Positions 1-64,000 of a stretch of DNA of 64,000 nucleotides are shown one piece after another. Below the pieces are notes generated by a model that saw only the letters and a list, made by a program, of their open reading frames with translations, had not been told where the DNA came from and ran no database searches. The position numbers and the translations under genes are program-made. Position 1 is the stretch's first letter. Every line of letters begins with the position of its first letter. Source of the stretch: Deroplatys truncata (taxonomy: Eukaryota > Arthropoda > Insecta > Mantodea > Mantidae); contig CM060990.1 in assembly GCA_030765065.1 (NCBI GenBank), positions 674,652,118 to 674,716,117 of the forward strand. Direction: 5' to 3'.

Positions 1-341
1 CTGGTGCACGAGACAGCAGAAGGAGCTACGAGATTACGGCAGCAGAATCAACAACGAACCAGGTAAAGTATCTACCTACATATACTGCTTCAAAATTGCC
101 GACGATTGTCTTGCTTCAAACTGACGCCTCGTCGTGGTGCAATCATGCTGTATCAGTGGATTTTGAGGTTAATCGGCAGACGCAATTGTATCAACACCAA
201 TTAGATGGCAATGGTTACACTATAACAAACAGCAGGAATACTTTTGTGCTACAGTTTTTTTTCTGGGGCGGCCCCACACCCGCTGCCCCCGGTGACGATC
301 ATCCTCAAAGGCTACATCGTCTCCCCATACCCATGCAGTTA
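1..341. other. Unassigned sequence at window start
   Basis: No recognisable gene or repeat. A 103-codon open frame on the plus strand (96-407) runs into the neighbouring transposon and has no recognisable domain, so it is not called as a gene. Confidence 0.5.
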
Positions 342-345
342 GTAC

Positions 346-1471
346 AAACAGCGCCAAAGAAAATCTTCGGTGGATTTTTTATCGTTTTCTGGAGTCTTTT
401 GAGGTGAGTCCTTTACCTTACCTATCGCAGAGCGTGGTGGCTTGATAATACAGCAATAAGGGGGAAAAGAGGGGAAGTTGATGCCTTTGCTTTTTCAAAA
501 CATGTTTATTGTCTGAGAACCAGTCATGCCGTAAACTAGCGAAATTACTCGTGGACGTCAATGTGGCTAGATAACTAACGTGAACGTATCGTGGGTATGT
601 GGGAGGCTGGTCGCACTGTTACAGCAATTGCAACAGCAGTGCATAAAGTGTTTTATAGTAAATTACTGGATAAAAATATTCCAGGAAAGTGGGGAAGACG
701 GTCTACATACTCGTCAGAAAGTGGGCACTACCCGTAAAACATCCCAAATGATGATGTTCGTTTACTAAATGCAAATTACTCTTTTGTTATAATTGACTGA
801 TCAAGTTTAGATACTAAAGATAAATATGTATATCTATATGGGTTACCGAATATGACGTACATATTATCGCAATAAAATTGGGTTATATTTTTGTCCCTGT
901 TGTATTCCTATGAACAGCAATATGTTAGTAAAGGTATATTAATCAAGTATGGTTTGAATTAGAGGGAAACATGCTGATTTATTTATTATTTAGTTATGTT
1001 TGCTTCTATGCAGTAACAAGCATTGATACCACTGTGAGAATACATTTCTGCTTATTTTTTGTTATAAGGGATTGCTATATATTTAATGAGTACCATTCAA
1101 GCTTTAATTTTAAAATATTCTCACACTGTACATTCTACATTTCGCTAACCTGGGCGCCCATAAAGTTTTCCCCTTAGCTTTTAACCCTTTCAAAGGCTTG
1201 TCCTGCACTAGCCGATAAAGTATGGGCTACCAATCACGATAAGAGGTCTGTATGACAAACTGAATGCACTCACTCTACCTCTTTCTCTTTTGGCCAATAC
1301 GATCAAGAGTGTAAACATATATTTCCTTTCTACGTCATTTTGTAACCTTTGTTGTGGTTATTGGTGCAACTATTTAGCAGAAGGACTGGCGCATCCTTGC
1401 ACCATGGCATGGCAACGATAAATAATGTGACATAGACGCGAGGTGCAGTGAGATTTTCTTTGGCGCTCTTT
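346..1471 (+). mobile_element. Tc1/mariner-derived deletion element, copy 1
   Basis: A 1.13-kb element whose ends form inverted repeats sharing the core GCGCCAAAGAAAATCT, flanked on both sides by GTAC (342-345 and 1472-1475). The target duplication is either GTAC or the central TA. A second copy lies inverted at 21,853-24,095, which confirms both ends. Around 580-760 the plus strand keeps the N-terminal helix-turn-helix part of a Tc1-like transposase (peptides resembling WIKIFQESGEDGLHTRQK). The catalytic DDE part is absent, so this is a non-autonomous deletion derivative. The remainder is AT-rich and non-coding. Confidence 0.75.
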
Positions 1472-1475
1472 GTAC

Positions 1476-2606
1476 ACTAAACATGCAGGTTGCAGGGTGG
1501 TGCTTTGTTAGTATTACTGCAGTGGGTTAGTCGGGTTCCGCGGAAGCACCCCGCTTAGTATCGGTTATTGAAATGCTGGCATGCAAAGATGCGAGCGCGT
1601 CATTGCTGTGTCCAGGGGTCCACACATGGTCGAGGTTCTGCGGGGATCGCTGGTGTTAGTGGTAAGAATCATGGATGTGAGAGAGGTCAGGTGTTAGCGG
1701 TAAAGGTTTGTGTTAAGTTGTGGTATCTAGAGGTTAATACTAATCTTGAATCAACGTATGTACAAGGTGGGGGCAGGCATAATTGATTATTACCGTTCAT
1801 GGCGTGGTTGGGTGTAGAGCTAAGTCCGTTCCGTGGATCTCAGTGGTTGTCCAGTCGTCATGGTTCTTGGCAGCAAGTCCTGTAAAGAATCAATTGAATA
1901 GCAGCTAAGGAATGTAGCCACTGATGCGAGCGAGATGTAGGCACACGAGCATCAATGGCGTCGGAGTTGTGTGTGAGTGTTCGGTCAAAGGCTGACAGGG
2001 AGCGGTTGTGCTTTTCGTGTGTGGTTTCGTGTGTTCCTAGCGCTTGTCGATGTTAGAACAACTGTAGGTAAATGCAGGCAATCGGAGAACAGATTTCAAG
2101 TAACACATCGATGTATCACGTGCGTAGATTGTTCTGCATTCCCGCCAATGGACTGAAGATCTGTGTAGCACCTAACGCAGCACGCATGCCTTTGCACATG
2201 ACGAGCAACTAGAATTAGCGTGCTGTATATATGAAATAGGTTAAAATTATGAAAGCGAAAGAAAATATGTAATAATATTTGAATATATGCTTAACACGTG
2301 ATAGGGCGGTATTTTCAGCAAAGTAACCATTGTGCAGTAGCACTATACCACATATTGACGAGCCGCGTCTAGATGTGAGTCTGCTAGGTTCAATCACGTG
2401 GCCCTACTTTCCAGGAGGCGCGCGGATATTTATTGGCAAGCTTTCAGTTGATAAACAAAGGCAATGGGCTGGGTCACATTCGTGCGCACGAGTATTATGC
2501 TGTTCCGACTTGCATTTAAATAATTAAACGGCGTACGGTTATAGAAGTCACATGAGATGAGCAAATGTTCTCTTGATGTGACTGCAATACTGCCAAGGGT
2601 TAAGGC
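1476..2606. other. Unassigned intergenic sequence
   Basis: About 1.1 kb of G/T-rich followed by AT-rich sequence. The short open frames here have no recognisable domains. I see no repeat shared with the rest of the window. Confidence 0.4.
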
Positions 2607-2803
2607 GGCCGGCCCTCGTAGCCGTGGTCGCTGGAGTGGTCGCTCCGGCGCTCTGCCAAGCTGAGGGTCGTGGGTTCTAGTCCCGCCACGGGCATGGGAG
2701 TTTGTGTGTGTATGTGTGTTGCGGAAATAAGCGGTATGAAAACAGTAAAATACAGTAGCATAAACTCGGTACAACAAGGGAACTTTAAACAAAACAAAAC
2801 AAA
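2607..2803 (+). repeat. tRNA-derived SINE (family with CTCGTAGCCGTGG head)
   Basis: A tRNA-like head with an internal Pol III promoter: an A-box-like region near 2,617 and a B box of the form GGTTCTAGTCC near 2,672. A short non-tRNA body and an A-rich tail of AAAC repeats (about 2,786-2,803) follow. The layout is that of a SINE. Only one copy of this subtype is seen here, so the family assignment rests on structure alone. Confidence 0.6.
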
Positions 2804-2869
2804 GGCGTGGAGTATCACGCTTTTTCAGAAAGCAGCATAATGAAGAAAAATATGCATTAAACACTTTCC

Positions 2870-2970
2870 CTGTCACGTATCTAGTAAGTAGAGGAAGTAT
2901 TATATTCCGCCTAAATCTTCGATGTCGAGACTTAACCAGAAAGACGTTTTGAGGCCCCCGAAACCAAAAA
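2870..2970 (+). repeat. Solo fragment of the 57-64 kb satellite unit
   Basis: The stretch containing AGTAAGTAGAGGAAGTATTA and, further on, TTTTGAGGCCCCC matches by eye the start of the repeat units tandemly arrayed at 57-64 kb (there AGTAGGTAGGGGAAGTATTG and then TTTTGAGGCCCCC). It is cut off at its right by a SINE. Confidence 0.65.
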
Positions 2971-3247
2971 GTCATCCTCTGTGGTGCAGTGGTTACCATG
3001 CTAGCCTTTAGTTTCCGAGGTCGCGGGTTCAAACCCGACGGAGGCCGATGGATTTTTTCGGGCGTAAAAATCCTTAGCATGGTTTCCTTCGGAAGGGAAG
3101 TAAAGCCGGTGGTCCCGTGTCATAAATTTACGGCACGTAAAAGCACCTCAAGCCTGATAAAGAGGCCTTTGAGCAAAATTACCGGTATTTCACTTCCAAA
3201 ATACAGTGGGACGGTAAGGACCACAGCAGTTAAAGAACGTCCATAAA
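2971..3247 (+). repeat. tRNA-derived SINE, major family, copy 1
   Basis: The most common SINE here, with six copies in the window. The tRNA-like head has an A box in TGGTGCAGTGGTTACC and a B box in GGGTTCAAACCCG (about 3,025-3,037). The body contains the conserved tract CCGGTGGTCCCGTGTC, and the 3' end is GTCCATAAATA. Long open frames seen through this family on both strands follow repeat conservation and are not genes. Confidence 0.9.
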
Positions 3248-4874
3248 TAGAGTTCAATTTAATTTTTCCGAATCCAAAAAAATTAAAAATGGCCAGTGTG
3301 TGAGTATCTGTGAACAACATTGTTCGAGAACGGTGTGACTAATCTCAAACAACACTCATGGAGTTTGCAGTTTTACATGCCATGTCCTAAAAATATTTCT
3401 AAACTGCAGCTACATTTTTAAATTACAAAGGACATAGTTTTATAAACTGCAAGCACTGTAATCTTGCATGAAACTGCTGATATTACAGTTGACACTGGTT
3501 GGGTTCACTCAAAACTACCTGTCACTGTTTATCACACTATACACAATTACATAAAATATACACTGGATGGCTGACGCACGAAATGCTATTCTTTACAGTA
3601 ATCACCTACTAAATTTAGAAGAAGGTGGAATTTTGCTTTTGGTTTCACTGAAAGATTTTCATTTCTAAGTACACAATAATTCTTGAAAAATATACCTATT
3701 ACTTAGCGATTTATAGCATGGGGGGGGGGAGATTGCTTGAAGCATAGTTGTCCGAATTTCCATGTGAATTTTAACGACACATTTAGCCTAAGAAAAAGTT
3801 ATCTTTTGTTTCTTAAATATGAAATATTTATATTAAAAATACAGTTCTCGTAATTCTTTTATTAGAGCAATAATAATAACCAGTAGCCTAATTATTTCTC
3901 ATAACTTGGGGGATTGCTCCCCCCCTGTAGCCCGAAATGGCGCCCCTGGTTGGGGATGTTACAACACCGTTGTGAACTCGGTGTAAATAGTTGTGGTAGA
4001 TACTTTAAAATATAAATAAATATCTGCAGTGTTAATTTGTGTTATAAAATATATATTAAATTATGTTTATTTGAGAGATACAATAAAAATTATGGATATG
4101 TGAGTGTGTATGTATGTAGTCAGTCGCAGTGATCCTCATATACGGGAGTATTGCCTTTCATATTTGCAAAATATAAAAATTTAAAAGAAAACGGACCATA
4201 ATCTACCTAATATCGTGAACTCTGTACGTCTTCGAAGGAATCACCTGTATGCAAACATCATTTTGTTTCTGACTTTGTTATAAGAAAGGACAAATAAATT
4301 TCCCTGTGATGGTTCTTTTATAACAGTTCCAAGAAAGAGGTTAAACTGCAGAATGGTGCATTTCCGACAATTTTTTCAAAATCAACCATCGTATTTATGC
4401 CGTAATGTTGCTGCATGCAAAACTGTACACTGCATGAATGTTGTTTTGCAATGTTGTTTAAGATTATGTATTTCAGTTGCAGTGCTGGTTTAAGATTACT
4501 TATTTGCTTTATTTCAGTCTGTCGGTGTAGACTTTCAGCAAAAACTAGTAGAGAATGCTATAAGTCGCTAAGTAATCGTACATTCTTGAATAATTATGGC
4601 GAGCTTATAAATTAAAAGTTTTCAGTGAAATCAAAATTCCACCCTAAAGCTTCTAAATTTAGTAGATAATTACTGTAAAGTATAGCATTTCGTGCGTGAG
4701 CCATCCAGTGTATATTTTGTGTATATAATATTGTGTACAGTGTGTTAAATGGCGTAAATGGTGTCAGGTATTTTGAATGTAATCAGTCGGTATCAATTGC
4801 AATATCAGTAATTCTGTTTCACGCAAGTACAATATTATCTACAGTGATTGTAGTTTATAAAGCAATGTCATTTG

Positions 4875-5995
4875 CAGCGGCGTGGCGTAAGGGTAGACTT
4901 TGAGACTGAGTCTACCTAAATAAATTGCCAAGAAAGTAACTAAATTTTTAAACATATAAATACAGACAGCCTCAAACAAGTGATGAAAAACTAATTAATA
5001 GAGCCACCTTCACCGTGCTTATCCCAATGCCCCAACCCCTACTGCTACTTCGTGTCGGATTGTAGTACTATGTGCTTAGGCAGCTTTGAAATCTCATGAT
5101 GCGGCAGTCTCGAGTTGAGACTGGGATGGCTGAGCGAGTGCATTACACTCATCAAGAGTGGAACTATATAGCTTTTCCCACTAAATTTCGACCTCTCGTT
5201 GTCGGAAGACATGCCAATTGTGCATTAAGGGCACAAAGGCAGCAGCAGAGACTTAACACGTTTAATGAGGGGCTTAGTCTCTGTGTACCTGCTCTCTCCA
5301 AAGTCCGGAAACAGGACAATAGGGGTTGGAGACAAGGGTAGGGCAAGGCAGTGTAACATAAACATTTCATTCCTCAATTATTGGTGAACCAGCATTATGT
5401 GCGTACAATGCAGTAAAGTGTTAATTTTACGTAAACCTATGTATAGTTTTCATTGTGCGTGTTTTATTTTTGATTTTAGAAATATGGACAATTCCATCGA
5501 TTTAGTGGAGTACTTATTAAAAACTCAGCAACAAAGGCAATTTTTAGAGCTATTAGAGCTACTTGAATAAGGTGTACACAGAGACCACTAAATTATTGCG
5601 ACTAGTGTAAACATTGCCTGTCCCTATAGCCAGCAGTGAACGTAATATGAGCACGCTTAAAGGAATTAAAACTTATTTCAGGAACTCTATGACAAACCAA
5701 AGAATCTCATGTTTAGCGACATTAGCAATTGATAAACAGTGAAATTTGTGGTGACCATACTTTTAAAGAACGTGTGATGGACATCTTCGCCGACTGGAGC
5801 TTATATACAAGGAAATCTAAGTGAGTATGTACATTGTTTTCATGATTTACTATCATACAGTGGTTTGTCAGCATTTTGTAAAGTTACACCCAACGCTATG
5901 CTTTATAATCTAGTTTAGTTTAAAATGTATGTTCGGTCAATTTCAGCAATTAGTAGTGATGCTAATGACTACTAAAACAACAACTACTACCCAAT

Positions 5996-6053
<58 letters not shown>

Positions 6054-6183
6054 GAATCTATATGGAGAATTCACGTTATTTTATGATATACTAATGTATG
6101 GGAATTTGTGCATCATTTAAAAAATTATAAATTCAATTTTTAAAATTAGTATACCCAGAATACAGTGCCAAGCTACGCCACTG
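4875..6183. mobile_element. Non-autonomous hAT element with 8-bp target duplication
   Basis: The termini are CAGCGGCGTGGCG on the left and GCTACGCCACTG on the right, i.e. inverted repeats of the CAGTGGCGTAG type common in hAT elements. They are flanked by an exact 8-bp duplication GTCATTTG (4,867-4,874 and 6,184-6,191), the hAT hallmark. Length is 1,309 bp. No hAT transposase domain is recognisable inside. An 81-codon open frame (5,096-5,341) has no known domain. Removing the element rejoins the arm of the surrounding inverted-repeat element. Confidence 0.85.
5996..6053. repeat. (TAA)n microsatellite
   Basis: About 19 perfect TAA repeats inside the hAT element. Confidence 0.95.
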
Positions 6184-6290
6184 GTCATTTGTAACTCAAA
6201 TATGTAGCTGTAGTTTAGAAATGTTAAGTTATAGCATCCAAAACTGTAGACAGCATGAATGTTGTTTGAGGTTACGCACGAGTATTTCAT

Positions 6291-6660
6291 TGGTCATTAA
6301 TTATTAATTAATTACGAGTATTAATGTTAAAATGCATTTAGTTCACTTTTAAGACAGCATTTTTGTGTACAACAGAGCGTATATCTACACAAAACGCATT
6401 CCATTACGCCACATTAATTGTATTTTACTGCTGAGAACTCATAGCTTGTAGACAAGAGCTGTTTAAAGTATTGCCCATAATTCTCACCACATATGGCCAT
6501 CATTTTGGGATCCAGTGTGAGGTCCGTTAACTAGAGGGTCCTGCACGTACCGATTTAGTTGTCACGCCGGCCGGTAGAGCCCTCCGTAGTCTATCGTTGA
6601 TCTTTCACCACGACGGATGTTTGTGCTACTGCTGCAGCAAAAATATCGCACAAAGGTATG
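6291..6660. other. Unassigned sequence
   Basis: No gene recognised. The GC-richer part (6,480-6,650) ends in CAAAGGTATGTAA, which would fit a splice donor, but no exon can be shown. Confidence 0.3.
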
Positions 6661-7325
6661 TAATTGCACATTGTTTACATGCAAGGTATGATTCAGTGGA
6701 TGTGTAGCTTTTGTTACTGGTAGTTTTGCACATTTGGAATATTTTATCGGCTTTGAAAACTAGTACAAAGCGCTTTCAATTCGGCCGTTAATAAAACGCA
6801 GGAAGGTTGTGGAATTAAGACATTGCTATATGACGAAAGTTGTATTTAATAATCTTAAAAACATTTGCAATAAAGTGATAATTGCACTTGAGCCCAAAGG
6901 CGACATTTAAAAAGTAACAGTGTGCCTTCAAATCAGAATACATCAGCTGCGTTTATTGTTGAAAATCTAAATACAATAAGGCAAACCTAGTCGTAACTGC
7001 ACATTGTTTACATGCAAGGTATGATACAGTGGATGTGTAGCTTTTGTTACTGGTAGTTTTGCACATTTGGAATATTTTATCGGCTTTGAAAACTAGTACA
7101 AAGCGCTTTCAATTCGGCCGTTAATAAAACGCAGGAAGGCTGTGGAATTAAGATATTGCTATATGACGAAAGTTGTATTTAATAATCTTAAAAACATTTG
7201 CAATAAAGTGATAATTGCACTTGAGCCCAAAGGCGACATTTAAAAAGTAACAGAGTGCCTTCAATTCAGAATACATCAGCTGAGTTTATTGTTGAAAATC
7301 TAAATACAATAAGGCAAACCTAGTT
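6661..7325. repeat. Two-copy 333-bp tandem duplication
   Basis: Two head-to-tail copies offset by 333 bp (TGCACATTGTTTACATGCAA begins at 6,665 and again at 6,998). They differ at only a few positions by eye, so the duplication is recent. No coding potential is apparent. Confidence 0.9.
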
Positions 7326-7971
7326 ATGAAATTTATACTAACTACACTTTCTTCCCCTCCCTCTCCTTTCGCAGTGCATCTCGTTCTCTGATATTTGTTT
7401 TGGGACGCATTCGTACGTAATTCCAGCTGTCTGTTGTACAAAATCATCGATTTTCTAAAGCGGAAGTAACAACTGTTCGACAGATTGCGTGTAATAATTA
7501 CTCAGAAATATGAGGAAAGTTTTTAGGGGGAGGCATATTTGGAGCATAGATTATTGTCCTTGCCGCAGCTATTTACGTCTGCGATTTAAAGTAATTAAAT
7601 AAAGTAACGTACTAAAACGAGTACTTTAGCGCACTTTTTGAAAACCATATCAAAAATTGAGAAAAATACGCCAAAACGGTGGCTAACAAAAATACGACAT
7701 AAACTAGGAGAAAAAGAAACAGGCAACAATTTAAAAAACTATACGAAATAGGGAAAAAAATCGACAGTTTTTTTGCATCAATTTTTTATCACTTCGAATG
7801 TCATTTTATAAAAACAGTCAAAATACCCTATGTTGTGCCGTATTATTCAATATTTTAAAAAAATTATAAATAATGTCTATTTTATTACCGCCGAGGTTAT
7901 AAATGTACCTAATTGGTAGCATAACTGTTAACTGACATATTAATATCTTTTATTTAACACATCAACTGTTT
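7326..7971. other. Unassigned AT-rich sequence
   Basis: No gene or repeat recognised. Confidence 0.4.
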
Positions 7972-8220
7972 TTACAAACACAATTCAAAATTATCTTTCA
8001 GATTATTTTTAAATTGTATTTCTTCAGTAGAAACCCAGTCGTTATCAAATGGATACAAACTTTCAAATGTTTCATTAATAGTAGTTAATGGTGTGAACGA
8101 AGTATTTGAGCGACCTTTATTTTGAAGTTTATCCCGATGATAAAATAATGAACTGAGATTATCTAGCCAACAATTTACATTTTCTAGTTTATCTTTGATA
8201 AAGCAACAAAATCTATGTTT
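7972..8220 (-). pseudogene. Possible reading-frame remnant, unrecognised
   Basis: An 82-codon frame open between stops, without a start codon, reading leftward and ending at 7,972. Its make-up (Trp, Cys, His and charged residues, including the peptide NCWLDNLSSLFYHRDK) looks more protein-like than the surrounding AT-rich DNA. No family is recognised. It could be the C-terminal piece of a decayed transposase or simply chance. Confidence 0.25.
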
Positions 8221-8532
8221 TTAATTATTTCTGATTGAGTTTTGTAAATAATATACTCCCTAATATCCTATTGTTCTTGTTGTTCCATTTGTAACAGAAA
8301 AATTACACAATTTTAATCTGATGCTTAGATTGATTTCCAAATATTTCTTTTCTACCTTTAGATATTACTAGGTCTATTAGGTCTCATTAGAAAATGCTTT
8401 ATAAAAAGCTGTTTATTTTGTGATGACAATTAAGAAAACAAACCAAAAAAATGTTGGTTTCCAATTACGAAACGTAATTTGACCTTCAAATTACCATTCA
8501 TGGAAGGTCCAACGTTCATTGCACTCTTCGTA

Positions 8533-9806
8533 CGAGGGGCACTATTTATATTTAGAGCCTTGGCAACCCTGAATGTTGTAGGTGCCATCTGACGTTTCCT
8601 ATGGAAAGTTTGACATTTTTGACCATAATCTACTCAAACATTTTGTGAATAGAGCGTCATTTGTTTTGTTTACAAACTTGAAAATTGTGTGTCAACAAAA
8701 ACATGGAATTAATTCGTGAAAATGTTCGTGCAATGATTTATTACGACGTTCGACGTGGATTATCAAGACAAGAGTGCATCGATCAACTAACTTCCACATT
8801 TGGCGTCGAAGCTCCATCCTTTGCCACTGTGAAACACTGGTATAACGAATTTAATCGCGGCCGCCGTTCGCTCAATGATGAAATTCGTGAAGGTCGACCA
8901 AAATCAGTTGTGCCAGAAAACATTGATGCTGTGCAAAACCTAATAATGAAAGATCGTCATGCTATATATTGTGAGATTGAGGCAACCCTAGGCATTAGTT
9001 CCACCAACATATATAAAATATTGCATGATTATTTAGCCGTGTAAAAGGTTTGCTCTCGTTGGATCCCACATAATTTGACGCAATTTCAAAAAGATGCTCG
9101 TGTCGATTGGTGTACAAAAATGCTCAAGAAATACAATGGCGGTGCCTCAAAAGACGTATATAAGATTGTAACAGGTGACGAAATGCGTATGAACCGGAAC
9201 GTAAACAGCAGTCGACTGTTGGTAGTTTCAAGATGAAGCAAATCCAACAAAAGTTGTTCGCACTCGAAGCACTTCGAAGCAAATTGTCGCCTGCTTTTTC
9301 AGCAAAACTGGCCATGTGGCAACAGTGCCTATAGAGGAACTAAAACGGTCAATGCCAAATGGTACACAACCATTTGTTTGCCAGAAGTCTTCGGTGAAGT
9401 AAGGAAAACCAACAAGAACCGCAGAATCGTTCTTCATCAAGACAATGCGAGCGCACACACATCTCGTCTAACAACAGAGCATTTGAAGGCTCAAAAAACC
9501 GAACTGATGGGTCATCTGCCATACAGTCCTGATTTGGCACCCAATGACTTCTTTTTGTTTCCGAACATCAAGAATAAATTGCGTGGGCAACGAATTTCGT
9601 TGGCAGAAGAAGCCGTTGATGCCTTCAAAAAGCATGTTTTCGAGGTGTCTCAATAAGACTAGAATGAATGCTTTGACAAATGGTTCAAACTGATGCAAAA
9701 GTGTATTGATCATAAAGGGAAATATTCTGAAAAACAATAAAGCAGTTTACAATCAGAAATAACTTTCTTTTAATTATTATGCTCAAAATATAAATACTGC
9801 CCCTCG
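8533..9806 (+). mobile_element. mariner element, nearly full length
   Basis: A 1,274-bp element with terminal inverted repeats of about 26 bp (CGAGGGGCACTATTTATATT at the left; its near-complement ends at 9,806), flanked by TA (8,531-8,532 and 9,807-9,808). Both ends and the target site are clear. Inside is one degraded mariner transposase gene. It is plain DNA-transposon debris inserted into element C. Confidence 0.92.
8703..9739 (+). pseudogene. mariner transposase pseudogene (D,D34D type)
   Basis: The start is taken at the second in-frame ATG (8,703), which matches the usual mariner N-terminus. The N-terminal paired helix-turn-helix reads well to residue ~114, then an in-frame stop follows HDYLAV. 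In the TGDE catalytic block (about 9,172-9,185) about 10 bp are missing, shifting the frame. Downstream the HQDNA block (second Asp) and SPDLAPND (third Asp, 34 residues on) are intact. Further stops interrupt the C-terminus after VSQ, and the frame ends at SEKQ. It cannot make an active transposase. Confidence 0.9.
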
Positions 9807-10021
9807 TATACAGCCATTAAGAATTTTCGTTGTTATTTACGTTGGTGTATGAACAATTGCAAAGTAGTTACTATATAAAAATGTTGTTTAGTTTTTATAA
9901 GGAGTGAGACAACAACATAAAAAAGTTAGCTTCCCATTTAAAAAACTTACTGACTTTAAAATGACCATCATAACGTCCTCCAAACAAAACACGACTAATG
10001 GCATTTACTTTCCCCCATAAT

Positions 10022-11367
10022 AGGTGACTTGATTCATACAAGAGAAGTCTTAAGAGTTGTTTTATCACACAAAATGGCACAGTTCATGAATATCCGTCAA
10101 AGAAAAGTGTAAAAAGTTAAATTAACTGTAACTTTAGTATGTATTTGAAAGTACCAAATTCAAAAATGTCGTGTTAGAAGCTCCCTATAACGGAAGAAGC
10201 AATAATGCATACTACTCAACAGCGCTATTAAAATGTTTGCCTCTAGTTTTCACCTATTGTTGCGGCATGTAAACATCACACGTTTCAGAAATGCCGCGTG
10301 CCACTGACCACCTCTTTCGACTATAGCTAGAAAATGATAACTGAAGGCGGCGAACGTTTTAATTACTTTATTATTGTGGCGGACGGTTTAATTAAAGATT
10401 ATTATTGTAAGGTTTTGCGCAAGATTTCATAATCTAATTATTTAATAGTTTCCTTATTCGAACGGTCTCCCTTCGTTTTAAAAATACTTTTATATTCATA
10501 AATCTACGCTTATTTGCTTAAATAACCGAATTAGGCATTTTTAGGTCATATCACGAAAAATAGGTTTTATTAGGTCCTAACGTAAAATTAGGTCAATTTA
10601 GGCTCTATAAAATTGAAGTATATTACTAGTTGGTAACTTAAACATTAATATAAACCGAAGTTTGGAGTGTATGAGGTCAGGAATAAAATAGGTCAGAACC
10701 TAAGAATCCGGGGCTTAGTTATTAGTAATGTAACCTTCATTAGATTATTCAGAGGTGATCCTAAAAGTGAAATTTCTTCAGTAGCAGAGGGATACAGATG
10801 ATGTCAATTGTCATTGTTCTTTCAATAATTAACATCTTACGTATAAATGCTGAGATTACTTTTGCTCATAATAACTTCAAATCTCAATGAAAATGAGAAA
10901 TTTCTTAAGAGAAATTAGTTATAAGCTGGCAAAACTAGCTCCATCAAACAAGAGCTATAGACAGTTACATTTTGGAACTCTTAGAACTAGATGAGCCACA
11001 ATAGAAAAGAAAGATTTTCCAATAAAACTTATATAAATGGTGAACTCAACAACGTCCAGTTGTTAACCAGAAATAAAGGCAACTAAAATAAGCAATTTTA
11101 GTGTTGTTTACAGGAAAGACATGTGTAAATCCGTTTGAAAACTGTCTTGAAGAACCTGATAAAATTCATAATGAAGCAAAAAAAGAATTTGAAACTGTCG
11201 TTTTTTGCCAAAGTAGTATCATATTGTTACGTACTTTATCATTCGCTGTAATTTTCCGATATATTTATATTTTATAGCAGTTACGTATAACATGTATCAC
11301 ATTACAGAATACGTTTTAAATTGCATTTGATACTACAAACCAAAGCAAAAAAATTACACAGAAACTT
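10022..11367. other. Unassigned AT-rich sequence with TTAGGTC-like motifs
   Basis: No gene recognised. Between about 10,530 and 10,690 short motifs of the type TTAGGTC or ATTAGGTC recur several times, also seen at 8,368-8,385. This resembles the subterminal repeats of hAT-type elements, but no matching ends were found. Confidence 0.35.
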
Positions 11368-11730
11368 CTAAATAATTGGCTCCTGAGATCGACTTGCATT
11401 CTTACCTGGAATCCTACCAATGGTTGGGTTGCTTTCACCATCAAGCAGCTGCAGAAATTCTTCTTCCCACCTTTTTAACCTTATTTTCTGATTTCCCGTG
11501 GCCTTACGGTCAGTTTTTCTTTTTAATTCAGTCTGCATATTCTGAATCTTTTTCTGCACCTGCTGTGGAGTGAATTTTCTGCCTAAAATTTCTTCCAGTT
11601 TGATGCAGGTGGTTTGCAAAGCGTTCACTTTCTCTTCTTTGATGCTCGGGATTTGCGATTTATTCAACAGTATTGGAAACTGCTTAAGAATTGCTAGAAA
11701 GGTATTCTGAATATTCACTTCGTCTGCCAT
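11368..11730 (-). CDS. Small Myb/SANT-like DNA-binding protein, transposon-type
   Basis: An intact 120-codon frame if started at the ATG at 11,730 (start MADEV, with a purine-rich favourable context GTAATGG). The same frame is open 41 codons further upstream, but that part is Cys/Arg/Val-rich and looks like leader sequence. The peptide FTPQQVQKKIQNMQTELKRK followed by a basic segment and WEEEF is typical of the Myb/SANT-like (MADF-related) proteins carried by Harbinger transposons or domesticated from them. No Harbinger nuclease is seen nearby. Repeated motifs of the form AAGATTAATCTT at 11,895-11,990, just upstream, could be an element terminus. Confidence 0.5.
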   Translation of the reverse strand: MADEVNIQNTFLAILKQFPILLNKSQIPSIKEEKVNALQTTCIKLEEILGRKFTPQQVQKKIQNMQTELKRKTDRKATGNQKIRLKRWEEEFLQLLDGESNPTIGRIPGKNASRSQEPII

Positions 11731-12015
11731 TACGCATATAACTTCGATATAGGTTAGGTACCGTATTCGCAAAACACTTCTGCATTCGCCACATGAGACA
11801 ACAGTTATGAGCCGCATTTGGCAGACGACAGCTGCGCGCGCAACGTATTTCAAGTGTTTGCTGGAAAAACGTCTAGTGAAAGCTTGCTAGATTAAGATTC
11901 TTTTTATGCATGAGTTGAACAAGCCAAAGCTTAATCTTGTAGATTAATCTTAAAGCTTTCGCTTTAACTTAAAGACTAATCTTCAAGACAAAGCTTGGAT
12001 TTTATGCATTCCACC

Positions 12016-12113
12016 AAATGGCAAGCAACTTTTATTAAAGACATTTCTTTCTACAACGCTTAGTTTTAGAGATATTGTACAGTCCCAACTTAAATGGTCT
12101 ACCCTGCATACCT
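12016..12113 (+). repeat. Terminal fragment of inverted-repeat element C
   Basis: Matches the right end of the element at 27,933-28,880 (GCAAGCAACTTTTATTA ... TCTACCCTG). It is a truncated solo terminus. Confidence 0.75.
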
Positions 12114-13100
12114 ATAATTTTAGCTTTATCGTTAACAAGTGTTTGCATCGATTGATTAGTTAAGCTTTTGCTATATCTGTCTCAGGAATGTAATTTTTAT
12201 TTGTTATCGATAATAATTAGTGCTTTTGGACTATGCGTGGTACAATTTCGCCATCGGATTGCATACGGTTTGCCTAGTTCCAAATCTTGCAACTTGATAT
12301 ACTCCAGTGACATATTAAGGACATGTTTCAGTGCCTGAATGTCGAGGTAATTGTGTGATGATTGATTCATTTATAAGAAAAATTGTTTTTGCATAAGCGC
12401 TATTACAGTTAACATCCGTAAGAAATAGTGTCTATAATATCATCTTGTTCTAGTTAGATAACAGGCTTATCATATTCCAGTTTAAATTTCTTTGGAATTG
12501 TTTTGTTAATCAACGTATGTGTCCATCAGCCCTTTGTAATTTGATTACATTCTAAGGTAATATTATAAATTTACTTCTTTAAACTATCCAATATTTCATT
12601 TATGTTTTTATTTTTAGAGAGTTTGCTTAGTTAAGCTGAATCCTTTAATTTTACACACGACTTTCCGGCCCAACTTATTTTAGGCTGAAACCTGATAGTA
12701 TTGCGGATAATTTTACCCTAGAGTTTGCCTTAATCTCGAATTTTTAGTTCAGCAATAAGGACCGCTAGCTAGGATGTCGAATCCTTGCTGCGGTGTTATC
12801 AAGTTTTTGATAAAGAATGAGGTTGATCCACGTAAAACAAACGGTGATTTACATGTGTGAACGTTATTAGTACTGTAGTGAAGACATGTTTAGAACTGAC
12901 ATAAACAAAAAGAAGGGGAATACATTTTTATTATTTTTTGTTATTTTAGGCTATGCTAATATAAAATTTAAAGAAGCGTACATCATAAACCTAGAGAATA
13001 ACTAAAAGTTAGCCCTGAAAAGTCAAAACTTTTATCCATCTTCCAACAAATATACATAATGATGCATTGGGCTGGAAAGGGTTAACCCGTTTGTCCATGT

Positions 13101-13358
13101 CGTCCTCCGTGGACTAGTGGTACAGTGCTAGCCTCTAGTTCCCAAGGTCGCGGGTTATAGATTTTTTCGGGCGTAAAAATCCTTAGCATGGCTTCCATCG
13201 GAATGTAAGTAAAGCCGGTGGTCCCGTGTCGTAGATTTACAGCACGTAATAGAACCTCAAGCCTGATAAAGAGTCTTCTGAGCAAAATTACCTGTCTTTC
13301 ACGCCCAATATAGAATGGGACGCTGAGGACCATAGTAGTTAAAGAGCGTCCATAAATT
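13101..13358 (+). repeat. tRNA-derived SINE, major family, copy 2
   Basis: Same family as 2,971-3,247. The head GTCCTCCGTGG is present, with a short internal deletion around the B box. It ends GTCCATAAATTAA. It lies inside PolB fossil 1, left of the DDE transposon. Confidence 0.88.
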
Positions 13359-13428
13359 AAAAAAAACTCTGTCCATTCTCCAAGCAAGCAACAAATTTTT
13401 ACAGTATTTGTATCATAATCAGTGTATA

Positions 13429-14990
13429 CAGAGTGTTTCTGAAATACTCTTACAAACTTCGGGTATGGGTTCCTCCCACCAAAAGAAGGAAAAAAGTTCA
13501 TATGAACATATGCCCCATAATCCTTGGTTTTCGCGTTATTCCTGTCACAATGAAAGTGTGAGTTCAACGGCCTTCGGGGTCCAACCTCAAAACTTCATTT
13601 CTTTATGCATTCATAGAAGGCGTTGACCCATCGTACTACATACGGTAGATGGCGAAGTGTTGCCATGGAGACTTGTTTACGTTTGTCATTTGTCATTAGT
13701 CTGTCTTCAACGTTTCAATTGTGTACATGTAATGAGTTAACTGCAAGTGTTTCGTTCCACCATGGCTGGATATTCATTTCGTGAACAGGCAGACATGATT
13801 TTTATGTATGGTCGCGCGAAGGGTAATGGACGCGAGGCTGCACGGCTCTATCAGATGGAGTTTCCAGACCGAAGACAACCGAGTCATCCAACGTTTGTCG
13901 CTGTTTATCGTCGCCTTGCTGAGACAGGAACCGTTGCACCACGGACTATTGATCGAGGAAGACCAAGAGTTGTTCGTACGCCGGAACGCGAAGAACAGAT
14001 GTTAAAGTGTGTCGAAGATGATCCAGGTATCAGTACAAGACGATTGGCTGTGGCATCCGGTACATCACACGTGACAGCATGGAGGGTACTTCACGATCAG
14101 CTCCTGTATCCATATCATATTCAACGTGTGCAGGGCCTTTCGCCTGCCGATTATCCACTACGGGATAACTTTTGCCGATGGTTTGTAGCACAAACAGCCA
14201 ATCCATTGTTTGTCTCGTCAGTTTTGTTTACAGACGAGGCAACGTTTGGGAGAGATGGAGTTACTAATTTCCACAACGTACACGTATGGGCAGATCGTAA
14301 TCCTCATGCTGTACTTCAGGCTAGACAACAGCAACAGTTTAGTCTGAATGTGTGGGCTGGCATTGTAGGTGACTGTCTGGTAGGTCCATACGTTTTACCA
14401 GCACGTCTTACTGGTGCTGTCTACAGGGACTTTATCCAGCACACTCATCCCGACTTACTTCACGAAGATGTGCCCCTGCAAATAAGACAAAAACATGTGG
14501 TTTATCCATGATGGGTCTCCGGCGCATTTTAGTCGCATTGTTCGAGATGCACTGACTGGTATCTAACATGACCGATGGATAGGCAGAGGAGGACCAGTTC
14601 CATGGCCTACACGTTCTCCCGACCTCAATCCTGTGGATGTTTACCTCTGGGGGCATTTTAAATCATTGGTTTATGGAGCAGCCATCCCGGATGCAGAAAC
14701 GCTTCGCCGACGTGTCATGGAAGCCTGCGTAACCATTCGACATCATCCCGGAGTTTTTGACAGGGTGCGACATTCCATGTTTCGACGAGTACAGGCATGC
14801 ATATAAGCAAGAGGAGGACATTTCGAGCATTTATTATGAGTTTTTTGTGTTATAAGTGTACCACTGTGTTGAACACCTCCTAACGAGAAAACAAAGGATT
14901 ATGGGACATATATTCATATTAACTTTTTTCCTTCTTGTGGTGTAAGGAACCCATACCCGAAGTTTGTAAAAGTATTTCTGAAACATCCTG
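13429..14990 (+). mobile_element. DDE transposon with DUF4817-type transposase
   Basis: A 1,562-bp element. Its ends form inverted repeats of roughly 110 bp (CAGAGTGTTTCTGAAATACT at the left, CAGGATGTTTCAGAAATACT when the right end is read in reverse). It is flanked by TATA on both sides (13,425-13,428 and 14,991-14,994), so the target duplication is TA or TATA. The insertion splits PolB fossil 1, and the uninterrupted sequence exists in fossil 2. It contains one transposase gene. Confidence 0.9.
13762..14806 (+). pseudogene. IS630/Tc1-like transposase with N-terminal DUF4817
   Basis: The start is placed at the ATG at 13,762 (CCACCATGG, a strong context) rather than the in-frame ATG 15 bases upstream. 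Residues 1-60 match the DUF4817 helix-turn-helix domain and a second helix-turn-helix follows (about 75-120). The first catalytic Asp lies in LFTDEATFGRDG and NVWAGI follows. Near 14,490 in an A-rich tract a frameshift breaks the gene. In the next frame the second catalytic block (WFIHDGSPAHFS) and third block (RSPDLNPVD) are present, with one stop between them. It is a recently inactivated copy with all three catalytic Asp codons still visible. Confidence 0.85.
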
Positions 14991-15060
14991 TATAATATAG
15001 TCAGTATCGTAATAAACTGGTTTATCGCCTAGTTTATCAATCATCTATATTTATATAATT

Positions 15061-15370
15061 TGGAGCTGTACAGGAATTTACGCATTAATCCTGAAAGTAC
15101 GGGCTAAGTGTAACATACCAATCGAAAGTTCTCGGTCTCTACAATGTCGTAAAAATATGAAATTCTAAAATTAATTCGTTAATTGCCAAAACACTTGCAA
15201 AATATGCGCCGATTTCGCAACAATTGCCTGTTATAAATTCATTGTCTCCTATATTTGTTGATCAGAGCGTTGGTAAGTATGCCACCAAATGTTTATCCGC
15301 TAAAAAGAATACGGTGCCACAAGCATAAAAGTGATTTTATATTATTTTGCTCTGTTCGTTGTGTTATATT
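15061..15370. other. Unassigned sequence
   Basis: AT-rich, no recognisable gene. It may include more of PolB fossil 1, too decayed to call. Confidence 0.3.
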
Positions 15371-16077
15371 TAGGGTTGCCATATGCCACGGATTTTGCGG
15401 ACTGTCCGCGATTTTACGGTAAATGAAAAGAAAAGCCGAAAGTTCGCGGTTTTTACTATATTTGAACTCGACCTCAACAAATTTATTTATTTTGGGCGGG
15501 GGGAAGCCCAAGGATGATAGTTTAGAATTTGTTGTCATATAAGAAATGGGTTGCCTTCATTCATAATTACATTTCTAGTGAGAAGTATTTAGAATTGCTG
15601 ACAATTGTGGGAAATATTTCTCAATTGCTGGTCATAAAACCTATGTAGAGAGAATGTTTTCCCCTCATGAGAGCTTAGTGCACAGAAAAACGGAATAGGT
15701 TAAAATCTGTTAATGCAATGATGCAAATATAATATAACATGAAAAATACAAGTTGCAATGAATATCATAAATTTACTGTGAACAATACCAAGTTCCTTTC
15801 TTCTGTTCCATGTTCGGAGAAATACGACTGCTATAAAAAACTTAAATGTTGATACCGAATACATTAAGTTGAACTGAATACATGAAATATATTTTTGATA
15901 ATATGTGCTTACTTAAGGTAAAGCACAATAAAGTAGTTCTTCCAAAACTCTGGTTTATTAATTAGGTGTACATTTTTTCTACATTAGGATTCCTTATTCC
16001 TAAAAATTTCATTTCCTTAAGTCGATTGAACAGTAAAAAATGTCCTGGTTTTGGATTGTCAGATTATGGCAACCCTA
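15371..16077. mobile_element. Short non-autonomous DNA transposon (TAGGGTTGCCATA ends)
   Basis: A perfect 13-bp terminal inverted repeat TAGGGTTGCCATA (15,371-15,383) and its complement (16,065-16,077) enclose 707 bp with no transposase-like frame. The target duplication is not clear from the flanks. It is MITE-like, with superfamily undetermined (hAT is plausible). Confidence 0.65.
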
Positions 16078-16254
16078 GCTATATTAGTTTGTTTCATAAT
16101 GAATCATCATTTAGGACTTTAGGACGTCCAAGGCTGGTACATACATTTCTAAGAGATTCTTCAACAGCAGGGCCAGAAATCGAATGAGGATACAAAATAT
16201 TTAGGTAGTCAGGAAATGAATGGCAAACACAAATTTTTGAGGCACTACTTCCCA

Positions 16255-16400
16255 GTGTGGTCCCGTGTCGTAGATTTACGGCACGTAAAAGAACCTCAAG
16301 CCTGATAAAGAGGCCTCTGAGCAAAATTACCGGTCTTTCACGCCCAATATAGAATGGGACGCTAAGAACCACTGCAGTTAAAGAGCATCCATAAATAAAT
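16255..16400 (+). repeat. tRNA-derived SINE, major family, copy 3 (5'-truncated)
   Basis: Only the 3' half is present, from GTGGTCCCGTGTCG to CATCCATAAATAAA. The tRNA-like head is missing. Confidence 0.88.
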
Positions 16401-16939
16401 AAATAAAAAAAAGTGTGAAGTGATTCTTTATACCGAAAAAAAAATGGTAACGAAAGGCAGGAAGAGGGTCCAATGTAACTGAGCAACGTTGCCTAATGCC
16501 GGCAGCAGAAATTGACATTATTGGCAACTAAAGCTAGGAGAAATATGGGGAGCAGTAACTGTTCATATGCAACATTTCATGTTCATTTAAAGTAGATATT
16601 TGTTACATCATCAGTGTGTATAACACAGTCAGTGTCGTAATAAACTTGTTTATCGCCTAGTTTATCAAGCATTAATGTAGCATAATATGAGTTTGGAAAT
16701 AATGCAATTAATATATTTTTTATTAGGATCTTCCAACCACTCGTATTTTTTATATCCACATTCAATAATGTTATCGTTGATTAATGATACCTTAATATTT
16801 TCTAGTTTAGGGTATAATAATATATCGTAGAAACCTTTTTCTGAGTTGATATAGTCTGTTGTCTCCATTTTTTTACCAAACTTACCATAGAATGCGTTTT
16901 AAAGTAGTTTAGCTATTGCGCGTAAAACTGGGTTAAGTT

Positions 16940-18062
16940 TAGGGATCTCGATACTCGGTGGTATCGAAGTATGTCTAATGCTTTGAGATAAACATTCGAT
17001 ACTTACAAATGTTTAAGTTTTGCATTATTGAAGGTTGTTACGTTTAACTTTATGCTAGATAAGGAATGAAAGGAGTCGAGACTTCACGTTATTATTTTTC
17101 TTTAAATATATGTGATACTTGAGCATTTGTGTTCGTGAGTGTGTGTGTGTGATTCAGAGTATTTTTCATTTTATATGTAGGTATATAGTTTGGTGATTAT
17201 AGAATAGAGAGAGTATGTACGTCTTATGACTCATGCGATTGTGTTACCTCGCACGCGTTCCCATAGAATTGCCGGACTATAGTTCTTGATAGACTTTAAT
17301 TGTGTTTCCTCTGGGTGAATCAATGCAACATTCCATAGACTCTTGAGTCTAAATGGAAACATGCAAAACAATGGAGGAAGGAGCAGAGGTACTCGTGTAA
17401 CATGTAACTGAGTTGTGAATTAAGTTGATTTAGCTGACGCACTAAATCGCGTTTTTGTAGTTGCCTGGCTTGTTGACTCACTCTCAGCCATTATATTTGT
17501 CTACTCCAGTGATCAAAGTCTGTGAATCCAGCAGAAACAAATCAGAAGTTAAGACATGAGATAACGCAACGCATGGAAATATATTTTAGTTTTAGTTTTT
17601 CTGTTTCATGAAAAATATATAGTAGTTTATATTTTCAAGATTGCAGAATTAAGATTTGCTAGTATTTGTTTTGCTATGGGTAGAGAATCCTTTAAAGGAA
17701 CGTTTTCACCACAAAATATAGTTACGTAAAAGGGAAGCAAAGAAATAATAATAATTATTATTATTGTTATTATTATTAGCCTTGTCTATCAATAGGGGAT
17801 ATATAACCTGTGGCATTAACAAGATAAAAAATTCCTCCCAATGGAGAAGGTCAAAGAGGAACAATTTCGGAATTAGCTAGCATACAATACAAAATTGGTT
17901 ACATGCGTCTATAAGACAGAAAACTACTAATAAGAACATAATTCAGTGAAACAATCTGTAACCTTTAAAGTTTTTTATAAAGCGAGTATCGAGTAGGTAT
18001 CGAGAATCCGTGCTCAAAAATCAGTATCGAGAAATAGTGGTATCATTCTATCACTACTTAGA
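16940..18062. mobile_element. hAT-like element B, copy 1
   Basis: About 1.1 kb, with ends rich in GATAC/TATCG motifs (GATACTCGGTGGTATCGAAG near 16,950; GTATCGAGAAATAGTGGTATC near 18,045, which reads in reverse as TAGTGATAGAATGATACC). A second copy at 21,527-24,717 matches along its whole length, which defines the limits. No transposase is recognised. It lies in PolB fossil 2 and itself holds a LINE 3'-end fragment (17,092-17,255) absent from copy 2. The target duplication is not clear. Confidence 0.65.
17092..17255 (+). repeat. LINE 3'-UTR fragment inside element B copy 1
   Basis: Matches the 3' end of the LINE at 24,985-27,050 (TTTGGTGATTATAGA and GTATGTACGTCTTATGACTC against TGTGGTGATTATAAA and GCATGTACGGTCTTATGACC). 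Element B copy 2 lacks it (CAGTTATTGCCTCGCACG), so this is an insertion of a very short, 5'-truncated LINE. Confidence 0.7.
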
Positions 18063-18540
18063 TTTAATGTTATCAATGACCAACTCGATACCTAATCTAT
18101 TTCTTTACATATCCAACATACACTTCTTTGGTACTCTAATCATTTTCCCATTCGTTAGTTTGTAATTTGATTTTTAAGAATTCTGAAATGCAGATTTTAA
18201 ACATATATTTTTGTTAACTTGTATCCTATATCAAGTGGTTTATTAATTTCAGGTGTAGGTGCTTTATGTACCAATAAATCTTCGTACAATATCTTTGTGT
18301 TTGCATGTACGATTTTTAGAGAGAGCACAATTTCCACATAATGGAAATATTAATTTGTTTTCTTTAATAGGTAGTACAGGATAGTATAGGTTTCTTGGTG
18401 GTTGTACTTCACGTTTAATTAATCGAAACCAGTTCGGATTGTAATTTTGACGATGTAATATTTTTATTGAATGGCCTACAGAAAACTTATCATAGTTCAA
18501 AAACATCATAAAAATAGAATCTTTATAATACAAAAAGGGC

Positions 18541-19110
18541 AATCAGAATAATGTTAAACCTTTGTAGTAACACAAGCTGCACACCTTACTTTATACTGTT
18601 AAATATCTTGACTGTTCCTTCGCTATACATTTTGAAACTCTGGTAACAATGTATAAGCAGCAAAATAGTTAACATAAATGCTGATAATCATGACTATAAT
18701 ACAAGAAATAAATCTAAACTGCACACTACAGGTCATAAAAGAACCCTATATGAAAAAGGTCTATATTATAATGGCATTCAATTGTATAATAAACTCCCCA
18801 CCTATTCAAAAAAAGTTAAAACCCTAACAGTCTTCAAAAACGATTTGAAAAAATTCCTAATACAGGATTTCTTTTATTCAGTGGAAGAATATCTAGAAAT
18901 GAATTAATTTATAAGCTTTCTTATAGAATATACTGTGTTTACAATTCCAAAATTTAGTCTAGGTACCTACTCATGTAAAAAAGTTAGGATTTCTGTATTT
19001 GAGTATTACATCTAATTAGACCTGTTCCTTTTTGTACCAATAATTGTATTGTTGGCGAAGCCAATATTTCTGTATTGAAATCAAACGGAGAATAAAATTT
19101 GAATTTGAAT
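18541..19110 (+). mobile_element. LINE 3'-end fragment (jockey-like C-terminus)
   Basis: The plus strand encodes the C-terminal end of a non-LTR retrotransposon reverse-transcriptase protein. AIRIMLNLCSNTSCTPYF opens at 18,540, a frameshift lies near 18,648, and the frame then continues through LYNKLPTYSKKVKTL to a stop after VEEYLEMN (18,905). A 3' UTR ends in a TTTGAATTTGAAT-type tail. The arrangement FKNDLKKFL...FYSVEEYL matches the other jockey-like copies in the window (FKTAVKEYL...YYSVQDYL). It is inserted in PolB fossil 2. Confidence 0.75.
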
Positions 19111-20029
19111 AGGACATTACTCGTGGATACAAATTGCAAATATCTACGTATCTACTTTAATTTTTTCCCACGAACGTGTAATTTGCTTGTCTTTGCTTGC
19201 CCAGTAATAAGCATTTCTAGGTGTGAGTGGCATTAAAATGTTTATTTCATGTTTAAATGTCTTGAATGTAGGTTCCCAATCACACTCCTACATTTCTACT
19301 AGGTTATATCTACCTATCCTTCATCCATAAAAGTCGCTTTCTAGCTTTTTGTTGTTAATCGTATCATCCTTATAGCAGTTAGGAAGCCATGCCCGAAGCA
19401 TCTATGAAATTGATAAACTGTGTTTGTTGTTTTATCCGTCAGTCTTACGCTCTGTATAGTCCTTTTTCCACCGTTTAGTTTCTTTGATTTCACCGCCTGA
19501 TGTTCCGTACCACGATAAAGTATTTTTATTGCATGTTTCATGACCGATATATTTTAGCACATCTATTGTATCGGATAGTGTACCATGAAATCTGAACTCA
19601 ACCATTACCACAGTTGATACTGTTATATACCGAAACGGGTCAATGCCACAGTATCTAAAAATGTTTGTCGGAGTTTATTAACAGCTTGATTAAGTATGTC
19701 TACATCTGACTAGCAATACTCGTTCATTTCTTTCTGAAAGTGAAATACATAATTTTCTTTAATTCGTTCTTTATGCCATTGTAAGAATCAAAGCCAACGT
19801 TTACAAACGTCATCTGGTTTGCATTTAATACATTGTTACATAGTATACTCTCCATAGTAGGTATTTTATATCAGATATTGATCCTGCATATATTTGATTA
19901 TCTGTTGAGCTGAAGAAATGAGGAAAGTATCCATTTTTCATCTTTTTTAAGGCAACCTGGAATCGATTATCGTTGAAAAGCGTTAACCTTTTTATTTTTA
20001 TCCTTTGTAATTTCCTCTTTTAAATGTTA

Positions 20030-20599
20030 TATAATACCTACATGATTGTGGAAAAAATCTTAACCGTGTCAAATTTTGAACAGGAAAAAGACTATGCATT
20101 TATGTTTCGACTTTAAACTTCATTTTCCCACAGTTTATTGTTTTCACATTTAAATTTCTTTTCTAAAGCTTTTATTGAACCTAACTTAAAGAAATATTCA
20201 AGGCTTGTTTGTATGAATTTTGTGTATATACTGAAACAGTATTTTTATAATCATTGAAGTTCTGGAATGTTTACAAGTGATAAAATATTGAAAAACGTTG
20301 AAAAATACCTATTTTTAAAAAATCCCATTATGGGAAAAATTATTTCTCAGTAACTAACGCCCTCAGTAAAAATGTGGTTTTAAAATGAACACAAGGAATG
20401 TATGAATGTATTGTAAAACGTTCGATATGTAGGTTAGTAGTTTCAGAGAAAAATAAACATTTTAAACACATAATTCAACATTGAGGAGATAAGCGATTCC
20501 AGGTTGTCTAAGTCGAATGTGTCTGGAGATATACCTACTCAATGGTTGTGACATAAAATTATAGCTACCTATGATTCACATATTTGCATTTTTAGAAAC

Positions 20600-20651
<52 letters not shown>

Positions 20652-21180
20652 GAGACAGTAAATAACAAGTTTGTGTCTGACCCCTGATGTGCAGGCAACT
20701 TGTCTACCTTAACTGTACAACAGGATCGCCTAGAGCGCTTGTTTTTTTTTTTTTTTTTATTTTTTATACCCCTCCTTTAAATGCTGCAAGCACTGTCTTG
20801 TTTCAGTAGCCCTGTCTTCTAGCAACACATAACACTTCATACTTTTATTAACATCACATTTAATAGTAAAGTGTCTTATGGAAAGAAAATATAGTGATAT
20901 GAATTTACAAAATATACCGATTGGAAGGGGTGTAATTAAATTAGCTTGAGATTTCTATAAATATACTAAAAAAATGCATGTCTGTTTTATTCTGCCTTTA
21001 AAAATTAGCAGAAAAACGCTTTGGAAAAAGTGAAATTAGATGCTAATAGCTTGTTTTATTTTATTTATTTTTAATGGGTTTTTTTTTAATTTTTGAGCAA
21101 TGTATTTATTTATTTACTTTATTTTGGGATAGGTTTTTATGAGAATATGGAAACTACTACACAAGAAGGATAGATCACTT
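20030..21180. other. Unassigned AT-rich segment within PolB fossil 2
   Basis: No recognisable gene. It includes a (TA)n tract (20,602-20,649) and a poly-T run (about 20,741-20,759). It is probably one or more later insertions into the fossil, but no ends are visible. Confidence 0.4.
20602..20649. repeat. (TA)n microsatellite
   Basis: About 24 TA units. Confidence 0.95.
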
Positions 21181-21852
21181 TTGTTTCTTCTTCTTCTTCT
21201 TATCCCTATTCCTAGCATATGCCCTCCTGCAGTGGACACTTAGAGCTTCCTTAAATGCGGGAGATCCAAGGCCAAAGTGGTCCTTTTGTCCAACTCCCAG
21301 CGTTCTCATTGAAATGATTTGGCAACATCCGTAAATTTAAACAGTTTGTATCCGTTTTGCACGCAGTAGTTCATAACGAAATACCAATCATACGATCTAG
21401 CGTTGTGTGCTATAACTGTGTAACCTCGATGTTCTCTAGATATTAACCTTTCGCAAAATTTAACACTATCTGTGAAATGCAATTTTCGTCAACTTCAAAA
21501 AGTATTCCGCAACTACAATTGGCAGGGATGAGATCTCGTTACTGTCGATACCTTGATACCCTCGATACTCGGTGGTATCGAAGTATGTCTAATATTTTGG
21601 TATAAACATTCGATACTTTCAAATGTTTAAGTTTTTCATTATTGAGAGTTGTTACGATTAACTTTATGCTAGATAAGGAATGAAAGGAGTCGAGGCTTCA
21701 GTTATTGCCTCGCACGTATCCTCAAAGAGTGCTGGATTATAGTTCTTGATAGATCTTGACTGCGTTTCCTGTGGGTGAATCAATGCAACATTCCATAGAC
21801 TCTTGTGTCTAAACGAAAACATGCATAACAATGGAGGAAGAAGCAGAGGTAC

Positions 21853-24095
21853 AAAGAGTGCCAAAGAAAATCTGACTGCATCTCGCGTCTACGTCACATT
21901 ATTTATCGTTGTACGTGGCCTTGCGAAGCCATGGCCATTTCATTGGTTGCTTTAGGCCACGGTGCAAGGATGCGCCAGTCCTTCTGCTAAATAGTTGCAC
22001 TAATAACCACAACAAAGGTTACAATATGGCGTAGGAACGAAATATATGTTTAAGTTCTTGATCGTATTGGCTAAAAGAGAAAGGGGGTGGAGTGAGTGCA
22101 TTCAGTTTGTCATACAGACCTCTTATCATGATAGGTAGTCCATACCTTATCGGTTAGTGCAGAACATGCCTTAAAAGGGTTAAAACCTAAGGGAAAAACT
22201 TGATGAGCGCCCAGGTTAGCGAAATGTAGAATGTGCAGTGTGAGAAGATTTTCAAATTAAAGCTTGAATAGTATTCGTTAAATAAATAGCAATGCTTTAT
22301 AACAAAAAATAAACAGAAATGTATTCTCACAGTGGTATCAATGCTTGTTGCTGCATAGAAGCAAACACAACTAAGTAATAAATAAATCAGCATGTTTTCC
22401 CTCTAATTCAAACTACAACTGGTTAATATACCTTTACTAACATAGATTAGATTAGATTAGATTGTATTCTGTGAGTTCACTAGCAGCCATAAAGGCTTGT
22501 GAACATAGAACATGTCAAGGAAATGTACAAAAATTATATATAAACATAAATATTACATAGAATATGGAACATTTGAAATAAAATACAAATACTATATGCG
22601 TGTTAAGGAAATGTACAATAAAGTTACATATATACATAAATATTACATAGTATACAGAACATTTAAAATAAAATAAGGACATATTATATACAAAATGAAA
22701 CAAATCAAGTGTAATTTTGTACAGAGTTGAATACCTCCTTACTGTTATAAGGTTAACATACGTATAGGCAAGAACAGTTATTTTAACATTCACTACGATT
22801 TTACCTTTGTTAGTCTGATCATTTTGTTCTATTTGATTTGCAATGCATAGCATTTACTGTCAGTTCTTAATATACATACATTTAAATAGCTTCATTAATT
22901 CTAGAGCAGATATCAAATATGACTGGCAATTGTCATTAATATTTACTAATACTACTTACAGAGCTATATAAGTATTATCATTAGGATAATTTGTCATTCA
23001 GATAATCTTGTACAGAATAATATGCTTTTGAGCATAGGTACTCTTTAACAGCAGTTTTAAAGACATTGAAATTGTCAACTTTTCTCTTAAGATCATTAGG
23101 GAGAGTATTAAATATTTTTATGGTCTCGTAATATACACCTTTCTGGAAGCAAGAAAGCTTTGTACTGGGACGATGGATGTTACCCTTTTGTCTAGTGTTT
23201 ATCTCATGAATTTCCATGTTTGTAATAAATGTGGTTCGATTGCATACATAGAATTTTAAGATTGAAGATATATACATGCAAGGTAGGGTTAATAACTTTA
23301 GTCTTCTAAAAAGATGTTTGCAAGAGTGTCTGCTATGAGTGCTGGAAATGATTCTTATAACCTTCTTTTGCATGAGGAATATTCGTTGACTTTCTACCGA
23401 ATTTCCCCAAAATAATATTCCATATTCAATGATAGAGTTAAAATATGCATAGTATACTAATTTAAGTGTATCTATAGAACTGACATTTACCAATGCTCGG
23501 ATAGCATAACATGCAGAACTGAGCATTGCTGATCATAGGAATACAACAGAATTTTAGACAAAAATATAACTCAATTTTATTGCCATAATATGTATATCAT
23601 ATTCGGTAAACCTTATGCATATACACTTTTATCTCTACTTTCTAAACATGATCAGTCAATTATAACAAAAGAGTAATTTGCATTTGGTAAACGAGTATCA
23701 TCATCTGCGGATGTTTTACGGGGAGTGCCCACTTTCTGTCGCGTATGTAGACCGTCTTCCCCACTTTCCTGGAATATTTCTATCCAGTAATTTACTATAA
23801 AACACTTTTATGCACTACCGTTGCAATTGCTGTAACAGTGCGACCAGCCTCCCATATACCCACGATATGTCCAAGAGTAATTTCGCTATAATACGGCATG
23901 ACTGGTTCTGAGACAATAAACATGTTTTGGTTTCATTAACACGAGAAAAAGCAAAGGCATCAACCTCCCCTCTTTTCCCCCTTATTGCTGTGTTATCAAG
24001 CCACCACGCTTTGCGCTAGGTAAGGTGAAGGACACGCCTCAAAAGACCCCAGTAAACAATACAAAATCCCCCGAAGATTTTCTTTGTTGTTGTTT
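21853..24095 (-). mobile_element. Tc1/mariner-derived deletion element, copy 2 (LINE-interrupted)
   Basis: Reverse-oriented copy of 346-1,471, flanked by GTAC (21,849-21,852 and 24,096-24,099). Element B copy 1 provides the empty site (GCAGAGGTACTCGTG near 17,382). About 23,700-23,900 carries the same Tc1-like helix-turn-helix remnant. It is interrupted by a LINE at 22,444-23,525, without which it would be about 1.16 kb. Confidence 0.82.
22444..23525 (-). mobile_element. 5'-truncated jockey-like LINE with (AATCT)n tail
   Basis: The minus strand encodes the last ~181 residues of a non-LTR reverse-transcriptase protein (stop at 22,981): the thumb/C-terminal block LVYYAYFNSIIEYGILFWGN, then LMQKKVIRII and a C-terminus FKTAVKEYLCSKAYYSV. 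A 3' UTR of about 510 bp follows. The 3' tail is a short AATCT microsatellite (22,444-22,464). The upstream polymerase and endonuclease parts are absent (5' truncation, typical of LINE insertion). The frame that remains is uninterrupted, so the insertion is young. A shorter copy lies at 62,343-63,140. Confidence 0.85.
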
Positions 24096-24984
24096 GTACT
24101 CGTGTAATATGCAGCGCTAAGTTGTGATTGAAGCTGATGCATTAAATCACCTTTCTTCAATAGCCTTGCTTGGTGATTCACTCTCAGCCATTACATTTAT
24201 CTACTCCTGTGACGTAGCTCAAGACGTAAGATAACACACGCATGCAAATATTCTTTAATTTTAGTTGTTTCTGTTTCATGACAAATATATATGTATTAGT
24301 TTATATTTTCAAAATTGTATAATTAAAAGTTGCTAGCATTTGTTTTTCTATGGGTATAAAATCCTTTAAAATAATGTTTTGCCACAAAATATATTTACAT
24401 AAAATTGTAAGCAAAGAAATGATTATTATTAGCCTTGACTATCACTAGGGGATATATAACCTGTGGGATTATCAAGATAAAGACATTCCTGCCAATTGGA
24501 GAAGGTTAAACAGGAACAATTTCGGAATTAGCTGGCATACAATACAAAATTGTTTACATGCGTTTATAACACAGAAAACTACTAATAAGAAATAATTCAG
24601 TGAACAAGCTGTCGCCTATACAGCTTTTTATAAAGTGAGTATCGAGTATCGGTGCTCAAAAATCAGTATCGATATCGAGTAATAAAGGTATCGTTCTATC
24701 ATTATTGGGTTTATATACTCCAGTTTCCTGGTTAGCCTCAAAATCGATTGCGATATATTTTGTTGTGTATGTACAAGTGGGTTTTTGTAAACCAATGATA
24801 TGCTTTACAGATCTCGCTTCGTTTAATTCTGGAAGCGGTTATTTTAAGGTTACGTAATGTTCACATTCTTAACACTTACACTACTCGGCAAAGGGAACAG
24901 ATGCGCACAGCAACGATATTTGCGTCATTCACGCGTCGGAGGAACACGTCAGTTGCAATATACTCACTGCAGGGCTGTTCCTGC

Positions 24985-27050
24985 AATAAAATGTTTAAAA
25001 AACGGGAAGGCAGCTGGTACTAGAAGTTAATATAATGGCAGATTTTTATAGAAAAAGCTTCCATAAAATATTTGAAGGCGGAGAATATCCGGAAGCATGG
25101 AAAACCGCCATTATCCAACCTCTTTACAAGGGCAAAGGGAGTTACAGCATTCCGTGAAATTACAGGGGTATCTCGCTGCTCTCTATATTTAGAAAAAATT
25201 ACAATAGAATCTTATATAAAAGAATTAAGTGTTGGGCTAAGACACACCATAGGATTTCTAAATCTCAGGCAGGATTTAGGGAAGGTTTTTCGACTATTGA
25301 CAATGTCTTTGTTCTGAAAACAATAAATGATGACAATTTGAGAAATAAAGGTGGTAAGGTATACTGTATTTGAAGATTTTAAAATGGCATTTGATACTGT
25401 GGAACGCAGTGCTCTCTGGGAGAAATTAACACGAAAAGGACTTTCGGGGAAAATGATTAGAACACTCAGGGCAATGTACAAAGAAGTTAAGTTTGTTATT
25501 AAGACCGATCAGCACAATACATAAGAATATAACATAGCGCAGAGGGGAGTTAAACAGGGTTGTGTACTATCTCCGTTACTTTTTAATTTGTTTATTGATG
25601 ATGTTAGCGTGATGACGGAGGAAGACATAGATGCACCGACAATCGCAGACCAAAAAATACAAATTCTTTTGTACGCAGATGACATTGTAATTCTTTCTAA
25701 AACGATAAAAGTTTTGCAGTCTGGTTTAAACGTTCTTCGACGATATTGTAGGCAATGGGGTATGGAGGTAAATATTCTTAAAACTAAAACAGTCGCCTTT
25801 AAAAGTGGATATGTGTACGGCCAACATGAAAAGTGGACATACGGTAAGGGTGGTATGGTTTGATATGGGTGGAAAATGGAACAAGAACATGGAGTTAATA
25901 AAACACAGAGGGATTGGACAACTTGCTGAAGTATTAAGGATATTGACCCGGGTACCAGATATGCCAGTAAAAACATTACAGACCATGTATGAAGCAATGG
26001 TTAGGTCCTCATTACTATACGGCAGTGAAGTGTGGGGATGGGAGAGGGGGGATAATGTAAATAAAGTACAATGTAAATTCTGGAAGCGCATTCTAGGGTT
26101 GGGGATGGGTACTTCAAACTACGGAGTTCTTCGGGAGGTAGGATGCTGGGAAGATGCTGTATTTGCTAAACTAAATGTAGTTAGATACTGGCTGCGAATA
26201 ATTAAAGGTGATCAAACAACTCTGAGAGCAATATGTTATCGTCATCAAATGAACAACATAGAGCATCCAAAATGGTGGGCGGCAGGGTTACAACGGGAAT
26301 TATAAAAAATTGGCTTAAATGATATTTAGGAAAGGGGTAATGAAAGTACACACAGTGCCGTGAAAAAAGTCAAAAGACAACTATGTGATATAAACAGGCA
26401 GAAAATAGAATCTGAATGTAGACAAAGATCAACATTGGAGCTACAAAATGAAATAAAAACTAGGTGGGGTAAGGAAACATATATTTTGGAATTAGGTATA
26501 AAACAGAGGACGGGAATAGCACGGCTTAGGTTGGGAGGGTGGAAAGCTCGCAAGATTGCTGATGATATGGCAGGAGGATTTGCCCATTATGCAGGGAACA
26601 AGAAGACTGGACGCTTATTTTGGCAGCATGCGTGCAGACGGAGAGTATTAGGAAAAAATTATTACCAGAAGTATTTTTGGCTTCCAACAGACGGACAGCA
26701 TGCTGGGACTTGATTCTAAACAGCCAAAACTGGCCAAGCTTGAGCACATATTTAATGGAAGTACGTGTACTAAGAGATAAGGTGTTTATGTAAATTTTCT
26801 TTGAATATATGTGGTGCTTGAGCACTTGTGTGTGCGCGCTTGTGTGTGTTTGCGGGTGTGATTAAGAGTATTTTTCAATTTTATACGTATGTATATAGTG
26901 TGGTGATTATAAAAATATTTGTTTTCTGGTCGATTCTGCAAGTCACGTATACAGACCAGGTATTTTTCTAGAGAGCATGTACGGTCTTATGACCCATGCG
27001 ACTGTGTTATGCAATTAATGTAATACTAAGTACTTAATAAATACCACCAC
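24985..27050 (+). mobile_element. 5'-truncated LINE with reverse transcriptase
   Basis: Starts inside the reverse transcriptase (CLKNGKAAG, about 24,990) and keeps, in order, AFDTVERSALWEKL (about 25,385), QGCVLSPLLFNLFIDDV (about 25,555), the catalytic YADD (25,674-25,685), LLYGSEVWGW (about 26,015), a long C-terminal region (to 26,713) and a 3' UTR ending near an AATAAA (27,037). Several frameshifts and stops separate these blocks, for example near 25,145, 25,365, 25,520 and 25,860. The endonuclease and ORF1 are missing. It is a dead copy in which the reverse transcriptase catalytic box is still legible. Confidence 0.88.
25588..26305 (+). pseudogene. LINE reverse transcriptase palm/thumb remnant
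   Basis: Two overlapping open segments of the LINE above. 25,588-25,863 holds the YADD motif (LLYADDIVILS). 25,805-26,305 holds the thumb and connection region (TRVPDMPVKTLQTMYEAMV, SEVWGWERGDNV). A frameshift lies between them near 25,840. Reverse transcription of LINE RNA at the nick is the family role; this copy cannot perform it. Confidence 0.8.
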
Positions 27051-27932
27051 TATTACTGCAATAATTGCAATCAAGACATAATGAAGGCAAAATGCAATTC
27101 ATCGCTAGGCGCGAGAGGTGATATTTTATATATTTTGCATTTGAAATGACTAAAGGAATTGCTGATAATTACTATTGGAACAAGAACTTTGGAGGTTGAT
27201 AATTTCTATTGGAATAGATAGCGATGATAGTGAAATAGTGCTTTCAGTGACAGTTCACCGAACATTGCTGATGAAATGTTTGAATTTATGCTTTTGCCAC
27301 TTGAGTAAATCACCTCCTTAGAAATTATTCCAGCTGTAGCGATTGAACGCACCCCAGAAAATTACTTATATTATCATACAGTATTTATAGTTACAGAAGC
27401 TGATACTTAATAAGAAAAGTTAATTACTAATTTAGTTTCTTTCACTCTTTTTTCAGTTACGGAAATTGCAGAAGATAATGATAGTTTATTACAATAAATA
27501 ATTTTATAGATATATAATGTGTTTGCCACCAATTAGGTTATGTTTTCCTATTAAACACTTATGTAATCACAATTGCGTATATTAATTTCGTAAAGTTTCA
27601 TATCAAGTTACACCCAGCTCCATAGAGCTCCATTTGTTTCTTATTAGTGTACGCTGGGTTACTAGAACTCGCTGTTCTAGTACAGATAACAAGAGAATGC
27701 AGTGTCAAGGTCAATACACCTGTTCCCTTTACTGTGTAGTACAGATATCGGTCAATAGTGAACGCTTAACATCTGCTTATCTGGCTTTATCCAGTGCAGT
27801 GCTACCCGAGACGCTTCGTTGCCCATGAGGAACCCCTGTCTGTCTCTGTCGCACTTGCGTAGTCGCGAGTTGCGAGATGTGAAGCAGCTAAAATAAACCT
27901 AAGAGAACAAAACAATACCCCCTTTCTTCATA
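27051..27932. other. Unassigned sequence
   Basis: No recognised gene or repeat. The 27,590-27,900 part has more balanced base composition, but its 64-codon frame has no domain. Confidence 0.4.
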
Positions 27933-28880
27933 CAGGGTGGACCATTTAAGTTGACACTGTACAGTATCTCCAAAACTAAGCGTTGTAGAAAGAAATGTCT
28001 TGGATAAAAGTTGCTTGATATTATGGGGAAAGTAAATGCCATTAGTCGTGTTTTATTTGGAGGACTTGTGGTGGTCATTTTAGGGTGAATTTAATCTTTT
28101 TAAATCTAACCTAACTTTTTTATGTTGTTTTCTGATTTCTCATAAAAAAAACTAAAAAACATTTGTATACGGCTGGCCCCGTAGCTCAGTCGGTAGTGTA
28201 ACTGCCTGCTATGCGAAGGGTCCCCGGGTTCGATTCCCGTCTGGGGGTGGGCATTTTTCTGTAGCCAAGATTAATCCCTATCCTCCCCAGAGTCTGGAAG
28301 TATGAATGAGAGTGTGAATGTGTGTATTATCTAAGGTTTAAAAAAGCAAAAGTGCAAGAAACCCAACGACAAGTGTTACACGGGTTAACACCAATAGGCA
28401 ATAAGTTCCAAAGCAAAGGCCGCCGATAAGACCAATGTTGTTAAAGACGGGATATAAATGAAACTAAAACAAAATATTTGTATAAAGCACTTTACAATTG
28501 TTCTAATAACATAATAACAACGAAAATTCTGAATGGCTGTGTACGAAGAGATGGTTGGGCCATCCGTGGATGGTCATTTGAGGGTCAAGCCACGTTTCGT
28601 AATTCGGAACCAACATTTTTTATTTTGTTTCCTTATTCATCACAAAAATAGATTTTTACAAACCATTTTGTTATGAGAAAACAACATACAAAAGTTGTAT
28701 GGTTCCCATTAAACAAATTAAGTTGATCCTAAAATGATCATCATAACGTCCTCCAAACAAAACACAACTAATGGCATTTACTTTCCCCATAATATCAAGC
28801 AACTTTTATTACGGACATTTCTTTCTACAACGTTTAGTTTTGGAGATATTATACAGTTTCAACTTAAATGGTCCACCCTG
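27933..28880. mobile_element. Inverted-repeat element C, copy with both ends
   Basis: 948 bp with long terminal inverted repeats of roughly 200 bp: CAGGGTGGACCATTTAAGTT at the left, and its complement ending CCACCCTG at 28,880. It is flanked by TA, so Tc1/mariner-superfamily ancestry is likely. No transposase is inside. A SINE is inserted at about 28,172-28,460. Other pieces of this family are at 8,395-10,021, 12,016-12,113 and 32,825-33,002. Confidence 0.8.
28172..28460 (+). repeat. tRNA-derived SINE (GGCCCCGTAGCTCAGTCGG head)
   Basis: A tRNA-like head with A box TAGCTCAGTCGGTAG and B box GGTTCGATTCC (about 28,228), a unique body, and an A-rich 3' end (AAACTAAAACAAAA). It is flanked by imperfect repeats of the type ATTTGTATA, a likely target duplication. 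The copy of element C at 8-10 kb has no SINE at this spot. Confidence 0.82.
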
Positions 28881-28934
28881 TATACAAGCTATCAAATAGG
28901 AAAGTGATTACTTTTTTACAGAAGTAGAAAATTG

Positions 28935-29480
28935 TCATTCTAAGGGAACTGCCCCATCGAAGTTGTTATCTTCTTCCTCGTCATATTCACAAGTGTCTGA
29001 ATCAGATTCACTGTCCCGGAGGTTAATAATGACACTCTGCACCATGTCCTCTCTTGTAATTTCTTCTTTTCGACATGTGCAACTCGAGACACCCAGTCCT
29101 CTGTCGTAATTCTGTCTAGGGCTTCATTTGCGAGCCGCTCAACACCCGTAAGTCGAAGTGTAGGTATTATTCAGCTTTGCTACCTCACCCTTTACTGGTC
29201 CAAATAAGTTCTATACGCTTCTACTGGCAATGATATGGCGGTAAGCGAACAACTTGGTGGCCTATTTCTAGTGCTATCTGGTCCAATTGTATATTTGTCC
29301 CCTGTTTTATAAGGAGCAATGCGAAGAAGCAGTTCAACTTTTGTTTCTGTTGCTTCAAATGTTACAATATGTTCTTGCAACCATTCCTGAATCTCTGATT
29401 TTCGGCAGTTTGTGTTCAGCATTTTATCTAATGCTCTAAAGTGATAGATAGCGTTGTCCAGTGTTATGATAGAACCTCAT
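28935..29480 (-). pseudogene. DDE transposase C-terminal remnant
   Basis: Reading leftward from about 29,480: LDNAIYHFRAL (second catalytic Asp block), RKSEIQEWLQEH, PYKTGDKYTI, then after a disrupted and shortened middle a C-terminal part ERLANEALDRITTEDW and an acidic end DSDTCEYDEEEDNNFDGAVP with a stop at 28,935. This order fits the DDE_3-type (IS630/Tc1-related) transposases frequent in insect genomes. The third catalytic acidic block appears lost, and at least two frame changes are present. No element ends were identified. Confidence 0.65.
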
Positions 29481-29594
29481 CCAAATAGTTTAAAAATCTG
29501 CTATTAAACCAATCTTAGAAACCATCGAAATTAATTTCTGAATGATAATCGAAATCCCTGTTTTGCTTTTCAAAGCGCAAACCTACTTATTTCT

Positions 29595-29877
29595 GTCGTC
29601 CTAAATGGTGTAGTGGTTACCATGCTAGCCTCTATTTCCCAAGGTCGTAGGTTCAACCCCGGCGGAGGGCGATGGATTTTTTTCGGGCGTAAATATCCAT
29701 AGCATGGCTTCCTTCGGAAGGGAAGCAAAGCCGGTGGTCCCGTCGTAGATTTACGGCACGTAAAAGAACCTCAAGACGGATAAAGAGGCCTCTGAGCAAA
29801 ATTACCGGTCTTTCACGCCCAATATAGAATGGGACTCTAAGGACCATAGCCGTTAAAGAGCGTCCATAAATAAAAAC
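29595..29877 (+). repeat. tRNA-derived SINE, major family, copy 4
   Basis: Near-full-length: head with TGGTGTAGTGGTTACC, B box GGTTCAACCCC, conserved body, and GTCCATAAATAAA end. Confidence 0.9.
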
Positions 29878-29995
29878 TCAATTTAATTTACCTACTTATT
29901 TTCAGGAATAAAGCCGGATTTTGCTGATCCTGCATGACATACGATAAGTCGAGCACCTTATCGGTAATTTAAGTCCCACTTCTTCCAGAAGAATG

Positions 29996-30190
29996 CCGTC
30001 CTCCGTGGTGTAGGGGTACCATGCTAACATCTAGTTGGTTCAAACCTCGCGGAGGGCGATGGATTTTTTTCGGACGTAAAAATGCTTAACATGGCTTCCT
30101 TCGAAGAGAAGTAAAGCTGGTGGTCCAGTGTCGTAGATTTATGGCACGTAAAAGTGCCTCAAGTCTGATAGAGGCATCTGAGCAAAATTT
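29996..30190 (+). repeat. tRNA-derived SINE, major family, copy 5 (3'-truncated)
   Basis: Head GTCCTCCGTGGTGTAGGGG, with a deletion ahead of the B box. It breaks off after AGCAAAATTT. Confidence 0.85.
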
Positions 30191-30479
30191 ATAATCTATT
30201 TTCTCCGTCATTAAACTGACACCCCTGTTTGCTGTTGCAAATTAGCCCTTATTATATTAATTCATAAACAGTTCGGCCTAAAACATATGTTTGAAAATCA
30301 TTAAATTCGTGGCAAGCTTCTGGACAGTACGGTGTTTTTCAGAGACCGAAACGTGGGCACACATCCCATTTTAGCAGACTTTTTTCCCTTCTTCACAATA
30401 TTTGTCACCATATGTGCACTAACTCGCAAACATGTGCTGCTAAATCTCTACGTACTTATCCACTAAATCCTGAAATTTG
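30191..30479. other. Unassigned sequence
   Basis: AT-rich; nothing recognised. Confidence 0.3.
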
Positions 30480-30485
30480 TATTTA

Positions 30486-30552
<67 letters not shown>

Positions 30553-30556
30553 TTAA
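30480..30556. repeat. (TTA)n microsatellite, probably a SINE tail
   Basis: About 24 ATT/TTA units. It lies directly at the 3' side of the minus-strand SINE 30,557-30,780, so it may have grown from that SINE's tail. Confidence 0.9.
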
Positions 30557-30780
30557 GGTTTAACGTTCTTTTCTTTAACCGGTTAGGTCTAATCGGACGA
30601 TGAATGAATGAAACGATGCTCGAGTGAGCCCGGTGTCCATAGAGCTTAGAGTTACCCGACATTCTTCTTACAGGATAAGGAAAACCCCTTATCCGAGTAA
30701 CTCACCTTAACCGAGATTCGAACTCGGACCTCTTGAATGTGAGGTAAACACGCCACCCCCACGTCACAGAGGTGGGCTTT
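30557..30780 (-). repeat. tRNA-derived SINE (minus strand)
   Basis: Read on the minus strand, the head lies near 30,780 and the B box is GAGTTCGAATCTCGG (about 30,714-30,728). The body ends at the trinucleotide tract. It differs in sequence from the other SINE families here. Confidence 0.7.
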
Positions 30781-30788
30781 ATTATTAA

Positions 30789-32265
30789 ATGGATATCAAA
30801 AGCATCGAACAGTACCAAATCAGACCATTTCAGCTATATAATTCTAATAGACATAATTTAAACAAATCACTCAGTAATTTAGATAAGGATTTGAATATTG
30901 CTGATGGTACGTTTTTTCCAAGAATAAATTTATACCTGCAGTTTGAACCTTGTGGAAAGGCAGCAAATGGAGTATTTGCTAAGTGTGACAATATTAAACT
31001 TGAATGTTTCTCCGCGAATGTTCAATGAAGCATATTTTAAAAGTTTTGGTCAGGCTAGAGAAAAAGCAGACCATCCTGCTTTAGTAAGCCATATTCGCCT
31101 ATTTTTTCCAAAAGCTCTTTTGCACTTATATAAAAGCGCTGGGTTTATCGTTGAAGATAAAATTAATTTTGTAAAGATCGAAATTTATGAATTAACGTAT
31201 CCACGAGGCTTTTTATTTAGTTTCTTTAGAAACATTCATTATCTGTTTACCCTCCTCTTATGTAGGACTTACACCCCCCAGGACTTACAAGCGGGTGCCT
31301 GGGGTCAGAGCAGACACTCATGGATCAGACGGAGCATCCAGGATGGGTGATCAGCCCGATGCCTGGTATGGGATGAAGGAAGTAGATGAAACGAAATGAT
31401 AATGGAGCAGTTGGTGGAATGAATGGCGGGGGAAACCGGAGAACCCGGAGAAAACCCACCCAGACGCCGCTTCGTCCACCACAAATCCCACATGCAGGTC
31501 CCTGGGATTGAACCCGGGCCGCATCGGTGGGAGGCGAGCGGTCTAACCACTCGGCCACGGCGCCGCCCCTTCTTTAGAAACAACCTTTGTATAATTTAGG
31601 TTAAAGCGTTTCTTTCAGAGAGCAGCTAATGCAGGTTTTAAAATATGGGATACGTTAAAAGACAATGGAAGTTTTAATCATAGGATACGGGCCAGATTAC
31701 ACTCTGATTCTAAAGAAGGAACTGCTACAAAATCCCAAACTAAAGTTTAACTATTTCATTTGGAGCGTCGTGGAGGAACATAATTTTAATGGAACAAGCA
31801 TAAACATAAATGTTATTACATTATTCAATAACCTAACATTTGATAATCCTAATATCTGTATTACATGTTTTCAAATAAATAGACCAAATGAACAAGCAAG
31901 ATACTTCAGTGAATTGGACCATTGTCAGCTCGAGAATTGGTCATTCAAATACTCGAAAAATGAAGAATTCCCAATTGAAAGGCAAACATTAAAAATTATG
32001 AATCTTTGTTTATATGACGCTTATGATGCTCATGTTCCATTGGCAGAAAGATTGGCCGGAAACACATGCGTTAGCTGAAGTGTTGATAAGTTTACTCTTA
32101 ATGAGTTTATGGCTGATATGACTACGCAACAATGTTACATATGTAGATAAAAATCAGCCTGTAAATGGTTTAGAATATGGTGCTAATAACACAAATGTGT
32201 ATGTTATTATGGGCGTAAAAATTACCATTGATCTAAGTTTAGAAAAGGTTACAGAATAATTTTAA
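30789..32265 (+). mobile_element. Virus-like or element-derived coding fossil, unrecognised
   Basis: Three plus-strand coding-like stretches (about 30,789-31,230, 31,620-31,740 and 31,760-32,075) are unlike any SINE, LINE or DDE family here. They contain peptides such as SHIRLFFPKALLHLYKSAG and CLYDAYDAHVPLAER. They are interrupted by a SINE with a clear target duplication and are broken overall. The family is not recognised. The neighbouring metalloprotease fossil and nearby PolB fossils make a large DNA-virus or virus-like origin possible, but a decayed host gene is not excluded. Confidence 0.35.
31235..31569 (-). repeat. tRNA-derived SINE (minus strand) with 13-bp target duplication
   Basis: Read on the minus strand it begins GGCGCCGTGGCCGAGTGG (a tRNA-Ser/Leu-like A box), with B box GGGTTCAATCCC (about 31,508-31,519). 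It is flanked by the exact direct repeat TTCTTTAGAAACA at 31,222-31,234 and 31,570-31,582. The 92- and 77-codon frames here are repeat-derived, not genes. Confidence 0.9.
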
Positions 32266-32270
32266 TTTAT

Positions 32271-32845
32271 TTAACCTTCAGACTGCTATGCGGGGTCCAG
32301 CTGCGACCCTAGTGTTAAACTTTTTGGTTTTTATGGGTTAAATATCTAATTTAAAATTTTGAAATTTTTGTAATATGTTACAAATTTAATCAGCTTTATT
32401 AGCATAAAATAATTCCGTAAAATGTCCAATAAATACAATTGTAAAAGACTAAAACACAACTTGGGGTCCACTTGGACCGCTCATAGCAGTTCATGTCTCA
32501 TAAAATTTTCTGCATCACGAGAGTTTTATGTTGGCTGCCTTGTATTTTTCAATTATTCTAGCATGCATTGTTGGTTTGAAATTGTGTGGAAACAGTTCAG
32601 TACTCTCCTAGTATGCATTGTAAGGTGTAGTCATGTCGAAACGTAAAGGTGAAACTTTTAAAAGTCTGATGTCAGTTATGTCTAAGAAACAATTACAGAA
32701 CAACTAGAACAAAGTGTGAGAGTTGCCAGAAATTCTTTGCAATACCCACTGTAAAAAATGCAGAGCGTAGTCTGTTTTGAATGTTATATTTGTATGTTAT
32801 AATTTTTTTAAATGGGAGCCTATAATTAGGGTCCAATTAAATTGA
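32271..32845 (+). mobile_element. Possible piggyBac-like deletion remnant
   Basis: Starts at TTAA followed by CTTCAGACTGCTATGCGGGG, like the ends of many piggyBac-related elements. A start-like ATG at 32,633 (MSKRKGETF) is soon followed by TRTKCESCQKFF (about 32,705-32,740), resembling the Cys-rich finger at the C-terminus of piggyBac transposases. The catalytic middle is absent. The right terminus is not convincing. Confidence 0.35.
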
Positions 32846-33002
32846 CTCTAAAATGACCATCACAGTGTCCTCCAAATAAAACATGACTAATGGCATTTAC
32901 TTTCCCCCATAATATCAAGCAACTTTTATTAAGGATATTTCTTTCTATCGTTTAGTTTTGGAGATATTGTACAGTCTCAACTTAAATGGTCCATCCAGTA
33001 TA
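32825..33002 (+). repeat. Terminal fragment of inverted-repeat element C
   Basis: Matches the right-hand ~180 bp of 27,933-28,880, including AATGGCATTTACTTTCCCCC and GGAGATATTGTACAGT. The rest of the element is absent. Confidence 0.8.
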
Positions 33003-33099
33003 ACAAACACTGCCCATTCTCCGTTAAAAACATGCAAACGTTATAGCGGTTTGACATTCGAACATAATATTTTATAAGCGCACATTCTCATTTCAAATA

Positions 33100-34325
33100 A
33101 ACGTTTAAGCCATAATTTTAAGAAAAAGTATGGATGCTGTACTAGTAAATTTAATGGAGCACGTGGCACAGATGCTCATGCTATCCATTCAGAGCATCAT
33201 AATTCTTTAGTTGAAATTTACATCCATGTTGATGACGATTGGTATTTAAAAATTTATAAATTCAGTCCAAGCGAAAAGAGTAACTTATTTTCCGTTTTAA
33301 TACACGAAATTGTACATTCCCTAGGTTTATCCAATACTAACGAAAAACGATCCGTTATGTATCCATATTACGTAAGCGATATTATTGACATACATCCTGA
33401 TGATATGTCGTCCACCGTGGTCCAGGGGTACCATGCTAGCCTCTGATTCCCGAGATCAAGGGTTCAAACCCGGCGGAGAGCGATGGATTTTTTTTCGGGC
33501 TCAAACTCCTTAGCATGGCAAGTAAAGCCGGTGGTCCCGTGTCGTAGATTTACGGCACGCAAAAGAACCTCGAACATGATAAAGAGGCCTCTAAGCAAAA
33601 TTACCGGTCTTTCACGCCCAATACAGAATGGGACGCTAAGAACCATAGTAGTTAAACAGCGTCCATAAATTAAAACTCAATTAACATCCGCCATCCCGAA
33701 AAAAGTTATGCAAAAGCCACCAAACAACTTGGGTTTCTAGAACTAGGTAAGGGATGGGTTGGAGCCACGAATGGAGAGGAGTTGCTTTACTAATCCTTTA
33801 CCAACTTAACACGCAGTTCTTTATAACGGCATTGTTTTTGCATCAAAGTTTACAACAGCAAACCACAGGTAACACGCGATTCTTTACATGTTTTGCTTCA
33901 GGATTTCAAAACGATACACGCTGTATATCAAGGAACAAACGGCGAAGTCCTATTAATAATAGAAAAACAAATACACGTAATTAAATATCCAAGTTTGAAT
34001 CTAGTATCTGATTATCCTAAATCATTTTCTGATGTTGGTATATCTGTTAACGTAAAAATTAATTCGATGTACAATTCACACACATGTTTTTCAACTTTGA
34101 TTATTACATCGGAACAGACGAATGCACATTTAAGGCTAAATATCACGGATTGGTAAATAAACGACTTTCTGGTGTACTCATCCAATGGAATCAGCTTTTA
34201 AATGCACAAATGGAATGGTGTACTTCTTAAAAAAATAACACCTATTTCGAATACAATGAATTTACAAATCAACTATTTAAAGCAGGCAAAAACAGGATTT
34301 CTATATTTGGAATAATATAAACATT
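33100..34325 (+). pseudogene. Matrixin/hemopexin metalloprotease fossil
   Basis: 33,120-33,406 encodes a matrix-metalloprotease catalytic domain with the zinc-binding signature HEIVHSLGL, then the Met-turn-like VMYPYY and the family-typical IHPDDM. After an inserted SINE (33,408-33,680), 33,880-34,320 encodes hemopexin-like repeats (AVYQGTNGEVLLI; later KAKYHGLVNKR). Matrixins cut extracellular-matrix proteins. They occur in animals and also in some large insect DNA viruses. No introns are apparent between the catalytic and hemopexin parts other than the SINE, which favours a viral or retrocopied source. It is broken in several places and treated here as a fossil. Confidence 0.65.
33408..33680 (+). 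repeat. tRNA-derived SINE, major family, copy 6
   Basis: Head GTCGTCCACCGTGG, B box GGGTTCAAACCCG, body and GTCCATAAATTAAAA end. It is inserted immediately after the catalytic domain of the metalloprotease fossil. Confidence 0.9.
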
Positions 34326-34514
34326 CCGCTTTACCACGGTCGTTTGCTGATGCTTTGGAAAAGTTTAAAGTTCTTACGTTCAATTTGTATGATACATCGC
34401 AAGTTTAAACTCCGCGCGTTATGACGTATAGCCAGCACGCTGGCCGATGTATTTTCTCTTTCATGTGTTTTCTTTCACACAAGCTGTGTGACCTTGAGAA
34501 GTCATTTGCTCCAT

Positions 34515-34960
34515 AGCTCTCACACCGTTATATCTTACTAAACGCGGCAGGAGAATCTGCCCATTCTGTGAATTGGATGAGGACTGGGTACATATTTTGG
34601 CGGAATGTGCACAGTGGGAGAATCAGCGAACGATTAAACTCAAAGAAAAATTCTTAAGTCCCTTAAGAAAGAGATTGGCATGTTGGGATCTACTGGCTGA
34701 CCAGAGGAACTGGCAAAACATGGGCAATTTTCTGGCTAAAGTGCGCGAAGCTAGGTCAAATTTGTTCAGTTAGACAAAGGTAATTTATTTCTATTTCCCT
34801 TTTTCTTGTTCCTTTTGTTGTGTTTTCTTTATCTGTTGTTTATTTTGTCACCCTATTGTATCTTAAATATGCATGTACGGTCAATGACCCATGCACTAAA
34901 TACTTGTGTAATAACTTCAATAATTTGAAACCAATAAAGATACCTTATCTATCTATCTAC
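34515..34960 (+). mobile_element. LINE C-terminal fragment with 3' UTR
   Basis: A frame ending at 34,773 carries a C-terminal zinc-knuckle (CPFCELDEDWVHILAEC: C-x2-C then H-x4-C), common at the end of LINE ORF2 proteins. Its 3' UTR has GCATGTACGGTCAATGACCC, matching the 3' UTR of the LINE at 24,985-27,050, an AATAAAGATACC polyadenylation-type end (34,935) and a (TATC)n tail. It is strongly 5'-truncated. Confidence 0.75.
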
Positions 34961-37812
34961 TAAACGCAGTAAGCACCTCTGCCAGTAATTAGATATACTG
35001 TATCTTAAAATGTGCTAAAATTTGGCCGAAATCTAAAATGTAACCTATAGTTTTCAAAATTTCAGACCTACATTTCTACCATAGAAATGCACATGTTCAA
35101 CTCTGAATAAAGCAATTATTGAGTAGCACCTATAAACAAAGTTGAAATCAAACACTGTTATTATTGTCTTGTACTTCATTGGCTTTGTTTCGTCTTATAT
35201 TTCTTTCAGACTACATTTTCAGAATGCTTTTTCCTAATTATAGAAGTCTCTATGATTCATTAATGATATTATCAGAGCAAACCTTAAAGTTTTCAAATCA
35301 TTATACTAATACGCATTTTTTAAATTGTTGCAAAATATGAAGGACTTTTATGAAATTAAAACTTTTTTCATCCTAGGAATGATGTTTACCTATTGTGAAA
35401 TTGAGGGCCTTTGAAACTGATGAACATAACAGATGATAAAATAGGATTTTCATAGCCGAGATGTGAATAGAATCAGGTAATTATTAGAAACCTTTATTAA
35501 GGGAAATGTAGAATGGAATTGAAAATGATTTGCTGGATAAATTCAGATTATAATGTGTATATGCGTGTAGGGTAATGGGAAACCACTAAACCGACTTTGA
35601 TAATAATTTTACCGCAGAAGTGTAGGGTTCTTTTGGGTGGGCATGTGATATGAAAATTTCCAAACGTTTTAAAATTGCGGCGAGCTTTGCATATTCGCGC
35701 AAACCAATTTCAATCAGATTTCGTTGAACATAAGTATTAGATTATATTTTGGCACTTTATTGGGGACATGGTAGATTTTAATGATTTGAGCCTAAAAGCG
35801 AAAATGAGGAAGCTTACTTTTTTTTCAAACTAATATTGCTGAGCAGTTGTATAACGTTTAATTTACCTCTGATCTCTTTGACCCATAATTTTATTGAGTA
35901 TTTTTGTCATGATTCTAATAAAACTAGGTATACTTGGGTGTTAGAACCTGGTGAGAGTGATAAGTTATCCTGTATCTTTGAGAAACTCCTGCTACCCTTA
36001 TTTTCAGTCGTTAACATATAAATGAGCACTCTTTGTTTATCTAGATAAAACGTTGTACGTTTATACTATATATACTAGCCCTACTAAATTCTCAAACCCA
36101 TATGTAGAAAATCGACAATGTTGTAGAAATAGTACAGAACCTGACAAAAGTCATAGGTTATCTAAAAATGTCAAAGTCTTATTTTTTCATCATATAGTAC
36201 CTAGAGAACGTTTATGCCACCCCTGCCATTTTATTTTTAAAGACTTCTGCTTGGCCAATCAGAGTGCAAGTTTCTGCAGTTTAATTATTGGGCTTGTTGA
36301 AAATCATAATAGTATATTATGCAACGAGACTATGCGAAGCGAGGTTAATAATTATCATATGAGCGTTTTAATCACCATTATAGTCAAGTTTCATACGACT
36401 GTTTATGCTCGACCATGTATCTAAATTAAAGGTTTCATAAGTATTCGTTTCTGGTTTGAGTGATGTGTTACAATCGTTATTCCTTTATCTATGGTTACAA
36501 TACAATGACCTTGTAGTACCTGTGTCAAACAAAGTTGCTAGCGTTGTGAGACGTACTACGCAGAATAATCGATACTTGCGCTTTCACAATGTTACGTGGC
36601 CACTTCTGATTGGTCGAATACCAATACTTTAATGAACAGGTGTACTAAAGTACTGCTACCAGTCGTATAAATACTACATTTTGGCATGTTGGAGCATAAA
36701 ATATCTTATAACCGCAAGGAGCTACCCCTACTTATATTTTCAACCCCTTATTTAGAAATCTGCATCGTTTGACCAATCTGGTCAAAATTTTGGGTACTTT
36801 TGCTTTAGGAAGGAGTGGAAATTGAGGGCTGCTCACGACTTTCAGAAAACACCTAATCCTTATTTTGAAATCCTTGTTTAAGAGCTGCGCAATGGGCAAG
36901 ACAGCTGTACTGGTTTCACTCTGTTTAGTCAAGGTCAACCATAATGATCGCCATTTGGGGGCTCTATATAGGTATTTGTGCAGTTTCCTAACCACGAGCA
37001 AAGTAGAGGTTTACGAGACAATCCGCAGCATATTTATGTAATGACTGTGACGGTTGAATGTAAATGTTTTTAATATCTAAATTATAATGATGAAAGTAAA
37101 CTAAATGCTGGAATGTCTTCAGCCTGACGGAGCGCTGTTCCTACTCCGATCCCGCCCTCCCACGCGCACTGATTGATACTAGAGTTATGCTCTACAGAAG
37201 TCTAGGTCTGCAAGGACCGAAACTGTTAGGCTCGGTCCGGCCCGAACCGAGGTCGAGACCAGGGTGCATACTAATCAAACAGCAATAACTAAATATGTAA
37301 ATGTGTGCGCGTGTGCGTATATACGTGTGTGTGTTTTTGCGTGTTGCTGTGGAAAGTGTAACTCTAAAATATTTACCTGAATAATTACCAAATTTCAGTT
37401 TAAGACCGATGTTTATAAAATTTCAAACACAAGATCTTCATGGGATTCTCCCTCTCAAATAATGCTTTGTATAGAAAATTTCCCGTGAGTTTTTCAATAA
37501 TGCTTCTATTTCATAAAATGTCATCATTTTAAGTAAAGGCATGGTAAAAAAAGAAGCATATGTGCTGAAGTTTCTTCAAATAGGCGGTAATATGCTTTTC
37601 ATTCCTAAATGCCTTTATTTAATGAGAAGCCAGAAATCCCATTAAGAAGCTTATTAACGGAAAAAAGTAAGGCTACCACTAAAACCACTTTTTGAGAAAA
37701 TAATAACGAAAAGATTTACATATAAGAGGTTTCTTTGGCGTGGAGGTAATTTATTAAAATGCTTCACTTTATTCTTTGAAGGATGCTGGAAATAAAAACA
37801 AATTTTATTATA
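34961..37812. other. Unassigned AT-rich sequence
   Basis: About 2.85 kb in which I recognise no gene, repeat family or element end. Open frames (such as 36,053-36,424 and 36,732-37,001) have no domain and no sign of selection visible by eye. 37,100-37,260 is GC-richer, without a motif I can name. Confidence 0.4.
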
Positions 37813-38156
37813 TACGAGGTTTGTCGCAGAAGCACCCGACCTAACAAAGAAAACACCAAAATTTTGGGGAAAAAATCTTTATTTGTCTACATAGTCTCCT
37901 TTCAGCTCGATACACTTCCCAGCGATATTCAATAGCTTCGATACCCTGTTTATAGTGAGAACCGTCGAGTTCTGCAAACTAGCCATCAACTGCAAACTCC
38001 ACCTCTTCATTGTTGGCTAATCTTTTACCACCAAGCCATTTCTTCAACTTTGGAAACAGAAAAGAGTCAGAGGGGGCTAAGTCTGGCGAATAGGGAGCAC
38101 AAGGAAGCAATTCGAACTTTAAGTAAATGATTTTAGTCATGGCGATAATGGATGTG
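37813..38156 (-). pseudogene. mariner element, 3' part (left of the palindromic element)
   Basis: On the minus strand this reads, from 38,156 leftward, the mariner block after the second catalytic Asp: HTSIIAMTKI, then YSPDLAPSD with the third Asp, FLFPKLKKWLGGKR and the C-terminus, down to a terminus CGAGGTTTGTCGCAGAAGCA at 37,815 next to TA. It is the same mariner copy as 55,215-56,097. The Polinton-like element was inserted just after the HQDNAPVHT motif. The transposase is dead through this insertion and through other damage. Confidence 0.88.
38151..38156. repeat. 6-bp target duplication, left copy
   Basis: GATGTG directly before AGTAGG. The same GATGTG follows CCTACT at 55,215. In an intact mariner these six bases occur once within the HTS codons. 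Confidence 0.93.
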
Positions 38157-38159
38157 AGT

Positions 38160-39335
38160 AGGATATATAGGAGAGATCGAGCGCAGTTTTTTGCGTTTAT
38201 ATGGGAAAGGATAGGGAAAACGAGGCTAGATGCGACGGTTCAAGGAGGAAAATGCGTTTATATGGGCGAGATAGGGAATACGAGGACTGACGCTAGGCTA
38301 GACAGTGGTAGGAGGGGAGTGCGCTTTATATGAGAAAGATAGGGAATACGAGGGGAGGTGCTAGGCTAGACAGAGGCTGAGTAGAGTATAGTTTATATGA
38401 GAGGTATAGGAAAACGAGGGGAGGTGTTAGACTAGACAGAGGCTTGAAACGTAGTGCATGGTTTATATGAGTGGTATAGGAAAACGAGGAGAGGAGTTAG
38501 ACTAGACAGAGGTCGAGGAGCAGAGTATGGTTTATGTGAGAGATATAGGAAAACGAGGAAAGGTGTTAGGCTAGACAGAAGTCGAGGAGTAGAGTATGGT
38601 TTATATGAGAGGTATAGGAACAGGAGAAGAGGTGTTAGGCTAGACAGGTAGTGTAGCAGTAGGAATATGGACTTATATACAGGAGAGATAGGGAATACCA
38701 GGGCTGATGCTAGGCTAGTCAGATGCTAAAGGAGGGAGGGATATGCTTTATACGAGAGAGATAGGGAATACAAGGAAAGATGCTATACTAAACAGGACTT
38801 GAAGGGTAGAATATGAGCGATTAGCGAACCGAGGAGAGGTGCTAGTATAGGAGTTTTTAATGATGGAGTAGGCGTTTATATGCGAGAGATAGGGAATACG
38901 AGGGTCGATGCTAGGCTAGACAGTGGTAGGAGGGGGAGTGCGCTTTATATGAGAAAGATAGGGAATACGAGGGGAGGTGCTAGTCTAGACATTGTTTGAG
39001 GATTAGAGTATACGTTTATATGGGAGGTATAGGAAAACGAGGGGAGGTGTTAGGCTAGACAGATGCTGAGTAATGTATGGTTTATATGAGTGGTATAGGA
39101 AAACGAGGAGAGGAGTTAGACTAGACAGAGGTCGAGGAGCAGAGTATGGTTTATGTGAGAGTCATGGGTAAACGAGAGAGGCGTTAGGCTAGACAGAGCT
39201 AGAGGAATAGAGTATGGTTTATATGAGAGGTATAGGAACAGGAGAAGAGGTGTTAGGCTAGACAGGTAGTGTAGCAGTAGGAATATGGACTTATATACAG
39301 GAGAGATAGGGAATAGGAGGGCTAGACTTGAAAGC
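38160..39335. repeat. Terminal tandem repeats, left arm
   Basis: About sixteen degenerate units of roughly 70-75 bp built on TTTATATGAGAGGTATAGG, ACGAGGGGAGGTG and TTAGGCTAGACAG. A higher-order period of ~617 bp is visible (a ~100-bp block at 38,597 recurs at 39,215). The repeats begin within a few bases of the element terminus. Confidence 0.9.
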
Positions 39336-39417
39336 GACTTTAGACGTGAACTTAGTGGAAAACTGTTTCATGTCAATGTTAGAACGCTAATTCTAGACAT
39401 GCCCATCACGTAACCTA

Positions 39418-39597
39418 TTCAGGGAAAAGGTGACTCGTTCAGGGGAAAAAGGTGACTGCTCAGGGAAAAAGGAGGCCCACAAAGGGAAAAAGTTGACTAG
39501 CAAAGGGAAAAACGTGACCAGCAAAGGGAAAAATGTCACCAGCAAAGGGAAAAAAGGCGACCACCAAAGGGAAAAAGGTGACCTGCAACGGGAAAAG
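39418..39597. repeat. GGGAAAA short tandem repeats, left arm
   Basis: About nine units of roughly 20 bp of the form AAAGGGAAAAAGGTGACC. Confidence 0.9.
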
Positions 39598-39599
39598 CT

Positions 39600-40735
39600 A
39601 ACCCACTAACACTAACAGGTAAGTAATTCAGGTAGTATCACAGGAGGCTAGATTCCAGGGTTGGGTATAGCATAGTTTCATATTTCAAGGTAATTCAGAG
39701 GGTATCGTAGGTATTTAGGATAATTCAAGTAACATAGGTGTTTAGAGTAATTAAGCAAGCATTACAGGAGGGTAGGTTCCAGGGGTTGGTTATAACCTAG
39801 CTTCGTATTTCACAGATAGTTCAGGTAATATCGTAAGTATTTGAGGTAATCGACAGAGCTTCACAGATATTATTGATAATTTCGATCAGAGATTTGTATC
39901 ACAGCTATTTAAGGTAAATGCAGATGATTCAGGTTGTATCAATGGTATTTGAGTCATTTTAACAGGTAATTCAGATAGCATCACAGGTGCTCGTGCTAAT
40001 TTAGAGCAGGAATTCGTATCAGAGCTAGTTAAGGTAATTTCACATGATTCGGGTAGTATCACAGGTATTTAAATCATTTTCATAGCCAATTCAGCTAGTA
40101 TCGTGAGCATTTAAGCTAATTCAGCTAGTATCACAGGAGGCTAGATTCCAGAGGCTAACTGCATCATAGCTATGCATGATTTCACAGCTAATTCAGCTAG
40201 TATCGTAGGTATTTAGGCTAATTCAGGTAGTATCACAGGAGGCTAGATTCCAGGGTTGGGTATAGCATAGTTTCATATTTCAAGGTAATTCAGAGGGTAT
40301 CGTAGGTATTTAGGATAATTCAAGTAACATAGATGCTTAGAGTAATTAAGCAAGCATTACAGGAGGGTAGGTTCCAGGGGTTGGTTATAGCCTAGTTTCG
40401 TATTTTACAGATAGTTCAGGTAATATCATAAGTATTTGGATAATCAGCATAGTTTCACAGACGCTCGTAATAATTTCGATCAGAGATTTTGTATCACGGC
40501 TATTTAAGGTAAATGCAGCTGATTCAGGTTGTATCAATGGTATTTGAGTCATTTTAATAGGCAATTCTGATAGTATCACAGGTGCTCGTACTAATTTAGA
40601 GCAGGAATTCGTATCTGAGCTATTTAATGTAATTTCACACGATTCGGGTAGTATCACAGGTATTTAAGTCATTTTAACAGGCAATTCAACTAGTATCACA
40701 GGTACTCATGGTAATATAGAGAGTAATTCGATTAT
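39600..40735. repeat. Subterminal repeats (AATTCAGGTAGTATCACAGG type), left arm
   Basis: Degenerate ~30-bp units based on AATTCAGGTAGTATCACAGG, within a larger duplication of about 590 bp (block starting GGCTAGATTCCAGGGTTGGG at 39,647 and again near 40,241). The 90-codon frame within is repeat-derived. Confidence 0.85.
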
Positions 40736-40884
40736 AAAACTTTTCTCATCCAACGTTACAACAATTTATATACTTTTTTCTAAATCTTACAAACTTATTA
40801 TATGTTAAACACTTATTGTACGATGCGGAGAGGGATAAACTGCATATTGGTTCACAAACTGAAAAGCTTTACGTCAACATACCT

Positions 40885-40890
40885 TTTATT
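40885..40890 (-). terminator. Polyadenylation signal, left PolB gene
   Basis: AATAAA on the minus strand about 205 bases past the PolB stop codon. Mirror of 52,481-52,486. Confidence 0.5.
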
Positions 40891-41093
40891 TTAGTTCGTT
40901 ATAGATGTCTCTCCCCTTTTATCTAGGCTTGAGACTAGCACTAGGATTGCTCCTAATGGCAGGGTTACCACCTTCCCTTCCATCTTCTTCTTTGTTCATC
41001 AGGCGTCAGCTATCTGCATATACAGCACACAGATACCTTCTTTTTTAAGATTGTAGACTCACTAGAAAATCTTTATCTTTAACTTACATTCTT

Positions 41094-44000
41094 TTAAGCA
41101 CTGTTTGTAATGGCGTAATGTCCATACGCATATGTTGTTATCCCGTCCTCAGCAATAATTCTTTTATCATCAAACGGAGTCAATGCAATTTTATTCACTT
41201 GTACTGTAGCAAGGGCATGCTTTCGTGATAGGATCAGATTCATAGGTGTTCTGATGATTTCACTGGTTTTAAGACAGTCTGTATAGCTGTCAAACGAAAT
41301 GTACTGCTTAATAGCGCTACGTTTTATACCTTTAATCTTTTTTATCATTGACCCTTGAATATCTAAGGCATACATCTTAGGACGTAGTCCAACAAAGCGT
41401 AGGATGATTTTGCTGTTAGCCTCATCTTTAAATTTTCCCAATACCTTCTTGTTCTGAGTAGAGTAACATATATGGTTGGCAGGGTAATCAGCTGTATCGA
41501 GATGTTCAAGAAAACGTAGCTTGTCCTGGTACACATCTTCAGTTGTTACACGATGAATGAACGAATCAGTGTCCATATACATAAGCTTCAGGTTTTCAGC
41601 TCCATAATAAGGCAACAAAACGTCGTAATGATAGTTATACATTAATGTCTTGGAGATGTCCAACACACTCATACCAATGTATATAGGCTTGTTGAATACA
41701 ATCTGACGAGAGGCCATATGTACAGCAGCTAGATTATCAGCATATATCGTCCTGTCGATAAACGTAGGCTTGGCGATCAGCTTCTCTAGAGTTTTTTCAT
41801 TGGTCACCAGTCGTATATCCATACGATTACGCAGGTTCTCCATAGTTTTTCCAAACATAGCGTTGTTAAAGAGTTTGTAGAGATCCTTCTCGAAATCATT
41901 TGCAGCTTGTTGTCGTAGCCTGTTGTTAAATTCCACATAAGGTTTCAACCACTGAGACTGTCGGAATTGTAGCACACGATGGATTTTTGTTAGTCGTAGT
42001 CCATGACTAAGAGCTTGCTTCAAAGCCATGTAATGCACTACATACTTCTTTCGAGGTCCAAGATGAGGTATCAGTTTCTTTGTAGATGATTCCAATGGTT
42101 TCATACACTCTGGCAGGAAAGGTAGATCGTTGTGTAGATCGTGAAGTTCTGCAGGATACTCGATGTCGACTTCTAATATGTACCCATGAGGATCATCTTC
42201 TTGTAGTGTTTCTAAGTTGATTTCTTCAGGTGACACCCACTGAAATCCACCAAAAGGAAGGGCGTGACACATTGCCCACCCATATTGGTTATTTGCGTCC
42301 TCGTATGTGATAAATTGGGTTGGTCTCGTCGGATCAAACTTCTCCATATAAGTGTTATTAGCCTCAGCATACCGATGAGAAACTTGGCATAAACCTCCTC
42401 TTATACCTGATTCCACCATGAGTAGTTGATCATAATCTTGTAACAGTTCCAGCTTAATTCCAGTATACAGCAACATGGCGTCCCATGTAAGACCTGGAGA
42501 GGTAAAATAATGGGCAGGATCAACTTTGTGTGTTTTAAGGGTTTGCTCTCTGAACGTCTCAAAGACGTCAGCTAGAAGAAGTACATCCGAAGTTAAGTAG
42601 AGATCGCTGTACTCTCCCAGGTTTCTCACATTAAACAGCTCCCATACATTTCTAGCATGATCGTAGTCAGCATCAGTAATTTCTTCTTCATTTAATCTAT
42701 TGTAGAAGGAGTCCTTAGGAGGCAAGCAGGTCTCGTTCAGGGCATCCCATGACGTAACAAAATCATATGGAAATACACCCTTACGGGTCATCAACTTCAA
42801 TTTGTCTTCTCCAAAGTACTTTAGCGTTTCAGGATACGAGGTTAGATTTTTTACCAACTTATCCAAGCTTGTACTGAGGAATCGGAAGCTATCCACAAAT
42901 CGAAGCTTTATATCTCCTACATACTTGGTGAATGAGATATAGCTTTCTTCGGAGTTAGGAATTACCTCCACACGTTCACTTGTACAACCCAGCTCCTTAA
43001 CAATGAAATGAGAGTCATATCCGCTAAGGTTATGCATGAAGACTGGTATATATTTAGGTGTTTTACAGGCTAAATTACATTCATTATGAAGACTTCCACG
43101 ATATTCACCGCTGATGTGATCATGGTCGCGTACTTTATAATTCTCTTCTGTAAAGGGTTTTCTACACAAGTAGCATGTCGTAGAAGACTCGAAATCCTTT
43201 TGCTGTTGATCCGTAAGTTTCAGAGGCTTAGCAGATTTGTATATATTACCAATCATTTTTGCAAGAGATGTAAGGTACAGCATAAACGTCTGAGCAGCAT
43301 CAGCACCACGATACACATAGGGATGCTTAGGAAGATCAGTTTCGAGATGTTCAACACTGGATGTAGGTTTCACGTAAACACAGAAGCTCATTGGTGTGTG
43401 CTCTTGATAAGGTGTTGTATAGGAAGTTTCAGGATTGGGTGTACACGTATGGCATGGAGTGAGAATACTCTCAAAATCCGCATAGATGACATAAGGTACT
43501 TTCAGCATCCTCTCAACATTTTTAAACTGTACAATTGATTTCTCCTTGGTAGGCATAACTACCCTTGCAACACCATGTTGAATACAGACGGCTGCATGTT
43601 CTTGTAGCTTTTCCTGTCCACTTCGTCCATATCGATCATCAAAATGTGTAAAACAGCGCTTACAAGTATAAACCCGTCCATTATGGTTAGTTTTCTGGCG
43701 TCGAACGAGTTTCTCAAAATTCCTTATATACACGTAGTGATGTTTTCCACTGCTATCATTCAATAGTAGCAGGTCGCGATGTTCAGGTAGTTCAATATCA
43801 GCAACCTTTATCGGATACACTTCATGCTTCTCATCCAACCCGAAAACGTTAATAGACATATTGTTAAACTTCTCAAATTTAGGTATTTGAGAAAGTGGAG
43901 TAGGGTAGGAAACACAGCTGAAGTCGTACTTGTCTTGAAGTTGTTTGTATTTGCTCACACGTTGCGCATCCTTCCCTATGAATTTAGCTAATATAGAGTA

Positions 44001-44747
44001 CATGAAACATTTATCGTCGGTAAAGTTCTGAATGTTTATACACGCTTCTTTAGCTCCGACAGATGACGGTAGTGGTATGTAGCTACTTCCTCGTAACGGG
44101 TTGTACTTGTTGATACGAAGTCGAACTCCTTCCACAGCAAGCAAAGCCCAGCTGCTACCCTTAAGCTGAGACTCCTCCATTTCAGTCACCAATTTCTTGA
44201 ATTTCACTTCCATCGTTGACTCCAGATCAGTTTCCAGGAAAACAGCTTGATTCCGTGTTTTAAATGTTTTGTCACAGGTTTCTCCAATACTGTTAACAAA
44301 TCGACACTCAGCCAGCAGATTAATTTTAACACTCTTATGAATGCTAAGCTCTTTATGCACAGCCCGGATTATACGTTGTTTTGCCTCTTGCAGATACATA
44401 TTTAGGTCCTTAGCTGATTCGCATCGTATAAAATACGATTTCAATCGTCCTTCGAATGAAGTTTCGTATTCTTTCATATCACAGTCCTCCATTGTTGACA
44501 GTAACTGATGTTTAGTTGGCTCCAATCTTCTTTTCTTCTGAGGGCTGCTTATTTCACATATATCTTCGTGTCGCTGTCCCTTATAACAATCTTTGAAGGT
44601 TACATTACAATGTTTACATTTGAAGAGCTTCTTGCAGCTCATCTCGTGTCTTCTCTTGTCATAACCTCGGAGGAACTTCTTCCCACATTTTCCGCATGCA
44701 TATCCAGTAGCGCTTGGAATAATATCCTTATACGCTGAGTTATTCAT
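41094..44747 (-). CDS. polB: Protein-primed family B DNA polymerase, left-arm copy
   Basis: A 1,217-residue protein, uninterrupted. It would copy the linear element DNA from a protein primer. Residues 18-38 and 44-64 are two C-x2-C-x12-H-x3-C zinc fingers, and a third Cys/His cluster lies near 360-390. Exonuclease motif I is D424-F-E426 and motif II is D578 (HNLSGYDSHF). Between them, residues 525-561 form an endonuclease-VII-like zinc module (C525-x2-C528, DHDH 541-544, H554-x2-C557). Polymerase motif A is around D817 (YEDANNQYG), motif B is 958-967 (KLFNNAMFGK) and motif C is D1059-T-D1061. This domain order is known from Polinton and adintovirus-like polymerases of arthropods. Motif A departs from the usual DxxSLYP. 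The sequence is identical to the right-arm copy and transcribed outward from the palindrome centre. Confidence 0.95.
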   Translation of the reverse strand: MNNSAYKDIIPSATGYACGKCGKKFLRGYDKRRHEMSCKKLFKCKHCNVTFKDCYKGQRHEDICEISSPQKKRRLEPTKHQLLSTMEDCDMKEYETSFEGRLKSYFIRCESAKDLNMYLQEAKQRIIRAVHKELSIHKSVKINLLAECRFVNSIGETCDKTFKTRNQAVFLETDLESTMEVKFKKLVTEMEESQLKGSSWALLAVEGVRLRINKYNPLRGSSYIPLPSSVGAKEACINIQNFTDDKCFMYSILAKFIGKDAQRVSKYKQLQDKYDFSCVSYPTPLSQIPKFEKFNNMSINVFGLDEKHEVYPIKVADIELPEHRDLLLLNDSSGKHHYVYIRNFEKLVRRQKTNHNGRVYTCKRCFTHFDDRYGRSGQEKLQEHAAVCIQHGVARVVMPTKEKSIVQFKNVERMLKVPYVIYADFESILTPCHTCTPNPETSYTTPYQEHTPMSFCVYVKPTSSVEHLETDLPKHPYVYRGADAAQTFMLYLTSLAKMIGNIYKSAKPLKLTDQQQKDFESSTTCYLCRKPFTEENYKVRDHDHISGEYRGSLHNECNLACKTPKYIPVFMHNLSGYDSHFIVKELGCTSERVEVIPNSEESYISFTKYVGDIKLRFVDSFRFLSTSLDKLVKNLTSYPETLKYFGEDKLKLMTRKGVFPYDFVTSWDALNETCLPPKDSFYNRLNEEEITDADYDHARNVWELFNVRNLGEYSDLYLTSDVLLLADVFETFREQTLKTHKVDPAHYFTSPGLTWDAMLLYTGIKLELLQDYDQLLMVESGIRGGLCQVSHRYAEANNTYMEKFDPTRPTQFITYEDANNQYGWAMCHALPFGGFQWVSPEEINLETLQEDDPHGYILEVDIEYPAELHDLHNDLPFLPECMKPLESSTKKLIPHLGPRKKYVVHYMALKQALSHGLRLTKIHRVLQFRQSQWLKPYVEFNNRLRQQAANDFEKDLYKLFNNAMFGKTMENLRNRMDIRLVTNEKTLEKLIAKPTFIDRTIYADNLAAVHMASRQIVFNKPIYIGMSVLDISKTLMYNYHYDVLLPYYGAENLKLMYMDTDSFIHRVTTEDVYQDKLRFLEHLDTADYPANHICYSTQNKKVLGKFKDEANSKIILRFVGLRPKMYALDIQGSMIKKIKGIKRSAIKQYISFDSYTDCLKTSEIIRTPMNLILSRKHALATVQVNKIALTPFDDKRIIAEDGITTYAYGHYAITNSA

Positions 44748-44905
44748 CTTTATTCTTGATGTAATAACGTATTAATCACTGATCAATGAAATGTAGACCT
44801 CTTCACCTTGACACCACTTTAGAAAGCTGATTATTCTTGGAGAGAACACGATGTTAACACCTCAAGACTAATTAGCACAATGAAGTCCAATGCCCTAGAT
44901 CACCA

Positions 44906-44913
44906 TATTTATA
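44906..44913 (-). promoter_or_regulatory. TATA box, left PolB gene
   Basis: TATAAATA on the minus strand, mirror of 48,458-48,465. An initiator-like TCATTG lies 32 bases downstream (A at 44,881). Confidence 0.65.
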
Positions 44914-45399
44914 GAGGGAGCACGAACCTTTTAGATCAATCATAAACTCGCTCCATAACCACCTGTATATGATCGCTCAACGTGTACTAACCCCCCAGCC
45001 ATATAACCTCAAGTCTAGAGACAGGATGTTTATGACGTCACACCCAGAGACAGGATGTCTGGCAGCATCAAACACGTTTAAACTCGTCTCATAACTACCT
45101 GCTTATGCTGTCACACCAGCAAGAGAAGTATTCCCACACGCTCATTCAGACATATATTTCAAATTCAAGCCCACCACCACCATCACCACCTATTGTACCA
45201 AGGTTAATTCAAGCTGTATTATCACAATACTTAAAATTAAAAGCTTAAAAGGAAACCTAGAAGATTTTCCCCCTTATTTACTTAATTATTTCATGTTTTT
45301 ATTCCCTTTTCAATTCTTCCTTTCCATCTTCTCACAGAAAGACCATTACATTTCACTACAATCATGAGAAAAGCAATTTTTCCAGAGTTACACAGATTC

Positions 45400-46650
45400 T
45401 AAGCTTCTAAATCGAACCCGGTAATACTTTTAATAAATGTATTTTAGCTCCCCAATATCAGCATCTACCATTTAATCTTTACTCGAACCTGATATGATCC
45501 ATAAGCTTGAAGATATATGAAATCACCCTTCGGGATTCGATCTGAGTACTTTAAAGTAATATTTGTCACGATAACGATATTTAAGGACTAGATACTCTGT
45601 TTGCGTTTACCTTGACATGTTTATCTAAATTAAACTACGAGTTATTAAATTTTTGCAAGTAAATTTCATTGAATCGGTATTCGAACCCAGAACACCAGGA
45701 ACAACATAATTTATAATATTAGTCTGACATGTTAAACAAAGTTGTATGCAGTTACATCATCGATCTAAGTGATATATTCTAGTGTACAGAGGAAACTTAA
45801 GAAAGTCATTAAAAATCGGGAATCGAACCAAGCACAACTGATTGGCAATTATATACAGCATTAATTACCCAGTACAGAACCTATCAATCATGCTTTGCTG
45901 CACTCCTCTACCTCACTTAGTTCCCGAGATAATGAAAATTTAAAAATTAAGGATCGAACCCAGGACGTCAGGTATCTAATTACACATTTACAGGATACTA
46001 CCTAATAACATAAACGCAATAAAGTTTATTTGCCGTCTTTATCTTAATTGGTTTAGGAGTTATTAAATTTATAAGTAAATTCCATCGAATCAGTATTCGA
46101 ACCCAGAACACCAAGAACAAAATAATTTATAATATGAGTTCTGTATGCTTAAAGGTGCTGTATGTAGTTACAGCATCAATCTAACTGATATTTTCTAGAG
46201 TATAGAGTAAAATTAAGGAAGTCATTAAAAAATCGGGATTCGAACTAGAGACAACCGATTAAAAATTATATACGGTATTAATTACACATTATAACAGCTA
46301 TCAAACATGCTTTGGTCCATTCCTCTAGCTTTCTTAGTTTCCGAGATAATGATGTTTTTAAAATTAAGGATCGAACCCAGGACACCAGGTACCAAAATAT
46401 ACATCCACAAGAAACTAGCTAATGACATTAATGTAATAAAGTTTATTTGGCGTCTTTATCTTAATTAGTCTCTGAGTTATTAGAAGATGAATTTGCATTC
46501 ACTCCTAGGATTCGAACCCAGGCATCCCAGTCAACTTGGAACAAGGTCCTAATGACGCGGCGCATTCCAATGAATTGATTAGTTTTTATCCCATTGTTCT
46601 ATCTCTTTTCATTCAGGAGATATAAGCGATTAAACAGTAGAGATAATATG
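45400..46650. repeat. Central ~417-bp repeats with B-box-like motifs, left arm
   Basis: Mirror image of 46,721-47,971; see that entry. The repeats flank the spacer of the palindrome. Confidence 0.8.
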
Positions 46651-46720
46651 GGCGGAGCTTGCCGGCATAGATCAAAAGAACTTTATCAGATGTCGGCATC
46701 TCTCTGTGTGCTCATACATA
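46651..46720. other. 70-bp asymmetric spacer at palindrome centre
   Basis: The only part of the element not shared by both arms. It contains a smaller imperfect hairpin, TGCCGGCAT (46,660-46,668) against ATGTCGGCA (46,691-46,699), whose centre is offset about 6 bp from the main centre of symmetry (46,685.5). Such an offset is what is left when the tip of a large palindrome has been trimmed asymmetrically. Confidence 0.9.
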
Positions 46721-47971
46721 CATATTATCTCTACTGTTTAATCGCTTATATCTCCTGAATGAAAAGAGATAGAACAATGGGATAAAAACTAATCAATTCA
46801 TTGGAATGCGCCGCGTCATTAGGACCTTGTTCCAAGTTGACTGGGATGCCTGGGTTCGAATCCTAGGAGTGAATGCAAATTCATCTTCTAATAACTCAGA
46901 GACTAATTAAGATAAAGACGCCAAATAAACTTTATTACATTAATGTCATTAGCTAGTTTCTTGTGGATGTATATTTTGGTACCTGGTGTCCTGGGTTCGA
47001 TCCTTAATTTTAAAAACATCATTATCTCGGAAACTAAGAAAGCTAGAGGAATGGACCAAAGCATGTTTGATAGCTGTTATAATGTGTAATTAATACCGTA
47101 TATAATTTTTAATCGGTTGTCTCTAGTTCGAATCCCGATTTTTTAATGACTTCCTTAATTTTACTCTATACTCTAGAAAATATCAGTTAGATTGATGCTG
47201 TAACTACATACAGCACCTTTAAGCATACAGAACTCATATTATAAATTATTTTGTTCTTGGTGTTCTGGGTTCGAATACTGATTCGATGGAATTTACTTAT
47301 AAATTTAATAACTCCTAAACCAATTAAGATAAAGACGGCAAATAAACTTTATTGCGTTTATGTTATTAGGTAGTATCCTGTAAATGTGTAATTAGATACC
47401 TGACGTCCTGGGTTCGATCCTTAATTTTTAAATTTTCATTATCTCGGGAACTAAGTGAGGTAGAGGAGTGCAGCAAAGCATGATTGATAGGTTCTGTACT
47501 GGGTAATTAATGCTGTATATAATTGCCAATCAGTTGTGCTTGGTTCGATTCCCGATTTTTAATGACTTTCTTAAGTTTCCTCTGTACACTAGAATATATC
47601 ACTTAGATCGATGATGTAACTGCATACAACTTTGTTTAACATGTCAGACTAATATTATAAATTATGTTGTTCCTGGTGTTCTGGGTTCGAATACCGATTC
47701 AATGAAATTTACTTGCAAAAATTTAATAACTCGTAGTTTAATTTAGATAAACATGTCAAGGTAAACGCAAACAGAGTATCTAGTCCTTAAATATCGTTAT
47801 CGTGACAAATATTACTTTAAAGTACTCAGATCGAATCCCGAAGGGTGATTTCATATATCTTCAAGCTTATGGATCATATCAGGTTCGAGTAAAGATTAAA
47901 TGGTAGATGCTGATATTGGGGAGCTAAAATACATTTATTAAAAGTATTACCGGGTTCGATTTAGAAGCTTA
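46721..47971. repeat. Central ~417-bp repeats with B-box-like motifs, right arm
   Basis: About two and a half to three copies of a ~417-bp unit. Each unit contains three evenly spaced motifs resembling the tRNA B box (GGTTCGANNCC): 46,853, 46,994, 47,125, 47,268, 47,411, 47,542, 47,694 and 47,828, i.e. every 131-152 bp, with two looser ones at 47,882 and 47,953. All read outward toward PolB. They are the best conserved part of the unit. No A box is evident. Confidence 0.8.
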
Positions 47972-48457
47972 GAATCTGTGTAACTCTGGAAAAATTGCTT
48001 TTCTCATGATTGTAGTGAAATGTAATGGTCTTTCTGTGAGAAGATGGAAAGGAAGAATTGAAAAGGGAATAAAAACATGAAATAATTAAGTAAATAAGGG
48101 GGAAAATCTTCTAGGTTTCCTTTTAAGCTTTTAATTTTAAGTATTGTGATAATACAGCTTGAATTAACCTTGGTACAATAGGTGGTGATGGTGGTGGTGG
48201 GCTTGAATTTGAAATATATGTCTGAATGAGCGTGTGGGAATACTTCTCTTGCTGGTGTGACAGCATAAGCAGGTAGTTATGAGACGAGTTTAAACGTGTT
48301 TGATGCTGCCAGACATCCTGTCTCTGGGTGTGACGTCATAAACATCCTGTCTCTAGACTTGAGGTTATATGGCTGGGGGGTTAGTACACGTTGAGCGATC
48401 ATATACAGGTGGTTATGGAGCGAGTTTATGATTGATCTAAAAGGTTCGTGCTCCCTC

Positions 48458-48465
48458 TATAAATA
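48458..48465 (+). promoter_or_regulatory. TATA box, right PolB gene
   Basis: TATAAATA at 48,458, with the initiator-like TCATTG at 48,488 placing +1 at the A at 48,490, 32 bases downstream and matching arthropod core-promoter spacing. The predicted leader is about 134 bases with no intron needed. Confidence 0.65.
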
Positions 48466-48623
48466 TGGTGATCTAGGGCATTGGACTTCATTGTGCTAAT
48501 TAGTCTTGAGGTGTTAACATCGTGTTCTCTCCAAGAATAATCAGCTTTCTAAAGTGGTGTCAAGGTGAAGAGGTCTACATTTCATTGATCAGTGATTAAT
48601 ACGTTATTACATCAAGAATAAAG

Positions 48624-51600
48624 ATGAATAACTCAGCGTATAAGGATATTATTCCAAGCGCTACTGGATATGCATGCGGAAAATGTGGGAAGAAGTTCCT
48701 CCGAGGTTATGACAAGAGAAGACACGAGATGAGCTGCAAGAAGCTCTTCAAATGTAAACATTGTAATGTAACCTTCAAAGATTGTTATAAGGGACAGCGA
48801 CACGAAGATATATGTGAAATAAGCAGCCCTCAGAAGAAAAGAAGATTGGAGCCAACTAAACATCAGTTACTGTCAACAATGGAGGACTGTGATATGAAAG
48901 AATACGAAACTTCATTCGAAGGACGATTGAAATCGTATTTTATACGATGCGAATCAGCTAAGGACCTAAATATGTATCTGCAAGAGGCAAAACAACGTAT
49001 AATCCGGGCTGTGCATAAAGAGCTTAGCATTCATAAGAGTGTTAAAATTAATCTGCTGGCTGAGTGTCGATTTGTTAACAGTATTGGAGAAACCTGTGAC
49101 AAAACATTTAAAACACGGAATCAAGCTGTTTTCCTGGAAACTGATCTGGAGTCAACGATGGAAGTGAAATTCAAGAAATTGGTGACTGAAATGGAGGAGT
49201 CTCAGCTTAAGGGTAGCAGCTGGGCTTTGCTTGCTGTGGAAGGAGTTCGACTTCGTATCAACAAGTACAACCCGTTACGAGGAAGTAGCTACATACCACT
49301 ACCGTCATCTGTCGGAGCTAAAGAAGCGTGTATAAACATTCAGAACTTTACCGACGATAAATGTTTCATGTACTCTATATTAGCTAAATTCATAGGGAAG
49401 GATGCGCAACGTGTGAGCAAATACAAACAACTTCAAGACAAGTACGACTTCAGCTGTGTTTCCTACCCTACTCCACTTTCTCAAATACCTAAATTTGAGA
49501 AGTTTAACAATATGTCTATTAACGTTTTCGGGTTGGATGAGAAGCATGAAGTGTATCCGATAAAGGTTGCTGATATTGAACTACCTGAACATCGCGACCT
49601 GCTACTATTGAATGATAGCAGTGGAAAACATCACTACGTGTATATAAGGAATTTTGAGAAACTCGTTCGACGCCAGAAAACTAACCATAATGGACGGGTT
49701 TATACTTGTAAGCGCTGTTTTACACATTTTGATGATCGATATGGACGAAGTGGACAGGAAAAGCTACAAGAACATGCAGCCGTCTGTATTCAACATGGTG
49801 TTGCAAGGGTAGTTATGCCTACCAAGGAGAAATCAATTGTACAGTTTAAAAATGTTGAGAGGATGCTGAAAGTACCTTATGTCATCTATGCGGATTTTGA
49901 GAGTATTCTCACTCCATGCCATACGTGTACACCCAATCCTGAAACTTCCTATACAACACCTTATCAAGAGCACACACCAATGAGCTTCTGTGTTTACGTG
50001 AAACCTACATCCAGTGTTGAACATCTCGAAACTGATCTTCCTAAGCATCCCTATGTGTATCGTGGTGCTGATGCTGCTCAGACGTTTATGCTGTACCTTA
50101 CATCTCTTGCAAAAATGATTGGTAATATATACAAATCTGCTAAGCCTCTGAAACTTACGGATCAACAGCAAAAGGATTTCGAGTCTTCTACGACATGCTA
50201 CTTGTGTAGAAAACCCTTTACAGAAGAGAATTATAAAGTACGCGACCATGATCACATCAGCGGTGAATATCGTGGAAGTCTTCATAATGAATGTAATTTA
50301 GCCTGTAAAACACCTAAATATATACCAGTCTTCATGCATAACCTTAGCGGATATGACTCTCATTTCATTGTTAAGGAGCTGGGTTGTACAAGTGAACGTG
50401 TGGAGGTAATTCCTAACTCCGAAGAAAGCTATATCTCATTCACCAAGTATGTAGGAGATATAAAGCTTCGATTTGTGGATAGCTTCCGATTCCTCAGTAC
50501 AAGCTTGGATAAGTTGGTAAAAAATCTAACCTCGTATCCTGAAACGCTAAAGTACTTTGGAGAAGACAAATTGAAGTTGATGACCCGTAAGGGTGTATTT
50601 CCATATGATTTTGTTACGTCATGGGATGCCCTGAACGAGACCTGCTTGCCTCCTAAGGACTCCTTCTACAATAGATTAAATGAAGAAGAAATTACTGATG
50701 CTGACTACGATCATGCTAGAAATGTATGGGAGCTGTTTAATGTGAGAAACCTGGGAGAGTACAGCGATCTCTACTTAACTTCGGATGTACTTCTTCTAGC
50801 TGACGTCTTTGAGACGTTCAGAGAGCAAACCCTTAAAACACACAAAGTTGATCCTGCCCATTATTTTACCTCTCCAGGTCTTACATGGGACGCCATGTTG
50901 CTGTATACTGGAATTAAGCTGGAACTGTTACAAGATTATGATCAACTACTCATGGTGGAATCAGGTATAAGAGGAGGTTTATGCCAAGTTTCTCATCGGT
51001 ATGCTGAGGCTAATAACACTTATATGGAGAAGTTTGATCCGACGAGACCAACCCAATTTATCACATACGAGGACGCAAATAACCAATATGGGTGGGCAAT
51101 GTGTCACGCCCTTCCTTTTGGTGGATTTCAGTGGGTGTCACCTGAAGAAATCAACTTAGAAACACTACAAGAAGATGATCCTCATGGGTACATATTAGAA
51201 GTCGACATCGAGTATCCTGCAGAACTTCACGATCTACACAACGATCTACCTTTCCTGCCAGAGTGTATGAAACCATTGGAATCATCTACAAAGAAACTGA
51301 TACCTCATCTTGGACCTCGAAAGAAGTATGTAGTGCATTACATGGCTTTGAAGCAAGCTCTTAGTCATGGACTACGACTAACAAAAATCCATCGTGTGCT
51401 ACAATTCCGACAGTCTCAGTGGTTGAAACCTTATGTGGAATTTAACAACAGGCTACGACAACAAGCTGCAAATGATTTCGAGAAGGATCTCTACAAACTC
51501 TTTAACAACGCTATGTTTGGAAAAACTATGGAGAACCTGCGTAATCGTATGGATATACGACTGGTGACCAATGAAAAAACTCTAGAGAAGCTGATCGCCA

Positions 51601-52277
51601 AGCCTACGTTTATCGACAGGACGATATATGCTGATAATCTAGCTGCTGTACATATGGCCTCTCGTCAGATTGTATTCAACAAGCCTATATACATTGGTAT
51701 GAGTGTGTTGGACATCTCCAAGACATTAATGTATAACTATCATTACGACGTTTTGTTGCCTTATTATGGAGCTGAAAACCTGAAGCTTATGTATATGGAC
51801 ACTGATTCGTTCATTCATCGTGTAACAACTGAAGATGTGTACCAGGACAAGCTACGTTTTCTTGAACATCTCGATACAGCTGATTACCCTGCCAACCATA
51901 TATGTTACTCTACTCAGAACAAGAAGGTATTGGGAAAATTTAAAGATGAGGCTAACAGCAAAATCATCCTACGCTTTGTTGGACTACGTCCTAAGATGTA
52001 TGCCTTAGATATTCAAGGGTCAATGATAAAAAAGATTAAAGGTATAAAACGTAGCGCTATTAAGCAGTACATTTCGTTTGACAGCTATACAGACTGTCTT
52101 AAAACCAGTGAAATCATCAGAACACCTATGAATCTGATCCTATCACGAAAGCATGCCCTTGCTACAGTACAAGTGAATAAAATTGCATTGACTCCGTTTG
52201 ATGATAAAAGAATTATTGCTGAGGACGGGATAACAACATATGCGTATGGACATTACGCCATTACAAACAGTGCTTAA
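48624..52277 (+). CDS. polB: Protein-primed family B DNA polymerase, right-arm copy
   Basis: Identical in protein sequence to the left-arm copy (1,217 residues). Landmarks on the DNA: zinc fingers 48,675-48,815; exonuclease motif I near 49,893; endonuclease-VII-like module 50,196-50,306; motif A near 51,072; motif B near 51,495-51,524; motif C (YMDTDS) near 51,795. The start is the first ATG after the predicted cap site (48,624). Two complete, identical genes within one element is unusual: Polintons normally carry a single polB alongside integrase, ATPase, protease and capsid genes. Here it is the only gene of each arm. Confidence 0.95.
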   Translation: MNNSAYKDIIPSATGYACGKCGKKFLRGYDKRRHEMSCKKLFKCKHCNVTFKDCYKGQRHEDICEISSPQKKRRLEPTKHQLLSTMEDCDMKEYETSFEGRLKSYFIRCESAKDLNMYLQEAKQRIIRAVHKELSIHKSVKINLLAECRFVNSIGETCDKTFKTRNQAVFLETDLESTMEVKFKKLVTEMEESQLKGSSWALLAVEGVRLRINKYNPLRGSSYIPLPSSVGAKEACINIQNFTDDKCFMYSILAKFIGKDAQRVSKYKQLQDKYDFSCVSYPTPLSQIPKFEKFNNMSINVFGLDEKHEVYPIKVADIELPEHRDLLLLNDSSGKHHYVYIRNFEKLVRRQKTNHNGRVYTCKRCFTHFDDRYGRSGQEKLQEHAAVCIQHGVARVVMPTKEKSIVQFKNVERMLKVPYVIYADFESILTPCHTCTPNPETSYTTPYQEHTPMSFCVYVKPTSSVEHLETDLPKHPYVYRGADAAQTFMLYLTSLAKMIGNIYKSAKPLKLTDQQQKDFESSTTCYLCRKPFTEENYKVRDHDHISGEYRGSLHNECNLACKTPKYIPVFMHNLSGYDSHFIVKELGCTSERVEVIPNSEESYISFTKYVGDIKLRFVDSFRFLSTSLDKLVKNLTSYPETLKYFGEDKLKLMTRKGVFPYDFVTSWDALNETCLPPKDSFYNRLNEEEITDADYDHARNVWELFNVRNLGEYSDLYLTSDVLLLADVFETFREQTLKTHKVDPAHYFTSPGLTWDAMLLYTGIKLELLQDYDQLLMVESGIRGGLCQVSHRYAEANNTYMEKFDPTRPTQFITYEDANNQYGWAMCHALPFGGFQWVSPEEINLETLQEDDPHGYILEVDIEYPAELHDLHNDLPFLPECMKPLESSTKKLIPHLGPRKKYVVHYMALKQALSHGLRLTKIHRVLQFRQSQWLKPYVEFNNRLRQQAANDFEKDLYKLFNNAMFGKTMENLRNRMDIRLVTNEKTLEKLIAKPTFIDRTIYADNLAAVHMASRQIVFNKPIYIGMSVLDISKTLMYNYHYDVLLPYYGAENLKLMYMDTDSFIHRVTTEDVYQDKLRFLEHLDTADYPANHICYSTQNKKVLGKFKDEANSKIILRFVGLRPKMYALDIQGSMIKKIKGIKRSAIKQYISFDSYTDCLKTSEIIRTPMNLILSRKHALATVQVNKIALTPFDDKRIIAEDGITTYAYGHYAITNSA

Positions 52278-52480
52278 AAGAATGTAAGTTAAAGATAAAG
52301 ATTTTCTAGTGAGTCTACAATCTTAAAAAAGAAGGTATCTGTGTGCTGTATATGCAGATAGCTGACGCCTGATGAACAAAGAAGAAGATGGAAGGGAAGG
52401 TGGTAACCCTGCCATTAGGAGCAATCCTAGTGCTAGTCTCAAGCCTAGATAAAAGGGGAGAGACATCTATAACGAACTAA

Positions 52481-52486
52481 AATAAA
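52481..52486 (+). terminator. Polyadenylation signal, right PolB gene
   Basis: AATAAA about 205 bases after the PolB stop codon; no nearer signal was seen. Confidence 0.5.
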
Positions 52487-52635
52487 AGGTATGTTGACGT
52501 AAAGCTTTTCAGTTTGTGAACCAATATGCAGTTTATCCCTCTCCGCATCGTACAATAAGTGTTTAACATATAATAAGTTTGTAAGATTTAGAAAAAAGTA
52601 TATAAATTGTTGTAACGTTGGATGAGAAAAGTTTT

Positions 52636-53771
52636 ATAATCGAATTACTCTCTATATTACCATGAGTACCTGTGATACTAGTTGAATTGCCTGTTAAAAT
52701 GACTTAAATACCTGTGATACTACCCGAATCGTGTGAAATTACATTAAATAGCTCAGATACGAATTCCTGCTCTAAATTAGTACGAGCACCTGTGATACTA
52801 TCAGAATTGCCTATTAAAATGACTCAAATACCATTGATACAACCTGAATCAGCTGCATTTACCTTAAATAGCCGTGATACAAAATCTCTGATCGAAATTA
52901 TTACGAGCGTCTGTGAAACTATGCTGATTATCCAAATACTTATGATATTACCTGAACTATCTGTAAAATACGAAACTAGGCTATAACCAACCCCTGGAAC
53001 CTACCCTCCTGTAATGCTTGCTTAATTACTCTAAGCATCTATGTTACTTGAATTATCCTAAATACCTACGATACCCTCTGAATTACCTTGAAATATGAAA
53101 CTATGCTATACCCAACCCTGGAATCTAGCCTCCTGTGATACTACCTGAATTAGCCTAAATACCTACGATACTAGCTGAATTAGCTGTGAAATCATGCATA
53201 GCTATGATGCAGTTAGCCTCTGGAATCTAGCCTCCTGTGATACTAGCTGAATTAGCTTAAATGCTCACGATACTAGCTGAATTGGCTATGAAAATGATTT
53301 AAATACCTGTGATACTACCCGAATCATGTGAAATTACCTTAACTAGCTCTGATACGAATTCCTGCTCTAAATTAGCACGAGCACCTGTGATGCTATCTGA
53401 ATTACCTGTTAAAATGACTCAAATACCATTGATACAACCTGAATCATCTGCATTTACCTTAAATAGCTGTGATACAAATCTCTGATCGAAATTATCAATA
53501 ATATCTGTGAAGCTCTGTCGATTACCTCAAATACTTACGATATTACCTGAACTATCTGTGAAATACGAAGCTAGGTTATAACCAACCCCTGGAACCTACC
53601 CTCCTGTAATGCTTGCTTAATTACTCTAAACACCTATGTTACTTGAATTATCCTAAATACCTACGATACCCTCTGAATTACCTTGAAATATGAAACTATG
53701 CTATACCCAACCCTGGAATCTAGCCTCCTGTGATACTACCTGAATTACTTACCTGTTAGTGTTAGTGGGTT
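52636..53771. repeat. Subterminal repeats, right arm
   Basis: Mirror of 39,600-40,735 (units based on CCTGTGATACTACCTGAATT). Confidence 0.85.
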
Positions 53772-53773
53772 AG

Positions 53774-53953
53774 CTTTTCCCGTTGCAGGTCACCTTTTTC
53801 CCTTTGGTGGTCGCCTTTTTTCCCTTTGCTGGTGACATTTTTCCCTTTGCTGGTCACGTTTTTCCCTTTGCTAGTCAACTTTTTCCCTTTGTGGGCCTCC
53901 TTTTTCCCTGAGCAGTCACCTTTTTCCCCTGAACGAGTCACCTTTTCCCTGAA
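53774..53953. repeat. TTTTCCC short tandem repeats, right arm
   Basis: Mirror of 39,418-39,597. Confidence 0.9.
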
Positions 53954-54035
53954 TAGGTTACGTGATGGGCATGTCTAGAATTAGCGTTCTAACATTGACA
54001 TGAAACAGTTTTCCACTAAGTTCACGTCTAAAGTC

Positions 54036-55211
54036 GCTTTCAAGTCTAGCCCTCCTATTCCCTATCTCTCCTGTATATAAGTCCATATTCCTACTGCTAC
54101 ACTACCTGTCTAGCCTAACACCTCTTCTCCTGTTCCTATACCTCTCATATAAACCATACTCTATTCCTCTAGCTCTGTCTAGCCTAACGCCTCTCTCGTT
54201 TACCCATGACTCTCACATAAACCATACTCTGCTCCTCGACCTCTGTCTAGTCTAACTCCTCTCCTCGTTTTCCTATACCACTCATATAAACCATACATTA
54301 CTCAGCATCTGTCTAGCCTAACACCTCCCCTCGTTTTCCTATACCTCCCATATAAACGTATACTCTAATCCTCAAACAATGTCTAGACTAGCACCTCCCC
54401 TCGTATTCCCTATCTTTCTCATATAAAGCGCACTCCCCCTCCTACCACTGTCTAGCCTAGCATCGACCCTCGTATTCCCTATCTCTCGCATATAAACGCC
54501 TACTCCATCATTAAAAACTCCTATACTAGCACCTCTCCTCGGTTCGCTAATCGCTCATATTCTACCCTTCAAGTCCTGTTTAGTATAGCATCTTTCCTTG
54601 TATTCCCTATCTCTCTCGTATAAAGCATATCCCTCCCTCCTTTAGCATCTGACTAGCCTAGCATCAGCCCTGGTATTCCCTATCTCTCCTGTATATAAGT
54701 CCATATTCCTACTGCTACACTACCTGTCTAGCCTAACACCTCTTCTCCTGTTCCTATACCTCTCATATAAACCATACTCTACTCCTCGACTTCTGTCTAG
54801 CCTAACACCTTTCCTCGTTTTCCTATATCTCTCACATAAACCATACTCTGCTCCTCGACCTCTGTCTAGTCTAACTCCTCTCCTCGTTTTCCTATACCAC
54901 TCATATAAACCATGCACTACGTTTCAAGCCTCTGTCTAGTCTAACACCTCCCCTCGTTTTCCTATACCTCTCATATAAACTATACTCTACTCAGCCTCTG
55001 TCTAGCCTAGCACCTCCCCTCGTATTCCCTATCTTTCTCATATAAAGCGCACTCCCCTCCTACCACTGTCTAGCCTAGCGTCAGTCCTCGTATTCCCTAT
55101 CTCGCCCATATAAACGCATTTTCCTCCTTGAACCGTCGCATCTAGCCTCGTTTTCCCTATCCTTTCCCATATAAACGCAAAAAACTGCGCTCGATCTCTC
55201 CTATATATCCT
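54036..55211. repeat. Terminal tandem repeats, right arm
   Basis: Mirror of 38,160-39,335. The 65-codon frames here are repeat-derived. Confidence 0.9.
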
Positions 55212-55214
55212 ACT

Positions 55215-55220
55215 GATGTG
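55215..55220. repeat. 6-bp target duplication, right copy
   Basis: GATGTG directly after CCTACT; pairs with 38,151-38,156. Confidence 0.93.
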
Positions 55221-56097
55221 TGAACTGGTGCATTGTCTTGATGAAACAAAACTTTCTTTTTCGCTAAATGCGGCCGTTTTTTGCTTGATTTCATCATTCA
55301 AACGCTGCAATAAGTTTATATAATACTCGCCATTGATTGCTTTTCCTTTTTGAAGATAATCAATGAAAATTATCCCACACGCATTCCAAAAAACTGACGC
55401 CATGACCTTGCCTGCAGATGGAACTGTCTTCGCTTTCTTTGGAACCGATTCTCCCCTTTCAATCCACTGTTTTGACTGTGAAGAGATGGACCCATGTTTC
55501 ATCCATGGTTATGAATCGACGCAAAAACCCGGCTTTATTGCAGCGAAACATCGCCAAACACTCGACTGAAACATCCTCAAGACGCTGCTTTTGTTCCATT
55601 GTGAGTAAACGCGGCACCCATCTTGCGCACAGATTTCTCATGTCTAAATTTTCAGCTAGTGCGATCTTCAGCACTTTTTGAATTGTCTACGATATCTGCT
55701 ATCTCGCGCACTTTCAGCCGACGGTCAACCAATACCATTTTGTGGATTTTCTTCACAATTTCTGGCGTGGGCATCTCATTTGTTCGATCACTGCGATGTT
55801 CGTCTTGGCAGCTCGTACGGCCTCGCTTAAACTCTGCCACCCAATATTTTACTGTTGTAAACGAAGGAGCAGACTCCCCCAGAGTATAATCTAGCTCAGC
55901 TTTAATATTAGTTGGACTAAGAGCTTTCAAATGAAAGTCTTGAATCACATAACGATGGCCAGTTTTATCCATGCTTATAAATTCGCTGAGAGAGTTCACT
56001 ATAAATGGCTGCCAAACAATTACTAAACAACGTAGCATCGTCAAACTTCAAACTTAAGCTTTATAAGGTCGATACTTTCTATCATAGTCATTTGTTT
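55215..56097 (-). pseudogene. mariner element, 5' part (right of the palindromic element)
   Basis: Minus-strand mariner transposase. The start is taken at MDKTGHRYVI (about 55,966), because the preceding 26 in-frame residues are leader-like. The helix-turn-helix region contains ESAPSFTTVKYWVAEFKRGR. The first catalytic Asp is in FITMDETWVH (about 55,488). The second is in HQDNAPVHT (about 55,230), directly beside the insertion. At least two frameshifts break the gene between start and insertion (near 55,660 and in the 55,470-55,500 and 55,240 regions). The right terminal repeat near 56,070-56,097 is decayed (it keeps the end TCGACC). Confidence 0.82.
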
Positions 56098-57049
56098 GAA
56101 ACAGCAACCGCTATATATACGTCAGGTATCTGAGGTTTTGTTTGTGAGTTATACGTTTACACACACACACACACACTTAAACAAACTTTACAACCAGTTG
56201 TGCCTTTGTCATTGGATTCCCATAAACACGTTCCTTGATAATAATTCTGAAGTCTCGGAGCTTAATAAGTACCACAACAGACGTCTTCGTCGTCGTTTCT
56301 AACGCTCCCCTTATGGCCTATGACCCTTGAGGGCTACCTCATTTCACCAAGCGATGACTGGACTCATTTCTGAGGTGGAGGCACCCAACGGGCGGAATCT
56401 GTTGCCTCCGACGGTAGGGTGATGATGAGGATGGCAGTTGAATGAGAGGACCCACAGCATTTACCGTGGAATCCCAACCACGGTGGGTCCTGGGGACACT
56501 TCACATAAGTCAGAGGTGAAGGGGTGAATAGGACCAACTTAAAATCGCCACTCCGGAGCCGGGAAGAAACCACAGAGCTATCCTGCCGACCTATAGATGT
56601 GGTTTGTGACAAAAACTAAAAGGAATTCAGAATGATATTTTCGCTAAAAGTATATCATGCAGATAAGTTAGGTTTAACTTTGTTTTATCTTACCGGGGCC
56701 TCGCCAAATCTTTGGGATCTCCTTAACCGTAGGTAGCATTTTAGGAAAAGGTGAGTTTTCGACTGTGTTTACTATTGTGGAAATATTCAAGCACTGGTTT
56801 GTCCATCTGTACGCGTGAAAAAATGTTTGTAAGTAGATAAGATTGTATTAAATGTAAGTTTCGGAAAAATACAATAAGTATAAAAATCCGTTAAATGAAA
56901 TACGAAATTAATATTGTTTATAGGGAGAACCTCCGAAAAGATTGTGATCCTTGGAATTATATTCCCAGATATTTAGAACACTTATTATCACCTCTACAGC
57001 ATTATTTTCACCACATAACTAACATGCATGGACTTTTTCTAGGATATAC
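56098..57049. other. Unassigned sequence with a possible dispersed repeat
   Basis: A short (AC)n tract lies at 56,158-56,176. 56,330-56,600 is GC-richer than its surroundings (GGAGGCACCCAACGGGCGG; CACGGTGGGTCCTGGGGACA), with an 82-codon frame on the minus strand. It resembles a dispersed repeat more than a gene, but no second copy is in the window. The remainder is AT-rich with nothing recognised. Confidence 0.4.
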
Positions 57050-60000
57050 TCTATTTTTTCCTTTTTAATTTCTACACTACATGTAGTAATTAGGGAAAGT
57101 ATTGCATTCCACACGAAAATTTGATATCAAGTTTTCACTGGAAATACGTGTTTTAAAGGCCGTCTGAAATAAAAAAAGCATTTTTAGAAAAAGGCCCGAA
57201 TGGGAGTATGTGTGACAGTGAACAGCATAACTCAAAACGAAAAGTCGTAAAAATGACAAACTTAGTATTTAAGTTAATTATATTTCAAATATGTGACACG
57301 AAGGCTTTCAAGAAAATTCCCTCATACCAGACTACCCTTTAGATGTAATATTTTTCGAAAATTTAGGTTTTCTTCAAAATGCATCTAAAGATTATGATTG
57401 AAATATCATTTATTTAAGATATTTTATCAACAAACAAAACGTATCTCTTGGATTTCCTGGGAAAATGCCCGAAAGTCCTGTCCTTTCTGAATGATATTTG
57501 AATAACTGGTAAACCGTAAGGCATAGACGAAATTTTTGTACACAAAAACTGTAGACCTCGCTAAAACACACAATTTATGTCAGATACTTTTTTGTGGAAT
57601 GAAGCATTTCCGAGATATTCGTTGTTTTTTTTTTTTTTAGATATATGGTGATCAAGCGTTTCTAGAAATAGTATCACAAGACAAGAGAAGGTCATGTACG
57701 TGTATCACACAAGATGTTTTTTACTTTCTTTACTACGTATAGTAGGTAGGGGAAGTATTGCATCCCACCCATAATTTCGATACCGAGATTTCACCGGAAG
57801 TACATGCTTTGAGGACCCCTAAATTCAAAAGAAAAACCACTTTTAGAAAAACATCCGTGTTGTGTATGTGCCTGTGTGTCTGGAACAGCATAACTCAAAA
57901 AACAAAGCTCGGATAAATACGAAACTCGGTATTTAGTTTCAGCATCTTACAGATATACGACACAGGAAACTTCAAGGAAATACCCCACCCCTGACTACTC
58001 TTTACATGGAACTTTTTCGAAACTTTTGATTAAAATATAAATGTAATGTAAAATATAATGTATTTAATATATTTTCTTGACAAACAAAATGTATATCTTC
58101 AATTTCTTGGGAATATGCCCAAAAGTCCTGATCATTCTGAATGATATTTGCATAACTGCTAAACCGTAAGAGATAGACGAGATTTTCTACACGAAAGATA
58201 TTAAGCACGCTAAAACACACAATTTATGTCACATGCTTTTTTGTGGAATGAACCATTTCCGAAATATTCGTTTCCTTTTTTAGATATACGGTGAACAACC
58301 GTTTGTAAAAATAGTATTATAGGAGTAAAAAAGGCCATGTGTGTGTAACACATCAGATTTTTTTACTTTCTTAGCTACATATAATAGGTAGGGGAAGTAC
58401 TGCATCCCATCCGAAATTTTTATACCGAGATTTCACCGGAAATTCATGTTTAGAAGCCCCCTAAATCTAGAGAAGGTCACTTTTAGAAAATGATCCGTGC
58501 CTGTGTATGTGCTGTTGTGTGACTTTGAACAGAATAACTCGAAAATGAAAAGTCGAATAAATACCAAACTTGGTAATTAGATTTAGCATCTTTGAGAGAT
58601 ACGACAAGAATATCTTAAAGGAAATTCCCCTACCCCAGGGTACCTTTACTTGTAGAAGTTTTTGAAAATTTTGTTTTTTTAAAAAATTGCGATAACAGTT
58701 TTGATCAAAATATAATATAGCTAAGATATTTTCCTGACAAAAAAATGTACCTATATTTTGAATTTCGTGCGCATGTGCCCAGAATCCTGAACTTTCTGAA
58801 TGATATTTGATTAAGTGGTAAACCGTAAGAGATAGACGAATTTTTCTACACAAAAATTGTTGAGCTCGCTAAAACACACAACATATGTGAGAGAGTTTTT
58901 AGTGGAATGAACCATTTCCGAGATATTCGTTGTTTTTTATTTGAATTTTCCAATACTTATACTTTATTTTCAAATTGAATTCGTTATTCGATTTTTTTGT
59001 CCTGAACATGCAAAAAGAATGAAATTCTCTACATAGAAATCAGGCCTTAAAATATATGACCTTTGTTTGAAACGTATAATATCCCCTTGTACCCACAAGA
59101 TATTTGGCAATAATATAGATGTGGATCAAGCGTATGTAAAAATAGTACTGCAAGAAAACAGAAAGTCATGTGATGTAACATATGAGATATTGTTTTGTTT
59201 TCTTTACTACGTTTAGTAGGTCGGGGAAGTTTTGCATTCCACCCAAAATTTCCATACCGAGATTTCACCTGAAATACATGTTTATAGACCCCTGAATCTA
59301 AACAAGGCACTTTTTGAAAAAGGTCCGTGCGTGTGTGCGTGTTCTTGTGTGACTTTAAACAGAATAACTCAAAAATGAAAACTCGAATAAATACCAAACT
59401 TGGTAATTAGATTCAGCATCTTTGAGAGATACGACAAGAATATCTTAAAGGAAATTCTCTTACCCCAGACTACCCTTTACTTGTAGCATTATTTGAAAAT
59501 TTTGTTTTTTTTAAAGAATTGCGATAACAATTTTGATCAACATATAATATATTTAAGATATTTTCTTGACAAACAAAATGTATATCTTGAATTTTGTGCG
59601 AATATGCCCAAAAGTCCTGATCTTTCTGAATGATATTTAAATAACTGCTAAACCGTAAGAGATAGATGAGCACGCTAAAAGACACAATTTATGTCAGATA
59701 GTTTTTTGTGGAATGAACCATTTCCAGATGTATTCGTTGTTTGTTTATTTGAATTTTCCAATACTTATACTTTTTCCTAAATGAAATTCGTTATTGGTTT
59801 TTACTTCTTTTTTTTTGTCCTGAACATGCAACGAGAATGAAATTCTCCACATAGAATTCAGGTCTTAAGAGATTTGGCCATTGCTTAAAGTCTAGCATAT
59901 TCCCCTTGTACCGACAAGAAGGTTGGCAATAATATAGATGTGGAACATGCGTTTGTAGAAATAGTATTGTAAGAGTATACAAAAGACATGTGAGTGTAAT

Positions 60001-62342
60001 GCATCAGCTTTTTTTGCTTTCTTTACTACGTACAGTAGGTAGGGGAAGTATTGCATCCCATCCAAATTTTCGATACCGAGATTTCACCGGAAATACATGT
60101 TTTGAGGCCCCCTGAATCTAGAAAAAGTGACTTTAACAGTGGTTCTTGCGTGGGTGTGTGCTCTTCTGTGACTTTGACAGAAGTGGAATAAATACCAAAC
60201 TTGGTATTTAGGTTCAGCATCTTTGAGAGATACGAGTACAACAAGAATATCTTCAAGGAAATTCCCCTACCCCAGACTACCGTTTACCCGCAGAATTTTT
60301 TAAAAACTTCGTTTTTTTCAAAAATGGCTATAACGATTTTGATTAAAATATCATATATTAAAGATATATTCTTGACAAATAAAATTTATACCTTGAATTT
60401 CCTGGGAATGTGCCCAAAATTCGGATCTATCTGAATGATTTTTGTACAACTGGTAAGCCGCAACACATAGGCGAATTTTTTCTACACAAAAAAGTAGAGT
60501 TGGCTAAAACACATAATTTATGTCTCATACTTTTCTGTGGAATGAACCATTTCCGATATATTCGTTGCCTTTTTTTAGATATATGGTGAACCAGCGTTTG
60601 TAAAAAATGTATTACAAGTGTAGAGAAGGCCAGGTGCGTGTAACACATACGATTTTTTTTACTTTCTTTACTAGGTACGTATAATAGAAAAGGGAAGTAT
60701 TACATCCCACCCAAAACTTCGATACCGAGATTTCACCGGAAATACATGTTTTTAGGCTCCCTGAATCCAAAAAAAGCACTTTCCAATACTTATATTTTTT
60801 CTCAAAGCGTACTCTTTATTCGTTTTGTTTTTGTTTTTTTATGCCTTCGACATACAAAAAGTTGATATACATAATACTCCACATAGCATCCAGCTCTTCT
60901 GATATTTGACTATCCCTTATAGCCTATATTACAGAGTAGAAAAAACTTATGTGATTGTAACACATCAGATTTGTTTACTATTGTCTACTGTGAATGGTAA
61001 GTAGGAAGTATTGCATTCCACCCAAGATTTAGATACGGTGATTTCAAATGAAATGCATGTTTTGAGCCCCTGAATTCAAAAAGACATTTTTATAAAATGC
61101 CCTTTTGTGTGTCTGTGTGTGAACACATAACTCAAAAATGATAATTCGGATAAACGCTGAACTCGGTATTTCGGATCGGCATCTTCCAAAGATGAGACAT
61201 GCAAATTTTCAAGAAAATATCCACAAACCAGACCACACTTCCCATGGAACATTTTTCGAAAAGTTCGATTTTTTAAAAAATGGCAACAACGATTTTGAAT
61301 AAAAATCATAGGTATACGAGTATTTAACCTACTTTCATGGAAAATTAAACGAGCATCTTCAATTTTCTGAGAATGTCCCCAAAAGTGCTCTTCATTCGGA
61401 ATAACTTTTGCATAACTGGTAAACCGTAAGAGATAGAAAAACGTTTACTACACAAAAGGTATGGATCTCGTTGAAATATAATTCATGTCAAATACAATTT
61501 TTTTGTGGAGTGTACCAGTTACGAGATATTCCTTGCTGTTTATTTTAATTTTCAGATACTTATATCTTTTCCCAAATGGAATTCATTATTTGTTCTTTTT
61601 TGTCCTGAAGATCACCCTGTGTGTCTTTGAACAGCATAACTCAAAAAGTAGAAGTCGGATAAATAACATATTTGATATTGTTCTCCACTACGTATATGTA
61701 GGGTTATTATGGCATTCCACCCAAAAAACTGGATTTAATCGGAATCACATGCTTTGAGAACCCCTGAATCTAGATAGGAGTTTTTAGAAGATGGTCCTTG
61801 TGTGTGCCTGTATGTGAACAGATATCTCAAAAACGAAAGGTCGGATTAATACCAAACCTAGTACTTAGGTTCAGCATTCTTCAAAGATACGAAACGAAGA
61901 TTTTCAAGAAAATCCACCACAGCAGACAGCTGTTTACAGGCAACTTTTTCCTAAATGTTGGTCTTCTGAAAATGGCTCTAAAGTTTTTTATTAAAGTATC
62001 ATATATTTAAGATATTTTCAAGACTAAGAACGTAAATAAACAATTTTCTGGAAATATCCCTAATGTGCTCTTCTTTATGAATGACTTTTGAGTAACTAGT
62101 AAACCGTAAGAGATAGATGAATTTTTTCTGCACAAAATATGTAGAGCTCGTTAAAACAAAAAATTCCTGTTGTACACTTTTTTGTGGGATGAACGATTTT
62201 CGAGATATACCTTGTTATTTGTTTGATTTTTCCAATGCTTATACTTTTCTCAAATATGAATTCATTATTCGTGTTTGATAAGCCCTGGACATGCAAAGAG
62301 AATGAAATGATCCACACAGGAACAAGCTCTTAAAGTATTTGA

Positions 62343-63140
62343 CTACATTTATTACAAACATGGAAATTCATGAGATAAACACTAGACAAAAGGGTAACAT
62401 CCATCATCCCATTGCAAAGCTTTCTTGCTTCCAGAAAGGTGTATATTACGAGACCATAAAAATATTTAATACTCTCCCTAATGATCTTAAGAGAAAAGTT
62501 GACAATTGCAATGTCTTTAAAACTGCTGTTAAAGAGTACCTATGCTCAAAAGCATATTATTCTGTACACGATTATTTGAATGACAAATTATCGTGATGAT
62601 AATACTTATATAGCTCTGTAAGTAGTATTAGTAAATATTAATGACAATTGCCAGTCATATTTGATGCCTGCTCTAGAATTAATGAAGCTATTTAAATGTA
62701 TATTAAGAACTGACAGTAAATGCTATGCATTACAAATCAAATAGAACAAAATGATCAGACGAACAAAGGTAAAATCCTAGTGAATGTTAAAATAACTGTT
62801 CTTGCCTATATGTATGTTCACCTTATAACAGTAAGGAGGTATTCAACTCTGTACAAAATTACACTTGTTTTGCTTCATTTTGTGTATAATATGTCCTTAT
62901 TTTATTTTAAATGTTCTGTATACTGTGTAATATTTATGTATATATGTAACTTTATTGTACATTTCCTTGACACGCATATAGTATGTGTCTATTTTATTTC
63001 AAATGTTCCATATTCTGTGTAATATTTATGTTTATATGTAATTTTTGTACATTTCCTTGACATGTTCTATGTTCACCAGCCTTTACGGCTGCTAGTGAAC
63101 TCACAGAATACAATCTAATCTAATCTAATCTAATCTATTG
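62343..63140 (+). mobile_element. 5'-truncated jockey-like LINE with (AATCT)n tail, in satellite
   Basis: Nearly identical to the 3' part of the LINE at 22,444-23,525. It starts within the C-terminal coding part (FITNMEIHEINTRQKGN), has its stop at 62,596 after NDKLS, a ~520-bp 3' UTR and the same AATCT tail (63,111-63,137). It is inserted inside a satellite unit (the unit resumes with GCTTAAAGCCTACTATATTC). The remaining frame has no break, so the insertion is young. Confidence 0.88.
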
Positions 63141-63436
63141 CTTAAAGCCTACTATATTCCCCTTGTACCTACAAGAAAATTGGCAATAAGATTCTGCAAA
63201 TTTGTATATCGATTAACATGAAGTAGACGGAGAATAAGCGTTTGTGAAAATAGCTTTACTAAAGTTGAGAAAGTCATGTGAGTGTAACACATCATATTTT
63301 TTAATTTCTCTACTACGTATAGTAAGTAGGATATGTATTGCATTCCACCCGAAAAATTCGACACCTCGATTTCACCGGAAATGGATGTTTTGAGACTCCT
63401 GAATCCTAAAAAGGCACTTTTAGATAGGATTCTTGT

Positions 63437-63459
63437 ATATGTGTGTGTGTGTGTGTGTT
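63437..63459. repeat. (GT)n microsatellite
   Basis: A short GT run within a satellite unit. Confidence 0.9.
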
Positions 63460-64000
63460 AGGTGGGATAACTCAAACGAACAGCCAGATAAATATCAAAC
63501 TTGGTATTGGAGTTCAGTAATTTCCGGAGATACACACGAGGCTTTTTAGAAAAATCCCCCCAACCCAGACTACCCTTTATATACAACATTTTTCGAAAAT
63601 TTTGGTTTTCTCAAAAATGGCACTAACGATTTTCATTAAAATATATATTTAAGATATTTTCATGACAAATAAAATTTATATCTTCAATTTGCTGGGAATG
63701 TGCCAAAAAGTCCTGATCATTCTGAATGATTTTTGCATACTCGTAAACCATAACAGACGAAATTTTTCTTACAAAAAATGTAGAGCTCGCTAAAACATAG
63801 GATTTATGCCAGATCCTTTTTTTTTGCGATTAACAATTTCGGAGATATTCGTTGTTTTTGTTTGGATTATCAATACTTACACTTTTCTCAAATGGGAATT
63901 CGTTATTCGCTTTGTCCTGGACATGCAAAGAGAATGAAATGCTCCACATAGCAACCAGCTCTTAAAAGACTACCGCTTACAGTCTACCATATTCCCGATG

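Follow-up and report, generated by a model that had tools for sequence, protein, structure and literature searches.

The 64-kb window, by which we mean the whole stretch of DNA that was analysed, contains an insertion of 17,058 bp (38157-55214) that is a palindrome over nearly its entire length and carries one intact PolB gene in each arm. The chromosome is probably that of an arthropod; the 5 named relatives of two host ORFs, among 240 listed, were all arthropods, though too distant to point to a species. On balance, this integrated palindrome is probably a dimer in which the PolB end of a larger element is joined to an inverted copy of itself, formed by fold-back copying in protein-primed replication and inserted by the integrase of another element.

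Palindrome architecture and insertion site

The element differs from its own reverse complement at 58 of 17,058 positions, all of which lie within the central 70 bp. The left arm (38157-46650) and the right arm (46721-55214) comprise 8,494 nt each and are perfect reverse complements with 0 differences, mirrored about a symmetry centre at 46685.5. An arm-to-arm match of such length is far outside chance. Between the arms lies a unique spacer of 70 nt (46651-46720). Two arms of 8,494 bp mirrored about this centre and a spacer of 70 bp had been described in the initial annotation, and both were confirmed. The spacer can be folded as an imperfect hairpin. The folding was not clearly above chance (18 of 200 shuffles folded equally well or better), and with a z score of -1.51 a significant spacer hairpin was rejected.

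The termini read AGTAGG...CCTACT and thus start with AGT and finish with ACT, as is the case for Polinton/Maverick ends. For vertebrate Mavericks a doubled end motif was described, (AGT)2//(ACT)2 or (AG)3//(CT)3 (PMC8097293); neither motif is present in exact form at the ends of the element. The target site duplication (TSD) GATGTG was read directly on the left (38151-38156) and in identical form on the right (55215-55220), and has the 6 bp that characterize Polinton/Maverick insertions. Both flanks belong to a single mariner, which is split by the element. The 3' part of its transposase frame is located at 37980-38156 (minus strand, outer limit approximate) and the 5' part, with transposase and weak HTH domain matches, at 55221-56047 (minus strand). 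When the element and one TSD copy were removed, mariner frame 0 crossed the junction and was open for 25 codons before and 59 codons after it. Farther from the junction, including the 5' part, stops and a frame shift were found. The earlier claims of Polinton-type ends, of a 6-bp target duplication and of integration as a unit are supported. Insertion of two separate elements was rejected, because there is one TSD pair and one shared centre.

Long perfect inverted repeats are difficult to assemble, and the palindrome could in principle be an assembly artefact. We consider this unlikely. A simple fold-back sequencing read was rejected, since the two flanks are distinct and together restore a single mariner frame, and it is further opposed by the perfect TSD. 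A misjoin would have to coincide with the point where the mirroring stops and yet leave a unique spacer of 70 bp.

PolB genes, repeat arrays and other gene content

Each of the identical arms contains a stop-to-stop ORF of 1,225 aa (41094-44771, minus strand; 48600-52277, plus strand). From the first ATG, the intact PolB gene of the right arm extends over 48624-52277 (plus strand) and encodes 1,217 aa; the identical gene of the left arm lies at 41094-44747 (minus strand), with coordinates mirrored about the same centre. Identical PolB genes of 1,217 residues facing outward, as had been proposed, are therefore present as one intact copy per arm. Across 92% of the query, PolB shares 46% identity with the PolB of a Ladona dragonfly adintovirus, and the best viral model match was an adintovirus protein. 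PolB is of the adintovirus/Polinton type. For the PolB tree, 67 of the 119 rows with at least 1,000 aa were used (121 rows in all), namely those numbered to P0060 and the named ones. Alignment A1 comprised 16 of the 121 PolB proteins, and alignments A2 and A3 comprised 40 and 41 of them, beside the piece from the window.

The N-terminus of PolB is predicted by modelling to form a terminal-protein-like fold followed by an OTU-protease fold. The predicted terminal-protein (TP) domain (48888-49277, plus strand) has a little-finger-like fold, and the predicted OTU-like protease domain (49278-49769, plus strand) carries the invariant Cys255 and His345. These fold readings rest on VIA-align; when Foldseek was used by itself, neither PolB model matched a PDB entry at E 0.001, and a search of the PDB by sequence gave five weak matches (best E 0.29). 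The predicted folds agree with what is expected of Polintons/Mavericks, a protein-primed PolB that has both a TP and a vOTU domain. Since the terminal-protein-like and the OTU-protease fold are both modelled within PolB itself, the element is predicted to encode a self-priming replicase. An Endonuclease VII-like region was detected within PolB at residues 529-568 (50184-50303, plus strand; Pfam PF02945, E 1.5e-5). Likewise, PHROGs returned endonuclease VII families and one unknown family for PolB and nothing else, and NCBIfam gave 0 matches.

The arms also contain several repeat arrays. Terminal tandem arrays with a 69-bp unit are present on the left (38256-39265, about 14.7 copies) and on the right (54106-55115). 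They are followed inward by tandem arrays of a 21-bp unit (left 39443-39596, GGGAAAAAGGTGACCAGCAAA; right 53775-53928) and by tandem repeats with a unit of 120-125 bp on the left (39877-40730) and of 102-120 bp on the right (52641-53527). In the right arm, seven motifs that we take to resemble the tRNA B box occur every 131-143 bp and face PolB (46853-47694, plus strand), and three of the seven sites match on the other strand too. In 1,000 shuffles the mean number of such motifs was 0.04 and the maximum 1, compared to the seven observed. The array of the left arm is the mirror image (45677-46518, minus strand). A tRNA scan gave 0 hits, and Rfam gave 0 matches on the 64-kb window.

The residues of the PolB motifs are intact, as are the vOTU and TP regions, and the elaborate repeat and B-box-like arrays look more like those of an adapted element than of a fresh accident. 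Both observations would fit an established PolB-only palindromic family, for which a cycle of hairpin and palindrome is the normal form of life over many generations and arm identity is renewed at each hairpin copying. Against such a family, a single copy was seen, and the remainder of the 64-kb window contained neither another copy nor a piece of one. Moreover, none of seven related contigs from metagenome bins (MAGs) has a long inverted repeat; the longest one listed had arms of 51 nt, in contigs of 3.1-7.2 kb that are short for this test. We regard an established family as rather unlikely.

Outside PolB, 13 ORFs of at least 60 aa are located wholly or partly in the right arm. One of these crosses the outer end and matches mariner transposase; the other 12 matched nothing in Pfam at E 0.1. 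Accordingly, no retroviral-type integrase, ATPase, protease or capsid gene was recognised in these 12 ORFs by Pfam. When ten ORFs of two distant relatives were compared with the spacer and right arm by tblastn, a good match was obtained for PolB only (next E 0.044), and the integrase of one of them, L003, had no match. Neither a hexon nor an integrase with chromodomain was recognised by Pfam on ORFs of at least 60 aa or by tblastn. The earlier statement that the element carries PolB genes and nothing else thus holds for ORFs of at least 60 aa, spliced or strongly diverged genes being beyond the reach of these searches.

These results also bear on a local chromosomal event, in which an ordinary element, once inserted, suffered an internal break that was repaired with its opposite end as template, so that the terminal repeat grew to 8.5 kb and the interior was lost. 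Such a repair would likewise preserve both ends and the TSD, and it gains from the variable long terminal repeats known in other transposons, e.g. Galileo. However, it demands loss of the entire interior and copying that halts within 70 bp of the mirror, and neither Pfam nor tblastn revealed any leftover of an interior. We therefore consider local gap repair quite unlikely.

Proposed origin and known precedents

In the fold-back origin that we favour, PolB with its own predicted terminal-protein primer domain and OTU protease would start at the element end. The growing strand would pass PolB, stall about 8.5 kb in and anneal to a short inverted match that lies some 70 nt behind. Synthesis would then return to the end where it began, with either the strand itself or the displaced strand as template. 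Copying of the resulting one-ended hairpin, begun at its only end and continued across the 70-nt loop, would yield a linear duplex whose two ends are identical, each of them a replication origin, and the displaced strands of this palindrome could each snap back into the same hairpin. Since every displaced strand could do so, the form could maintain itself with PolB alone. At 17 kb the palindrome is roughly as long as a full element, and it has the end sequence, so that the integrase of a helper could insert it. A further step, which we consider speculative and on the whole improbable, would be a self-maintaining class of animal element, a 'hairpin Polinton', with one replicase gene and two origins. 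It would exist in turn as a one-ended hairpin of 8.5 kb and as an integrated palindrome of 17 kb, make its arms identical again in every cycle and borrow an integrase only.

In our reading, Polinton-group replication has so far been argued mainly from gene content. A chromosomal palindrome with a clean TSD would be direct natural evidence that it is extrachromosomal, with protein-primed ends from which strand displacement proceeds, and would also show that a Polinton-group integrase accepts any molecule with the right ends. If true, mirror-image virus-like genomes would be able to enter animal chromosomes.

Linear plasmids, phage and adenovirus, all of them protein-primed replicons, are known to give rise to defective genomes of palindromic or hairpin form, which occur as free molecules. 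The palindromic defective genomes of adenovirus (SYREC type), to which the element had been likened in the initial annotation, are protein-primed and symmetric about one end; they are not known to be integrated. The yeast hairpin forms derive from pGKL1 and include a palindromic dimer and a hairpin. Unlike the element, the yeast and Neurospora hairpin plasmids are extrachromosomal, fungal and not known to be integrated with a TSD. AAV is a parvovirus and, in contrast to the element, hairpin-primed rather than protein-primed. In its symmetry, the element corresponds to palindromic defective derivatives, which are inverted dimers of one genome end with a small spacer or none. The adenovirus analogy stands insofar as palindromic defective genomes of protein-primed replicons exist, but closer precedents exist. 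These are the hairpin derivatives of fungal linear plasmids, namely yeast hairpin plasmids and a hairpin-forming kalilo deletion derivative of Neurospora (works cited in PMC4443254 and PMC11071308), which share with the element a protein-primed replicon and in which a shortened genome occurs both as a hairpin and as a duplex, and the shortened one-end molecules of phage phi29, which has a protein-primed family B polymerase, that were linked to template switching (PMC4974454). The latter differ from the element in being free phage molecules of 1-8 kb, and that review does not call them palindromes. Symmetric self-complementary snapback genomes were also described as defective genomes within the AAV population (PMC8235507).

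The element resembles Polintons/Mavericks in its 6-bp TSD, its AGT...ACT ends, its Polinton-group PolB with predicted TP-like and vOTU-like folds and its length of about 17 kb. It differs from them in the lack of a recognised integrase, ATPase, protease or capsid gene, and with terminal repeats of 8.5 kb it consists nearly entirely of these repeats. The definition of adintoviruses given in PMC11071296 includes a hexon, an integrase with chromodomain and a PolB with an N-terminal OTU-like domain. The element shares this PolB, but is a palindrome without a recognised hexon or integrase and is thus not an adintovirus by that definition. The earlier impression that no such element had been described agrees with open-licence full text on Polintons, Mavericks and adintoviruses, where an integrated Polinton of palindromic form was absent among the matches listed.

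Relatives and the expected parent

A fold-back origin predicts that a parent, if in the same genome, contains arm, spacer and a short inverted match, beyond which its sequence should be unrelated. No relative was confirmed in viral_contigs by protein or by alignment. A 19-mer of the terminal repeat had 0 matches there, and a terminal 17-mer had three internal matches (L008-L010) that were taken as chance. The seven related contigs (L001-L007) are short and come from bacterial MAGs; we read them as contaminating eukaryotic or viral DNA. In L003, PolB comes after an ORF for an integrase (rve, E 1.3e-11) and one that resembles an adenovirus core protein (E 6.2e-7), all on one strand, and it ends 111 nt from the contig edge, hence outermost; a protease-like ORF reached E 0.068 only, below any cut-off. 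In L001, six ORFs lie downstream of PolB, so that PolB is not outermost. The gene order of L003 thus fits an arm that represents one end of a larger element, whereas that of L001 does not.

Structure and insertion site of the palindrome

The two arms of the element (38157-46650 and 46721-55214) are perfect reverse complements of 8,494 nt each and are separated by 70 nt. Comparison of the complete 17,058 bp with their own reverse complement revealed 58 mismatched positions, all within 46651-46720. The element starts with AGTAGG and ends with CCTACT, and GATGTG flanks it on either side. The geometry described in the initial annotation was correct to the base, and the 6-bp target duplication claimed there was borne out as well. 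The element is a real and unusual structure.

Both flanks derive from the same mariner transposon (Transposase_1, E 1.1e-21); an HTH match to it stayed under its cut-off. When the element and one duplicate were removed, a single mariner frame crossed the junction uninterrupted (...FHQDNAPV to HTSIIAMTKIIYLKFELLPCAPYSPDLAPSD...). Therefore, the element appears to have inserted in one piece, without loss of target bases, into a transposon that was older and had already decayed. Together with the GATGTG duplicate, the continuous frame appears to support the integration as a unit that had been proposed.

Coding content and inner repeats of the arms

Each arm carries one ORF for an adintovirus/Polinton-type family B DNA polymerase (PolB; 48624-52277 on the plus strand, mirrored at 41094-44747 on the minus strand). 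It has 1,225 codons from stop to stop, or 1,217 counted from the first ATG, and points outward in each arm. Because the arms are identical, the two genes are identical too, in agreement with the outward pair of identical 1,217-residue genes annotated initially. The ATG lies 1.9 kb from the arm's inner end and the stop codon 2.9 kb from the arm tip, a region built of stacked tandem repeats whose units measure 69, 21 and about 120 bp.

The right arm contains, wholly or in part, thirteen other ORFs of at least 60 aa. Twelve had no Pfam match at E 0.1, and the thirteenth spans the outer end of the arm and matches mariner transposase. Ten ORFs from two distant relatives were compared with the spacer and right arm by tblastn. 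A good match was obtained through PolB only (36% identity across 1,182 aligned positions); the second-best hit had an E of 0.044. Integrase, capsid, ATPase or protease genes were not recognised by Pfam on ORFs or by tblastn, searches that split or strongly diverged genes could escape. With no further gene recognised, the description as PolB and nothing else was upheld within the reach of these searches. The element has the kind of ends and polymerase found in Polintons and adintoviruses. However, the full forms carry integrase and capsid genes, and since neither was recognised here, the gene content falls short of a complete Polinton or adintovirus.

The inner arm contains seven tRNA B-box-like motifs (GGTTCGANNCC, at most 1 mismatch) facing PolB at a spacing of 131-143 bp (46853-47694, plus strand; mirror image at 45677-46518, minus strand). 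Three of the seven sites match on the opposite strand too. The count is far above that in 1,000 shuffles (mean 0.04, maximum 1), and 12 matches were found in the 47 kb of the window outside the element. The motifs may act as protein-binding sites.

Relatives and probable origin

In L003 and L001, two contigs with related PolB, the position of PolB differs and the gene order is mixed. The end of PolB lies 111 nt from the edge of L003 (7.2 kb). Two ORFs lie upstream on the same strand: one contains an rve integrase domain (E 1.3e-11), the other resembles adenovirus core protein (E 6.2e-7). L001 has six ORFs of 114-180 aa downstream of PolB, including BRO-N-like and VRR-NUC-like ones. The seven contigs with PolB of this type (L001-L007) come from bacterial MAG bins (Gastranaerophilales, Spirochaetes, Muriicola, Ectothiorhodospiraceae, Oligoflexia), where they are probably contaminants.

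The element most likely arose by fold-back copying. Given a parent similar to L003, a single such event inward of PolB would leave precisely the observed layout, with one end and PolB, both mirrored. During protein-primed replication, synthesis begins at the end and the old strand is displaced by the new one. The growing 3' end could then anneal to a short inverted match and copy back into a hairpin, and copying of this hairpin from its single end would give a palindrome with two equal origins. Integration would require an integrase from another element. At 17 kb the palindrome is near the size of a full element, which may be relevant for packaging.

Judging from titles, hairpin forms of linear plasmids have reportedly been described in yeast and Neurospora. 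The element most likely works like such hairpin derivatives. Symmetric snapback genomes occur in AAV populations (PMC8235507). A review covering phage phi29 (PMC4974454) links shortened one-end molecules to template switching and does not use the term palindrome. Among the matches listed from open-licence full-text literature, no description of an integrated palindromic Polinton was found, in keeping with the initial statement that no described element of this form was known.

Other features of the window

A Matrixin-type metalloprotease fragment (33078-33446, plus strand; PF00413, E 1.6e-14) is possibly a host gene exon. A decayed reverse-transcriptase element (25509-26861; RVT_1 E 6.1e-20 at 25525-25863) lies where the GC skew is strong. 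A transposase-like ORF of 256 aa with a DUF4817 helix-turn-helix (13741-14511, plus strand) has a closest database relative that is 91% identical. Among the relatives listed for two host ORFs, the five that carry a name are all from arthropods. Several diverged repeat copies of the same orientation (about 68-79% identity) occupy 57062-63967, and 6660-7324 is a tandem duplicate with a 333-bp unit and 97% matches.
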